A DNA stretch of 64,000 bases, taken from Ryuthela nishihirai. Lineage: Eukaryota; Arthropoda; Arachnida; Araneae; Heptathelidae. The DNA lies in the NCBI GenBank assembly GCA_038380435.1, contig JAWZYU010000019.1:34373801-34437800 (forward strand), read 5' to 3'. The notes beneath the pieces were generated by a model that saw only the letters and a list, made by a program, of their open reading frames with translations, searched no databases and was not told where the DNA came from. Every line of letters starts with the position of its first letter. The first letter of the stretch is position 1. Made by a program: the position numbers and the translations under genes. Positions 1 through 64,000 of the stretch are shown here, one piece after another.

Positions 1-239
1 TTTCTTCCATAAACTGACAAACATTTCAGTATATGGTAATTCAAAACTAAAACATGTTTATCTTGTCTTACATTGAATGGAGACTTCCATCTACCTCCTA
101 AAATCTGTCCAGTTGATCCCCTACACAACTCTGCAATTCTTGAGATCTGACGGAGCGTGGTTGATCCAGCCTTTAGTAGCCTAGACTCGTAAAATTCAGT
201 TCTCACGTTGGATTCTGACCTGTGCCAGCTCTTTGATTT
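1..239. other. Duplicated segment, unassigned
   Basis: This stretch is repeated at about 44038-44280. It lies beyond the recognisable part of the RTE reverse-transcriptase fragment and I could not match it to that element or to the hAT transposase. A minus-strand frame runs through it in copy B without a recognisable domain. Confidence 0.4.
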
Positions 240-680
240 ATATACTTAATTTCCCCCCCCCACAATGTTCTCGTTTAAAACAGTGTTGGAGACCAGAAGC
301 AACGCTAAACCAATTTCTACACGCCTTATCACCTCTTATACAGGACTCAGTGTTATTATAGAGAGTTTCATTATGTTAACTAACTTTTCTGTTATGCCAT
401 ATTGTCACAATCAACCACAAATTACAGCGTTCAAAGAATCACAATAAAATTGAAAACGCTAGTAACCAAAGTTTTCTGAAGCTGTAAACATTTTTCAAGA
501 ATCTGCCTAAGTGAAAAAATCTGATCTACACATCACCTACCACTTCTGAATCCACATTGCGCATCACGCAATTGTCTGTGAATCAAATTCTCAGTTCTGT
601 TAAGTACAATCATGCAAAGGATTTAACTGGAACAGGAAGTAGGCTGATGCTCCTATAGTTATCACATAACTATATAATAT
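240..680 (-). pseudogene. RTE-like LINE reverse-transcriptase fragment (copy A)
   Basis: Read on the minus strand, this segment is clearly similar in DNA to the reverse-transcriptase region of the RTE element at 53714-57310, roughly 56000-56400 there. It covers the stretch from the conserved Asp-Asn-Tyr-Arg-Gly-Ile block to just before the motif B region. Stops and frameshifts interrupt the frame, so it cannot encode a working enzyme. The fragment abuts the C-terminal end of the hAT transposase at about 676-681 and replaces the usual hAT dimerisation region. The same junction occurs in copy B, so it predates the duplication. Confidence 0.75.
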
Positions 681-2068
681 CTTGGAAACGCTCCGTAAAA
701 TCAACATGAAGAACTTCCAAGTGTTGGCAGTAAGTAAGTTAATCTTCCGGTTTTGCAGAGACTGCTGATAATGTGGGAAAGTGGTTGTATTCACCTCTAC
801 CTAGATTTCGTTTGAATAGAAGAAGTTTTCCCGCAAAAGCAGCTATGACTTTTTTGTTTTAATTAAATTCAACTCATCACCTTGCAAATGTAAATTAACT
901 TGATTAAATATTTTAAACAGGTCTGTCAAATAAGCGATGCCATTTTTTGACGTAATCAGGTTTTCGCGCAATTTGTCGTCTCTATCTTCAAGAAAGTCCA
1001 GTACTGAGTCAAATAGATTGAGAAAACGATTCAGACAAACACCTTTAGAGAGCCAACGTACTTCTGTGTGCAGCAGCAAGTGATTGTAATCTTCATCATT
1101 TTCATTACAAAGCTTACCAAATAATCGGTCATTCAATGAATTGCTTCTAATCTTATTGATTGCTTTAATAACGTAATGGAGCGACGTATGCAGACGTTCA
1201 TTCAAATTTTTTGCAACCAAATGCTGACGATGAATAATACAATGTACAGCGAGTACATTTGGTACTGCTTGTTTCAAATGCGCTATGAAACCCTTATGAC
1301 GCCCTCTCATTGCTGGAGCACCATCAGTAGCAGCAGACAAAATATTGCAAATAGGAATTTCTTTCTCTTGAAAAAACTTTTGCATGGTATTAAATATAGA
1401 TTCTCCCTTTGTATCAGATTCCAAATTTTTAGCAAATAATAACTCTTCATGAATTTTTTCTTCTTTTATAAATCGTACGTATGATAAGAGTAGAGCTTCG
1501 TTATTTGGTAGAGTATCTGATTCATCGAGTTGAATGGAAATTTGCAAGTCTTTAAGCAATCACATAATGATATTTCAACGTCTTTTGCCATTTCATCTAT
1601 TCTTCTTTGCACTGAATTATTACTGAGAGGAATTTTTTTGATGATATCTGACGGTGTCTTTTGATGAAGAACAGTTTTTAATATCTCTTTGACTGCCGGC
1701 AAAATTAATTCCTCGCCAATTGTGTGTGGTTTTCCTGCTTTTGCGATTAACAATGTAACGTTATATGAGGCTCGTAGTCCATCATCATCTTGTTTAGAAG
1801 ACGACGCAAAAAGGTTTGACATAGTTGGCTGTTTTAAATATTGCTTTTCCAGTTCTTGAAAATAGGATAAATCTTTGTTCTTCTTATCAGCATGCATTTT
1901 ATTTAAATGCTCTTGTAGCCTAGAAGGTTTCATAGCTTCATTTGAAAAAACTTTTCGGCAAATTAAACACATAAGTAATGATTGGTTTGTAGGATAGTAC
2001 GTAAATCCATATTTCAAATACTCAATACTGTACTGCCGGCATTTCTTTTTAGATGCAGATTCAGACAT
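681..2068 (-). pseudogene. hAT transposase with BED finger, ZBED5/8-like (copy A)
   Basis: This is a hAT-superfamily transposase gene of the kind annotated as ZBED-like proteins. I set the start at the ATG at 2066-2068. Near the N-terminus is a BED-type zinc finger (Cys-x2-Cys followed by a His-x4-His pair, about 1900-1990). The conserved core follows: the Leu-Asp-Glu-Ser block near 1520, Thr-Asp-Gly-Ala-Pro-Ala-Met near 1315, the Cys-x2-His-Arg-Gln-His block near 1230 and a Thr-Glu-Val-Arg-Trp block near 1060. The frame is broken near 1530-1560 and again near 845. The C-terminal dimerisation domain is missing because the gene runs into an RTE fragment at about 680. No terminal inverted repeats were found. 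Copy B has different lesions in the same gene. Confidence 0.85.
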
Positions 2069-2581
2069 TTTCAAATACAAATTAATTTCTCAACATATTT
2101 ATAGATAGTTAAAAAAATAATGTTTATAATGACTTCTAACACTTATCACTCACGACTATTTATCCCGGCGAAGCACATAAAAATAATAAAACATTCCTTG
2201 AGCTATCGCTTTTATAGATTTGATTTTGTGCACGCATTAACTTGTATGTTTGCGATGCCGGCGCACTTGCTCCGTAAACAAGTCATTTCAAGCTCCCATA
2301 TTCTTGTCGAAACATGTTAAATTGCATGAACCGCGTGTTTGCCTACCAACTTGCAAGGACTTGTCACCGTCAATCTATTCTAAACTAAAACAAATTAGGT
2401 ATAGGTATACCTAATGCTAATTTAAAAATGCTTATTAACGCGATAACAACAAGATAATTTACATAGCTAGATAAAATATTTATTCATGAAAACAGGTATT
2501 TTCAAAGCATTTTATTATATTAAAAAAATTATAAAAAAAATATTAAATGTAATAAATTTATTATTATTATATTAGTATTGC
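2069..2581. other. AT-rich region upstream of the hAT gene, nothing recognised
   Basis: This short AT-rich stretch is shared with about 46314-46836. It holds A+T runs and no coding frame I could assign. It separates the hAT pseudogene from the 5'-truncated REL-LINE fragment. Confidence 0.4.
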
Positions 2582-2793
2582 ATCAAGGTTGATTTGCCTA
2601 TCAGGACGGACACACATGTCAAACATAATAAGCCTGATATAGTAGTGCATGTTAAGGTATTGAATGAGATTACAATTATTGAAGTAGGAATAACATCTCA
2701 GGATAACCTGCAGACAGTAGAGGTTGAAAAGAAGAGGAAGTATGATCTGCTGGCTAATGAGTTGAGCCTAATTCACAAGTGTAATGTTAATAT
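2582..2793 (+). pseudogene. REL-endonuclease LINE 3' end, first part (copy A)
   Basis: The plus strand encodes the C-terminal end of a site-specific-type LINE with a restriction-enzyme-like (REL) endonuclease. It shows a Lys-Pro-Asp-Ile-Val block, then Ile-Ile-Glu-Val-Gly-Ile about 12 residues on, then a Lys-Lys-Arg-Lys-Tyr block. This is the PD-(D/E)xK arrangement known from R2/NeSL-type elements. The reverse transcriptase is absent, so the copy is 5'-truncated near 2582. The frame is cut at 2793 by the LTR retrotransposon and resumes at 6984. The assignment to an REL-type LINE is good; the exact clade is not resolved. Confidence 0.65.
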
Positions 2794-3433
2794 TGTTACG
2801 ACAGAAGGAATCTGGCAACCGAAAGCAAAAAGTTTCAGCCAACGAATAAGAACGTTGGGAGAATTTGGAGAAGAAGAGTGGAGCGTTAACGGTCGTTGTA
2901 TTGTAACGGTCGTTGTGTTGTAACGGTCGGAGAGTTCGAAAATGGACGGTGAGCTGTTCTGAGACAGTGCGCGTAAGTATCAAGAAGTAACTTGATGTGT
3001 TGTGTATACGCGGAAGGATAAAAGTGGGATCTTTTATCGTTAAGTATCAAGAAGTAACTTGATGTGTTGTGTACACACGGAAGTATAAAAGTGGGAACTT
3101 TTATGGCTAACTTCGAATGTCTACACGGACTGTCTTTTTGTTCGGCTAGTGTGTGAACAGTTATTAGCACAGGACGAGAATTGGTTTACGGGTGAAGATC
3201 TTCGGGTGACCTGGTAAATCAAGTAAAAGGTAGTATTTAGTAAAATACACAGAGCTGATATTGTGTGCTCTACGCAGGAAGATTGATGACTTGTGCATGT
3301 TAATAGTTGATTTGTTAATAAGATACTTCATCCATATTTCCTTTGTAACAATTTACCTTGTATTGAATTTGGTTTTGAAATATAGCTTTTAATACTCACG
3401 CTCAGTGGCTATCCATTTTTGTAATCCGCAACA
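2794..3433 (+). repeat. 5' LTR
   Basis: This is a 640-bp repeat that recurs at an offset of 3550 bp (6344-6983) with no difference noticed on reading. It starts TG and ends CA. A 67-bp tandem duplication lies inside it (2974-3040 and 3041-3107). Each unit ends in a TATA-like ataaaagtggga stretch, so the promoter region appears to have been doubled. Confidence 0.95.
3084..3090 (+). promoter_or_regulatory. Candidate TATA box of the LTR promoter
   Basis: A tataaaa motif lies in the second unit of the 67-bp LTR tandem duplication. The first unit has the weaker gataaaa at the equivalent place. It is the best TATA candidate in the LTR. Its position, about 345 bp before the LTR end, is plausible for a U3/R boundary but untested. 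Confidence 0.4.
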
Positions 3434-3435
3434 TT

Positions 3436-3452
3436 TGGTGTCAGAAGTGGGA
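3436..3452 (+). promoter_or_regulatory. Primer-binding-site-like sequence
   Basis: Two bases after the 5' LTR comes tggtgtcagaagtggga. Position, the leading TGG (complement of a tRNA CCA end) and length fit a minus-strand primer-binding site. I did not assign the tRNA species. Confidence 0.6.
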
Positions 3453-3463
3453 TAATTTATTGA

Positions 3464-6439
3464 ATGCCGTTAACTAGAAGTATGGATGAATTAGTAAAGT
3501 TGATAAATAGCTTGAAAGCCGATATGAAAGATATGAAAGCCGAGATGGCTGCGCTGACTGATATGAAAGCCGATATGGCTGCGCTGATGACTGATAGGAA
3601 AGCCATTATTGCTACGCTGATGACTGATAGGAAAGCCGTTATTGCTACGCTGATGACTGATAGGAAAGCCGTTATTGCTACGCTGGTGACTGATATGAAA
3701 GCCGATATGGTTACGCAGATGACTGATATTAAAAGTGATCTAGCTGCCCAAAGCGATAAAATAGGTGACTTGAAAGCCGAAATGGCCGCACAAAATACTG
3801 AGATGAGAGATGAAGTGGCTCCTCAAGTTGGTAAGATTATTGATCAGTTCAAGGATAGTAAAACCGAACTCAATAGACAATGCAATAGTTTAAATGTTGA
3901 ATTTGTCAGTGAAAAAGATGATCTTGATAGTGTTAAGTTAGATTGTAAACATGGAAAAGAAAAAGAGAAAGGCAACGCATATAAAAATGTGGATCTGCTA
4001 CTGGAAATCAAGAATCGTAGAGATAGCGCAGATAATGCCTTTGACCACGCAACTGCTGGTGATGCATGGCAGAATGTCTATGTCGCTGGTGACATGTCTA
4101 GGAACTGTGAAGAACAATCACACAGATCAGAGAGCTGTGAGACTATACAGTACGCTTTGCACTTCAAAATACCTAGGTATACAAGTCTGGCACGATCTGA
4201 AGAGAGATCCACACGAAAGGTATTCTATTCCTCGCCGTCAGCAAAATGCGTCATGGACAATTATCGCAAAGGCAGAGTAACGAGTGGTAATGAGGGGGAA
4301 CGAAACAGAGTTTACGTTTCGCAGAGTGGTCCGAGTAAAGAAGAGGCGTCCATTCATCATAGAAACAAAGTGCCATTCGACGTTACCCGGGAAGTCGGAG
4401 AGATTTTTCCGAAGCATATAGCCACACTTGAATCGTTTATAGAAAGTGGGGATTTAAGGAAGAGGAATTCCGAAGAATGGCTTAGAAGCGTAACAGGTGA
4501 TGCTAGTAAAGGAGCTTCAGGCAGAGACAGTACTTCAAAGACTAACTTTCTGGATGAAACTAAGCCTCAGAGTTACGATCAGAGAGAAGTGAATCCCTCA
4601 GATAATTTCAACGTAGCCACGCTGAATTTCGTTTCTGAACAGTCAATGTGCAGATTTGGACATTATAACCATTTAGATTATAAGGATATAGAAAAGTTTT
4701 ATCACGACTACAAGAGCTCTAAAGTGGACAATATCATGTTACAAAACTCGTCGCTGATCTCCAGAATGAACAATTTGGCAATCATGACTGATGTTTCCCT
4801 GGCTAATTACAATGAGAGCTCCAAGAAAGTGAATTCCGAAGAAACAGCAACTATGACCTCCTCGGGTCATGTGTTTTGCTGGAGACCCGAGTGGCGCCAT
4901 CGGATGGTAGATGAAAACAGCACAGGAGGTGTCGGCAACAAAGTGAGTCTTGTCTTGGCTCCTGCACTTGCTGCTTTAGGTCTCAAGGTCCCTATGATCT
5001 CCGGTCGTGCTCTCCAATTGACGGGAGATACTCTGTACAAATTGGAATCCATCCCTGGCTTCACAGTCGACTGCACTAAAGATAAAATCGAGCAGATGAT
5101 GGAAGACGTCGGATGCTGCATCGTAGGACAGACAGAGGAGCTGGTGCCAACAGATAAGGAGATTTACCGCTGCAAGGATCTGACGGCTACCGTAGATAGC
5201 GTTCCTCTAAGGAGATGCTCAATTGTGTCCAAAAAGCTGGCTGAAGGAGTGTGCGCTTTGGTTTATGATGTTGAATTCGGAAAAGGAGCTATTGATCTCA
5301 TCAGTACAGAAGATGCTGTTGATTTAGTTAAGAAAATGGTTGCAGCATCACAAGCTCGTGGAATGAAGAGTTCAGCTGTTATCAGCAACATGGATTCACC
5401 TCTTGAAAACTCTGTTGACAACTCTCTGGAAGTGATGGAAGCTGTTCAGTGTTTCCTTGGTAACGGATCCTTGGAACTGCAAGAGCTCGTCGAAGAGTTA
5501 GGAGGAGAACTTCTGCGTTTGGTGAACATTGTGGATAATAGGGTAGATGAAACATCACGTGTCTGCAAGGTTCTGCATAACGGCAATGCTTTGAACAAGT
5601 TTCATAACATGTTAATAGAACAAGGAGTATCTGAAGATGTTGCAAGCTGGCTATGTGAAGGTAAAACAGAAAAAATATTGCTAGCAGCCCGACACATCAC
5701 TGATTTCACTTATACAGGAGAAACAGGTAAGGTTGTCGGATTAGAAGCTGCAGTTCTAGCAAGAGTATGGAAGGAGGAGATGGACCGAAGAGCTAAAAAG
5801 AATTATGGAGCTGATATTATATTTGTGAAGCACCTTGGGGATCAAATTGAATCAGGTGAAATATGGCTGAAGGTTCATCACGACAGTTCTGAATTAAGTG
5901 AAAGTCAACTGACAAAAGGGTCAGACTGGAGGATGAAACTCCTCCCTAGATTTTATGTCACTAATGACTTTCATTCCTTGTTACTGTTGATAGAAGTAAA
6001 AATCCAAAGAAGAAAACTTTCGACAAAGAAGAAAACTTTTTACAGGTTTTGCACGAAAACTCTTAGTCGATTCTTCTCCCTGCGGAGACATAAACGTGTT
6101 CACAAGGGCTATAGGCCTTACACGTATTATATTTGTGGACGAGGCTTCAGTCAGAAAAGAAATCTAAGTCATAATGAGATTCGCTTTCATTTTGACACAG
6201 ACGTGGAATATCGCATTCGTCGACGTCCAGCTACAAAGAGCAAAGTGGTTCACGTGGATCGTTTGGCCCCGTTTCATCGAAGAACTGAAGAAACTTTGGA
6301 ATCCAGAATTGTTCGGGACGAACAAGACCTAGGGAGGGGGCAGTGTTACGACAGAAGGAATCTGGCAACCGAAAGCAAAAAGTTTCAGCCAACGAATAAG
6401 AACGTTGGGAGAATTTGGAGAAGAAGAGTGGAGCGTTAA
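3464..6439 (+). CDS. Chimeric 991-residue protein: Gag-like coiled coil, thymidine phosphorylase, zinc finger, integrase tail
   Basis: One uninterrupted frame starts at the ATG 30 bp after the LTR and ends 96 bp inside the 3' LTR. Residues 1-140 are a coiled coil with 13-residue repeats, as in Gag N-termini. Residues 140 to about 410 are hydrophilic and unrecognised. Residues about 410-465 may be a degraded phosphorylase alpha-domain, and about 465-824 are clearly thymidine phosphorylase (pyrimidine-nucleoside phosphorylase), a cytosolic enzyme of thymidine breakdown. It retains STGGVG (486-491), VPMISGR, CCIVGQTEELVP and TATVDS. Ser586 and Lys590 of the SIVSKK block are present, but the catalytic Lys-His pair is Glu484-Asn485, the conserved Arg is Lys571 and the GLGHTGGT signature reads ALQLTGDT (516-523). 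Residues about 871-905 are a degenerate C2H2 finger and about 914-940 a gypsy integrase C-terminal tail. Catalysis is doubtful. Confidence 0.88.
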   Translation: MPLTRSMDELVKLINSLKADMKDMKAEMAALTDMKADMAALMTDRKAIIATLMTDRKAVIATLMTDRKAVIATLVTDMKADMVTQMTDIKSDLAAQSDKIGDLKAEMAAQNTEMRDEVAPQVGKIIDQFKDSKTELNRQCNSLNVEFVSEKDDLDSVKLDCKHGKEKEKGNAYKNVDLLLEIKNRRDSADNAFDHATAGDAWQNVYVAGDMSRNCEEQSHRSESCETIQYALHFKIPRYTSLARSEERSTRKVFYSSPSAKCVMDNYRKGRVTSGNEGERNRVYVSQSGPSKEEASIHHRNKVPFDVTREVGEIFPKHIATLESFIESGDLRKRNSEEWLRSVTGDASKGASGRDSTSKTNFLDETKPQSYDQREVNPSDNFNVATLNFVSEQSMCRFGHYNHLDYKDIEKFYHDYKSSKVDNIMLQNSSLISRMNNLAIMTDVSLANYNESSKKVNSEETATMTSSGHVFCWRPEWRHRMVDENSTGGVGNKVSLVLAPALAALGLKVPMISGRALQLTGDTLYKLESIPGFTVDCTKDKIEQMMEDVGCCIVGQTEELVPTDKEIYRCKDLTATVDSVPLRRCSIVSKKLAEGVCALVYDVEFGKGAIDLISTEDAVDLVKKMVAASQARGMKSSAVISNMDSPLENSVDNSLEVMEAVQCFLGNGSLELQELVEELGGELLRLVNIVDNRVDETSRVCKVLHNGNALNKFHNMLIEQGVSEDVASWLCEGKTEKILLAARHITDFTYTGETGKVVGLEAAVLARVWKEEMDRRAKKNYGADIIFVKHLGDQIESGEIWLKVHHDSSELSESQLTKGSDWRMKLLPRFYVTNDFHSLLLLIEVKIQRRKLSTKKKTFYRFCTKTLSRFFSLRRHKRVHKGYRPYTYYICGRGFSQKRNLSHNEIRFHFDTDVEYRIRRRPATKSKVVHVDRLAPFHRRTEETLESRIVRDEQDLGRGQCYDRRNLATESKKFQPTNKNVGRIWRRRVER
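3583..3720 (+). repeat. 39-bp in-frame tandem repeat in the Gag-like coiled coil
   Basis: Three to four near-identical 39-bp units encode the 13-residue repeats in the coiled coil at the start of the chimeric protein. Unit-length changes keep the frame. The array suggests slippage growth of the coiled coil. Confidence 0.75.
6331..6343 (+). promoter_or_regulatory. Polypurine tract
   Basis: The purine run agggaggggg followed by cag ends directly at the first base of the 3' LTR. This is the usual position of the plus-strand primer of an LTR element. It lies inside the reading frame of the chimeric protein. Confidence 0.75.
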
Positions 6440-6983
6440 CGGTCGTTGTATTGTAACGGTCGTTGTGTTGTAACGGTCGGAGAGTTCGAAAATGGACGGT
6501 GAGCTGTTCTGAGACAGTGCGCGTAAGTATCAAGAAGTAACTTGATGTGTTGTGTATACGCGGAAGGATAAAAGTGGGATCTTTTATCGTTAAGTATCAA
6601 GAAGTAACTTGATGTGTTGTGTACACACGGAAGTATAAAAGTGGGAACTTTTATGGCTAACTTCGAATGTCTACACGGACTGTCTTTTTGTTCGGCTAGT
6701 GTGTGAACAGTTATTAGCACAGGACGAGAATTGGTTTACGGGTGAAGATCTTCGGGTGACCTGGTAAATCAAGTAAAAGGTAGTATTTAGTAAAATACAC
6801 AGAGCTGATATTGTGTGCTCTACGCAGGAAGATTGATGACTTGTGCATGTTAATAGTTGATTTGTTAATAAGATACTTCATCCATATTTCCTTTGTAACA
6901 ATTTACCTTGTATTGAATTTGGTTTTGAAATATAGCTTTTAATACTCACGCTCAGTGGCTATCCATTTTTGTAATCCGCAACA
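6344..6983 (+). repeat. 3' LTR
   Basis: This is the 640-bp partner of the 5' LTR, with identical ends and the same internal 67-bp duplication. It supplies the last 31 codons and the stop codon (6437-6439) of the chimeric gene. Confidence 0.95.
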
Positions 6984-7297
6984 ATATTATACCTTATGTT
7001 CTGACGTGGGATGGTATTGTAACTACGTACCATAAAGCATACTCAAAGCGACTTGGAGTGGGAAAACATATTGAAGCTTATATCCAATCTGTGATCTTGA
7101 AGAGAACTTTTGAGAGCATCTCAGTCGACTTCAGACGTACCAGTACGCTAGTAGGCGGTAGTAGGGAACTTATTGTCCAAGCTGCAGTTGAAAAGCTGTA
7201 CATGACGGATGAGGTAGTGGATGACGTGAATCACCAGGAAGACACCACAGAATAGAAGAGATAAAAAGGTTGTCACAGAAAATTCCATTATTACATC
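6984..7297 (+). pseudogene. REL-endonuclease LINE 3' end, second part (copy A)
   Basis: This continues the frame interrupted at 2793 by the LTR insertion; 6984-6987 is the target duplication. It encodes the rest of the C-terminal region, including Tyr-Val-Leu-Thr-Trp-Asp-Gly and Gly-Val-Gly-Lys-His-Ile-Glu-Ala-Tyr, and reaches a stop at 7253-7255. A short 3' end with agataaaaagg follows. In copy B the same 3' end continues into a simple aaatttatttattta tail; here the tail is missing because of the deletion described at 7297-7350. Confidence 0.65.
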
Positions 7298-7350
7298 CTG
7301 GCGCTTAATTAGTACACACACCCACATTGTAATTTTACATCCTGGCGCCC
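7297..7350 (+). other. Deletion scar with templated filler
   Basis: Copy B has about 4.8 kb between the LINE tail and the ttacatcctggcgcccc sequence at about 52197. Copy A has only a patch of about 40 bp. The patch contains ttacatcctggcgc (repeated again immediately after) and a 22-base stretch, tacacacacccacattgtaatt. That stretch is found in B only in the middle of the 4.8-kb block, at about 50841-50862. This indicates that A once had the block and lost it, with filler copied from nearby. Confidence 0.65.
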
Positions 7351-10300
7351 CTTTGGAATGTTTGCACCACCCCACCGGGTTTGGGAACCCTTATATGCAT
7401 ATTTGTCTTCCACTTCTACCCAAGAAACAATAAGAAAGTAGCATTTTACGTGCACAAACACACCTTTCCTAGAACTGTAGTTAATGGCTGCCAGGAAATA
7501 AAACATATGATCATGTCTATTAAGATAATATAAAATAACTTAAGATTCAGTAAGGATTGTGGTAAGGAAACTTTGCTCGTATCGTTTTATAACGAAAAAG
7601 TCAAAGTATTTATTATTAAAAGATAACTCGAACAAAAAATAATCACCATATCGCAATTTAATGCTGATCACAATTTTAAAAAGTTATTAAATTACTTTAA
7701 AAACAATTATGTATCTTTTGAGGTAATAAAAGGCTATTTATATCAGCCTTTAGCAAATACTTATTGGAAACATTTTTTGGAAAAATAAATATAGAAATAA
7801 AAAATTTTGCAAAATTTTCTGGAATTTTAGGCTTGATATATGGTATATGAAATGGTATATGGTAAATAAAAGGGGAATATGGGGGAACTTTTAAGGGAGG
7901 ATATGAAGGGTGGGGCATAGTGGGATTGGTTAGCTCCTCTTAGCAAGTCATTCACCTGATATTCGAGGGAATAGTTTGAAATTTTCTGAAAACTTTTCAG
8001 TAACGGAAAGGTGGCATTGTTGAACTTATGTACATAAAAATTAAAAAAAATAATGGTACGGTTTAATTTTACTTGATGTAATATATCTTCTATATTCAAA
8101 AGTGAAAAGTGATGATACCTCCTGAAAAATTAAATTTGAAATTAATACAAAACTACGACGAGCAGAAATATTTTAAAAATAAAATTATAAAAAAACACAT
8201 TAAAATGGACTTGAGTGCTATAACCAGACAAGTATTTTGATTGAAATTCTTGTAAATAATTTTCGAATTATGTTATTATAAATAAAATCTGTTAAAATAA
8301 AAAATGATTGTAATGTGGTCCAATGCATCTGTTTTCTCAATAACATACTTTTTAATACTTCTTTTCTGAAGTTCCTAAAACTAATGATACGTTAATTATT
8401 TGTAGTAAAGATAGATTAATAAAAATAGTTCGGCAAATTTATTTTATACTAATTATTAATTTAATGAAATATGTGATAACGAATTTTAATAGTATATTTT
8501 AGAACAATAAGCAATACGAGACATTCGTGATATACAATTGTCTACTTTTTTAATTTATCAAATTTCACTTGAAGTTTACAAAAAAATAATTATTGCATCT
8601 TTTATTTAACTAGCTGCCTTTCAAAGGTTGATGATTTTTCCTTGTTTCTGCTATTTGCTTTCAGTCTCAATTTATTGTAGTCTTTCCATTAATATAACCT
8701 CCTCCTTTGCAAATTAACGTAGTGCGTAAACTATATACACACATCTTTAATACATACGGCTCCTAAGTCTTGATAAATGTTAATTACCATTTTAAAACTG
8801 CTCAATTCTGTTGGTAGCTTATCTGTTCATTACGTTACTAATAAATAATTTCTACAAAACAATATTTTTCCGAATGGAAATTTTTCCGCGGAATTACAGA
8901 CTTATAGACTAGCAGCAATATTTCCTAGGAGAATTATCTGCCCCTTATGTCTAATCTCACCATCAAAAAGCGAGAAAATGCCTAGAAAAACAAACATAAT
9001 CCCTAATTGTTAAAACCTTGATGTTGAATTATTAACAAAATCCCACACAGTACGTATAGTATCGCTCAGAAAACTCAATAATAAAGTTTAAACACCCACA
9101 ATCCTATGAAAACTTCAACAACAGATCTTAAGCCTAACCCATCTTGACTAGAGATCTAAGAGAAGTTCATAGACACCGGCAAATTGCAACCGAGGTCCCC
9201 GACTCACCTAGACGGCGCATTCCGAGCACCCACCACCCTCAACCTGCTTGCCACCGACGCTGTTAGGCTTACGGGCGACATTATAAGTAACAACTTGGCA
9301 AAATTACAAGCATCTTGCAGGCTTACCTGGATTTTGCTACGTTCGTCTCCCTCGTAAAATCCAATTAGTAGGAATGCGTACGAACTGCAACTGATGTACA
9401 CGTATTTCCAAACACACTTATGAAACGTCGCAGTCAACGCACTCAGTTAACTCAAACATGCACCTATTCTGTTTCCAATATAACCATCTCTCCCAGGCAA
9501 AGCCCTGAACACATTTGCTTACGGATCGCGTCGATTGCTACTGTGGCGCCATCTCGTATGGGATTTATGCTCTGATGTTGCATCTACTCTCTCATGAGAG
9601 CAAATGGTTGCGAAGTGAAATGAAAATTTCGACGTGAGATTTTTTCGAAAAATGAAGTCTAAGAATTGAACTTTTTTGCTCAATGACGTAGTTACGGAAA
9701 ACAGCTTTTTACGGAGTTCTTAGTTTCTTAATATCGCAATATTTGTGCTGATAAAGGTTAAATTTTCCATTTAAGTAAAGTTGCTATGTTATTTTGAAGT
9801 AATTCGCTAATTTTAGAAGATTTCGTCTACTGATACTAATACAAGATGGAAAGGTAGAAAGGTGAAAGGGGCCATTACCCATTGATTTTCGTTTCGATTT
9901 AAAAACCGAAGATCACATAAACATTTCATTTATTTCGCAAATTGAATTTAATATAAAAAAGAATATTAAAAGAGAAGGGGAAAATATTGAAATACTGATT
10001 TATAAGAATAATTAAAAAATAATATTGGAACTGTATTATCTCAGTTTAATTCAATTTTGTATTAGCAATAATGAAATAATTATAATTATTCGAATCAAGT
10101 TACAATATTTGCAAGAGGTGGTGACTAATGAAGTAACTAAGATCCAAATTTTGGAGAAGCATGCTGATTTCTTCAAGGAGTCGCAATTATCACATGTATT
10201 CAATGACTTTAATAGGCAGTGACTTACCAAAGAAGGATGGTGAATAACCCTTTAAGGAAGGAAGGATTATAATTCCTCCTTTCTTAATGACTTAAAGAAA

Positions 10301-10540
10301 GTATTTTTTTCTAAAGAAATCCCATAAAATCAAATATTTGAGTGGTTACTTTTTCCCTCCCCACCCTCAATTAGAACTCAATCATGTCAAATTACCCACA
10401 CAGCATTAGAAACGGGTACGCCTCTGTTATTAGGACCCATTGTTTCAGAAGTTTGTTTTAATTAAAGCAGATACTCCCCTACAGAAAGAGCGGTGACATG
10501 ACAGTTATATATTAAGTTTGTTCTGTTTTCTCATATAAAA
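7351..10540. other. AT-rich duplicated region, no assigned gene
   Basis: This is collinear with 52200-53705 plus 57319-59040, interrupted there by the RTE element. Small indels between the copies do not respect any reading frame. A GC-richer island at 9180-9600, repeated at about 57640-58080, contains a GGCGCCATCT motif and a minus-strand candidate splice donor near 9330. I see no protein I recognise. The site where the RTE element inserted in copy B is intact here at 8853-8860. Confidence 0.5.
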
Positions 10541-10670
10541 AAAAAAGGCAAAAAAAAACAGGGCACGGTTAAGAATTTTTTTGCTCACCTGCAATGTCCT
10601 CCCTTTTTGGATCTATGAAGACTGAGCCAGATGTAATGTCCTCTCTTTTCGGGGCCTTTTCTGGGCCAAA

Positions 10671-11425
10671 TGTCGTGGCCGCCGGAGGACGATGCGATTA
10701 GTACTTAGAGAACTTCACCCTCACTTCGGTGAAAAAACAGGTTCACGAGTTTTTAGGCCCGTGGCACTGTATGCCTGATGTTCGCCACGTTGAATGATGA
10801 ACAACAATAGTCCACTAATTAACTGCATGAGAGTTAGATAGGGACGACTTAGTTTATTTACAATTTATACACTCAAGTGCTGGAGATACGCTCAACTCCG
10901 TGGGCCTTTGCTGCCTTGCTGCTGCAAACATTAATAATGAGGTGGAGAATCGCACACTCTGCAAGTTCTCACTTTACAGACCTCAAACTCGGCGAAAGGA
11001 TAATCAACCTTTGCCTACACTGTGGTTCACTCCGAATCCACAAAACTATTATCAGATTCTCCAAGAATCTCGATACCCTCTTGGAATCACACCCTCCCTT
11101 CAAGGGTTACTTCAAGTAAGATGCGGTGTCCTTCTGACGCATATCAAAACGACTCCCTCATTCGAAAGCTCACACCAAACTGTTGTCTCAAAAATCCCAC
11201 CTAGCCTCCTCGCTGCCACTAGCGCCCTTGGCTAGTCATTTACGGCCATAAACAACTTCTGGGATCGATCTTGATGCAAGCAGCCCGCTTCCGACCCGAA
11301 AACAACAACAGTGAGTCACATCCCAGTGCACAAACACACTTAATACATAAAACTATATACAATAATAAATGTACAATAGATATGTATCAATAAATAAATA
11401 AACATAAAATTCGGGGGACATGACA
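10671..11425 (-). repeat. 755-bp LTR of a second LTR element (copy A)
   Basis: Bounded by tgtcgtgg and catgaca, this gives TGTC...GACA inverted ends. The copy B equivalent has exactly the same length (59166-59920). On the minus strand it carries an AATAAA signal (10853-10858). A purine tract, gaagaaggggcg on the minus strand (11426-11437), abuts its 5' end, as expected for a 3' LTR. The internal region would then lie at higher coordinates and could include the repeat-protein gene. No second full LTR is in the window, and I found no matching target duplications. Confidence 0.6.
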
Positions 11426-11505
11426 CGCCCCTTCTTCAAAGAGTTTTATCAGTTTTTATGTGACTTATGAAACTCATAGCCTTTTTGTCGCTCGAATTTT
11501 CGTTA
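11155..11505 (+). repeat. 351-bp tandem duplication, unit 1 (copy A only)
   Basis: Positions 11155-11505 are repeated directly at 11506-11856. The unit joins the distal part of the LTR to the adjoining internal sequence. Copy B has a single unit. A few bases (ccctc/cctc) are shared at the junction. Confidence 0.9.
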
Positions 11506-11856
11506 CCCTCATTCGAAAGCTCACACCAAACTGTTGTCTCAAAAATCCCACCTAGCCTCCTCGCTGCCACTAGCGCCCTTGGCTAGTCATTTACGGCCAT
11601 AAACAACTTCTGGGATCGATCTTGATGCAAGCAGCCCGCTTCCGACCCGAAAGCAACAACAGTGAGTCACATCCCAGTGCACAAACACACTTAATACATA
11701 AAACTATATACAATAATAAATGTACAATAGATATGTATCAATAAATAAATAAACATAAAATTCGGGGGACATGACACGCCCCTTCTTCAAAGAGTTTTAT
11801 CAGTTTTTATGAGACTTATGAAACTCATAGCCTTTTTGTCGCTCGAATTTTCGTTA
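11506..11856 (+). repeat. 351-bp tandem duplication, unit 2 (copy A only)
   Basis: This is the second unit of the direct duplication, nearly identical to the first. It duplicates the PPT-like sequence and part of the LTR, so the element here has an extra LTR end (to 11776). Confidence 0.9.
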
Positions 11857-11927
11857 CCTCGTCAAGGCAATTGACCAATGAATGTTCCCACTGGAAGGCT
11901 GTCCAGTTAATTAACTATAGTGTTCAA

Positions 11928-11991
11928 AACGTCTCTGTCACTCAGAAGTAAATTAACGTGAGTTAATTTACTTCTGAGTGACAGAGACGTT
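11928..11991. repeat. Perfect 30-bp inverted repeat with 4-base loop (copy A only)
   Basis: The arms are 11928-11957 and 11962-11991, perfectly complementary, with gtga between them. Copy B (about 60070-60110) has only the left arm, so the right arm was made by copying the left one in inverted orientation in lineage A. Confidence 0.92.
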
Positions 11992-12144
11992 TGCTTTCAG
12001 TGTTCACTGACGGGTGACCTTCCATCATTTCCATTTTTACACTCTTAAGTTGTCAGTTCTCCCATTTATTGCAAACTCTGAGCCATTACTAACACCCCAG
12101 AAGTTTCCCTAAAGACAGTGTGCTGTTGTATAGGCCCAATCCGA

Positions 12145-13449
12145 TCAATTACAGTGTTGCAATTTCGCCGGTATATAACCTTCGTTCGATGCTCTGTGTC
12201 GAAGCAATGACACATCCATAATACTTCCCTTTGTCTTCAGGGCATCTGGAAGTCTCTTACTTCCTGGATAATTACAGGCTATTGTATGCACCTTATGTCT
12301 CATTTTGCAATTCTTCCTTTTCATTATGAGGCCGCAAGTACAATTATCTTCAAACTCTATTGACAATTGTTTTGCTAGTCTTGCTCCCTCTTTAATATGC
12401 CTTCTATTCCTTCTCTCATTACATTTTATCGAGCTTCTATGTTTCTTATTCTGGCAAATTTCTTCCGTCCGTTCAACACAGACGGCAATCATATTCTCTT
12501 TACAAATACTTTCATTATCTTTGCTGATTACGGTACCACAATCAACCGCTCTACCGGATAAATCCTTATCTATACACATTTTAACCTCATCCTTCTGACA
12601 TTTAATTTTCTCGCTCTCTATATCATTACATATTTTGCTCTCAATCAAGCCACTAGGCTCTATATTTCTTTCTCTGAGATTATTATCATTTCTACCATCC
12701 TTCTCCGCAACAGGTATCTTACTCAATATTTTATATTTATCCTTCATAGAAATACTTTCTTCACTAAATTTAGCCACAGCCCTATTACATAAATCCTTGC
12801 TTAAATCTTCCTTCTCAGCCTTCTCACATTTAATTTTGCCACTTTCTACATTACTACTCGCTTTTCTCTGAATTAAATCATTAGGCTGTAATTCTCTTTC
12901 TTTGATAATAATATTCTCACTATCACCTTTTTCCTTATCAGATATCTTACAAAATATCGCACACTTATCATTTAGAGAAATATTCTCTTTACTACATTTA
13001 GCCTCATTTCTACTACATAACTCTTTGTTTAAATCTAACTTAATCTCGTCCTTCTGACATTTAATTTCCTCACTCTTCACATTATTATTTATTTCGCTCT
13101 TAACAAAATCACTAGTTTCTAAATATCTTTCTCTGACAGTAATATTCTTCCTATCACCTTTCTCCTCATCAGATACCTTACAAAATATCTCACACTTATT
13201 ATTCAGAGAAAAATTGTCTTTGCCAAATGTAGCCACATCTATACTACATAAATCCTTACTTATATCTATCTTAATCTCATCCTTCTGACATTTAGTTTTT
13301 TCACTCTTTATATTATCTACTCCGCTCTTAACGACATCACTAGATCTTACATATCTTTCTCTGATAATAATATTCTTCCTATCACTGATAATAGGAATAT
13401 AATATTTCTCTAGTGGCTCTTCACTAAGTTTAGAGTGAACTGACCTGAC
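12145..13449 (-). CDS. Lysine-rich protein with about 77-residue repeats (copy A), unrecognised
   Basis: The frame is open on the minus strand from about 13449 to 12145. The N-terminal two thirds consist of about four tandem repeats of roughly 77 residues. Each has a Cys-rich SLNxKCxIFCKxSDxEKGD-type start, an RERxxxxSD middle and an xKCQKDEIK-type end. The C-terminal part is basic and contains Cys-Thr-Cys-Gly. I do not recognise a family. Copy B has an ATG at 61564-61566 that would start the protein; here that codon reads AGG, so no clear start remains, although the frame stays open. The gene lies upstream of the 3' LTR-like sequence on the same strand, so it may be an accessory gene of that LTR element. 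Confidence 0.5.
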   Translation of the reverse strand, partial: VRSVHSKLSEEPLEKYYIPIISDRKNIIIRERYVRSSDVVKSGVDNIKSEKTKCQKDEIKIDISKDLCSIDVATFGKDNFSLNNKCEIFCKVSDEEKGDRKNITVRERYLETSDFVKSEINNNVKSEEIKCQKDEIKLDLNKELCSRNEAKCSKENISLNDKCAIFCKISDKEKGDSENIIIKERELQPNDLIQRKASSNVESGKIKCEKAEKEDLSKDLCNRAVAKFSEESISMKDKYKILSKIPVAEKDGRNDNNLRERNIEPSGLIESKICNDIESEKIKCQKDEVKMCIDKDLSGRAVDCGTVISKDNESICKENMIAVCVERTEEICQNKKHRSSIKCNERRNRRHIKEGARLAKQLSIEFEDNCTCGLIMKRKNCKMRHKVHTIACNYPGSKRLPDALKTKGSIMDVSLLRHRASNEGYIPAKLQHCN

Positions 13450-13885
13450 ATAGATCCAGCATTTTTAGTGAGATTTCCAACAACAATCTTACAGATAATG
13501 AGATGGCCCAAGAACGTTGTTCCAATATATATATTTTTTAGCTTGTTTTCCAAAAAAGCAATTTGTTGTTTTCATTTTGTTCTCTTTCTATCTGTCTGTC
13601 TCATCCATCTGTCTGTAAACATTCAACATTTTTTCGAGATCTATTAATAATTCTTTTTGTGTTAGGCAAGTATTGATGAAACATTAGGATTCATATTTTA
13701 CGAATCTCCCAATAGCTTTAATAGTCTAGCGGTGAAAGTTTGAAAATGCTAAAATTTTAAACATACATTTCAGGCAATCATTTACGATAGAAGTGAAAAA
13801 TTTTGGTAGTGGGATGCGATGGTTAGGAGTTTTTCTTTTGGCAACAACGATTTTTCCGATTATCTCCAGGGAAGTGGGAAAGATA
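13450..13885. other. Non-coding duplicated stretch
   Basis: This AT-rich stretch, shared with about 61567-62007, has short T-rich runs. I see nothing assignable. Confidence 0.35.
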
Positions 13886-14489
13886 GATATTAATGAAATA
13901 CATTGCCAAAATATTAGAGAATTTCCATGTTATATCAATGGAAATCTGATTTCGAAGCACCAACACTTTTCAAATATGCATTTAATGGAAATATGTGATT
14001 GAATATAAATTAAACATCATAATCGAATCTATTTAAATCTCGATATTCAACAATATTCGCTTAGTATTTAAAGAGTTATGGAAGCTGGAATATTTCACAA
14101 TAGTAAAAGAAAATAAGAATTTACTTCAAAAATTAGTTAAAATTTAAATAATAAGTATTGTGTCAAACCATTTAATAAAATATATTAGAAATATATTAAA
14201 ATATATTATATATTAAAAGTTTTCTTAATGATTATTTCAATATTAGACAATTATGAATGATTTTTAAAAAACAAGATAGCCTTTTGTTAAATATTCCAGC
14301 TTCATAACTTTGAATACTGAAACAATATTGTTGAAAATAGAGATTTAAACAAATTTGATTATGATCTGTAATTTTCCCAGTCATATTCTCGATTAAACTA
14401 CATATTTTAGAAGTTACAGACCTTCGAAGTTAGTTTCCCATTGATATAACATTTTTGAATAATTTAGTAAGGCAGTGCATATTAACAAT
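13886..14489. mobile_element. Foldback MITE, family F (copy A)
   Basis: The two halves are inverted copies of each other. The arm at about 13886-14100 pairs with about 14275-14489, sharing blocks such as agctggaatattt, caacaatatt and atgttatatcaatgg in opposite orientation. Related copies are at 18431-19137, 26598-27171, 40105-40347 (one arm) and 62008-62588. It has no coding capacity. It is a long-inverted-repeat MITE of unknown superfamily. Confidence 0.7.
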
Positions 14490-15178
14490 TTTTCTCTTCC
14501 TGATCTAATTATAAAAATTCCCTATGGGAGAGGGATGGAATGCATGCCCTCCAATTCTCCAGATTCAATGGTGGTCAATCTGACCCAATATTCAAATATT
14601 GAGAAAAGAAAACAACTCTTCTAATGAGAATAAAAATTCCTCCACAGAAGTCAGGATCAACGCGATAGCTGACGGCCAGGTTATCCTCGATATCTGCAAA
14701 CATCTGAAGACAACTCCTTTCATTGCACCAGCATATCCCACGCGGCAGAAGTAACCAAATTTCATCCTGCCACATTTGACGTTGATATCGGCAATGCACA
14801 TCCATTCGGGAACAGCGAAATTTGCTTGCTAATGGAATCAAGTTCTGTTGCTCGGAGGTTGCGATCGTCTACCTTGGATACTACACACTTCACCAAGACT
14901 TGTGAAAAGCAGCGTGAGACGATACACCTAGGCCATCCACCAGCACATGGAACAGAGATCAGCGAAACTTGCCACTGGCTATGACCCAGAAATCTTTAAT
15001 AGTAAAGAAAAAAAATTCGTGGAAAGCTCAGCTTGAAGAAGCCGAAGTTTCGAAATTTTTATCCTCTTCGGAGAACGGAAGTTTTCGATTACGACATTTT
15101 AAAACGAAAAGATTGAGCTGTTTTCCTTCTAAGAAGAGATGAGTGAAAGAGGTGAATTGCACCAGGTTGTATTGCTTT
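14490..15178. other. Duplicated region, unassigned
   Basis: Shared with about 62589-63249. Overlapping minus-strand frames at 14575-14841 stay open in both copies, but the two alternative frames are equally open and neither shows a known domain. Confidence 0.35.
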
Positions 15179-15525
15179 GCCTCTGAGTGATACGTTTTTG
15201 GCCTACATTGGGTCAGGTCGCAAGGACCCCGAGGTTCAGAGAAGGCTGGGGAAGGGGATCCAATAAAGAGGGGTTAAGAGACCAGTTAAGGCCATTCAGA
15301 GTGTTCTTTAATATGCACAAAGTATGGCTCTATTCTGCTGCCAAGGCTTAACGTCTCATCAGACGAACGGTATCCTTTTCAAGCCCATCGATATCCCCTT
15401 TCTCACACAGGGCAAGACGAGCATTAACGAAGAAAAATCTTCACTCAGACACAGTTGAGACTCCAACCTGGGAACTGCAGATTACGAGCCTGGCTCGCTA
15501 ACGACTAAGCTAACCCAGCTCGGTT
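15179..15525 (-). mobile_element. tRNA-derived SINE, family S1, minus strand
   Basis: The minus strand begins with a tRNA-like head: an A-box-like ttagcttagtcgttagcg and a degraded B box, ggttggagtc. It then carries the S1 body (gagacgttaagcc; cttctctgaacctcggggtcc) and tail (ctcagaggcaaag). It is paired head to head with another S1 copy at 15614. The same pair occurs in copy B. Confidence 0.75.
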
Positions 15526-15613
15526 GAAAAAGGGAAACAAAACTTGAATGATTCAACTATTAATTAATATGTGAATGAATCTCTTTCCAAGCACTAAAAC
15601 TTTCGTACATTTA

Positions 15614-15990
15614 CTAAAGCCCAGGTGCCAGGCTCGTAATCTGCAGTTCCCAGGTTCGAGTCCCAGCTAGGTGAGCGTTGAGATTTATCTCCGCAAAATT
15701 CCCTGTCCTGCCCACGGTCAGTAGGGGGACACCGATGGGCTTGGAAAAGTCGCCATCCATCGGATGGCACGTTAAGACGTGGCGCTGTGTGAGGGAGAAC
15801 CATACCCTGTGCACGTTAAAGAACATGCTGGGTGGCCTTGACGGGAGGCTACCATTTGTCTACCAACAGCTGTTCCAGTGGGTTCCCTCCTCCAACCTTC
15901 TGTGAGCCTTCGGGGTCATTGTAACCTGGCCATTTCGCTCGTGGTGTGCAAAAAAGTGACGCTCAGAGGTAAAACAACCCAAACCCAACT
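15614..15990 (+). mobile_element. tRNA-derived SINE, family S1
   Basis: The head has the B box ggttcgagtcc near 15652. The body contains gagatttatctccgcaaaa, ggcacgttaagacgtgg and a ctgttccagtgggt block, and the tail is ctcagaggtaaaacaaccc. It is nearly identical to the copy at 63702-64000. It is the best full-length S1 example in the window. Confidence 0.82.
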
Positions 15991-16700
15991 AAAGCCCATA
16001 CCCTTTTCCCTCAAGATTTAACATCGAACGTCAAAAGCAGAATTTTATTATTAATCTTTGCTTGCTCAGAAATGTGATTGTTCTTTTCATATCTCAAACC
16101 AGTCTAATAAAAAAACCACAACTATTTGAAATTTATGCAGTTATGTGAGTGCCAGAAAATTCTCTATCATCTCAATTAGTACGAAACAGTTTAAAAAAAT
16201 CTAATTTTATTCTACTTTAGAAACCTTTGCAGTGTTCAGCGACGCTGAGCTCAGATCCAAACGCTTAATGAAAGTTGCTCACAATAAACAAAGGACACCT
16301 CTTGGTATCGTGGAAGAAAATCCCCGTAATAATTCCCGGTGCAAAGTCCTCTTACAAACAACCTGCCATCCAACATCAACCTCGTTAGCCAGCCGAGTGC
16401 TGCTCATGTTAAGCCGAAAAGGAAAAGGATTGATAATTGTGACGAGATCGTAAAGACAGATTAAGTCGGGTTCACTCACTCTGTAAATCAAAATTAAGTT
16501 GCCATTCTGCTCCGTTTTTCGGCCGCCGAGCTCATTTGCTCTCTCGCTCTCAGGTGTTCGACGTAAGGTGTCACATGGCTCACGAACGAGGCACCGGATC
16601 TCCCGTAACTGTACGTGAATGACACATAGCACATCTGCGCAGCTCTCCTGCGCATCTCCGATGGCCAAATAAAAAAAAACTGTATATAGAAGGAATTAAC
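15991..16700. other. Spacer, unassigned
   Basis: This is beyond the region comparable with copy B. A GC-richer minus-strand frame (16279-16668) is open, but I recognise no domain in it. Confidence 0.3.
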
Positions 16701-16706
16701 TGACCA

Positions 16707-16800
16707 GACGGTGTAGTGGTTATAGCATGGAGATGAGATATCACTTCTCGACAGTTGGGATCCGAGTTAATATCCCAGGTTATGTGACTTGTGTGTCTAT
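16707..16800 (+). mobile_element. tRNA-like SINE head, degenerate
   Basis: The string ggtgtagtggttatagca resembles a tRNA A box, followed by a weak B-box-like gggatccgagtta. It resembles the 5' part of a tRNA-derived SINE or a tRNA pseudogene. The rest of the unit is not clear. Confidence 0.4.
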
Positions 16801-16904
16801 TTGTACGTCATTAACTAACAGTTAACAAATTGCAATGATTGTGATACTCTGGTATTCTAAAGCTATAGGTCCTAATGATTTTTACATATCCCGTGATTCC
16901 AAAG

Positions 16905-17115
16905 CTATGTATGGACTTGCCAGGTTCGAGTGCCTCCTGGGCCATTGCTGAGATTTATCTCCGCAAAACTCCCACCTTGCCCTGGGTCAGTAGGGGACAC
17001 CAATGGACTTGGAAACCCGCCGTCCATTGAATGGGACGTTAAACTGCGACTCCATGTATCCAAATAGACACATGTACAGACGGTATGGCCAACACCACCT
17101 AGAGGAGAAGGCCGT
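16905..17115 (+). mobile_element. S1 SINE fragment
   Basis: It contains the S1 B box (ccaggttcgagtg), gagatttatctccgcaaaact, the gtcagtaggggacacc block and gggacgttaaactg. It is truncated before the S1 tail. Confidence 0.7.
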
Positions 17116-17390
17116 ACCACTGATTTGTTCAGCATTACTAGACCGGACTGCCGGCAAAATAGATTGAGAGATAGCTTATCTTTGTTAATAGAACTTCCCA
17201 TTTAGTTTTTGAATATTCACTAATAAATCATTAAAATAATTTGTTTTCATATAATTAAAAAAAAATCCCACTTTTTTCTAATTTTTTTTTTAGAGATAAG
17301 TTTTTTTTGCTTTGATTAGTATTGATAAACCATTAATTACCGTTTCCGATTATACAGATAGCTTTAAATTATTATTTAGATAACAACACT

Positions 17391-17588
17391 CTCCGTCCCG
17401 TGGCCGAGTGGTTAGCGCGCTTGGTTACTGATCTACGGGACCTGGGTTCGAACCCCGGATAAGGCATGGATGTTCGTGTTGTTTTTCTGCTGAGGTCCTG
17501 CCATCCTCTCAGACCTTCTACTCTGGCATATAAACTGACAGGCTCCTGTCAGACCTCTGTGGCAAGCAGCTGCTTGAGGGGGTATTTA
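17391..17588 (+). mobile_element. tRNA-derived SINE, family S2
   Basis: The tRNA-like head has A box gtggccgagtggttagcgcg and B box gggttcgaaccccg. It is followed by an unrelated body ending in ctgtggcaagcagctgcttg. Other S2 copies lie at 18801-18961 (minus), 24817-25002 (plus) and a tail fragment at 25387-25421. The head resembles a tRNA of the Ser/Leu type. The shared downstream body shows it is a SINE and not a tRNA gene. Confidence 0.8.
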
Positions 17589-18430
17589 AATGTTCGGAAA
17601 TTTCAAAACTTTTAACGAATTTTGCTAACGATCGATTAATGTATTGAACAGCTACTAAATTTTCACTCTTAAAGGATTCTAGAAGTGCGAAATATATTTA
17701 GAAAAAAACTACTTGTTACAAAATACCACAGATATCTATTTTTTTCACAAATATGTATGTATATATATATGAGGTCGAAAACATTATTTAATGAAAACAG
17801 TATGTTTCAATATTGCATATGTTAAGAAAAACAACCAACAAATTCCTCATTAAAAAAATACTTTTATTTACAATATGAGAAAACAAATATATATAGGATA
17901 CACATTACAATGAAACAAATATTTCATTGTTTACTTTATTTTTAAGAAAATTGTGCAATTAAAACAGGAAAATTCACCAATCATAAGGGAGAATTTTTAA
18001 GCAATATGAAGGAACTTAATATTGTGCAATACTATTTAAATGGAAAAGAAAAATTTTATGATATTCCATTCATCCCAGTTGAACTCTTTTTTTTTAAGTA
18101 GTTTAATAATGAAAGCTGTTTTTAAAATGCATCACATGAATAAAAACTGTTTCTAGGACAACTATGACTTTTAAATAAAAAGAAAAGAAAAATTGCTTTC
18201 CCAAACTTTTTCACCCTAATGCATATTAAAACTAATTTCTTCACATAACATAGAAATTTTTATCCTTTTTGCTATCATAATAAACTTTAATAATGGAAAA
18301 AAAATTCTGAAGAAACATGAAAGCAACATCTAAATACATGTGGTCAAAAGGTTTGAACAGATTCAAAATACAACAGAAATATAAAATACAATGAGTATTA
18401 TACAATGTAAAGGTCACATTGAAATATCCA
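17589..18430. other. AT-rich spacer
   Basis: This stretch holds A+T-rich DNA with a short TA-rich tract near 17750-17770. I see no gene. Confidence 0.35.
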
Positions 18431-19137
18431 TATACACTCAGTAATTATGAAACCTAATTTCATGTTATGTCAATGCAAAGCTAATTTCAAACCTTTGTAA
18501 CTTTGAAAATGAGCTTTTATGAAAAAAAAATGAAATGAAGATCAATTAAAGATCTCAATCAAATTTATCTATATCTATGTTCATTAAAAATCAAAGAATT
18601 ATGAAAACTGGGATATTTAATATGAACAATGGCTGTTTTAAAATATTGATCTGGGAAGTAGTTGAAATAAGTTAATCTCAAAACAGTATCCCATATTAAA
18701 TTTTATTAGCATAGTTTTAGCAGAAAATGTAACAATTATTTAAATTTTCACCAACTCTGCAGAATGCGCATTACTGTTTAAGATGTTGATATATAATAAA
18801 ATACCCCTTCAAACAGCTGCTTACAACAGAGGTCTGACATGAGCTTGTAAGTTTATATGCCATAGTAGGTCTGTGAGGATGGCGGAAACCCGGAAGAGAA
18901 ACAACACGAACAACCATGCCTTACCTAGGGCTCGAACCCAGGTTAGTAACCAAGCGAAGCCTCTTTAAATTCTAAATGAATATTATTGGAATATAGAAAA
19001 TTAAGATAGATTTTTAACTTATATATATTCAGTCATATTTTCCCATGAAATGTTTATTTTAGAAATTACAGAGCTTTGAAATTATCTTTCCATTGACATA
19101 ACATGGGATTGGGTGGTCATAATTAACAGAGTGTATA
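18431..19137. mobile_element. Foldback MITE, family F, with an S2 SINE inserted
   Basis: The inverted ends are tatacactcagtaattatga (18431-18450) and its near complement at about 19117-19137. Inner arm blocks (catgttatgtcaatg, aattatgaaaactggg) pair with the right arm. An S2 SINE interrupts it at 18801-18961, so the MITE is older than that SINE. Confidence 0.7.
18801..18961 (-). mobile_element. S2 SINE, minus strand, nested in a foldback MITE
   Basis: This is the reverse complement of the S2 body and head, including a mutated B box (gggctcgaaccc on the plus strand) near the right end. It is more diverged than the copy at 17391. Confidence 0.7.
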
Positions 19138-22100
19138 TGGGGTAGTTTCATGGCAGCAAACATAGACTTTTATAACACAGAATTGAAAATATTTATGATA
19201 ATACATTTGTACATACATGTAATAAGAAAAGATTTAACTTGTAAAATTTGAAGCTATATATATAATTAGTAGAATTGTAGCATCATCAGCAACTCAGATT
19301 TAATGACATTGCAAAACTTGAATTAAGTAAAAATAAAGTACTACAAGCAATATATATCAACTATTGAAAACATTATTCTAACATTGAATAGATAGAATTA
19401 GCATCTAAAATTTTCTTATATTTTTATAGAGGTCAAGCTGTTTCAAATGATTCAGTATACTCCATATGTGCAAATCAAATTGAAGAATTAAAAAATTATC
19501 TAGATGTCATTTACATAAAGGTTGATGAAGTGGCAAAAATAAACTACACCAGTAGGTTCTTAATAGGATTCCTTTCCAAAGGCAAGTCGATAAAATAACT
19601 TTAAATTTGTATGGTGTCAAAAATATACAGAACAGAAAAAAAATGTTTTGCTATTTTGTAAAGAGCATATACTTAACATGCCTGGAAACATATTAAATAA
19701 AAACATTATTCTAATCTTGACCTTCTGCAGAGTTTTTTAAACCTTAAGTCATTAACTATTATGCATATCTTAACTGCCATATCTGGTGAAGATACTTTCG
19801 AATGCTAAGAGCAACAGGGTATTTTCCCTTTATAAACAGATATTCTTACATTAAAATTTTAATATTACTTTAACTCACTATCAGTGTAAAACCAATTATT
19901 AACAAAGAACTTGGAAGAAGAAAATGTGTATCAGAACCAGTACAAGGTTTCTAATAACATAGTCAATCATCTCCCTCCAAGCAGAAACTGACATCCCCCA
20001 ATGATACAGAAAACCTTATTGATCTGTTGACCAGGCTAGTTCATAGGCATATCAAACACCCATTGGCAATCACTATTAGAAATTTAAAAAATCCTACATT
20101 TGCAAGGCAGAAGAAGCCACAAGATATGCATATATATTAAAGAAAATCAAAGAATACATTAACTTCCTAAATCTCCCATGGCTTTTACAAAAACAAAAGA
20201 TTGACACTTAAGTTTTCTGCTTATAATGTTCTCAATTTAAAGTAATGAAGGAAAAATAATACTCAGAAAATTCTATTTGCAGTTTAATGAGTTTCAGTTG
20301 ATCATTTCATCCAGAAACTGGTGGCATATGTTCCAACAGAAAATTATAAATTTCATACCCCACTAAATGCATGTATAACAGAAGCAATGAAATGGATTGG
20401 AAAGAAAACCATATACTGTCACATACAGCATCCATACTGAATAGCTGTCTAAACAAAAGTATCCACCCCAAGTATTTGATACACTGATAAAAAAATTTAA
20501 AGACAAACCAAAAATATAATTTATCTTCAGGGGTCCAGCCATAAGAGTATAGTGGGAAGTGAAAATGTTGTGGAATTGGCAAAAGATCACTCAAAAGTAA
20601 CACTAAACACAATACTAAGAAAAAACCTACTGACAAGTGCAGGTAGAGATTCCCTTTGATCATAGATTTAGCCACAAAAGACATGAAATCAGTAAAATAA
20701 AAATGAAATAAATCTAGTAGACCCTGTACACTAGCAAAATAGCAGTAGCAAAATACAGTTAAAGGAACTGAAAATAGCTATTGCAGCTTGCATGCAATAA
20801 AATTTCCACTAAAATATTGCAAAACATTTGACAATAAAGTTAACCAGTTTTTGTGTCTAAAAAACAATGGTTGAAACAATAGCACACCATTCCAAAGGGT
20901 TTTTCACCATTGTATTTATTGGGCTATAATTATTTGAAGGTGGGTCTATGATGTTGTGGAGACTTTTCCATTACAGTGTATCATTACTTTCCAAAAGGCT
21001 TCATGCTAACTGATGAAAATGACAACCAGCTCTTTTTACCTCCCTCCAAATTTGATATTTCTTAACCTACTTTTTAACATTAGGTACATTAGGTTTTTAA
21101 CATTAGGTTTAACATCAGGTACTTGCAGACTAACCAAGTACACGAGCAGATGGACAATCCAAAGACTCGTGTAATAAGAAAAATCAAAAAGCATGCTTTA
21201 TAGAAGATCCATGTTCAATTACTGGCTCAAAGCCTGTGGAAATTGTTTTCCAGATATTAAGGATGAATGAAGATTAATAATTTCTTTATTTAATTATCTT
21301 TATTTAACAGTTTAAAATAAATTATCTGCATTGGGTGAAATTAAGACATTGGATTCTGGACTCAATAAAATATTTACTTAAAAATATCAACCACTGATAT
21401 CAAATTTGTAACATGATTGAGATTACCAAACATAAATTTTTGAATTATATTAAATCTCATAAGAGTAATTTTTAAGGTGTGAAATTAGACAATCAGCATT
21501 TTGACTTTAACACAATATCAAATTGTATAAAAATTTGAATATAATTTTCACAAAGTGAAAGTAACATACACAAATTAATCCACAGTACCTCATTGATTTA
21601 CTAACTATCAAACTCCTTAAGTATTATGATGATAATGAGTATAGTGGAAAAATTACCTTGAGCCAGGTGAGATCCAAACACATAACCACCAGACGTAGGG
21701 TTACTCGATGTCAGTGTTATAAAAGGAGGATATGCTTTCTTTGTGAAATAAAATAAGTTTTTTCATACTAGGTTTTTTGCCAAGTACTAACAGTTGAGTC
21801 AAAAAAACAATAATCATTAAATGTACTATAAAATATATGGTGCAGTGATTTTTATTCCTATTTCATAAACAATCAAAGGTTATTTCTCCTAAAGTGTCAT
21901 AATGATTAGTAACTATGCACTGTCATAAAAGGTAAACTTTCTGTTACTTCAAACTCTGAGTGAGGTAGTGGTCAGCAATGATTTCAGTTTTGGGCGTAAT
22001 ATTTTTTTTTAAAGTGTATTTGTGGATTCTTTAAAAGTAGTTGAACAGTACCTCTCCACAGTATATGGATACTTTAGAGGTCAGAAAGCTTTCTCCCAGT

Positions 22101-23109
22101 TTTCATGTCAAACATGCTGGTTTCTCTTTCAACATCAGATGGTGCAAAGTGGAGTTCACACACCTATGTATGCAAAAGAAATATTGAGAATATGTACAAA
22201 AAAACCTCTGATGAATGATAAACATTAAAACAAAAATCCAAACACCAGGAATACTGTTCACCATACACTAAAAATTTTTATTCAGAACTGAAGACTTTTT
22301 ACCTTCGAAAGTAAAAGCTATAATTGTATTCAAAACAATTCTATAATCAGTGTATTTTCTAAGATTTCAATAAAAATCCATGATTAAAAAGAATGAATTC
22401 TCACAAGGAATGCACCTATTCTACCAGTAAGCTGGTTTTTCTCGATATTTCTAGCACTTCTTTTATCATATATAGTTCACCTTGAAAGCTAATGCTAACC
22501 ATCTAATAGCATTCCACTGCTAGTACCAACCATAAAGTGCTTTTGGTAATGCCACTATAAGGTGATAATGTAAAATAAAATGCAAAAAATCATACTGAGC
22601 TGAAAATCATTTAAAACAACACTCTTATGAATGAACGTTTAAAGATTTGAAATATCCCAGTCCAGGAATTGAGCCTGAAAACAACTCCAGTAATAAGTTT
22701 ATTGATTCAGACAATTTCCTCTTACTGTAATTTTCAGTTTATTAGGCATAAATTTGTTTATATAGACAGCACCTGGTATTATACTAATGCTGAAAGGTAT
22801 TAGGAATTGATTGGTCAGGAAGTTTACTGTTGTCGACAGTTTCTACAATAAACTTTTACCATTACATATCAGTAAAATCAAAATACCTCAAATTTTTGTG
22901 ATAATTTTTGGATTTCTTCATTTGTAAAATCCAAAACGAACTTTAAATTCTATTATATATATATCACATTCCTTTAAAAACTTTTAAAGAAATCTATAAC
23001 TTTTTTTTTTCAGTTTTATCTTTTTTTTTTTATTTTTCGAAACTGAGTTAAAGTGGAATTTCCAGATTTCTACATTTCTCAGAAAAAAAAAGTATTTCTT
23101 TAATACTTT
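19138..23109. other. Long AT-rich region without recognised genes or repeats
   Basis: About 4 kb with no transposon signature I recognise, apart from a minute repeat of the acattaggt type near 21080-21120. A 125-residue minus-strand frame (20307-20684) is hydrophobic because the DNA is T-rich and shows no family features. It could be intron or untranslated DNA of a host gene. Confidence 0.35.
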
Positions 23110-23515
23110 TTTTTTCTGAACAGTTCAATTTAATATGGTTTATGCTTTCTTTTGAATTGCAGTGATCACACAAATTGTTATCAACATTCTTCATTTTAAA
23201 ATCTTTGTCCTTTAAAATACAATCTCCTCTTCTTATTCCGTTTACTTTAATAATGTCCTTTTTAGGAAGGTGAAACGACAGAAATTGGTTTTCTTGTAGG
23301 AAATTGGAAATCTTTGTAGGTTTACTCTCCTTTTGGTAGGTTTTAATTTTTTTATTTTATTGTATTTAAAAACGTTGGGGGATTCCGCGATTTGTTTCCT
23401 TCCGTGCCCCCTTAGCCTTGATATCAATAAATTCATTGAATTCCAAACCAACATGACTTGAAACCCAACGCAAGATAATAATGTTTCTTTTCTTTAAATG
23501 TTTGCAGTAAATTTC
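23110..23515 (-). pseudogene. LINE C-terminal fragment: RNase H end plus Cys/His motif
   Basis: The minus strand encodes the RNase H end motif (Trp-Val-Ser-Ser-His-Val-Gly-Leu, then Asn-Glu-Phe-Ile-Asp) near 23410-23490. After a frameshift it continues with Asn-Gly-Ile-Arg-Arg-Gly-Asp and a Cys-Asp-His-Cys ... Asn-His-Ile ... Asn-Cys motif near 23120-23200. This is the usual C-terminus of RNase H-bearing LINEs (Jockey/I/CR1-like group). It is frameshifted and 5'-truncated. Confidence 0.65.
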
Positions 23516-24816
23516 CCAGTTTTATTCATTTTTCAGAAAGATTTTTCCTATTAAAGAGCTTTAACACGTAATGTGTTTGCAAACAATAAATAACATTTTA
23601 TTGTCGCTAACCGATCATAATTATATGCAAATACTAATCCACCCTGATTGGTTAAAAATTATAATTTGCTACGTGTAGAGTAGAAACGCTTGTAAACATA
23701 CGATTAGTAATCTTTATTACTCAACAACATTTTTTATAACAATCAAATTTTCTCCTCAATCTTCACTTCACTTGATCCTTACATACCATATATTAAAATG
23801 AAACTGCATTTAGTTGGATTTTTTTGTTTATATCTTTATGAAATATGCATAAACAAGTAAAATACACATACCATTAGCCAACATATATTCATAATAAAAT
23901 AATAAACATATCAATCAAGTTAGGATTTTGAAATGCATCCCATCCCTATTTACATTATTGTTTAGGAGAAATTCTTATCCGACTATCATTACAGGAATTT
24001 TCTGAAGAATTCATCTATCCTGTTACTTGGTGACTGGGTATATTACTTTTTTTGGTATATTACTTTTTTATCATTTGTATGTACAATTGTTTTACAAAAC
24101 TATTTGGATATTTCAAGTTATACATCCATTACCCTAAATTACAAATTTTTATCCTCACCAAAAAAACTTTTCCTTCGGACTGAGAAATCAGTAAACTGTA
24201 AACTTTAATCTAACTAATAAACTAAATCAAAATCCAATAAAGGGAGGAATTTTCTATTGCTGTTTTTATTCCTTTTTGTTCCTTTTTTTTTTAAAAGCAG
24301 AGTTGATATTTTCTATTTATCGTCTATCTGGCTATCGACTCACCATTAAAAATGTGTTATCAAGTAAAAAAATTGCATATCAAGAAACGCATGGAAGAGT
24401 AATTTTTTTTCAATGATTTCTATCTATACTAAATTTTTTAACTGTTAAAAAGTTTAATGTATAAGCTACTATGACGCAAACTTTTAATAGCTATTTGTCA
24501 TCGTATATTACACGTGTTTTGAAGATCTGCGAAGCCAATGACTCTTAGATTGTGTACGGATATAGATCAAAATTGTTTTCGAATTTAACAAATATTGATG
24601 AAATATTACGATTCGCATTTTCCAAATCTCCAAATTGCTTTATCAGCCTTTTCTGTCGGTGGAAAAAGGCAGAAAAACCAAAAGTTTGAAAGAATATTTC
24701 AAACGATCTATAATGCTTTAAATTGAACGTTTTGGTGGTGGAGTATCAAGGGCATGAGTGTGCACTGCCACTAATGATTTGGCCCCTTACCACCAGGAAT
24801 GGGGACATATATTTTT
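23516..24816. other. AT-rich spacer
   Basis: I find no gene. Around 24590-24760 there is weak similarity to the sequence that precedes the foldback MITE in the duplication (a tattgatgaaa-acatta-gattc type stretch), so an old repeat remnant is possible. Confidence 0.3.
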
Positions 24817-25002
24817 TAGCGCGCTTGGCTACTGATCTAAGGGACTACTGATCTAAGGGTTTCGAACAACAGATAAGGCATGGTTGTATGTGTCGTTTTT
24901 CTGCTGAGGTCCTGCCATACTCTCAGACCTTCTACTCTGGCATATATACTGACAGGCTCCTGTCAGACTTCTGTGGCAAGCAGTTGATTGAGGAGGTATT
25001 TA
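24817..25002 (+). mobile_element. S2 SINE, damaged head
   Basis: The tRNA-like head is rearranged: actgatctaaggg is repeated and the B box is reduced to gtttcgaacaa. The body (tgctgaggtcctgccat ... gacaggctcctgtcagac) is well preserved. Confidence 0.75.
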
Positions 25003-25386
25003 TTATTTTTTATTATTTTAGAGATACCTAATTAATTATTACTATTTGCATTTTCCTCATTTCCAGTGAATTCCAATTTGTCAAGTAATTTGTCAAGTTT
25101 TTTCCTAGTAGGTGATAAAGCCAGAAAGTAACAAATAATCTTCATTCATTCTCTTTCAAAATGAGAATCCACATTAACTACAGGTGATGCCTTCTAAATT
25201 TTCTAATTGCTTCTTAAGACTGGCACTGTTGTTAAATATTCTCCGATGTCTTTAACTCTCTGATCTCTGATTATCGAACGAATATTTTTGAAAAAAAATT
25301 CTATACTTAGATATTGTTTGATTCAGATCTTTAATTCCTCTCCTATCATGTTTTTCCATAAAATCAGACTTATTTCAGAAGTAATT

Positions 25387-25421
25387 CTCCCCCCTCAAGC
25401 AGCTATGTGCCATAGAGGTTT
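25387..25421 (-). mobile_element. S2 SINE tail fragment
   Basis: About 35 bp match the reverse complement of the S2 3' end (cctcaagcagct ... gtgccatagaggt). Confidence 0.5.
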
Positions 25422-25589
25422 GATAAAAAAAAATCCATGAAGAATTTCTAAAACAGCTTTTTGTTGAAACAATTTGAGATCATGAAAATTAACCTTTGGA
25501 AAACGGCATAGAAATCTCAGTCGCCTCTGCTGAGTATGGAAAGCTTTTTTTTTTTAGATTGGTTTAAAAAAACAACTGAAAGGCGATTT

Positions 25590-26264
25590 TTTAGATATAA
25601 TCAATCTAATAACATAAATTATTATTCACCTACAAATTTGCCTAGAAAAACTATCAACAGAAATCAATAGATTTAGAATTGGCTATCCAGGCCTAAATCC
25701 TTTTCTATATAAAATAAATTAAAACTCTCCTCCATTGTAAATTACCAGAAACGGTTAATCACATTCTCTTAAATTGTCCACTATACGAAACAGAAAGAAA
25801 CACATTTCTAGTAATTTTACAAACACTAAATATATATGATTTTACCACAGAAAATATTTTATTCTGCAGTGATCAATCTAAAAGAAATATAATATATAAA
25901 GCACTCGGTGACTTCCTCCTCCAGACTTCATTGTGGGAAAGAATTTAACTCAAATTTCATTCTAATTGCTTGTAATTTGAATTTTTTGCATTCATCTTAA
26001 TGAAATTGTTCGGAACCAATCAATTTTTTCTTAATTTTAGCTCTTGTAAACTCAAATTTCATTCTAATTGCTTGTAATTTGAATTTTGTGCATTCATCTT
26101 AATGAAACTGTTCGGAACCAATCAATTTTTTCATAATTTTAGCTCTTGTAACCTATTTTCTTTATTATGTATTGAAATACATTGAAATTGTTCTCTTAAA
26201 TTGTTTTGGGAAGGCAAGAAGACTGCTTTCCCATTTGTACGTTATGTTTAATAAATAAATAAAC
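25590..26264 (+). pseudogene. LINE 3' end with tandemly duplicated UTR
   Basis: The plus strand encodes the end of a LINE protein, with Glu-Thr-Val-Asn-His-Ile-Leu-Leu-Asn-Cys-Pro near 25745-25780 and a stop at about 25947. This is the C-terminal His/Cys motif typical of RNase H-bearing LINEs. The 3' UTR holds two 102-bp direct repeats (25948-26049 and 26050-26151). It ends in aataaataaataaa near 26250, a typical LINE tail. The upstream coding part is frameshifted or missing. Confidence 0.65.
25948..26151 (+). repeat. Two 102-bp tandem repeats in a LINE 3' UTR
   Basis: Units 25948-26049 and 26050-26151 differ at only a few positions. They lie between the LINE stop codon and its A-rich tail. 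Confidence 0.88.
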
Positions 26265-26597
26265 TACTATCCATTTGTAAAATATCTCTAGATTATAAAA
26301 ACTATTTACTATTGCATCGTCAATTTACGAAATCACCGGTCTTTAAGAGTAGAAATTCCAACTAATAGAAGATTCGGTTAAGGAGAGTAGTAATCCTTCA
26401 TCCAACCGCAAAAAATATTTTTATTCATGTCTTTAAAAAGTTTAATACGTGTACGGACAAATATCTCGGTGAAAACGTTTTTAAAAACTGAAAACAGACC
26501 GTTTTTCCTGAAGTTTTATAATACGCAACAGTAATTAGATTTTCAGATTTACACCATAGATCAACTTATGTTTTAACTACATCACGTTAAAAAAGTA

Positions 26598-27171
26598 ACG
26601 GGGCTATTCCATGTCATGTGAATGGTGAGCACCATTTGAAACTATGATTTTTTTTTTACGGAAAAATTTCAGTTTTGATAAATTGAGATCTTACTCAAAT
26701 CTCTCTAAATATCTATTTTTTCCGCAATATTCGTTTAATACTTAACGAATTAAGGAAGCTGAAACGTTTAACTGTAGCTTTACTACTCAGCAAAATGAAA
26801 TTCTGCAAATAATAATAATAAATGTAACACTGCTACTCGGAAAAATTAAATTCAAAAGCTAAACCTCATCTGTTGCAACAATCGTTCATTAACATAAATG
26901 TAACATTTTAAGTTTATGTAACGATTTGTATCAGTTTTCATCAATTTAGGGGGGGAACTGTTTATAAAGAGTGTTAAAGCGGCCTCTGGTGTTAAAGGAT
27001 CCAGCCAGCTTCAATAACTTTTTAAACATTAAGTGAATATTATTGAAAATAGAGATTTGAGTGAGATCTTTAATTTATCTCTAAGAATATTTTTCCGTAA
27101 AGAACTTCTTTTCAAAGTTTTCAAAGGGAGCTTTGACATTCATTCACATAACATGGAAATATCCGGCCACT
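26598..27171. mobile_element. Foldback MITE, family F
   Basis: The left part starts ggggctattccatgtcatgtg and the right part ends cacataacatggaaatatcc, with further paired blocks inside. The middle contains non-palindromic AT-rich DNA. Confidence 0.65.
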
Positions 27172-27654
27172 TTTTGTAATATAGTGTCCGTAGGTATAAT
27201 ATAATGCTCAGCCATATTTCAAAATATTCTTTACTTAGAGAGAGCTACATTATCGGTTCCTGAGATACTCATAAATCAAAACGTAGTCAAAAAGTAACTC
27301 TATTTCTAAGTTGTTAGCAATTCTACCAAGCATCATTTTAGGCCAGGTTTGGCCCTCGTTAACAGCAGCAGAGTTCCACCAAAACTCATTATTAATTCAA
27401 TAACCTCAGTATTTACAGTGAAGTCGTCTTCTTGTTCTTGTGCTTCAGAATCTAAAAATATCTCACTGTCGATCGACCTAATTTTTAGATACATTTCTAA
27501 TAATCCTTGATGTGAAGAAGAAAGCGTATTTGTCATTTCTACCCAAAATTATGCATTTTTAATGAGGATTTATTACCTAGCACGATAAAAAATTTCTGTC
27601 TGAATAGTGTTTGACTTGGGCATAATCCTTGAAGTTGAACAGGGTCTACCTACT
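27172..27654. other. Spacer, unassigned
   Basis: A 67-residue minus-strand frame (27333-27536) is present but not recognised. I see nothing else. Confidence 0.3.
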
Positions 27655-27995
27655 TGTGGACTTGTTGGCTCAGAGGGAAACGATGCAGGCTCGCAACCTC
27701 ATAGTCTCACGTTCGAATCCGCTCTAGATCGTGCCTGAATTGAAATTTCTCCTGCTAAATCTCCTGCCCCACTCTTGAAAATGCCGTTGTCAGTCGAATG
27801 GTATGTTGAACCGTCTTCCCGTCTGCAGGAGAGCCATCCCGGTCAGCCTTAAAAGCACACTGGATTGCATTCACGGAAGGTTTCCATCTGTTTCACCTAA
27901 CAGCTGTCCCGTTGGTCCTCTTCTCATATGAAGCCTTTGGGACTTTTATCACCTGGCTATTTGATCCATTGCATGCACAAGAGTGCAGCTTAGAG
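27655..27995 (+). mobile_element. S1-related SINE
   Basis: The head has ttggctcagaggg (A box) and acgttcgaatccgc (B box, about 27711). The body shares the S1 blocks: a gtatgttgaaccgtc-type segment, an acagctgtcccgttgg segment and the tail gagataaaacaaccc. It is clearly diverged from the S1 copies at 15614 and 63702. Confidence 0.7.
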
Positions 27996-28029
27996 ATAAA
28001 ACAACCCAACCTCATCATCGATAGGCTTG

Positions 28030-28245
28030 GTAAGGAAGCTGTTTATCGGATGAGACATAAAGCCCTGACTTCATGTATAGTTAAAGACAGAACTTCTACA
28101 CATTAAAGAACACACTGAATGACTTTGACAGGAAGCATCCATCTATCTTCAAACTAATGTCAGTGGCTCTGGATCCTTGGGGTTCTTGTCACGTGGTCAT
28201 TTAGCCAATTGCGGGAATAAAGGCACCACTAAGGGGTAAAACACA
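28030..28245 (+). mobile_element. S1-related SINE fragment, head missing
   Basis: It carries the S1 middle and tail (cattaaagaacacactgaatg, cttggggttcttgtcacgtgg, aaggggtaaaac). The tRNA head is not recognisable. Confidence 0.6.
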
Positions 28246-28667
28246 TATCAGAGATAATCATTCAGACTGAGAAGTTTTTGAAAGTTCATCATAAAAATAT
28301 TAAACTCACGAGATTCGTCATGAGAGATTGGAGAGGTATAGGATCTCCACAGAAAGCTAAATAAAACAGAGGAGTTTCGTGAGAAATTTTTGAAATGAAG
28401 TGAGCTTTCTGGATAGGAATGTGCAACCTTAGCCTATGATTCATACATCGCGTTTCAAAAAAAGATATACACATTAACGAAAGGATATTTTATAGGTTAA
28501 TAAAGAAACATGCTTGTAATCTATCGAAATATTGGTTCCATTACACTCTCCATTATATCGCAGATAATCAAATTGATCACGGTTAACATATAGGCCAGAA
28601 GTAGGGTGATCTGATTTACAGAAGGGGATCCGGGGACTTTTGAAAATTCAGTTTAGAGTGTCAAACA

Positions 28668-29000
28668 TAGGGTGGCCAGACGTTCCCATTTTCCGGGGAT
28701 GCCTGGTGATCCTAGTCGGATATTTCGCAATTAAAGATTTTCGTTTTAAATCGCCATTTTAAATTTTAAAATCTAAAATTTGATTTTAAAATTAATAAAG
28801 TTTTTAGTCACCTGCATTACTGATTTTTTTATAACAGTGTTGTCACTGCTATTCTATTAGTAAAACTTTGCTACTGCTGTAAAGTTAATTTAATAATTAA
28901 TATAATATCTAAAAATAAATTCCGAGGACATTTATTTGTCGGGGACAGAACTTTTCATTCAGGGATTGTCCCATGAAAACGGGGACGTCTGGTCACCCTA
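28668..29000. mobile_element. MITE with TAGGGTGGCCAGACG-type ends
   Basis: The left end tagggtggccagacgt and the right end acgtctggtcacccta form inverted repeats of about 25 bp. If the outer TA on each side is a target duplication, this is a TA-inserting non-autonomous DNA transposon of 329 bp. It is internally AT-rich and non-coding. Confidence 0.7.
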
Positions 29001-29236
29001 GACAGGAGTGTTCAAGATCGCTGCGTACTTTTTTGGACGACCGTGGGTTATTAATGAAATTAAAGATTTTTATCTATTGTAATGTTCAATAATTTTTTTA
29101 ACTTGCAATTCATTTCATTTTGGGGCCTGTGTATGGCTGTAGACTGGCATCAACCTGTGATTTTATCAAAGAATATTTTAAAATACAATAAATTATTTTC
29201 ATTTGATAAAAAATGCTATTAGTTGCTGGATGGTAT

Positions 29237-29840
29237 GGAGAGAAAAAGGTTAGTGGGATGTTTAAAGAAACTACGTTGATTAAGAGAGGGAATGCCAACA
29301 ATATCAAACAGCCCCCTAATGGCAGGCATGGAGCAAAAACCCCGTTCACCCACTACTAAAATTAAAGCTATCTATACTGGAAGACATTCTCCAATGTAGA
29401 ATTCGACGATGCCCGTAGAAGCAAGACTTCATTCAGGTGTTTGCGATGACCTCTGTTCAGGATTATCAACCAGCTAATAAAATATATCCTGTGAATCTAT
29501 TAACTTTAGGATGTAAACACACAAACAAACAGAAAACACAGCGGATGTTTTTCCTTCCACAGAAGCCAACCAGTGCAGCAAATTCAAGATCAATAATGAA
29601 GCTCAGAGCCGTATTTTAGTCCAGTCCGGTAGGTTTTTATGGTCAGCACCAGGACCCTGTATGGTTGACCAGTCTTCAGCAGGGAAGGAAAAAGAAAAGA
29701 AGAGTAGCATAGTTGAGGGAGTAGGTCACACGGATCTGGCAGCCCTCCTATTCCGTTCGCTTCCACAAGAGAGTATTACTTTTGAGAGGTATTAACGGCG
29801 TCCAACACGAAAAGGCGAGGTCGGACACCAGGTGCTAGGT
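29237..29840 (-). mobile_element. 5'-end fragment of the RTE element, minus strand
   Basis: The reverse complement matches the first ~600 bp of the RTE element at 53714-57310, from about 53795 to about 54405. It stops close to the start of the endonuclease domain. LINE copies normally keep the 3' end, so a copy keeping only the 5' end has probably been cut by a later deletion. Confidence 0.75.
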
Positions 29841-31628
29841 CTTAAGACCTCCATTTTTACAGTAATACTTTTCTTACATTGGCACCTTTTTGTAAAACAT
29901 GCAGCATATACACATTTCTTATGATACTATATGATATTAAATTTAACAATTTTCTCTCTGGGTTCCTTCTAACAGAGATTATGTTTTACCCTTTCTAACG
30001 TACTTTATTTCCTTTTCTGATGGGATAAACCCATATTTTCACGGCAACTGCCACATACCTTTTAATTGTGATGAACGGTATAAGAGGACATTTTAAAATT
30101 AGCTGACCGCTTGGAGCTTTTGCAGACAGTAAATTGTTGAGATGCGTAATTAATCCAAAATGTTCCCACCGAAGATAAGATGCCAGCATACGGGACCTTC
30201 CGTTGACCTGTCCAACATAGCGCTTGGGTGCTGCATTTCGTCATGATTGAAAGCGAAGAATTATTTTATTCCGCCATTAGGTTTGAAAAGATCGTCGAGG
30301 AAGATAAAATTCACGGAGTTGGTACCGCGTGGAAGACGGACAGCACTTCCCATAATTAAGGATTTTAGATATGCTATGGCTGATCTGTTTTCACATCGAA
30401 GGGCCCATTCCATTGGTCAGTATGTAAGTTGCCTGTGACCTTTGAGTCGTGCTTTAGTCACTTGACGGCGTTTCTTGTTCGCGCGTTCGTCTCCTTGTCA
30501 TTTCTTTGGATTAAATGAGAAGAATAGTAGGAGTTTTCAGTTCTTTTAATAGAGGGAGTGTTAAATTTTAAGAAGTGGGAGAGTATAAGAAGAGAATTTT
30601 TCAAGTTTTTAAAAAGGGCATTTCTGGACTTGGGATATTTCACTTCGAGTGACTCTTAGTATAGTTCGTAAAGACATTATTTTTTTGCCTGTCACTTATA
30701 TTGAATATACGCTCTATGAGAACATCGATTTTTTGTGACATATCTATAAGTGCAGAATTCTTTTACTGAGGTTCGATCACAACATATATGTCAGAGCAAA
30801 CGACTCCGTCCCTCACCAGTACGAGCCATCGAGATACCACTGAGGTTGTGAAAAGGCATTATAGGGGCGACTATGAAATCTAAGCGCAAAATTCGCCGGT
30901 CTGTGATGTAGTTGAGCCGCTGCACACCCAGGCGTGTGGACGCGGCAATCCTTCGCTGATCCAACCATTAGCGATAATAGGAAAAAATTCATCAGACCGC
31001 GATCGTTAACCAAGTACATGCCTTTTGCATGAAAGGATATCAGTGTCGTTTTTCTGCACAAGAGCGAAATTCGTTTCACCTGTGTGACTGACAGTAATAA
31101 GTATCCAAAGCTTATTGCTCAGGTTTGTAGTTTTAAATTATTCCTGAAAAACTTTTAGTGAGACGATTTTTCTGTTACCAATATTGTATCGAAGAAGGTT
31201 TCTCATGTAGCTTGTTATATAGATATACTGATATAATCTTCGAATTATTTGCTAAATTTTGACGATCAGTCCAGTTGCAAATAAAATTTCGACGGATTAG
31301 TTCAGGTAAGTTGAGAGGGTTATCAGTATACCAATCTAGTGAGACTTTTTACGTGTATTATTTTTTATAGATGAATCACAGTAGTTTAATATATGAGTGT
31401 ACTTTATAGTATTTGTTAAAACTAATTGCCCCTCCTCCATTAACATACACTTAGATTCATGTTTGTGCTTGGATGTAGAATTAAATATCGATATTTTATG
31501 CAATGCAAGGGAAAACGGAAGGGTATCCGCAAGTAATATAGATCCACTTGCGGCCACTTTCTGCCACGTCCCTATGACGGCACGGACCACGCCCCCTTCT
31601 AAGCTATTTAGTGTTAGAGCTAATTAGA
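29841..31628. other. Mixed-composition spacer, no assigned gene
   Basis: The stretch 30180-30460 is less AT-rich. It holds a 38-codon frame with an ATG at 30243 and a stop at 30357-30359, with no recognised family. I see no transposon ends. Confidence 0.3.
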
Positions 31629-32412
31629 GTGTTAATTAAATTAAAAATGGGAAGCCCTGTTGTTCATGATGATGTTTACCCTTTTCATCCCCTGTGTTGA
31701 TGATGGTGTTTACTTTTTTCATAATAAAATCATAATAAAAATCATAGAAAATTATAAATTCCGATTATCAGTACACTCTAATGATACTATATTATTCTAA
31801 TTAACGGTATTGCACTCCAAAACGAGGCAAATTTTAAAATGTCATTACATGCTACAGTGTTAATTAAATTAAAAATGGATATCCCTCTTTTTGATAATGA
31901 TGATATATACTCTTTTAGCTTTGTAACTTAAAAGGGCAATGTATCCATGGAATGTCCCATCACAGCTATTCTGCTAGAGAACTGGGAGCCACCCCAACAA
32001 AAACTCAAAAAAAGATATGAAATGGCAATATCAAGTGGTCAAGAACCCATATAGATTCTCGCTGGTTTCACCTTCTATGAATCAACATGGTGCTAAAACA
32101 TAGAATTACGTTAGCTTTACAAGTTCGATACATATCCCCAGCATAGACCCAACGCTGGTGAAATCAGGTGCATGGTTATATTAGGGTTTTTCTTAACCGA
32201 TGTATAAGTAAACTTTCATTATACGAATGATAAGCCTCTCACAAACTTTCACAAAAAGCTTTTCAAAGTTAAGAAGTTTCACTTCAAAGAAAAATCTGTA
32301 AAATCTATTCCAATATTACTAGTTTCTACGATTTTTTCAGAGAGAATAAATTTCCGTCTTGAGTAGCGCGTTTTATACTGTTGCCATTCCAAGATTACTA
32401 AATAATAAAAAC
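31629..32412. repeat. Left arm of a large inverted repeat
   Basis: This segment matches 42297-43400 in inverted orientation. It contains about two units of a roughly 230-bp internal repeat beginning gtgttaattaaattaaaaatgg. The inner end overlaps the truncated capsid-like frame at 32402-32533. The arms may be terminal inverted repeats of the Polinton lying between them, since Polinton TIRs are long and can contain internal tandem repeats. Confidence 0.7.
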
Positions 32413-32533
32413 GTCCTATAGTGGCAAAGATGCTACCGATGCCGTCACCTCTCTGATAACGAAGACCCCGGAACACACCTTGTCCGGTTTGGCTCTTGTA
32501 GTAGCTCACATAGGTGTCTGCACAGGGGGGAAC
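32402..32533 (-). pseudogene. N-terminal piece of a Polinton minor capsid-like protein
   Basis: The minus strand encodes Thr-Tyr-Val-Ser-Tyr-Tyr-Lys followed by a Gly-rich stretch, Phe-Arg-Gly-Leu-Arg-Tyr-Gln-Arg-Gly-Asp-Gly-Ile-Gly-Ser. This resembles the N-terminus of small basic capsid-associated proteins of Polintons. Homology stops after about 40 residues, where the inverted-repeat arm begins. It lies directly downstream of the larger capsid-like gene on the same strand. Confidence 0.5.
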
Positions 32534-32537
32534 GAAT

Positions 32538-33537
32538 TTAACCCTCTTGGCAGAAATATAACTTGACTAAAACTTTACCAAATTTAAAATGCAGTTGTTC
32601 TCCTGTATCGGTACGAAGGAAGATTCTGACATTCTCGAAACTGTTCCTTGCCAGGGGGTAGTCATCAGGTTGTTGATACACTGCAATGATGGCTTCGTTA
32701 TTATTGGATCTGACGGCAGGATTCACAACACGCAACAGTTCACCATGAGTATCACCTAACAACTGAGGTGCAATCAGGTCTGAATACAAATAGATACCGT
32801 ACATTCCTCTGTTCATATCGATGGGGTAGTCACCCATGGCTTTATTCAATGGAATATCTAATTTAGTTATTCCTAATATGTCTCCTAATTCTGGGTTTGA
32901 AAGAGGAAATTTAATGAAATGTAACTTGTCTGTATCCATCAACACTGTGTGCTCGTCCCGTTGTTTGAAACGGAAAGCTTTTCTCAGCTTGTAGGGCATG
33001 ACCTCGTTCATCGCATCGAATAATGATTCAGCAGTTTCGTATCGTCCGTGGGGTACCTTTCGTTCTTGGAAACTACCTGGAGGAATCACGTAGAAATAAC
33101 AGTCATCATCTATCTCGAATGTTGCAGTATTGCAAAGTTTGCTAGCAAATCGTTGGTGGAGGGGTTTGTCAACTTCTCCCTCACCGATACACAGAAGCCT
33201 GCTGAGATTCGTTTTAGGAAACATCAAACCGTATCCTTCACTTGGTTTGAATACCCAGTATCCACTGTTATATGACACCAATGTTTCTTTGGGGAGCTCA
33301 ATGGAGAGGTGAGACAACAGTTCCATTCCAGTTATTTTGCCTATTTTAAGCTTGATTTTCCAGTATTCTTCAAAGGGAGCACGAGCATAATATTCATACG
33401 TTTCATTAGAGCCATCGACATCGTACCAGCTTACGGGTAAGTAAACTTCTGCTAACCCCACTTTCCCTTTTCCACTTAGTCTTAGGGGTTGCGCTAAACG
33501 AACTGTGAAATCACTCTGCGAATTGTCATTGTAAATA
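32538..33537 (-). pseudogene. Polinton capsid-like protein (penton-like), N-terminus lost
   Basis: The minus strand is open for about 330 codons with no internal stop. The N-terminal part, Ser-Asp-Phe-Thr-Val-Arg-Leu followed by Gly-Leu-Ala-Glu-Val-Tyr-Leu-Pro, is typical of the second capsid protein of Polinton/adintovirus-type elements. No ATG precedes the conserved region. An in-frame TAG lies immediately upstream, where the integrase gene ends at 33544. The natural start appears to have been removed by a deletion that joined the two genes. The function would be virion structure. The family call comes from motif memory and is moderately certain. Confidence 0.6.
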
Positions 33538-33543
33538 TTCTAA

Positions 33544-34613
33544 CTAGCCGTGGAGGGTAGGGTCCATTTTTTTAGGAATCCACGAAGGTTTGGGATAACC
33601 GCGTAATTTGACCAGTGCCTTTTGACTTTTTCTCTCGATTATTTTTTCGACCCGGTAAAGTTCGGGTTCGGTCACTTTTTGAAGTTCTGATTTATAGAAT
33701 GTGCCTTTCAACACTTCCCCCTCGGAATCCCGTATGATGAAGACAGGGGGCTGACAGTGTAACACCCGGTCGACTATAAAAATTTCTTCGGTCCACAAAT
33801 GCGTACCTGCCTTCTTGAAGGGTACTTTTACACTGGCTAGTCAAACCGTGTCCCACACTTTAAATGCTGGTTTTTCTTTTACTTTGGTGGGATTACCGTA
33901 AAGTCGTACCCATACAACGTGTTCATTGTGTAAGGTCACGTCCTTGGGAGCCATACGTGTGCACTATGAACTGTGGCATTGTAACTAGTACAACACGTTG
34001 CAACACTTCCAAGTACAGGTATGTGTTATTGCGTGTATAAAATATCTTCCCAATCTCTCGCGTAGTGTACGATTCCATCTCTCCACCAAAGCTGCTTTTT
34101 TGTCAGAGTAGGTGATGAAGAACCGAATACCTTTCTTTTTCAGGAATTTCTGGAACACTCTGTTGGTAAATTTGGTATCTTGATCCGTGTTTAAATTCAT
34201 AGGAGATCGCCCTTTGGAAAGGATTTTTCTCAAAGCTGACACCATTTCTTTCTCTGTTTTTGTTTTCATAGGCACCGCCTACCCATACCTTGAGAACACA
34301 TCGATGACCGTTAATATGTAACGTTATAACCGTCATTGAAGCGAGTTAGATTTTTCACAACTACGATCGACTGCCATTTTTTGTCTAAACCTGTGACGTA
34401 AACTTTGTTACGGGGGAACTTTCTGCGAACAGGTTTGTGTAGCGTGTAGGCGGGTTGCTTTTCTAACCATTCTCGGATGCATTTCAGTGGTAGTCCTGTA
34501 TTCTGAGCTAACCTTTTTACACTACCGAATCCTCTTTCAGGGTCGAAAAAATGGGTTTTCAGAGTTTTGTTTTCTGCTGCACCTGGACCTCGTACCCCAC
34601 TAGGTTTTGCCAT
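33544..34613 (-). pseudogene. Polinton integrase with C-terminal chromodomain
   Basis: The gene reads from an ATG at 34611-34613. The N-terminal part includes Thr-Leu-His-Lys-Pro-Val-Arg-Arg and Val-Tyr-Val-Thr-Gly-Leu-Asp (first catalytic Asp region). The core continues with Asn-Thr-Asp-Gln-Asp-Thr-Lys-Phe near 34190 and Ala-Ala-Leu-Val-Glu-Arg-Trp-Asn-Arg-Thr (catalytic Glu) near 34080. The C-terminus is a chromodomain, Tyr-Arg-Val-Glu-Lys-Ile-Ile followed by Leu-Arg-Gly-Tyr-Pro-x-Pro-Ser-Trp-Ile-Pro (about 33565-33660). Frameshifts near 34000 and 34270-34320 and an in-frame TGA near 33842 inactivate it. This retroviral-type integrase is a Polinton hallmark. Confidence 0.82.
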
Positions 34614-34621
34614 TGCTGTAA

Positions 34622-34860
34622 TTAAAGTGTAACACCTGTAACTGTAGGGATATCTCCTATAAACTGTCTGATGTCCACTGATAAGTTACACAAACGAATT
34701 TTGTATTCACTGTCTAAGGCTTTTGACTCTCCATACTGAATATTTTTACTAGGGGAAACAAGTTCTAATACAAGCACCACTATCGTTAACACTGTTAAGA
34801 TTATACTTCCCACACTAACACCTTCTTTCTCCTATCCATAATAAGACTAAAATGAAATAG
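34622..34860 (-). pseudogene. Small membrane protein of the Polinton remnant, frameshifted
   Basis: An ATG near 34843 begins a short basic start (Met-Asp-Arg-Arg-Lys-Lys-Val-Leu-Val). One base out of frame is a hydrophobic segment, Ile-Ile-Leu-Thr-Val-Leu-Thr-Ile-Val-Val-Leu-Val-Leu, and about 45 polar residues. It looks like a single-pass membrane protein broken by one frameshift. No family was recognised; membership in the Polinton is inferred from position and strand. Confidence 0.4.
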
Positions 34861-34897
34861 GATGAAAAGGCAGACACATTATATAGGTTACAATTAT

Positions 34898-35671
34898 TTA
34901 TTTAACTAATTTATACATTTCATTTTTTGCATCGTAAACAATAGTAATATATTTCAGACTACACACAAATCCAGAATCTACAAAATACAACAGACCTCGT
35001 TTCCAGGCCGTATCCAGAAACACTTGTGCTAAGGCGTTAACGTCCAAGTCACCAGACCATCCTACGATGGCCGGTAGTTTTTCTTCGGTTGAAGTCCATC
35101 TAACGGAATCAGACGTGTTAATTCTTGTTGGAAAATGTCCACTAACAGCTGATAAACACAGTCGGTGCCCTCGAAAGCAGGACCCAGCAGGAAGGGTAGA
35201 ACTGATTCGGAATGTTCTATAATAGCAGTACGGATATGATGATGTTTGAGTTCCACACACGTTACGCACAACAACCATCACTTCGTCTACGTGGATAGCC
35301 AACATAAATCACTGCGACGCGTTCAGAGTTATACTGCGACTCACAATTAGGAACTGTAGAGTTCTTGTGGCAGCTGATTCTTTGATGAATTCGACACAGC
35401 GTTCGCCACCTTCGTTGCGGTACATGTACGCACGTAAACCGGGCATCGCGTGCCACTTCTGTTGATCGGGACCGATTTTCACCTGGTCCTCGATGTGGGG
35501 CACCGTTGCACACAAAGCCTCCCATTCAGCTATTGAGAGGGTAACCCCCGTAGGTGTAGGGTAGATGAGTTTACCATTTTCATACTTCTTGTAGCGACGT
35601 ACGTGCACAGAAAACTTATTTTTGAACAGCAAAAGACAAGACGTAAACATCTTCACCGAGACACCACACAT
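34898..35671 (-). pseudogene. PC4-like protein of the Polinton remnant, frameshifted
   Basis: From the ATG at 35669-35671, residues about 21-60 read Ser-Val-His-Val-Arg-Arg-Tyr ... Gly-Val-Thr-Leu-Ser-Ile-Ala-Glu-Trp. This resembles the single-strand-DNA-binding PC4/p15 transcription-coactivator fold. After a stop at 35309 the coding signal continues in other frames to 34898, so the product was longer (perhaps about 250 residues) and is now broken at least twice. It lies upstream of the integrase on the same strand. The PC4 call is from motif pattern only. Confidence 0.5.
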
Positions 35672-35859
35672 CTAGATTGCTAGCCTGCATCATGGGCAAT
35701 GACTCACTCAGCGGTTGCCCCCTATTTAACGTGAGAAAGTAGCGCCATTGGACCAAAATGTTGGACCAAAACAGATATATAATATTGAATTTCGAAAAGA
35801 TGAAAAAACAGATCAATTTCAAAAGATTATTAATATAAACGATTAATTAATAACGAAAA

Positions 35860-37880
35860 GATACACAGAAATTGGTTATTGTATTCTAAATGCAAAAATT
35901 CAGTATATTGTTTTCCTAGTAAATTTTTTAACGATAAAATTAATGCGTTCAATGATGCAATTGGTTATTGCGATTGTCCACATTTATCGAGAATATTAGA
36001 GCTCCATGAAAAACGTGAAGCACATATCAAATGTTACAAGTCATCGATCGATCTAAAAAAGTCATTTATAAATAATAATACATAATGCGTAAATGAAAAA
36101 TTAATAAAACTAGAAAAAAAAACCCTTTGGAAATCGGTAATAGAAAGGATTATTTATACAGTTCAATTTTTAGCAGGACAAATTTAGCTTCAGAGGTAAC
36201 GCTAATAAAGTTTTCGAAGACAGCAACGGTAATTCTTTAAAATTATTAGAAGCTATAGCAAAATTCGATAATATAATGGCAGATCATATAAGTCGAGTAC
36301 AAACCGATAAGAACAAAGTACCACATTATTTAGACGGAAAAATTCAAAATGAAATAATTTCAATAATAGGAGAAAAAAATTAAATCTAATATTGTTAAAA
36401 TGCTCTAATTAAATAAATATTACGCTATCAATTTAGAAACCACTCTAGACGCATCTTACGAAAATCAATTAAGTAAGATTTGGTTATCTCGATAATGACA
36501 ACAACAAAATAGAAATCAGAGAACATTTTTTAGGATTTTATTCAATTACTAACTCAACAGGCGAAGGTTTAACAAAATTTGTTGTAGATCTTTTGCAATC
36601 AGAAAATATAAATCTTTACGATTTATGTGCTCAAGCATATGATAACGGGGCAAACACGATGGATAAAAATCAGGATTTCCAAAAGAGAATATTAGAATGA
36701 ACCCATGTGCGCTCATACGCTTAATCTAGTGGTAAATGATGATGCAAGTGTTCCGCGTGAAATAGCAAATTGTTTTTCGTTAATTCAGGAAATATATAGT
36801 TTTTTTTTCTAAATCAGCCTATTGTTCGAAAATTTTAAAAGTGGAATGCCCACGTTTTACAGTTAAGAAAGTTTGTGATACGAGATGGTCAAGTCGCATA
36901 GACGCTGTAAAAGCTTTAAGGTATAATTTAGAAAAAATATACGATGCTTTATACATTTTATATCAAGAGATAGCGCTAAAAGGAACGAAGTTGAATCATT
37001 ATTTTTAAAAATTAAATCTTTCAAATTCATAATGTTCTCTTGTTATATGGCACCAAATGTTATCGAAAATTAATGTCATAAGCAATTTGATGCAAAAACC
37101 GGACGTTATTATGTCTACAATAACGAAAATGTTGATAGAACTAAAAAATTATTTAAAGGATTGTAAAACAGAGAGACATTCAAAATTGTGTTAGGCGAAG
37201 CAACCAAAATTGCAAATACAGTGTATTGTGATCCAATTTTTCCTTCTATGCTAATAATCAGACCTCGGAAAACAAAAAGATTATTCTCGTATGAAAGTGA
37301 AGATGAAGTTATTGAATCGCAAGAACAAAATTTCAAAGTCAATTTTTATTTAGTTATAATTGATATATCTATTTCAAAACTTGATGAAAGATTTACATTA
37401 TTGAAAGAACATAATGATGTTTTTGAATTTTTAAATGACATTTATTTATTAAAACCAATAGAGAAAAAAGGAAAATTTCAATATTGTGAAGATTTGGAGA
37501 TAAAATTGACAGATTGTAAAGATTCTGATATAAACTCCTTGGAATTATGAGAGGAAATAGAAAATATTTTAATTTATCTTAATCCGAATATGAACGCATT
37601 TTCGATACTTGAGTATATATTTTCGAATGATTTTCTTAGTGCTTTCACCGATTTGCCAATAGCACTACGAATTTATTAAACAATACCTGTGACTGTTGCA
37701 CGTGGCGAAAGATCCTATTCAAAGCTGAAAATTATAAAAAGTCATCTTTGCAGTATGTACAATGACACAGGATAGACTCAACAATTTAAGTCTTATTAGC
37801 ATAGAACATTAAATTGCTACTAATTTAGATATGAAAGATAAAATAAATGATTTTGGATTTTGCTATAAAAAAATCACGAC
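35860..37880 (+). pseudogene. hAT transposase, ZMYM1-like, decayed
   Basis: The plus strand shows in order: a TTF-type zinc-finger region (Phe-Asn-Asp ... His-Leu-Ser-Arg-Ile-Leu-Glu-Leu-His-Glu, about 35900-36050), an Ala-Lys-Phe-Asp-Asn-Ile block near 36260, Ile-Gln-Asn-Glu-Ile-Ile near 36350, a Gln-Ala-Tyr-Asp-Asn-Gly-Ala block near 36630, Cys-Asp-Thr-Arg-Trp-Ser near 36870 and the C-terminal Asp-Arg-Leu-Asn-Asn-Leu-Ser-Leu-Ile-Ser-Ile-Glu-His dimerisation motif near 37770. Stops and frameshifts occur throughout. It is a different hAT lineage from the ZBED-type copies. Confidence 0.75.
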
Positions 37881-38211
37881 AAGTAAATTTTACATAAAGA
37901 CATATTCAATTAATCTTTATATATATTAAGAAATAATTGTTGTTGTTTTTTTTTGTTTTAGAAAAAATGTTAAAAATAACTATACGAAACTATGTATTCT
38001 GTGTTTTTAATAAATAAGACATGTAACTTTCGGTTTGCATAAATTGTTATTTTATTTATTGTAGTAAATGCTATATGCAATTTCTTTTAGTTTTTTTTTA
38101 AGGGGCGACCGATAAAAGTTTGCACCCGAGCGGCAAATAACCTTTGCGTTCCCCTGTAAGTGCAGTGCCTGAGGGTTCTGTGTTGGGTCCTTTACTTTTT
38201 CTCATGTATAG

Positions 38212-39090
38212 AGGGTGTACAAAAATAAATGAACGAGATCGTTTGATCATTCATTTCAACTAACATTGTTTCAACTAACCTGACACATCGCAACACGGGT
38301 AGCGAGCCAGAGATTCCTAGGTTAATAGGCTGTGCTTTATGGTAGGAAAGGTGAATCATTTGCGAGACACATTTTAGAGACTTCGACATTAAGAGTATCC
38401 ATGTCTGAAAACATTTTTTAAAAGTTTAGAGCTCGTTTTAAAAGGAGGGGAAATCCCTAATAACATCATTTTTAAAGGAATTCTCTACTTTTTGAAGAGG
38501 TCATTTGCTCTCTAAAATTTCTCGCACAGGGTGTACCAAAAATAAATGAACGAGACCGTTTGATCATTCATTTCAGCTAACACATGACACATCTCAACTC
38601 AGGTAGCAGGTCAGAGATTCGTAGGTTAATAGACTGTGCTTTAAGGCCTGAGAGGTGAATCATTTTGCGAAACACATTTCAGTGACTTTGATATTAAGAG
38701 TATCGTTACCTGAAAATATTTTTGAAAAGTTTAGAGCTCGTTAAAAACGAAGGAATAATATATAAGAAAAGAATATCCGTAGAAGAAAGAATATCCGAAG
38801 GAGAAATCCGTAGAAATAAAATACGATTTTTAAAGGAATTCTCTACTTTTTCGATAGGTCATTTGCCCTCCAAAATTTCTCGCACAGGGTGTACCAAAAA
38901 TAAATGAGCTATACCGTTCGGCCATTCCTTTCAGCTAATGTAACCTTTCAGAAAAGAAAATACCGCAACGCTGACGAGTAGCAGGTGAGAGAGGTTATTT
39001 GAAGCGTGAAAAAAGGGAATGATGTGTTGACAATACACATTTTTGGGACTTTAAAAACCATTCATCGAGCGCCATGTTTAAAGAGCTCCA
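38212..39090 (+). repeat. Three tandem units of 316-358 bp
   Basis: The units start at agggtgtac: 38212-38527, 38528-38885 and a more diverged third from 38886 to about 39090. Shared blocks include aaaataaatgaacgaga, a gtttagagctcgtt block and aaaggaattctctacttttt. Unit 2 is longer because of an extra ~40-bp insertion of aagaatatccg-type repeats (38760-38820). I see no coding content. Confidence 0.8.
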
Positions 39091-39179
39091 TTGCATTGAT
39101 GTGCGCCATCCATCGAACCGTGACCACGGCTTAAACGATTCTTTAACAGGAAGTTCCTTTAAAACCAGTTGATATTTCA

Positions 39180-39682
39180 CTGATGGAAGTGCTGCCATCC
39201 GTCGGATGAGACGCTAAGCCGTATCCCCGTGTGCGGAAGAGCCCATGTTAAAAAATATGCTGGATAGCCTTGATTGGCCAACAGCAGTTCCAGTGAGTCC
39301 CTCGACCGTCTCTGAGCCTTTGGGGTCCGTGTGACCTGGCCATTTAGCCCGTGGTGTGCAAAGAGTCGCTCAGGGGTAAAATAACGGAGCCCCGTGCAGA
39401 TGGCTTGGACGGGAGGATACCATTTCCAACAGCTGTTCCGGTGGGTCCCCTCGACCTTCTCTGAAACTTTGGGGTCCGGGTGACCCGGCCATTTAGCCCA
39501 TGGTGTGCAAAGTGTCGCTCAGAGGTAAAACAATGGAGTCCTGTGCAGATGGCTTTGACTCGAAGCTACCATTCTCAACAGCTGTTCCGGTGGGTCCCCT
39601 CGACCTTCTCTGAGTTTTCAGGGTAAATGTGACCTGGCCATAGTGTGCAAAAACGTTCCACTCAGAGGTAAATCAACCCGTT
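39180..39682 (+). mobile_element. S1 SINE with a triplicated tail
   Basis: A headless S1 body starts near 39180 (catccgtcggatgagacgctaa). Its 3' section then occurs three times in tandem: about 39237-39384, 39385-39533 and 39534-39682. Each carries the ctgttccggtgggtcc-type block, a gacctggccatttagccc-type block and a ctcagaggtaaaa-type end. The unit is about 149 bp. Confidence 0.85.
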
Positions 39683-39925
39683 TATTCTCGTCCCCCTCTC
39701 TACCTGTTGCCCAGCGTTCAACAGTGTGGGAATCGGTCGCACCTTGTATTTTGACAATCTGTCGGAAGAGTCGGGGGGGTCGCTTTCATTATACACAAGA
39801 TATTACTTCATAAAAATCGTTCATAATTATCTAATATTGAAAGAAACATTACACAAACTTCTAAAATGTATATTTATTTTATCAAATAACTTGAAACATA
39901 TTACTTAACTGATTCTAGGATGTAC

Positions 39926-40050
39926 TTTATGACTAGGATATATGTGGGTCTCTCCCTCCTGCTCCCTTTGCTTGTCCCCTGTTTTATACCACCATTTCCA
40001 CCCGGATGATGAACGTGGACGCTGTCAGCAGCTACCCATGATCTTCGGAT
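39926..40050 (+). repeat. Inverted repeat arm, partner at 41292
   Basis: The block from atgtgggtctctccctcctg to ctgtcagcagctacccatga is repeated in reverse orientation at 41292-41425 with a few differences. The arms flank 1.2 kb of unassigned sequence, including one foldback-MITE arm. Confidence 0.75.
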
Positions 40051-40104
40051 TCGGGCGATAGAGGGCGATAGTCAAGAGTCTATCGATAGTAGATAATTCA
40101 ATTA

Positions 40105-40347
40105 CCAATATTAGATAATTATGAATGATTTTTATGAGGTAATATCTTGTTAAATATGCCATCCTCCATAACTTTTATATTACTGAACGAATATTGTTGA
40201 AAATCGAGATTTAAATAGATTTGTTTACGATCTTTAACTTGAGTCACATATTCCCATTAAATGCATATTTCAGAGGTTATAGAGCTTCAAATTTAATACT
40301 GACTTGTGGAAAGTCTGATATTTTGGTAGGGCAGCGTATATTTGGGA
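40105..40347. mobile_element. Single arm of foldback MITE family F
   Basis: It matches the right half of the copy at 13886-14489 (tattagataattatgaatg; aatattgttgaaaatcgaga). The left arm is absent. Confidence 0.6.
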
Positions 40348-41291
40348 ACGCATTTAAAGGAATAAAATTATTTTTCAATGTCTGATGGTGAATAGAAACC
40401 AAGAAGACCTAGTTAACGGAAAGATTTTGCAATTAGAGCTATTGACGATACATATTGTCACTGAGGATATTGTCACATGGGATCACGCTAATTCCATGTT
40501 TTAGAAATGGTAAAATTCTGACAATTTGAAACCTAGATTTAATCTTACTCGTAGATCTCCAAGAAAATCGGACATTTGATTCCTATGTGTCTTTGAAGGT
40601 TAAATAGAAATTACGTAAAGGTCAAACATGGATCTGCATGCACCAGACACGTGAACATTGATGTCTGTGGATGATTCCGGATGTAGATCTCAAAACCTTT
40701 AAGAAACTGTAGATCTGGTGGATCCTTCGGGGACATTAGTCATTTTTTTATCTACCGGTGCTAGAGAGCGAAAAAATTGTGCCTTCTATTTCAGGTGTTA
40801 GAATTCGTGCTACGCATATAGGAACAGGTGTTAGGTATATAGGAACAGGAACGCATATAGGGACATATATGCAGAATATGCACCCATATATGCAGTAACG
40901 CATATAGGAACAGGTGTTAGGACCGGGAAACTTTGTGAAAATTTGGATCCGATGGGTCCTTCAAGGCCAAAGTCAAATTTCAATGCGCCGGTATTACAGA
41001 GCTAAAATTGGTGCATAATGTTATGCCTCAATTATTCTTTCGGCCTAACGAGCAAAGTTAAATCCAATAGAATTCATTCTTCCAACGCTCAGCATCCGCC
41101 CATCTGCTCTTTCCCTCGATAGGAGCTGGAAGGGTGCACGACCGCAGAGCACCCGAAAAAGACCCCCCTTAAGTTCATCCCCCTTGATATTTGCAGAGCA
41201 TTTCATTAGGTCCGACACTTTATGTCACGTGTGGCGTAGCCCAGTTTGAAGATTAGCCCGAGACGTCTTCTGGCTACTCTACACCACTGCC
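40348..41291. other. Unassigned spacer
   Basis: A 25-bp direct repeat (acgcatataggaacaggtgt...) occurs at 40813 and 40896 among other short gcatata repeats. I see no gene. Confidence 0.35.
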
Positions 41292-41425
41292 CTACCCATC
41301 CGGAAATCATGGGAAGCTGCTGACAGCGACCACGTTCATATCCGGGTGGAAATGGTGGTAAAAAACAGAGGACAAAAAAAGAGAGCAGGAGGGAGAGACC
41401 CACATACATCCTAAGAAGAGAGACA
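41292..41425 (-). repeat. Inverted repeat arm, partner at 39926
   Basis: This is the reverse complement of the block at 39926-40050. The surrounding GC-richer DNA (41080-41640) is probably part of a larger repeat I could not classify. Confidence 0.75.
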
Positions 41426-41808
41426 CGTTGGTCCAAGATGCCTTAGGAAGGACGCCGGAGGGAGTCGCCAACATAAGCTCCGGGGCGAGAGGCCCACACC
41501 TACTCCCTGAGACCACTGGTGCACTGAATAATCACCTATAACGAGATGAGAATACATTTAAGCCTCGCCTACTAATGAAGAAACCTAGCCGGACAGGCTC
41601 CGTGGAGAGGAAACTTTCGCCCGCAGTCCCGACCATGAACGAATAATGTACGATCCCCGCTTCTCCTCTGGGTAGAAGTTTAGTCACTTATTATTTAAAT
41701 GATGTTTCTTCTCAGTGCCATGTAATATAATATTAGTGTACATAATTCTCCTTAATTTATGGTCATTTATCCCAAGAAAAAACTTGTTAATGAATTCTAT
41801 GTTAATAT

Positions 41809-41971
41809 TGTTACAAAACCAGAGTGGGTATCCAATTCATCTTCAAGTTGCTTACACCTTCTCCGACAAGAAGACAGCTTCGGTTTATGCGGCTTCTACT
41901 GAAAGAAGAAATCACAACGTAATTAAATTTTCTACAAGTTATTGCACCTCCAACCGAGGGGGTGCGTAACA
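41809..41971 (+). repeat. Possible short solo LTR
   Basis: A 163-bp segment starts tgttac and ends gtaaca, a perfect 6-bp terminal inversion of the TG...CA kind. The flanking 4-mers are atat and atag, so the target duplication would be imperfect. No second copy or internal region is present here. Confidence 0.25.
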
Positions 41972-42296
41972 ATAGAACTGTTTCGGTTTGTAGACATTAG
42001 AAAAGTTAAGAAATTTTAAATCCGTCTCGCATTCAGGGTCACATAGCGGTCGGAGTGATGGTCTAGAAATGAAAAAACTTCAAAGGCACTGGTGATCTTT
42101 CTATTCAATTTGAAATTTTTGTGAAAAAAATGACATTCAAAAGATCAATTGTTGCCAAAAAAGTTTTGTTATTGAGGTGTTAGGTGTTTCAATTTTCAAA
42201 CAAAAGCTTACGTAACTACTAATATCCTCCAATAGAAAGAGAGATATTCACTTCAGTCTGTTGACAGATTGTTGTGCTGCAATAGGTAACACTTGA

Positions 42297-43400
42297 ATAT
42301 TTTTATTATTTAGTAATCTTGGATGGAATGGCAAAAGTATAAAAGGCGCTACTCAAGACGGAAATTTATTCTCTCTGGAAAAATCGTAGAAACTAGTAAT
42401 ATGAGAATAGATTTTACAGATTTTTCCTTGAAGTGAAACTTGTTAACTTTGAAAAGCTTTTTGTGTAACTTTGGGAGAGGCTTATCATTCGGATAATAAA
42501 AGTGTACTTATACGCCGGTTAACAAAAACCGTAATATAACGATGCACCTGATTTCACCACGTTGGATCCATCGCTGGAATCTGACTGGTGAAGCTAACGT
42601 AATTCTATGTTTTAACACCATGTTGATTCATAGAAGGTGAAACCAGCGAGAATCTATATGGGTTCTTGATCCATTTGATATTGCCATATATCTTGGTTGT
42701 TGGGGTAATTCAAGTCCAACTCTCTAGCAGAATATCTGTGATTATAAGAGTGTCTATAATCTAGCTGTGATGGGACATTCCTTGTACAATGCCCTTTTAA
42801 GTTACAAAGCTAAAAGAGTAAACATCATCATTATCAAAAAAGAGGGATATCCATTTTTAATTTAATTAACACTAGCATGTAATGGCATTTTAAAATTCGC
42901 CTCGTTTTTGGAGTGCAATACCATTAATTAGATTAATATAGTGTCATTAGAGTGTACTGATAATCGGAAGTTATAATTTTCTATGATTTTTATTATGATT
43001 TTATTCTAAAAAAGGTAAACATCATCAACACAGGGGATGAAAAGAGTAAACATCATCATCAACAACCTGTGATTTAATACCATTCAATTAATATTTCATC
43101 ATAAATAAATTAAAATTTCATCCCCTGTGTGGATAATCTTCGATTATCACACAGGTTTTAATCCCCTGTGTGGATAATCTTCGATTATCCACACAGGGGA
43201 TTAAAAGAGTAAATATCATCATCATAAAAAACAGGGCTACTCATTTTTAATTTAATTAACACTCTAGCATGTAATGGCATTTTAAAATATGCCTTGTTTT
43301 TGGAGTGCAATATCGTTAATTAGTATAGTATTAGCAGAATGTACTGATTGATAATCGGAATTTATAACTTCCTATGATTTTTATTATTTGTTCCTTATTT
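42297..43400. repeat. Right arm of a large inverted repeat
   Basis: This is the inverted copy of 31629-32412, extended by one more internal repeat unit and by hairpin sequences at 43125-43206. It begins with the same truncated capsid-like sequence as the left arm (cttggatggaatggc...). The arms enclose about 9.9 kb containing the Polinton remnant and later insertions. Confidence 0.7.
43156..43206. repeat. Perfect 24-bp hairpin with 3-base loop
   Basis: The arms are 43156-43179 and 43183-43206, perfectly complementary, with loop ttc. An imperfect copy of the same hairpin precedes it at about 43124-43155. It lies inside the right inverted-repeat arm and has no counterpart in the left arm. Confidence 0.9.
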
Positions 43401-44280
43401 CTTTTCTGATATTTTTTTACTAATGGGTCAAATTGCGTCGAAGAAAATAGTTCAGGGTGTGCTATCGTAACTTCTTCATTAGGATATGGCCAAGGAATTC
43501 CCATTCCATACACTCCTTCTACAACTGTACCTGAACTCGAGGTAATTCATTAATTTACATCATACACGAATGTTCGAATAATAGTCAAGCACACCGTCAT
43601 GTTATTTTTCCAGACAGTAAATATTCCCTATACATAATTACAAATTTGCAGAATTACGACTCCAACGGTTCCTTACTACATACGCTCTACATAACATTAG
43701 GTACACTCTTGAGTACACAAAATCTTTTGAATGTACTATTTCAATAGATATCGGTGCATTATTCCATCGCTTGGAAAAATCTCGCTGACAAATTGGCAAA
43801 TTAAGCTAGGAAGGAAAGTGTAATTATACTATTTTACATCATTTGTAATAAAGAGAGGGATTGATTAAAGTATTCTAGTGTTGGTGTAATATCACATTAT
43901 TCTTCATAGTGAAAAAAAAAAACTAATATGCATATATATATTTTTCACAGAAGAAATTCCAGAAGAATTTATAATTTTATTTCCGAATATGTTTTTTTTT
44001 TATTACACAAAAGCTCTCTTGACAATCTCGACAGGCCTTTCTTCCATAAACTGACAAACATTTCAGTATATGGTAATTCAAAACTAAAACATGTTTATCT
44101 TGTCTTACATTGAATGGAGACTTCCATCTACCTCCTAAAATCTGTCCAGTGGATCCCCTTACCCAACTCTGCAATTCTTGAGATCTGACGGAGCGTGATT
44201 GATCCAGTCTTTAGTAGCCTAGACTCGTAAAATTCAGTTCTCACGTTGGATTCTGACCTGTGCCAGCTCTGTGATTTATC

Positions 44281-44722
44281 TACTTAATTTCTCCCCCCCA
44301 CCCCCCAATGTTCTCGTTTAAAACAGTGTTGGAGACCAGAAGCAACGCTTAACCAATTTCTACAAGCCTTATCACCTCTTATACACGACTCAGTGTTATT
44401 ATAGAGAGTTTCATTATGTTAACTAACTTTTCTGTTATGCCATATTGTCACAATCAACCACAAATTATAGCGTTCAAAGAATCACAATAAAATTGAAAAC
44501 GCTAGTAACCAAAGGTTTCTGAAACTGTAAACATTTTTCAAGAATCTGCCTAAGTGAAAAAATCTGATCTACACATCACCTACCACTTCTGAATCCAGAT
44601 TGCGCATCACGCAATTGTCTGTGAATCAAATTCTCAGTTCTGTTAAGTACAATCATGCAAAGGATTTAACTGGAACAGGAAGTAGGCTGATGCTCCTATA
44701 GTTATCACATAACTATATAATA
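44281..44722 (-). pseudogene. RTE-like LINE reverse-transcriptase fragment (copy B)
   Basis: This is the counterpart of 240-680, with the same junction to the hAT gene and similar stops. It is related to but clearly diverged from the RTE element at 53714. Confidence 0.75.
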
Positions 44723-46313
44723 TCTTGGAAACGCTCCGTAAAATCGACGTGAAGAACTTCCAAGTGTTGGCAGTAAGTAAGTTAATCTTCCTGTTTTCCA
44801 GAGACTGCTGATAATGTGGGAAAGTGGTTGTATTCACCTCTACCTAGATTTCGTTTGAATAGAAGAAGTTTTCCCGCAAAAGCAGCTATGACGTTTTTTG
44901 TTTTAATTAAATTCAACTCATCACCTTGCAATTGTAAATTAACTTGATTAAATATTTTAAACAGGTCTGTCAAATAAGCGATGTCATTTTTTGACGTAAT
45001 CAGGTTTTCGCGCAATTTTTCGTCTCTGTCTTCAAGAAAGTCCAGTACTGAGTCAAATAGATTGAAAAAAAGATTCAGACAAACACCTTTAGGGAGCCAA
45101 CGTACTTCTGTGTGCAGCAGCAAGTGATTGTAATCTTCATCATTTTCATTACAAAGCTTACCAAATAATCGGTCATTCAATGAATTGCTTGTAATCTTAT
45201 TGATTGCTTTAATAACGTAATGGAGCGACGTATGCAGACGTTCATTCAAATTTTTTGCAACCAAATGCTGACGATGAATAATACAATGTACAGAGAGTAC
45301 ATTTGGTACTGCTTGTTTCAAATGCGCTATGAAACCCTTATTACGCCCTGTCATTGCTGGAGCACCATCAGTAGCAGCAGACAAAATATTGCAAATAGGA
45401 ATTTCTTTCTCTTTAAAAAACTTTTGCATGGTATTAAATATAGATTCTCCCTTTGTATCAGATTCCAAATTTTTAGCAAATAATAACTCTTCTTGAAATT
45501 TTTCTTCTTTTATAAATCGTACGTATGATAAGAGTAGAGCTTCGCTATTTGGTAGAGTTGATTCATCGAGTTGAATGGAAAATTTGCAAGTCTTTAAGTA
45601 ATCACATAATGATATTTCAACGTCTTTTTGCCATTTCATCTATTCCTCTTTGCACTGAATTATTACTGAGAGGAATTTTTTTGATGATATCTGACGGTGT
45701 CTTATGATGAAGAACAGTTTTTAATATATCTTTGACTGCCGGCAAAATTAATTCCTCGCCAATTGTGTGTGGTTTTCCTGCTTTTGCGATTAACAATGAA
45801 ACGTTATATGAGGCTCGTAGTCCATCATCATCTTGTTTAGAAGACGACGCAAAAAGGTTTAACATAGTTGGCTGTTTTAAATATTGCTTTTCCAGTTCTT
45901 GAAAATAGGATAAATCTTTGTTCTTCTTATCAGCTGACTGCCGGCAAAATTAATTCCTCGCCAATTGTGTGTGGTTTTCCTGCTTTTGCGATTAACAATG
46001 AAACGTTATTTGAGGCTCGTAGTCCATCATCATCTTGTTTAGAAGACGACGCAAATAGGTTTAACATAGTTGACTGTTTTAGATATTGCTTTTCCAGTTC
46101 TTGAAAATAGGATAAATATTTGTTCTTCTTATCAGCATGTATTTTATTTAAATGCTCTTGTAGCGTAGAAGGTTTCATAGCTTCATTTGAAAAAACTTTT
46201 CGGCAAGTTAAACACATAGGTAATGATAGGTTTGTAGGAGAGTACGTAAATCCATATTTCAAATACTCAATATTGTACTGCCGGCATTTCTTTTTTGATG
46301 TAGATTCTGACAT
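44723..46313 (-). pseudogene. hAT transposase with BED finger, ZBED5/8-like (copy B)
   Basis: Counterpart of 681-2068, starting at the ATG at 46311-46313. The BED finger lies at about 46140-46220 and the catalytic-core blocks at 44780-45639. This copy keeps the frame open through the region that is frameshifted at about 1530 and 845 in copy A. It has its own frameshift near 45630 and an internal 202-bp direct duplication (45733-45934 and 45935-46136), which disrupts the region after the BED finger. The C-terminal dimerisation domain is missing as in A. Confidence 0.85.
45733..46136 (+). repeat. 202-bp tandem duplication inside the hAT gene (copy B only)
   Basis: Units 45733-45934 and 45935-46136 are direct repeats starting tgactgccgg. 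Copy A has one unit. 202 is not a multiple of three, so the duplication shifts the frame. Confidence 0.9.
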
Positions 46314-46839
46314 TTTCAAATACAAATTAACTTCTCAACAGATTTATAGATAGTTATAAAAATAATGTTTATAATGACTTCTAACACTTATCACTCACGA
46401 CTATTTATCACGGCGAAGCAAATAAAAATAATAAAACATTCCTAGAGCTATCGCTTTTATAGATTTGATTTTGTGCACGCATTAACTTGTATGGTTGCGA
46501 TGTCGGCGCACTTGCTCCGTAAACAAGTCATTTCAAGCTGCCATATTCTTGTCGAAACATATTAAATTGCGTGAACCGCGTGTTTGCCTACCAACTTGCA
46601 AGGACTTGTCACCGTCAATCTCTTCTAAACTAAAACAAATTAGGTATAGGTATACCTAATGCTAATTTAAAAATGCTTATTAACGCGATAACAATAAGAT
46701 AATTTACATAGCTAGATAAAATATTTATTCATGAAAACAGGTATTTTCAAAGAATTTTATTATATTAAGAAATAATTATAAAAAAATATTAAATATAATA
46801 AATTTATTATTATTATATTATTATTGCATCAAGGTTGAT

Positions 46840-47385
46840 TTGCCTATCAGGACGGACACACATGTCCAACATAATAAGCCTGATATAGTAGTGTATGTTA
46901 AGGTATTGAATGAGATTACAATTATTGAAGTAGGAATAACATCTCAGGATAACCTGCAGACAGTAGAGGTTGAAAAGAAGAGGAAGTATGATCTGCTGGC
47001 ACTATGAGTTGAGTCTAATTCACAAGTGTAATGTTAATATTATACCTTATGTTCTGACGTGGGATGGTATTGTAACTACGTACCATAAAGTGTACTCAAA
47101 GCGACTTGGAGTGGGAAAACACATTGATGTTTATATCCAATGTTCTCTTCAAGATATGTGATCTTGAAGAGAACTTTTGAGAGCATCTCAGTCGACTTCA
47201 GACGTACCAGTACGTTAGTAGGCGGTAGCAGGGAACTTATTGTCCAAGCTGCAGTTGAAAGCTGTACATGACTGATGAGGTAGTGGATGACTAGAATCAC
47301 CAGGAAGACACCACAGAATAGAAGAGATAAAAAGGGTGTCACAGAAAATTCCATTAAATTTATTTATTTATTTGACCGCCCCTGT
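46840..47385 (+). pseudogene. REL-endonuclease LINE 3' end (copy B)
   Basis: This is the uninterrupted counterpart of 2582-2793 plus 6984-7297. The Lys-Pro-Asp-like block (mutated), Ile-Ile-Glu-Val and the Lys-Lys-Arg-Lys-Tyr block are recognisable. Frameshifts occur near 47000, at the hairpin 47142-47174 and near 47270. Unlike copy A it keeps the 3' tail aaatttatttatttattt (to about 47378), which marks the natural end of the LINE. Confidence 0.65.
47142..47174. repeat. Perfect 14-bp hairpin with 5-base loop (copy B only)
   Basis: The arms are 47142-47155 and 47161-47174, with loop atgtg. Copy A (around 7090-7115) has only the right arm, so the left arm is an inverted copy made in lineage B. 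Confidence 0.9.
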
Positions 47386-48377
47386 TGGCTGCCTCAACGC
47401 CCCCCATTTGCCTCTGGATCCGCTACCGTCCCCATGGAAGGCTCTAGCGCACACTGGGGTGCGGTATCGCCCCCGTTGGGAATCTATGCCTAGAGCTTCT
47501 TCTGTTAGTTGACTGCAAAAAGCTTCACGTGGAAGTAATAATGTTTCTTCAAACTTTTCGCTGCTGTCAATGTAAACGTAGGGGTAAATTCCTTTTCTCA
47601 AAACCAAGTGTAGCCGTTCAGTTTCAACATGTTGCTTTAAAATATGGAATTCTTCTGTTGATAAATTATTGATTAGCTTCTCAAGAGATGTATTTAAAAA
47701 TTGATAGGCATCTATGAAATTCAAAGTTCCAAGAGAGAATGCTATGTATTTTTCTATATTATTGGGAATGCAATTAATCTTCTTATTTTTGATTATACCG
47801 ATTCCTTGCATAAAAAGATGGCTATCATATCCCTTTAGGTTATGAAATATAACTGGAATCTTATTTGTGAGCTTAAAATTGAGATTACATGCATTATGAG
47901 CTGCTCCTTGGAATTTGCTGGTTAAATTATCGTGATTTCTCACGCGATCTGGTCCCAGAACATCTTTGCAAATATGACAATTGATAGCGTTGCGAAATGA
48001 TTCTCCTTCGTGATTTGAAAGTTGCATTGGTTTGATCTCCGAGAGTAAATTTTTTACATCGGTTTCTTCTTTAAGCAGACATTCCAAAAATATTTTTACC
48101 ACATTAGGACCTCTATAAACTACTGGAGGTTTATAGCTGCAGCCATCATGTCCAACAATATGATATGCAAATCCACAGGGTTCATGATTTGCCGTGATAA
48201 AGGTGTGAGATTTTGCAGGGTTAGGCATACAATTGTCCACTTTCACTAGGAATGATTCAAAGTCGGTGTAAATCACGTATGGAACGGGCTGTTGAAACTT
48301 GAAATTTGTGAATTTCAGCCATTTCTCCTCTTCAGTTGGAAATTCTACTCTCGGGGATCCATGTTCTTGACAATAGG

Positions 48378-48421
48378 GAATATGATCCTTCAAGAGTAAT
48401 CACTCTTGAAGGATCATATTC
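48378..48421. repeat. Perfect 20-bp hairpin with 4-base loop in the polymerase B gene
   Basis: The arms are 48378-48397 and 48402-48421, with loop aatc. It sits exactly where the polymerase frame is broken and joined to a second copy of the LINE-tail sequence. Confidence 0.92.
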
Positions 48422-48530
48422 AAGAGAGATAAAAAGGTTTCTTTAATAGAAAATTCCATTAAATTTATTTATTTATTTGACCGCCCCTCTTGACTGCCTC
48501 AACGCCCCCCATTTGCCTCTGTATCCGCTT
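48422..48530 (+). repeat. Second copy of the LINE tail and adjoining 50 bp
   Basis: The aaaattccattaaattta tail plus a gaccgcccct ... ctgcctcaacgccccccat segment repeats 47347-47432. In both places the repeat abuts polymerase B sequence, which points to rearrangement by repeated copying. Confidence 0.8.
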
Positions 48531-49739
48531 CATTTGTGAAACGGTGAAGGCAGTAATCACAGTAAAAATTTTGAGAAGTCTACTCATATTCTTAATGGAG
48601 CAATGAGGCTGCTTTTCTTCATCCGATAACAGAAGAGAATTTGCATGCTTTTTAAATCTGAATGGTCTGTTGTACAGCATGAACACCTGTTTCTCGTATC
48701 CAAAAACATTGACAGAAATGTTGTTCATTTTTTCGAATTTAGATATTTGAATTATTGTTATAGGGAAAATTAGGCCAGATGTGTTTAATTTTTCTTCTAA
48801 ATGAATATAGGTGGTAGGGCGTCGTGGATGATCTGTGGCAGCATACAAAGAGGCTAAAACAGACCAGACAAAACATTTTTGATCAGAATACATACATTGA
48901 CAATAGCGTGTTTTAATAGTAATTCTCTTGGAGTAGGGATATAACTAGACTCTGCAAGAGGGATATATTTTCCAATGTTTATTTCAGCGTGTCCATCCAC
49001 TATGTGGTCCTTCAAATTCTTCAAATGAAATCTTGATCTTGTTGCACGCTGTATCCAGTTCTTTGTTTAGGGATGATGTAGGAAGACTTGTGACACAGTT
49101 ACTTCGGAAAAATGGGGTGCATGTTCGAAAGTAGAAGGGGAAACCCTTCGCCTGAAGCGCACTTGCACGGTAAGGTACCATTTAATGCTACTTTTCGTTG
49201 CCAATTCTTCTTTCAGATGAGTTAGGAGTGACTCCCGCGAGGATTCAAGGAAAAAGGTGAGGTCAACAGATGTTTCTTCCGTTGCCATCAGCTTATGTGT
49301 TGACAGGGTCCTTTTCATTTCTTCTGTAAACCGGCAGGGGTCTTCAGAGTCTAATTTTTGTTTCTTCTGTGGAATCCTTTCATCTTCGGAACGCTTTCGC
49401 TTATTATTGTGTAGTTTTCTTTGATGGCGCAAAAGATTGTCTTTTCTTCCAAACTCCATTGTACATTCTTCGCATTTGTAGGTTTTCCTGGAGGTGTGGG
49501 ATTACTCATGACGTCGGATGTCATCTCTCCTTGAGAATGTCGATTCACATTGAGAACACTAAACACACTATTTCCATCGTGATTTCTCTTATGGCGAACG
49601 AGATTCGTGTGGAGCATGAAAGTCTTCTCACATATATCAGATGGATACATTTAAAAAACAGTAACTTGCAAAATATCCGATTTATACTACACGAGGATGT
49701 CGGGAACTATCACTATTGCAGTTGAAAAATCACGGAGAA

Positions 49740-51904
49740 GCAGCAGCAGTGAACTGACTGTCAACGTCTGACAACAGACTGAGGATTCTGACTGATGGAT
49801 GTCGTATTTATACTAGAAGAAGGACTATCCCGCAGAAACTGAAATAAAAGACTGCTCCACAGAAAATGTAAAAAAATGCTATTGGGTAAAAATAATTTAA
49901 AATGTTAAACTTTTAATAGGTGATGCAAATAGTAAAAATGGTGGTGACCAAGATGGCGGGTGTACGGAAAAAAACGCGGGATTTGTGGCGACGTCAGGAT
50001 TCAAAATGGCGGACTCAAGACCTGGAAAAATATGGGGCTTTGCAGTTAAAATGATGGAATTTAAAATGGTGGCTGAACGGTAAAGTTTGTGAGGTGATGA
50101 CGTCGGAAAGCGTGATGGGTGTTGGTGGAAATTACAAGTGGGTTGTTATTCAATACCATCTGCTATATATCAATTATTATCTGCAATTTAACTGAATAAT
50201 ATAATATCAGATTAATACACCTGTGGAGGGTGGTATTTTATTTGACATTCTCCGACTACAGTCTTAAAACAGTGAGAGTTCTGACTTATAGGTGTGACGA
50301 TGATCCGCCTCTGCTTTGAAACACATGGGAGGCGGATCCCATAGGATTAACATTGATCCGACTCTGGTCCAGAACTTCCATTAACCTTCTACTAGCATCT
50401 CTCTCTGAATTCTTAAAAGATTTCGCACTCTCCAACACATTATCCGGAATATCTTTTCGTGCCATTACGAAACGACGAAGACTTCGAGCCGCATTGACTG
50501 CTAATAACGAAGGTGAACTAAACTGAACTAATTAACGACTTAAAATAATAACGATCAAATGAAACAATAACTTAAACGAATGATAAAATAAAACGCATGG
50601 ATAGAAACTTCTTTGAATTAACTTTTTCTTTGACGCTACTGTTTACTTGCAGTACATTACAATCAGAATCGCGTAAATCTCCAAGTTTGAAAATCCCCTT
50701 TCATACTAGGAGAATATAGCAAAAAAGGAAAATGTAGCTACTCCTGCACATGTAGAGAGCATTTATGCCAGGCAGTGAGATTGGTGAAAAAGCGTGTCGG
50801 ACGATATACAACAGCACGTTGCCCATATATACAGTAGTATATACACACACCCACATTGTAATTAATATTTCGGAATTTCTTTTTTAAAAATTTCATTATG
50901 TTGGTCATTTTTTTTGTACCGGGTTAAATTTTTATTTCATTAAACTGATATTTTCGTTACACTGGTGTTCGTTAAATGAAATATTTTTACATAGAGAGAT
51001 ACATAGTAAATTGACCGGGGTCGGAAAAAATTTAGTTATTCATCGTTATTCTGGAGTTCGTTATACTGACATTTCACTGCATTAATATTTTAACTATATT
51101 TTAAATAAGGCGAACTTAAAAATTTCCGCACCGCATAAAATTGCGACCACATTAAATTATTTTTGAGATAATCGTTAGAGTATCCCATTATTTATGTTAC
51201 TTTTTTTGGGGGGGTTGCAGATCCAGTTTTCCGAAACAATGGTCAGTTCGTCGAATATTTATTAAATATAAACTTAAACTAGATTACAATGGTATTAAAA
51301 TATAGCTATTAAATATATTAATAAGCTACAGATGCATAAACAAAGATTTCTTGCAAATAAGGAAATGTTTATTGTTTTGACAAAAATTTCTTTTTTTTAC
51401 AGATAGCATACTATGTCATATATGGAAATAAAAAAGCCTGATACGTGAAATTTTAAACGTAGTGATAAATCCTGAAGTTTATCTTCTGTTTATAGGATAT
51501 ATTTATTTTACTGGTAGAACAGATATAAGGTGAATTATTTCCATATTTATCCATTATTTTTTCCGATGAAATAAAAATTTCTGAATGGTTGAAACAACAA
51601 TACGAATGCTATAAAACTGATTGTTAAAGGAAATTAATCACCAGTTAATACCTTATGAAACTGACTATTAAAGAATGGATTAAAATTATTTCATAAATGC
51701 TGAAATGAATATGCAATCTTCAGATTACAATTATAAAGCTTAAAATATTTCTGTTATATTTTAAATCATAATAATATCAGAAGAGAAAATATATGACGGA
51801 AGGGAAATTAACGCCCAGGAACATAAAAAAAACACGTCTGTATACACCAGGGATTCTCAGACTTTACACTACCACGCCCCGCCTTTTGTTTCTTTTTTTA
51901 TGTA
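49740..51904. other. Copy B-only block, mostly unassigned
   Basis: Around 49940-50130 there are several short aagatggcgg- and aaaatggcgg-type motifs. A 59-codon minus-strand frame with an ATG lies at 50286-50465. The rest is AT-rich. The sequence tacacacacccacattgtaatt at 50841 is the source of the filler in the copy A deletion scar. Confidence 0.4.
50286..50465 (-). CDS. Small 59-residue frame, unrecognised
   Basis: The frame starts at the ATG at 50463-50465 and ends at 50286-50288. The product is polar, with an Asn-Ser-Glu-Arg-Asp-Ala-Ser-Arg-Arg-Leu stretch. The frame stays open a further ~20 codons upstream, where gcag at a possible splice acceptor occurs. It lies between the polymerase B fragment and the MITE. 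It may be a Polinton small gene or an exon; there is no family evidence. Confidence 0.2.
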   Translation of the reverse strand: MARKDIPDNVLESAKSFKNSERDASRRLMEVLDQSRINVNPMGSASHVFQSRGGSSSHL

Positions 51905-52116
51905 CAGTCGGTCAAAAAAGTATCCGAACGCTATGGTTGTATACAAAGTTCAGAAAAAACAACTGGCAACGATTTTTTTAGAAATTAATGATCTGGCAAC
52001 CTTGTGTACCGTACACGAAGGTTGCCAGATCATTAATTTCTAAAAAAAATCGTTGCCAGATTTTTTTCTGAATTTTGTATGCAACCATAGCGTTCGGATA
52101 CTTTTTTGAGCGACTG
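51905..52116. mobile_element. Fully palindromic Tc1/mariner-like MITE
   Basis: This is a 212-bp element starting cagtcggtcaaaaaagtatc and ending in its near complement. It is flanked by TA on both sides (51903-51904 and 52117-52118). The two arms of about 99 bp pair almost perfectly and even the centre is nearly self-complementary, so it is a solid hairpin. The end sequence and TA target fit the Tc1/mariner group. Confidence 0.88.
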
Positions 52117-52196
52117 TACCCCCCCCTCCCCCACACTCACATTTTTGTGAAGCTAGAAACAACAAGTAAAATAAATTAAAAATAACCACAAAAATT

Positions 52197-53713
52197 TACA
52201 TCCTGGCGCCCCATTGGAATGTTTGCACCACCCCACCGGGTTTGGGAACCCTTATATGCATATTTGTCTTCCACTTCTACCCAAGAAACAATAAGAAAGT
52301 AGCATTTTACGTGCACACACACACACCTTTCCTAGAACTGTAGTTAATGGCTGCCAGGAAATAAAACATATGATCATGTCTATTAAGATAATATAAAATA
52401 ACTTAAGATTCAGAAAGGATTGTGGTAAGGAAACTTTGCTCGTATCGTTTTATAACGAAAAAGTCAAAGTATTTATTATTAAAAGAAAACTCGAACAAAA
52501 AATAATCACCATATCGCAATTTAATGCTGATCACAATTTTAAAAAGTTATTAAATTACTATTATTATTCATTATGTACCTTTTGAGGTAATAAAAGGCTA
52601 TTTATATCAGCCTTTAGCAAATACTCATTGGAAACATTTTTTGAAAAATAAATATAGAAATAAAAAATTTTGCAAAATTTTCTGGAATTTTAGGCTTGGT
52701 ATATGGTATATGAAATGGTATACGGTAAATAAAAGGGGAATATGGGAGGATATGAAGGGTGGGGCATAGTGGGATTGGTTAGCTCCTCTTAGCAAGTCAT
52801 TCACCTGATATTCGAGGGAATAGTTTGAAATTTTCTGAAAACTTTTCAGTAACGGAAAGGTGGCATTGTTGAACTTATGTACATAAAAATTAAAAAAAAA
52901 TGGTACGGTTTAATTTTACTTGATGTAATATATCTTCTATATTCAAAAGTGAAAAGTGATGATACCTCCTGAAAAATTAAATTTGAAATTAATACAAAAC
53001 TAGGACGAGCAGAAATAATTTAAAAATAAAATTATAAAAAAAAACATTAAAATGGACTTGAGTGCTATAACCAGACAAGTATTTTGATTGAAATTCTGGT
53101 AAATAATTTTCGAATTATGTTATTATAAATAAAATTTGTTAAAATAAAAAATGATTGTAATGTGGTCCAATGCATCTGTTTTCTCCATAACATACTTTTT
53201 AATACTTCTTTTCTGAAGTTCCTAAAACTAATGATACGTTAATTATTTGTAGTAAAGATAGATTAATAAAAATAGAGCGGCAAATTTATTTTATACTAAT
53301 TATTAATTTAATGAAATATGTGATAGAATTTTAATAGTATATTTTAGAACAATAATTTTAGCAATACGAGACATTCGTGATATACAATTGTCTACTTTTT
53401 TAATTTATCAAATTTCACTTGAAGTTTACAAAAAAATAAATATTGCATCTTTTATTTAACTAGCTGCCTTTCAAAGGTTGATGATTTTTCCTTGTTTCTG
53501 CTATGTGTGTTTTCAGTCTCAATTTATTGTAGTCTTTCCATTAATATAACCTCCTCTTTTGCAAATTAACGTAATGTGTAAACTATGTACACACATCTTT
53601 AATACATACGGCTCCTAAGTCTTGATAAATGTTAATTACCATTTTAAAACAGCTCAATTCTGTTGGTAGCTTACCTGTTCATTACGTTACTAATAAATAA
53701 TTTCTACAAAACA
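52197..53713. other. Duplicated AT-rich region (copy B)
   Basis: Counterpart of about 7335-8860. No gene was recognised. It ends with the 8-bp sequence acaaaaca (53706-53713) that is repeated after the RTE element. Confidence 0.5.
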
Positions 53714-54268
53714 CTGGGTCTGTAAATGGTAGCTAGGTAGTCACTGGAAGGAGAGCTATGCACCAATCCCCTGTGATGATGCATAGAACCGGCCAGGACT
53801 AGCACCTAATGTCCGACCCCGCCTTCTCGTGGTGCGGACCGTTAGTAACTTTCAAAAGAGATACTCTCTTGTGGAAGTGAACGGAAGGGGGGGGGGGGCT
53901 GCCAGATTAGTGTGGCCTACTGATCTGGACAACTATGGCTACTTTTCTTTTTTTTTCTACCCTGCTGAGGAGTGGACAACCATACAGGGTCCTGGTGCTG
54001 ACCATATAAACCTACTGGACTGGACAGATATATGGCTCTGAGCTTGATTATGGATCCTGATTTTGCTGCACTGGTGGCCTTCTGTGGAGGGAAAATCTTC
54101 CGCTCTGTTTTCTGTTTGTTTGTGGGTTGACAGCCCCAAGTGAATAGATTCACAGGATATGTTTATCAGCTGGTGGATAATCCTGAGCAAAAGTCATCGC
54201 AGGCACCTGAACTCTTTGCTTCTATTGGCATCGTCAAATTCTACATTGGAGGAAGTCTTCCAGTGTAG

Positions 54269-55648
54269 ATGGCTTCAGCCTTTAGTAGTGGGGGAACGGG
54301 TCTTTGCCCCATGTCTGCGATTAGGGGGCTGTTTGATATTGTCGGCATTCCCTCTCTCAATAAACATAGTTTCTTTAAACATCCTACTAACCATTTTCTC
54401 TCCATAGGTAGTTGGAATGTAAGGACTCTGCATAGAGCTTTTTCTCTTGATGTCCTCACACAAGAATTCCACCATTATAATTTAGATATTCTCGGCTTGC
54501 AAGAGACCAGATGGACAGATAAAGGTCAGATTCTTAAAAAAAACCTTAAATTTCTCTTTTCAGGGAGGGACGACAATAAGCATCACCAAGGCGTGGTTCT
54601 GCTTTTCAGCAGACACGCTAGCGATGCTCTACTAGGATATGAGTGCATTAATGAAAGGTTTCTTACACCAAAATTTCAGACAAGCGTTAAAGACTTGAAT
54701 GTTATCTGCTGTTATGCCCCCACTGAGGATGCCAATGAGGTTGAGAAGGATAGGTTTTATGAACAACTTCAGGATATTTTGAATTCTGTCAAGAAAGGAG
54801 ATATTACCCTTGTTCTTGGTGACTTCAATGCCAATGTTGGTACTGACTATGACCTTTGGGCAGGAGTAATAGGCCCTTTTGGTATTGGTAGCTGCAATGG
54901 CAATGGGCAACGTCTCCTACAGGTAAGTAAACTCAATGGATTCAGAATAACTAACACTTATTACAAACACCGCGACATACATAAGTACATATGGGTTTCA
55001 CCTGATGGGCTGCATAAGAATATGATTGATTACATATTAATTAACAGCAAATGGGCTAGTTCTGTTAGGAATACCAGGGCATATAGGGGAGCTGAAATTG
55101 GATCTGACCATTACCTTGTTAAAAGTGTGTTGCAACTTAAACTTAAAAAGTGTTGTGCTAGGGTTAAAAAATTTACTTTTAATACTGAAGCTCTGAAACA
55201 TCCAGTTATAGCCAAAGCTTACCATGATAGGTTACTTAGTCATTATGACAGTCATGATTTGCTTACTACTGAAGTTGAGGAAGAATGGGATCATTTTAAA
55301 CAGGATTTTTTGGACACTAACAATACTCTTTTAGGAAAAAAGGAGCAGAAGAGACAGAATTATCTGAGTGATAAGGCACTTGAGCTTATTTCAGAAAGAA
55401 AGAACTGCAGGAATGTCTTTAATCAATACCCTACTAGTCCTAATAGAAAGCATTACAGAGAATTTAATAAACGTGTAAAAGATCAGTTAGCTGCTGATAA
55501 GAATCTTTGGCTTGATGGCTTAGCTGACAAAGCCGAGGAAGCCGTTAGACAGCACAACAGCAGAGAGCTGTACCAGATAGTTAATGTTTTGTGTGGTAGA
55601 AAACGGACAGCTATACAGGGATTGAAGGATAAACAAGTAAGGTTATAG
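54269..55648 (+). CDS. RTE AP-like endonuclease with start of the linker
   Basis: From the ATG at 54269 the 459-residue frame has every catalytic block of the apurinic endonuclease-like domain: Ser-Trp-Asn-Val-Arg (about residue 49), Leu-Gln-Glu-Thr-Arg-Trp (about 77), Tyr-Ala-Pro-Thr, Gly-Asp-Phe-Asn-Ala-Asn (about 184), Met-Ile-Asp-Tyr (about 252) and Gly-Ser-Asp-His-Tyr (about 278). This domain nicks target DNA for target-primed reverse transcription. The frame ends at 55648 because of a one-base shift near 55630; the reverse transcriptase continues in the next frame. Similar host-annotated proteins are often called craniofacial development protein 2-like, a misnomer for this domain. Confidence 0.88.
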   Translation: MASAFSSGGTGLCPMSAIRGLFDIVGIPSLNKHSFFKHPTNHFLSIGSWNVRTLHRAFSLDVLTQEFHHYNLDILGLQETRWTDKGQILKKNLKFLFSGRDDNKHHQGVVLLFSRHASDALLGYECINERFLTPKFQTSVKDLNVICCYAPTEDANEVEKDRFYEQLQDILNSVKKGDITLVLGDFNANVGTDYDLWAGVIGPFGIGSCNGNGQRLLQVSKLNGFRITNTYYKHRDIHKYIWVSPDGLHKNMIDYILINSKWASSVRNTRAYRGAEIGSDHYLVKSVLQLKLKKCCARVKKFTFNTEALKHPVIAKAYHDRLLSHYDSHDLLTTEVEEEWDHFKQDFLDTNNTLLGKKEQKRQNYLSDKALELISERKNCRNVFNQYPTSPNRKHYREFNKRVKDQLAADKNLWLDGLADKAEEAVRQHNSRELYQIVNVLCGRKRTAIQGLKDKQVRL

Positions 55649-55665
55649 AAGGTGAGGATTCTGTC

Positions 55666-57278
55666 ATGGCTAGGTGGGCTGAGCATTTCAGTGATGTTCT
55701 AAACAATGTAGTTAGTTCTACTCCCATTGTTTGCAATGATGATAGATGCATTGGTGGCTTTAATGTTGGCCCTATAACACAATCGGAAGTTATTTTGGCT
55801 GTTTCTAAACTTAAGCTACATAAATCCCCAGGGGTAGATGAAATTACTACCGAAATGCTTAGAGCTCGGAATGTTTCGGTTACCACTTGGATGACTGAAA
55901 TTCTGAATATCTTTTATGATAAAGGCATGGTTCCTAAGGATTTTACCAGAGCTATTGTTATCCCTATTTTCAAAAAAGGTGATCGCAGTTCTTGTGATAA
56001 CTATAGGGGTATCAGCCTACTCTCTGTTCCAGGCAAAGTTCTTTCCATGATTGTGCTTAATAGAATTAAGAATCTGGTTGACAGTCAATTTCGTGATGAG
56101 CAATGTGGATTCAGAAGTTGTAGGGGATGTGTGGATCAGATATTTTCACTTAGGCAGATTCTTGAGAAATGTTTAGAGTTTCAGAAACCTTTGGTTGCTA
56201 GCTTTGTTGATTTCAAAAAGGCTTTCGACTCTGTTGATCGTCATAATTTGTGGTTGATTGTGAAATCATATGGTATACCAGACAAGTTAGTTAACATTAT
56301 GAAAGCGCTCTATAATAACACTGAGTCGTGTGTGAGAGTTGGTAAGGCTTGTAGCAATTGGTTTAGCATTACTTCTGGTGTTCGACAAGGGTGCATTTTG
56401 TCTCCTTTTCTCTTTAGCTTGGTTATTGATTATGTTATGCGAAACTCACTTCAAGGGAAAGATTTTGGCCTTAAATGGGCTGGAGATATGAAATTTTCTG
56501 ATTTAGATTATGCTGATGATTTAGCCCTTTTGGCAAATGATGTTGATGAGATGAACTCTTTCATTCGAGCTGTTGATGAGACTGGTAGTAGAGTAGGTTT
56601 GGTTATAAACAGAGAGAAAACTAAAGTGATAAAAATTGGTCAGACAGGCTGTGATTCAGTTAATCTGAATGGTTGCAGTCTTGAGCAGGTGTCACAGTTT
56701 AATTATCTTGGGAGCTATGTAACAGATAATGGTGATGTGCGGCATGAGATTAACAGACGAATAGGGATTGCTGCCGGGACTTTTAAGAATCTATGGAGAG
56801 TGTGGAGAAATAGGCGTATACACCTAAAGACTAAAATTAGACTGTATAATAGTTTGGTTCTTTCTAGGGTTAGTTATGGTAGTGAAACTTGGACACTTTG
56901 TAAACAAGATAACAGGAAACTAGATGCTTTTGATTCCAGATGCTTACGCAGTATCTTGGGCATTAGGTGGTTCAACTTTGTAACTAATGATGAGGTTAGG
57001 CAAAGGAGTCTGCAACCTCCTTTAAGCAGCATTTGTGCAGAGAGAGACTCCGTTGGTTTGGCCATTTTGCCCGTATGAATAATTATAGATTGGCGAATAG
57101 GGTTATGAACAGTGTGCCTAAAGGCCTCAGAAAGAAGGGGAGACCTAGGATGCGGTGGGCAGACAATGTCAAACAAGACCTTGTTAGAATTGGTGTGCAG
57201 TGGCCAGATGCAGTAGATGTAGCTCAGGATAGATTTGCTTGGAGAACTAAATTGCACGGTCTGGTTGGACCTCCGTAG
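55666..57278 (+). pseudogene. RTE reverse transcriptase with C-terminal region, frameshifted
   Basis: The main frame (55666-57078) contains Ser-Pro-Gly-Val-Asp-Glu-Ile-Thr, Asn-Tyr-Arg-Gly-Ile-Ser-Leu-Leu, motif A Val-Asp-Phe-Lys-Lys-Ala-Phe-Asp (about residue 180), motif B Ser-Gly-Val-Arg-Gln-Gly-Cys, motif C Tyr-Ala-Asp-Asp (56509-56520) and a Phe-Asn-Tyr-Leu-Gly block. A frameshift near 57040 moves the C-terminus into another frame (57033-57278) with Trp-Phe-Gly-His and Gly-Arg-Pro-Arg-Met-Arg-Trp, typical of RTE C-termini. All catalytic Asp residues are present, so only the two frameshifts disable it. Confidence 0.88.
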
Positions 57279-57318
57279 CCCATGGCTGCTTGAGGATGAT
57301 GATGATGGTGACAAAACA

Positions 57319-59165
57319 ATATTTTTGCGAATGGAAATTTTTCCTCGGAATTACAGACTTATAGACTAGCAGCAATATTTCCTAGGAGAATTATCTGCCT
57401 CTTATGTCTAATCTCACCATAAAAGGCGAGAAAATGCCTGGAAAAACAATCATAATCCCTAATTGTTCAATCTTGATGTTGAATTATTAACAAAATCCCA
57501 CACAGCACGTATAGTATCGTCAGAAAACTCAATAATAAAGTTTAAACACCCACAATCCTACGAAAACTTCAACAACAGATCTTAAGCCTAACCCATCTTG
57601 ACTAGAGATCAAAGAGAAGTTCATACACACCGGCAAATTGCAGCCGGGGTCTCCGACTGACCTAGACGGCGCGTTCCGAGCACCCGCCACCCTCAACCTG
57701 CTTGCCACCGACGCCGTTAAGCTTACGGGCGACATTAAAAGTAACAACTTGGTAAAATTACGAGCATCTTGCAGGCTTACCTGGATTTTGCTACGTTCGT
57801 CTCCCTAGTAAAATCCAATTAGTAGGAATGCGTACGAACTGCAACTGATGTACACTTATTTCCAAACACACTTATGAAACCTCGCGTCAACGCACTCAGT
57901 TAACTCAAATATGCACCTATTCTGTTTCCAATATAACCATCTCTCCCAGGCCACTCTGTGTCCCAGGCAAAGCCCTGAACCGTAACCACCTGAACACGTT
58001 TGTTTACGAATCGCGTCGATTGCTACTGTGGCGCCATCTCGTACGGGACTTATGCTCTGATGTTGCATCTACTCTCTCATGAGAGCAAATGGTTACGAAG
58101 TGAAATGAAAATTTCGACGTGAGATTTTTTCGAAAAATGAAGTCTAGGAATTAAACTTTTTTTTCAATGACATAGTTACGGAAAACAGCTTTTTACGGAG
58201 TTCTTAGTTTGTTAATATCGCAATATTTGTGCTGATAAAAGTTAAATTTTCCATTTAAGTAAAGTTGCTACGTTATTTTGAAGTAATTCGCCAATTTAGA
58301 AGATTTCGACTACTGATACTGATACAAGATGGAAAGGTAGGAAAGTGAAAGGGGCCATTACCCATTGATTTTCGTTTCGGTTTAAAAACCGAAGACATAA
58401 GCATTACATTTATTTTGCAAATGGAATTTAATAAAAAAAAAAGAATATTAAAACAGAAGGAGAAAATATTAATTACACTTTTTTATAAGAATAATTAAAA
58501 AATAATATTGGAACTGTATTATCTCAGTTTAATTCAATTTTGTATTAGCAATAATGAAATAATTATAACTATTCGAATCAAGTTACAATATTTGCAAGAG
58601 GTGGTGACTAATGGTAAGGTAATGAAGTAATTAAGGTCCAAATTTTCGAGAAGCATGCTGATTTCTTCAAGGAGTCGCAATTATCACATGTACTCAATGA
58701 CTTTAATAGGCAGTGACTTACCAAAGGAGGATGGTGAATAACCCTTTAAGGAAGGAAGGATTATAATCCCTCCTTTCTTAATGACTTAAAGAAAGTATTT
58801 TTTCTAAAGAAATCCCTTAAAATCAAATATTTGAGGGGTTTACGTTTTCCCTCCCCACCCTCAATTAGAACTCAATCATGTCAAATTACCCACACAGCAT
58901 TAGAAATGGGTACGCCTCTGTTATTAGGACCCATTGTTTCAGAAGTTTGTTTTAATGAAAGCAGATACTCCCCTACAGAAAGAGCGATGACAAGACAGTT
59001 ATATATTAAGTTTGTTCTGTTTTCTCATATAACAAAAAAGGCAAAAAAAAAAACAGGGCACGGTTAAGAATTTTTTTGCCCACCTGCAATGTCCTCCCTT
59101 TTTGGATCTATGAAGACTGAGCCAGATGTAATATCCTCTCTTTTCGGGGCCTTTTCTGGGCCAAA
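57319..59165. other. Duplicated region (copy B), no assigned gene
   Basis: Counterpart of 8861-10670. The GC-richer island at 57640-58080 carries a ~30-bp extra segment relative to A (cactctgtgtcccagg near 57955). No protein was recognised. Confidence 0.45.
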
Positions 59166-59920
59166 TGTCGTGGCCGCCGGAGGACGATGCGATTAGTACT
59201 TAGAGAACTTCACCCTCACTTCGGTGAAAAAACAGGTTCACGAGTTTTTAGGCCCGTGGCACTGTATGCCTGATGTTCGCCACGTTGAATGATGAACAAC
59301 AATAGTCCACTAATTAACTGCATGAGAGTTAGATAGGGACGAATTAGTTTATTTACAATTTATACACTCAAGTGCTGGAGATACGCTCAACTCCGTGGGC
59401 CTTTGCTGCCTTGCTGCTGCAAACATTAATAATGAGGTGGAGAATCGCACACTCTGCAAGTTCTCACTTTACAGACCTCAAACTCGGCGAAAGGATAATC
59501 AACCTTTGCCTACACTGTGGTTCACTCTGAATCCACAAAACTATTATCAGATTCTCCAAGAATCTCGATACCCTCTTGGAATCACACCCTCCCTTCAAGG
59601 GTTACTTCAAGTAAGATGCGGTGTCCTTCTGACGCATATCAAAACGACTCCCTCATTCGAAAGCTCACACCAAACTGTTGTCTCAAAAACCCCGCCTAGC
59701 CTCCTCGCTGCCACTAGCGTCCTTGGCTAGTCATTTACGGCCATAAACAACTTCTGGAATCGATCTTGATGCAAGCAGCCCGCTTCCGATCCGAAAACAA
59801 CAACAGTGAGTCACATCCCAATGCACAAACACACTTAATACATAAAAATATATACAACAATAAAGGTACAATAGAAATATATCAATAAATAAATAAACAT
59901 AAAATTCGGGGGACATGACA
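59166..59920 (-). repeat. 755-bp LTR (copy B)
   Basis: Same ends (tgtcgtgg ... catgaca) and same length as 10671-11425. Here it is followed by a single copy of the PPT-containing segment, without the tandem duplication of copy A. Confidence 0.6.
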
Positions 59921-60263
59921 CGCCCCTTCTTCAAAGAGTTTTATCAGTTTTTATGAGACTTATGAAACTCATAACCTTTTGTCGCTCGAATTTTCGTTAC
60001 CTCGTCAAGGCAATTGACCAATGAATGTTCCCCCTGGAAGGCTGTCCAGTTAATTAACTATAGTGTTCAAAACGTCTCTGTCACTCAGAAGTAAACTAAC
60101 GTGAGTTTATTGCTTTCAGTGTTCACCGACGGGTGACCTTCCATCATTTCCATTTTTACACTCTTAAGTTGTCAGTACCCCCATTTATTGCAAACTCTGA
60201 GCCATTACTAACACCCCAGAAGTTTCCCTAAAGACAGTGTGCTGTTGTATAGGCCCAATCCGA

Positions 60264-61566
60264 TCAATTACAGTGTTGCAATTTCGCCGGTATATAACCT
60301 TCGTTCGATGCTCTGTGTCGAAGCAATGACACATCCAAAATACTTCCCTTTGTCTTCCAGGCATCTGGAAGTCTCTTACTTCCTGGATAATTACAGGCTA
60401 TTGTATGCACCTTATGTCTCATTTTGCAATTCTTCCTTTTCATTATGAGGCCGCAAGTACAATTATCTTCAAACTCTATTGACAATTGTTTTGCTAGTCT
60501 TGCTCCCTCTTTTAATATGCCTTCTATTCCTTCTCTCATTACATTTTATCGAGCTTCTATGTTTCTTATTCTGGCAAATTTCTTCCGTCCGTTCAACACA
60601 GACGGCAATCATATTCTCTTTACAAATACTTTCATTATCTTTGCTGATTACGGTACCACAATCAACCGCTCTACCGGATAAATCCTTATCTATACACATT
60701 TTAACCTCATCCTTCTGACATTTAATTTTCTCGCTCTCTATATCATTAAATATTTTGCTCTCAATCAAGCCACTAGGCTCTATATTTCTTTCTTTGAGAT
60801 TAATATCATTTCTACCATCCTTCTCCGCAACAGGTATCTTACTCAATATTTTATATTTATCCTTCATAGAAATACTTTCTTCACTAAATTTAGCCACAGC
60901 CCTATTACATAAATCCTTGCTTAAATCTACCTTCTAAGCCTTCTCACATTTAATTTTGCCACTTTCTACATTACTACTCGCTTTTCTCTGAATTAAATCA
61001 TTAGGCTGTAATTCTCTTTCTTTGATAATAATATTCTCACTATCACCTTTTTCCTTATCAGATATCTTACAAAATATCGCACACTTATCATTTAGAGAAA
61101 TATTTTCTTTACTACATTTAGCCTCATTTCTACTACATAACTCTTTGTTTAAATCTAACTTAATCTCGTCCTTCTGACATTTAATTTCCTCACTCTTCAC
61201 ATTATTATTTATTTCGCTCTTAACAAAATCACTAGTTTCTAAATATCTTTCTCTGACAGTAATATTCTTCCTATCACCTTTCTCCTCATCAGATACCTTA
61301 CAAAATATCTCACACTTATTATTCAGAGAAAAATTGTCTTTGCCAAATGTAGCCACATCTATACTACATAAATCCTTACTTACATCTATCTTAATCTCAT
61401 CCTTCTGACATTTAGTTTTTTCACTCTTTATATTATCTACTCCGCTCTTAACGACATCACTAGATCTTACATATCTTTCTCTGATAATAATATTCTTCCT
61501 ATCACTGATAATAGGAATATAATATTTCTCTAGTGGCTCTTCACTAAGTTTAGAGTGAACTGACAT
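60264..61566 (-). pseudogene. Lysine-rich repeat protein (copy B), broken
   Basis: Counterpart of 12145-13449. The ATG at 61564-61566 is intact and supports this start. About four repeats of roughly 77 residues follow. A GAG-to-TAG nonsense change ends the frame at about 60934, and an extra T near 60511 shifts the frame before the Cys-Thr-Cys-Gly C-terminal region. The two copies have different lesions: A lost the start, B the middle. The common ancestor was therefore probably an intact gene of about 435 codons. Confidence 0.55.
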
Positions 61567-62007
61567 GACATAGATTCAGCATTTTCAGTGAGATTTTCAA
61601 CAACAATCTTACAGATAATGAGATGGCCCAAGAACGTTGTTCCAATATATATATATATTTTTAGCTTGTTTTCCAAAAAAGCGATTTGTAGTTTTCATTT
61701 TGTTCTCTTTCTGTCTGTCAGTCTCCTCCATCTGTCTGCAAACATTCAACATTTTTTCGAGATCTATTAAAAATTCTTTTTGTGTTAGGCAAGTATTGAT
61801 GAAACATTAGGATTCATATTTTACGAATCTCCCAATAGCTTTAATAGTCTAGCGGTGAAAGTTTGAAAATGCTAAAATTTTAAACATACATTTCAGGCAA
61901 TCATTTACGATAGAAGTAAAAAATTTTGGTAGTGGGATGCGATGGTTAGGAGTTTTTCTTTTGGCAACAACGATTTTTCCGATTATCTCCAGGAAAGTGG
62001 GAAAGAT

Positions 62008-62588
62008 AGATATTAATGAAATACATTGCCAAAATATTAGAGAATTTCCATGTTATGTCAATGGAAATCTAATTTCGAAGCACCAACACTTTTCAAATAT
62101 GCATTTCATGGAAATATGTCACTGAATATAAATTAAACATCATAATCGAATCTATTTAAATCTCGATTTTCAACAATATTCGCTTAGAATTTAAAGAGTT
62201 ATGGTAGCTGGAATATTTCACAATAGTAAAAGGAAATAAGAATTTACTTCAAAAATTAGTTAAAATTTAAATAATAAGTATTGTGTCAAACCATTTAATA
62301 ATATATATATATTAGAAGTTTTCTTAATGATTATTTCAATATTAGACAATTATGAATGATTTTTATAAAACAAGATAGCCTTTTGTTAAATATTCCAGCT
62401 TTCATACTTTGAATACTGAAACAATATTGTTGAAAATAGAGATTTAAACAAATTTGATTATGATCTGTAATTTTTCCAGTCATATTCTCCATTGAAATGC
62501 ATATTTTAGAAGTTACAGACCTTCGAAGTTAGTTTTCCATTGATATAACATTTTTGAATAATTTAGTAAGGCAGTGCATATTAACCAT
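62008..62588. mobile_element. Foldback MITE, family F (copy B)
   Basis: Counterpart of 13886-14489, slightly shorter in the AT-rich centre. Confidence 0.7.
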
Positions 62589-63249
62589 TTTTTCTCTTCC
62601 TGATCTAATTATAAAAATTCCCTAGGGAAGTGGGATGGAATGCATGCCCCTCCAATTCTCCAGATTCAATAGTGGTCAATCTGACAAAATATCCAAATAT
62701 TGACAAAAGAAAACAACTCTTCTAATGAGAATAAAGATTCCTCCACAGAAGTCAAGATCAACGCGATAGCTGACTGCCAGGTTATCTTCGATATCTGCAA
62801 ACATCTGAAGACAACTCCTTTCATTGCACCAGCATATCCCACGCGGCAGAAGTAACCAAATTTCATCCTGCCACATTTGACGTGGATATTGGCAATGCAC
62901 ATCCATTCGGGAACAGCGAAGTTTGCTTGCTAATCGAATCAAGTTCTGTTGCTCGGACTCTTCACCAAGACTTGTGAAAAGCCACGTGAGACGATACACC
63001 TAAGCCATCCACCAGCACAAGGAACAGACATCAGCGAAACTTGCCACTGGTTATGCCCCAGAAATCTTTAATAGTAAAGAAAAAATAATCGTGGAATGCT
63101 CAGCTTGAAGAAGCCGAAGTTTCGAAAATTTTATCCACTTCGGGGAATGGAAGTTTTCGTTTACGACATTTTAAAACGAAAAGATTGAGCTGTTTTCCTT
63201 CTAAGAAGAGATGAGTGAAAGAGGTGAATTGCACCAGGTTGTATTGCTT
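62589..63249. other. Duplicated region (copy B), unassigned
   Basis: Counterpart of 14490-15178, with a deletion of about 50 bp near 62960 relative to A. Minus-strand frames (62666-62999) are open but unrecognised. Confidence 0.35.
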
Positions 63250-63610
63250 TGCCTCTGAGTGTTACGTTTTTGGTCTACGATGGGCCAGGTCGCAAGGACC
63301 CCGAGGGTTCAGAGAAGGCTGAGGAAGGGGATCCAATAAAAAGCGGTTAAGAGACAGATGGAAACTTCCAATTAAGGCCATCCAGAGTGTTCTTTAATAT
63401 GCACAAAGAATGGCTCTATTCTGCTGCCAAGGCTTAACGTCTCATCAGACGAACGGTATCCTTTTCAAGCCCATCGATATCCCCTTTCTCACACAGGGGA
63501 GGACGAGCTTTAACGAAGAAAAATCTCCACTCAGACACAGTTGGGACTCCAACCTGGGAACTGCAGATTACGAGCCTGGCTCGCTAACGATTAAGCTAAC
63601 TCAGCTCGGT
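63250..63610 (-). mobile_element. S1 SINE, minus strand (copy B)
   Basis: Counterpart of 15179-15525, with the same head-to-head pairing with the following S1 copy. It carries a ~14-bp extra segment (gatggaaacttcca) near 63358. Confidence 0.75.
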
Positions 63611-63701
63611 TAAAAAGGGGAAACAAATCTTGAATGATTTAACTATTAATTAATATGTGAATGAATCTCTTTCCAAGCACTATAACTTTCGTACATTTAC
63701 T

Positions 63702-64000
63702 AAAGCCCAGGTGCCAGGCTCGTAATCTGCAGTTCCCAGGTTCGAGTCCCAGCTAGGTCAGCGTTGAGATTTATCTCCGCAAAATTCCCTGTCCTGCCCA
63801 CGGTCAGTAGGGGGACACCGATGGGCTTGGAAAAGTCGCCGTCCATCGGATGGCACGTTAAGACGTGGCGCTGTGTGAGGGAGAACCATACCCTGTGCAC
63901 GTTAAAGAACATGCTGGGTGGCCTTGACGGGAGGCTACCATTTGTCTACCAACAGCTGTTCCAGTGGGTTCCCTCCTCCAACCTTCTGTGAGCCTTCGGA
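63702..64000 (+). mobile_element. S1 SINE, cut by the window end (copy B)
   Basis: Counterpart of 15614-15990, almost identical over the visible part. The B box ggttcgagtcc is at about 63739. The tail lies beyond the window. Confidence 0.82.

What the first reader, a model, noticed from the sequence alone, without database searches (positions are those of the whole stretch)
2794..6983. Young LTR retrotransposon that has captured a cellular thymidine phosphorylase
The element has apparently identical 640-bp LTRs, a 4-bp target duplication and a confirmed empty site in copy B. Its whole coding capacity is one open frame in which about 360 residues are unmistakably thymidine phosphorylase (VPMISGR, CCIVGQTEELVP, TATVDS and SIVSKK blocks). 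Capture of host genes by LTR elements is known in plants and retroviruses. A nucleoside-salvage enzyme fused to a Gag-like region in an animal gypsy-type element is, to my knowledge, not a described family.
Basis: partly seen in the sequence, partly recalled or inferred. Interest (0 to 1): 0.92.

Follow-up and report, generated by a model that had tools for sequence, protein, structure and literature searches.

The report
Jumping gene carrying a captured enzyme
A young retrovirus-like jumping gene in an animal genome, probably a chelicerate's, has swallowed most of a cellular thymidine phosphorylase gene and multiplied with it to more than a hundred nearly identical copies, although the swallowed enzyme has probably lost its activity.

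Summary
Confirmed and extended. Window 2794-6983 is a 4,190-bp LTR element: identical 640-bp LTRs, ATAT duplication, empty site in a paralogous copy. Its 991-codon frame holds residues 460-823 homologous to thymidine phosphorylase (TP; E 1.5e-77 to human TP), closest to chelicerates. It is not a one-off: the 3.11-Gb genome has at least 109 TP matches at 96-100%. Of 22 fetched loci plus the window, 9 are TP-type and 8 are gag-pol elements with the same LTRs. The TP-type equals that gag-pol element with everything between the Gag coiled coil and the last ~80 Pol residues replaced by 2.24 kb: ~290 unidentified residues, TP lacking its N-terminal domain, and a decayed zinc finger. Only ~166 residues are Gag. 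The TP is probably catalytically dead: Arg202 is Lys in 29 of 29 copies; pN/pS is 0.96, against 0.05 for the partner's RT. It most likely moves in trans with the gag-pol family (inferred). Retention of the open frame is suggestive, not proven. No cellular TP gene was found (inconclusive). A new variant of a known kind; nearest analogue maize Bs1.

The parts
2790..2793 (.). target-site duplication ATAT, left copy
2794..3433 (+). 5' LTR, 640 bp, identical to the 3' LTR
   Evidence: at least 40 genomic LTR matches at 99-100%
3436..3452 (+). primer-binding site TGGTGTCAGAAGTGGGA (tRNA-Leu by recall, no tRNA was tested)
   Evidence: sequence
3464..6439 (+). single open frame of 991 codons: Gag coiled coil, unidentified stretch, TP, zinc-finger remnant, Pol tail
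3464..3962 (+). Gag N-terminal coiled coil with 33-bp repeats, shared with the gag-pol elements; 5' junction at about 3962
3963..4840 (+). unidentified stretch, absent from the fetched gag-pol elements, with codon-position bias (chi2 35.5 against a maximum of 19.0 in 500 control windows)
   Evidence: no match
4841..5932 (+). captured thymidine phosphorylase, residues 460-823, without the N-terminal domain and C-terminal tail
6014..6190 (+). decayed C2H2 zinc-finger piece (metal ligands lost, judged by eye)
6200..6439 (+). last ~80 residues of Pol (48 codons before the LTR), shared with the gag-pol elements; 3' junction at about 6200
6330..6343 (+). polypurine tract TAGGGAGGGGGCAG
   Evidence: sequence
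6344..6983 (+). 3' LTR
6984..6987 (.). target-site duplication ATAT, right copy
47037..47040 (.). empty target site in copy B of the duplicated region

Best explanation
A recent insertion of a non-autonomous Ty3/Gypsy-type retrotransposon subfamily. A gag-pol element of the same genome had everything between the Gag N-terminal coiled coil and the last ~80 Pol residues replaced by a 2.24-kb insert that looks like cellular RNA: most of a chelicerate-type TP coding region, a zinc-finger piece and an unidentified coding-like stretch (shown by comparison of copies). The likely route is reverse-transcriptase template switching at short homologies (inferred). The chimera keeps LTRs, primer site and polypurine tract and is copied by Gag-Pol made by the autonomous partner, with which it exchanges LTR sequence (inferred). 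It has amplified to at least 109 copies (shown). The TP part is a passenger: no detectable amino-acid constraint (shown), catalysis probably lost (inferred from residues). The frame from Gag to the Pol tail may still be kept open, perhaps because a Gag-coil-headed protein helps packaging or the RNA escapes decay (hypothesis).
For: Insertion anatomy. Partner elements with zinc knuckle, protease, RT, RNase H, integrase in that order (L010 in pieces) and identical arrangement outside the insert; 5 of 8 gag-pol loci have one uninterrupted gag-pol frame. Same junctions in 9 of 23 loci. At least 109 TP matches at 96-100%, 108 without a stop in TP. LTR pairs identical in 16 of 17, 4-bp duplications in 16 of 17. 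R202K in 29 of 29, H116 kept in 3, K115 kept in 18; R202S, K115E, H116F and H116K of human TP are inactive. pN/pS: TP 0.96 (0.60-1.69) in 29 copies against RT 0.05 and integrase 0.04 in 10 copies each. TP-type LTRs do not form their own group. Frame: 137 substitutions, 0 stops, P 0.0038 in the 9 LTR-chosen copies.
Against: No cellular source gene was found for TP, so capture from this host's RNA is not shown. The 290-residue stretch has no source. R202K is conservative and was not among the tested mutants; K115A of human TP stays active. The LTR tree has mostly low support, no TP-gag-pol LTR pair is identical (minimum 2 differences), and the loci were chosen because their LTRs resemble the window's, so low LTR divergence is partly built in. 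Frame retention: three of nine indels in the 9 LTR-chosen copies are 1 bp; in 29 copies P is only 0.07, and 20 of those come from a list that favours open frames. Only 109 of 2554 candidates were scored.
Confidence: 0.8

Rival explanations
1. The TP is a working or moonlighting module kept for the element's benefit, for example altering thymidine pools during reverse transcription, somewhat as dUTPase may do in other retroelements.
For: Open frames in 108 of 109 scored TP matches; S217 and K221 kept in 29 of 29; dUTPase and other enzyme frames occur in LTR elements.
Against: R202 replaced in 29 of 29, H116 in 26 of 29; 10 of 52 residues invariant in 25 other TPs changed in the window copy, at most 3 in any other; pN/pS near 1; N-terminal domain not recognisable.
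Confidence: 0.05
2. The captured gene was already a divergent, inactive cellular paralogue of TP, so the residue losses predate capture.
For: The element's branch (0.66) is no longer than root-to-tip paths of spiders, and R202K is shared by 29 of 29 copies.
Against: K115, H116 and the TGG motif still vary among copies, so part of the loss happened after capture; no such paralogue was found, but the search was weak.
Confidence: 0.2
3. The element entered this genome by horizontal transfer with its TP from another chelicerate.
For: No cellular TP detected here; family very young.
Against: The gag-pol partner with the same LTRs lives in the same genome; absence of the cellular gene is not shown.
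Confidence: 0.1
4. A normal host gene lies between two unrelated LTRs, or the picture is an assembly artefact.
For: None found.
Against: Identical LTRs, duplication and empty site; at least 109 copies on many contigs; same junctions.
Confidence: 0.01

Closest known systems
Maize Bs1 LTR retroelement
   Same: LTR element that transduced pieces of several host genes into a chimeric coding sequence (PMC13317346 passages; PMC7264820 passages)
   Different: Plant; other genes (H+-ATPase, xylan endohydrolase, glucanase); the passages say nothing of a large young family beside a gag-pol partner
LTR-mediated retroposition in metazoans (Tan et al. 2016)
   Same: Host mRNA retrocopies between LTRs by template switching; paper not held, known here from citations and passages in PMC8232201, PMC5408686 and PMC9674220
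   Different: Whether high-copy families with an in-frame Gag-host-Pol fusion are described there I could not read
Crocodilian ERVs with captured KIT-ligand and nectin3 mRNA
   Same: Animal LTR retroelements that took in host mRNA; the KIT-ligand copies are described as intact and under purifying selection (PMC4299795 passages)
   Different: Retroviruses of vertebrates; here the cargo is an enzyme without detectable amino-acid constraint and replaces gag-pol
Bdelloid rotifer LTR retrotransposons with enzyme-like ORF3
   Same: Invertebrate LTR elements carrying enzyme-derived frames (GDSL esterase, DEDDy exonuclease, dUTPase) (PMC5408684 abstract and passages)
   Different: There the frames are additional to gag-pol and invariant catalytic residues are reported intact

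Membership tests
Ty3/Gypsy LTR retrotransposon (the LTR family) | Two LTRs with short target duplication | tested here: met
   Window; LTR pairs and duplications in 16 of 17
Ty3/Gypsy LTR retrotransposon (the LTR family) | Pol order protease, RT, RNase H, integrase | tested here: met
   Partner element L010, searched in pieces; RT phylogeny not made
Ty3/Gypsy LTR retrotransposon (this element on its own) | Encodes protease, RT, RNase H and integrase core | tested here: not met
   Only the Integrase_p58_C tail is recognisable
Non-autonomous LTR derivative with transduced host gene | Own cis signals, no pol enzymes, partner with the same LTRs | tested here: met
Non-autonomous LTR derivative with transduced host gene | Insert derived from a spliced host transcript | tested here: inconclusive
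   No intron-like insertion in TP, but no host gene found
Non-autonomous LTR derivative with transduced host gene | Mobilised in trans by the partner | not testable with these tools
   Inferred from shared LTRs and recent copies
Thymidine phosphorylase (active enzyme) | Fold and sequence of the alpha/beta domain | tested here: met
Thymidine phosphorylase (active enzyme) | N-terminal domain (Glycos_trans_3N) | tested here: not met
   Not matched; shuffles do not support the stretch before TP
Thymidine phosphorylase (active enzyme) | Active-site residues K115, H116, R202, S217, K221 (human numbers) | tested here: not met
   No copy of 29 has all five; R202 is K in all 29

The most novel reading that the evidence does not exclude
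A former metabolic enzyme has become the body of a retroelement-encoded fusion protein (Gag coil, dead TP fold, Pol tail) whose frame is kept open because the protein helps its own RNA into, or keeps it stable for, the partner's particles: a pseudo-enzyme domesticated by a transposon and spread in at least 109 copies, in a genome where no ordinary TP gene was detected.
Probability: 0.2. Interest if true: 0.82.

Novelty: new variant of a known kind. Interest (0 to 1): 0.64.

Why it matters
The host-gene capture has founded a young, high-copy subfamily that lives beside its gag-pol parent in one genome. Capture junctions, dependence on a partner, decay of the cargo and possible selection on the open frame can therefore each be tested there. 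It adds a nucleoside-metabolism gene to those seen inside retroelements, with evidence that the enzyme activity was not what was kept.

Tried and rejected
Rejected: unrelated LTRs around a normal gene. The whole N-terminal half as Gag. A TP with its N-terminal domain: a low-stringency tblastn reached into it, but for seven TPs 26 to 345 of 500 shuffles scored as high. A G-to-A mutational signature: 6 of 15 resolvable changes, P 0.003 to 0.11 depending on the assumed transition bias, so not claimed.

Led nowhere: protein search with residues 1-480 (none among 8000 candidates); PDB and Pfam searches of the middle stretch (weak only); structure model of residues 134-455 (mean pLDDT 31); Rfam and tRNA scans of the window; LTR-end pattern in viral and prokaryote collections. 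Host TP gene: PF02885 gave one bacterial-looking stretch, a spider TP N-terminus nothing (best E 6.35), a TGGTLDKLE pattern only a further element copy, L053. These three do not show absence: exons may be split, and element copies crowd out matches in the TP region. DNA searches of the genome with the TP, the middle stretch and the tail did not complete. In one search the printed 'in-frame stops' are gap codons miscounted by my script; one search has the corrected counts.

Not in print, as far as searched: 'thymidine phosphorylase' with 'retrotransposon' (15 papers, titles and abstract starts seen, none about such an element).
Full report
OBSERVATION. The two 640-bp LTRs are identical and end at TGTT and AACA. 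The flanks repeat ATAT, and a paralogous copy of the locus about 44 kb away has the unoccupied site with one ATAT. A primer site (tRNA-Leu by recall) follows the 5' LTR and a purine tract precedes the 3' LTR. One frame of 991 codons fills the interior; residues 460-815 match human TP at E 1.5e-77.

ORIGIN OF THE TP. With the TP part as query, 5469 of 8000 scored candidates matched; the 12 best are two horseshoe crabs, six named spiders and four unnamed sequences at 44-49% identity. In a tree of 26 sequences the window's TP groups with the spiders and the four unnamed sequences, support 90. The alignment shows no intron-like insertion.

FAMILY. The genome search scored 40 LTR matches, all at 99-100%, of 1271 candidates, and 109 TP matches at 96-100% of 2554 candidates. 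108 of the 109 cover the whole query and one all but a residue; 108 have no stop within it; 93 of 109 lie in open frames of 900 codons or more. These counts are lower bounds, and the ranking favours open frames. From the LTR list I fetched 16 paired elements and 6 further LTR neighbourhoods. Of these 22 loci, 8 are TP-type (L009, L016, L018, L020, L021, L022, L025, L028), 8 are gag-pol type (L010-L014, L019, L023, L024), 2 are gag-pol derivatives lacking 5' parts (L015, L017), and 4 stretches held one LTR and no TP (L026, L027, L029, L030). The gag-pol type carries a zinc knuckle, protease, RT, RNase H and integrase (L010 in pieces); 5 of the 8 have one uninterrupted gag-pol frame, 3 are split. 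LTR pairs are identical in 16 of 17 elements and differ at one site in L018; a 4-bp duplication was seen in 16 of 17. L025 and L028 have 0 and 3 LTR mismatches plus 8 and 2 gap columns. For the window copy 0 of 640 differences bounds LTR divergence at about 0.5%.

STRUCTURE OF THE CAPTURE. TP-type and gag-pol type agree from the 5' LTR to about window 3962, though with varying 33-bp repeats, and again from about 6200. The 2.24 kb between replaces the rest of gag and all but about the last 80 Pol residues. It contains the unidentified stretch, TP and a C2H2 remnant. Short shared letters lie at both junctions, as expected of template switching, but the RNA partner is unknown.

STATE OF THE TP. 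In human TP, K115E, R202S, H116F and H116K are inactive while K115A is active (PMC2719695, passages). In 29 TP copies (the window, 8 chosen by LTR, 20 chosen from the protein-ranked list), R202 is K in 29; H116 is N in 25, H in 3, Y in 1; K115 is K in 18, E in 10, R in 1; S217 and K221 are kept in 29. R202K itself was not among the mutants seen. Of 52 residues invariant in 25 other TPs the window copy changes 10; no other sequence changes more than 3. pN/pS of TP is 0.96 (0.60-1.69) in 29 copies and 0.92 (0.54-1.97) in the 9 LTR-chosen ones; the same measure gives 0.05 for RT and 0.04 for integrase in 10 gag-pol or derivative copies and 0.27 for the capsid region in 8. The partner's enzymes are constrained, the TP not detectably so. 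The unidentified stretch is at 0.47 (0.26-0.91).

IS THE FRAME KEPT? In the 9 LTR-chosen copies the insert and Pol tail show 137 distinct substitutions and no stop created by one (expected share 3.98%, P 0.0038). Of 9 indels 6 are multiples of 3 (all 5 in TP), and 3 are of 1 bp, one each in L025, L009 and L016, the one in L025 breaking its frame early. In 29 copies: 106 substitutions, one stop, P 0.07, and 5 of 5 TP indels multiples of 3. A neutral-decay simulation that matches the 17 of 88 changed chelicerate-invariant residues leaves TP stop-free in roughly 1-5% of runs. All this is suggestive only.

HOW IT MOVES. TP-type copies lack protease, RT and integrase core, yet are about as young as gag-pol copies by their LTRs. 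With one LTR from each of 23 loci, mean differences per 640 bp are 3.3 within TP-type, 4.3 within the rest and 3.8 between (minimum 2 between, 0 within); TP-type LTRs form no group of their own in a weakly supported tree. Synonymous divergence in the insert (1.7-4.2%) exceeds LTR divergence (about 0.6%). The simplest reading is continued LTR exchange with the partner during reverse transcription of co-packaged RNAs. The loci were chosen for LTRs close to the window's, so part of this contrast is built in; the reading stays an inference.

WHAT IS KNOWN. Maize Bs1 is the nearest analogue (passages). LTR-mediated capture in animals is described (passages), and bdelloid LTR elements carry enzyme-derived frames. 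In some searches I saw no TP-carrying retrotransposon.

OPEN. The cellular TP gene was not found, which is inconclusive. The source of the 290-residue stretch is unknown.

Noticed in passing
window 1-15913 and 44038-63999: Two blocks of the window repeat each other at about 94-97% in the same order about 44-48 kb apart, with differing insertions; this is the duplication that supplies the empty site.
   Followed up: partly
window 2594-2793 and 6984-7254: The element sits inside a coding-looking stretch that reads like the 3' end of a non-LTR retrotransposon (by recall; Pfam found nothing in the left part).
   Followed up: no
window 32538-33539 (-) and 47368-48399 (-): Frames resembling Polinton/Maverick capsid (recall) and a weak DNA polymerase B match, E 0.015.
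   Followed up: no
window 54269-57078 (+): Endonuclease and reverse transcriptase of a non-LTR retrotransposon in two overlapping frames.
   Followed up: no
window 11155-11858: A 353-bp tandem duplication at 99.4% identity.
   Followed up: no
L051 (G000:C16:11096433-11099534): A 64% GC stretch with long bacterial-looking frames, trpD- and trpC-like by recall, inside a 75-Mb contig of the host genome: contamination, symbiont DNA or transfer.
   Followed up: no
window 3524-3752; L009-L025: 33-bp repeats coding for the Gag coiled coil differ in number and order from copy to copy.
   Followed up: no
G000:C28:53531915 and 53535371; G000:C1:30088226 and 30091653: Pairs of TP matches about 3.4 kb apart with equal scores: possibly tandem elements sharing an LTR.
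   Followed up: no
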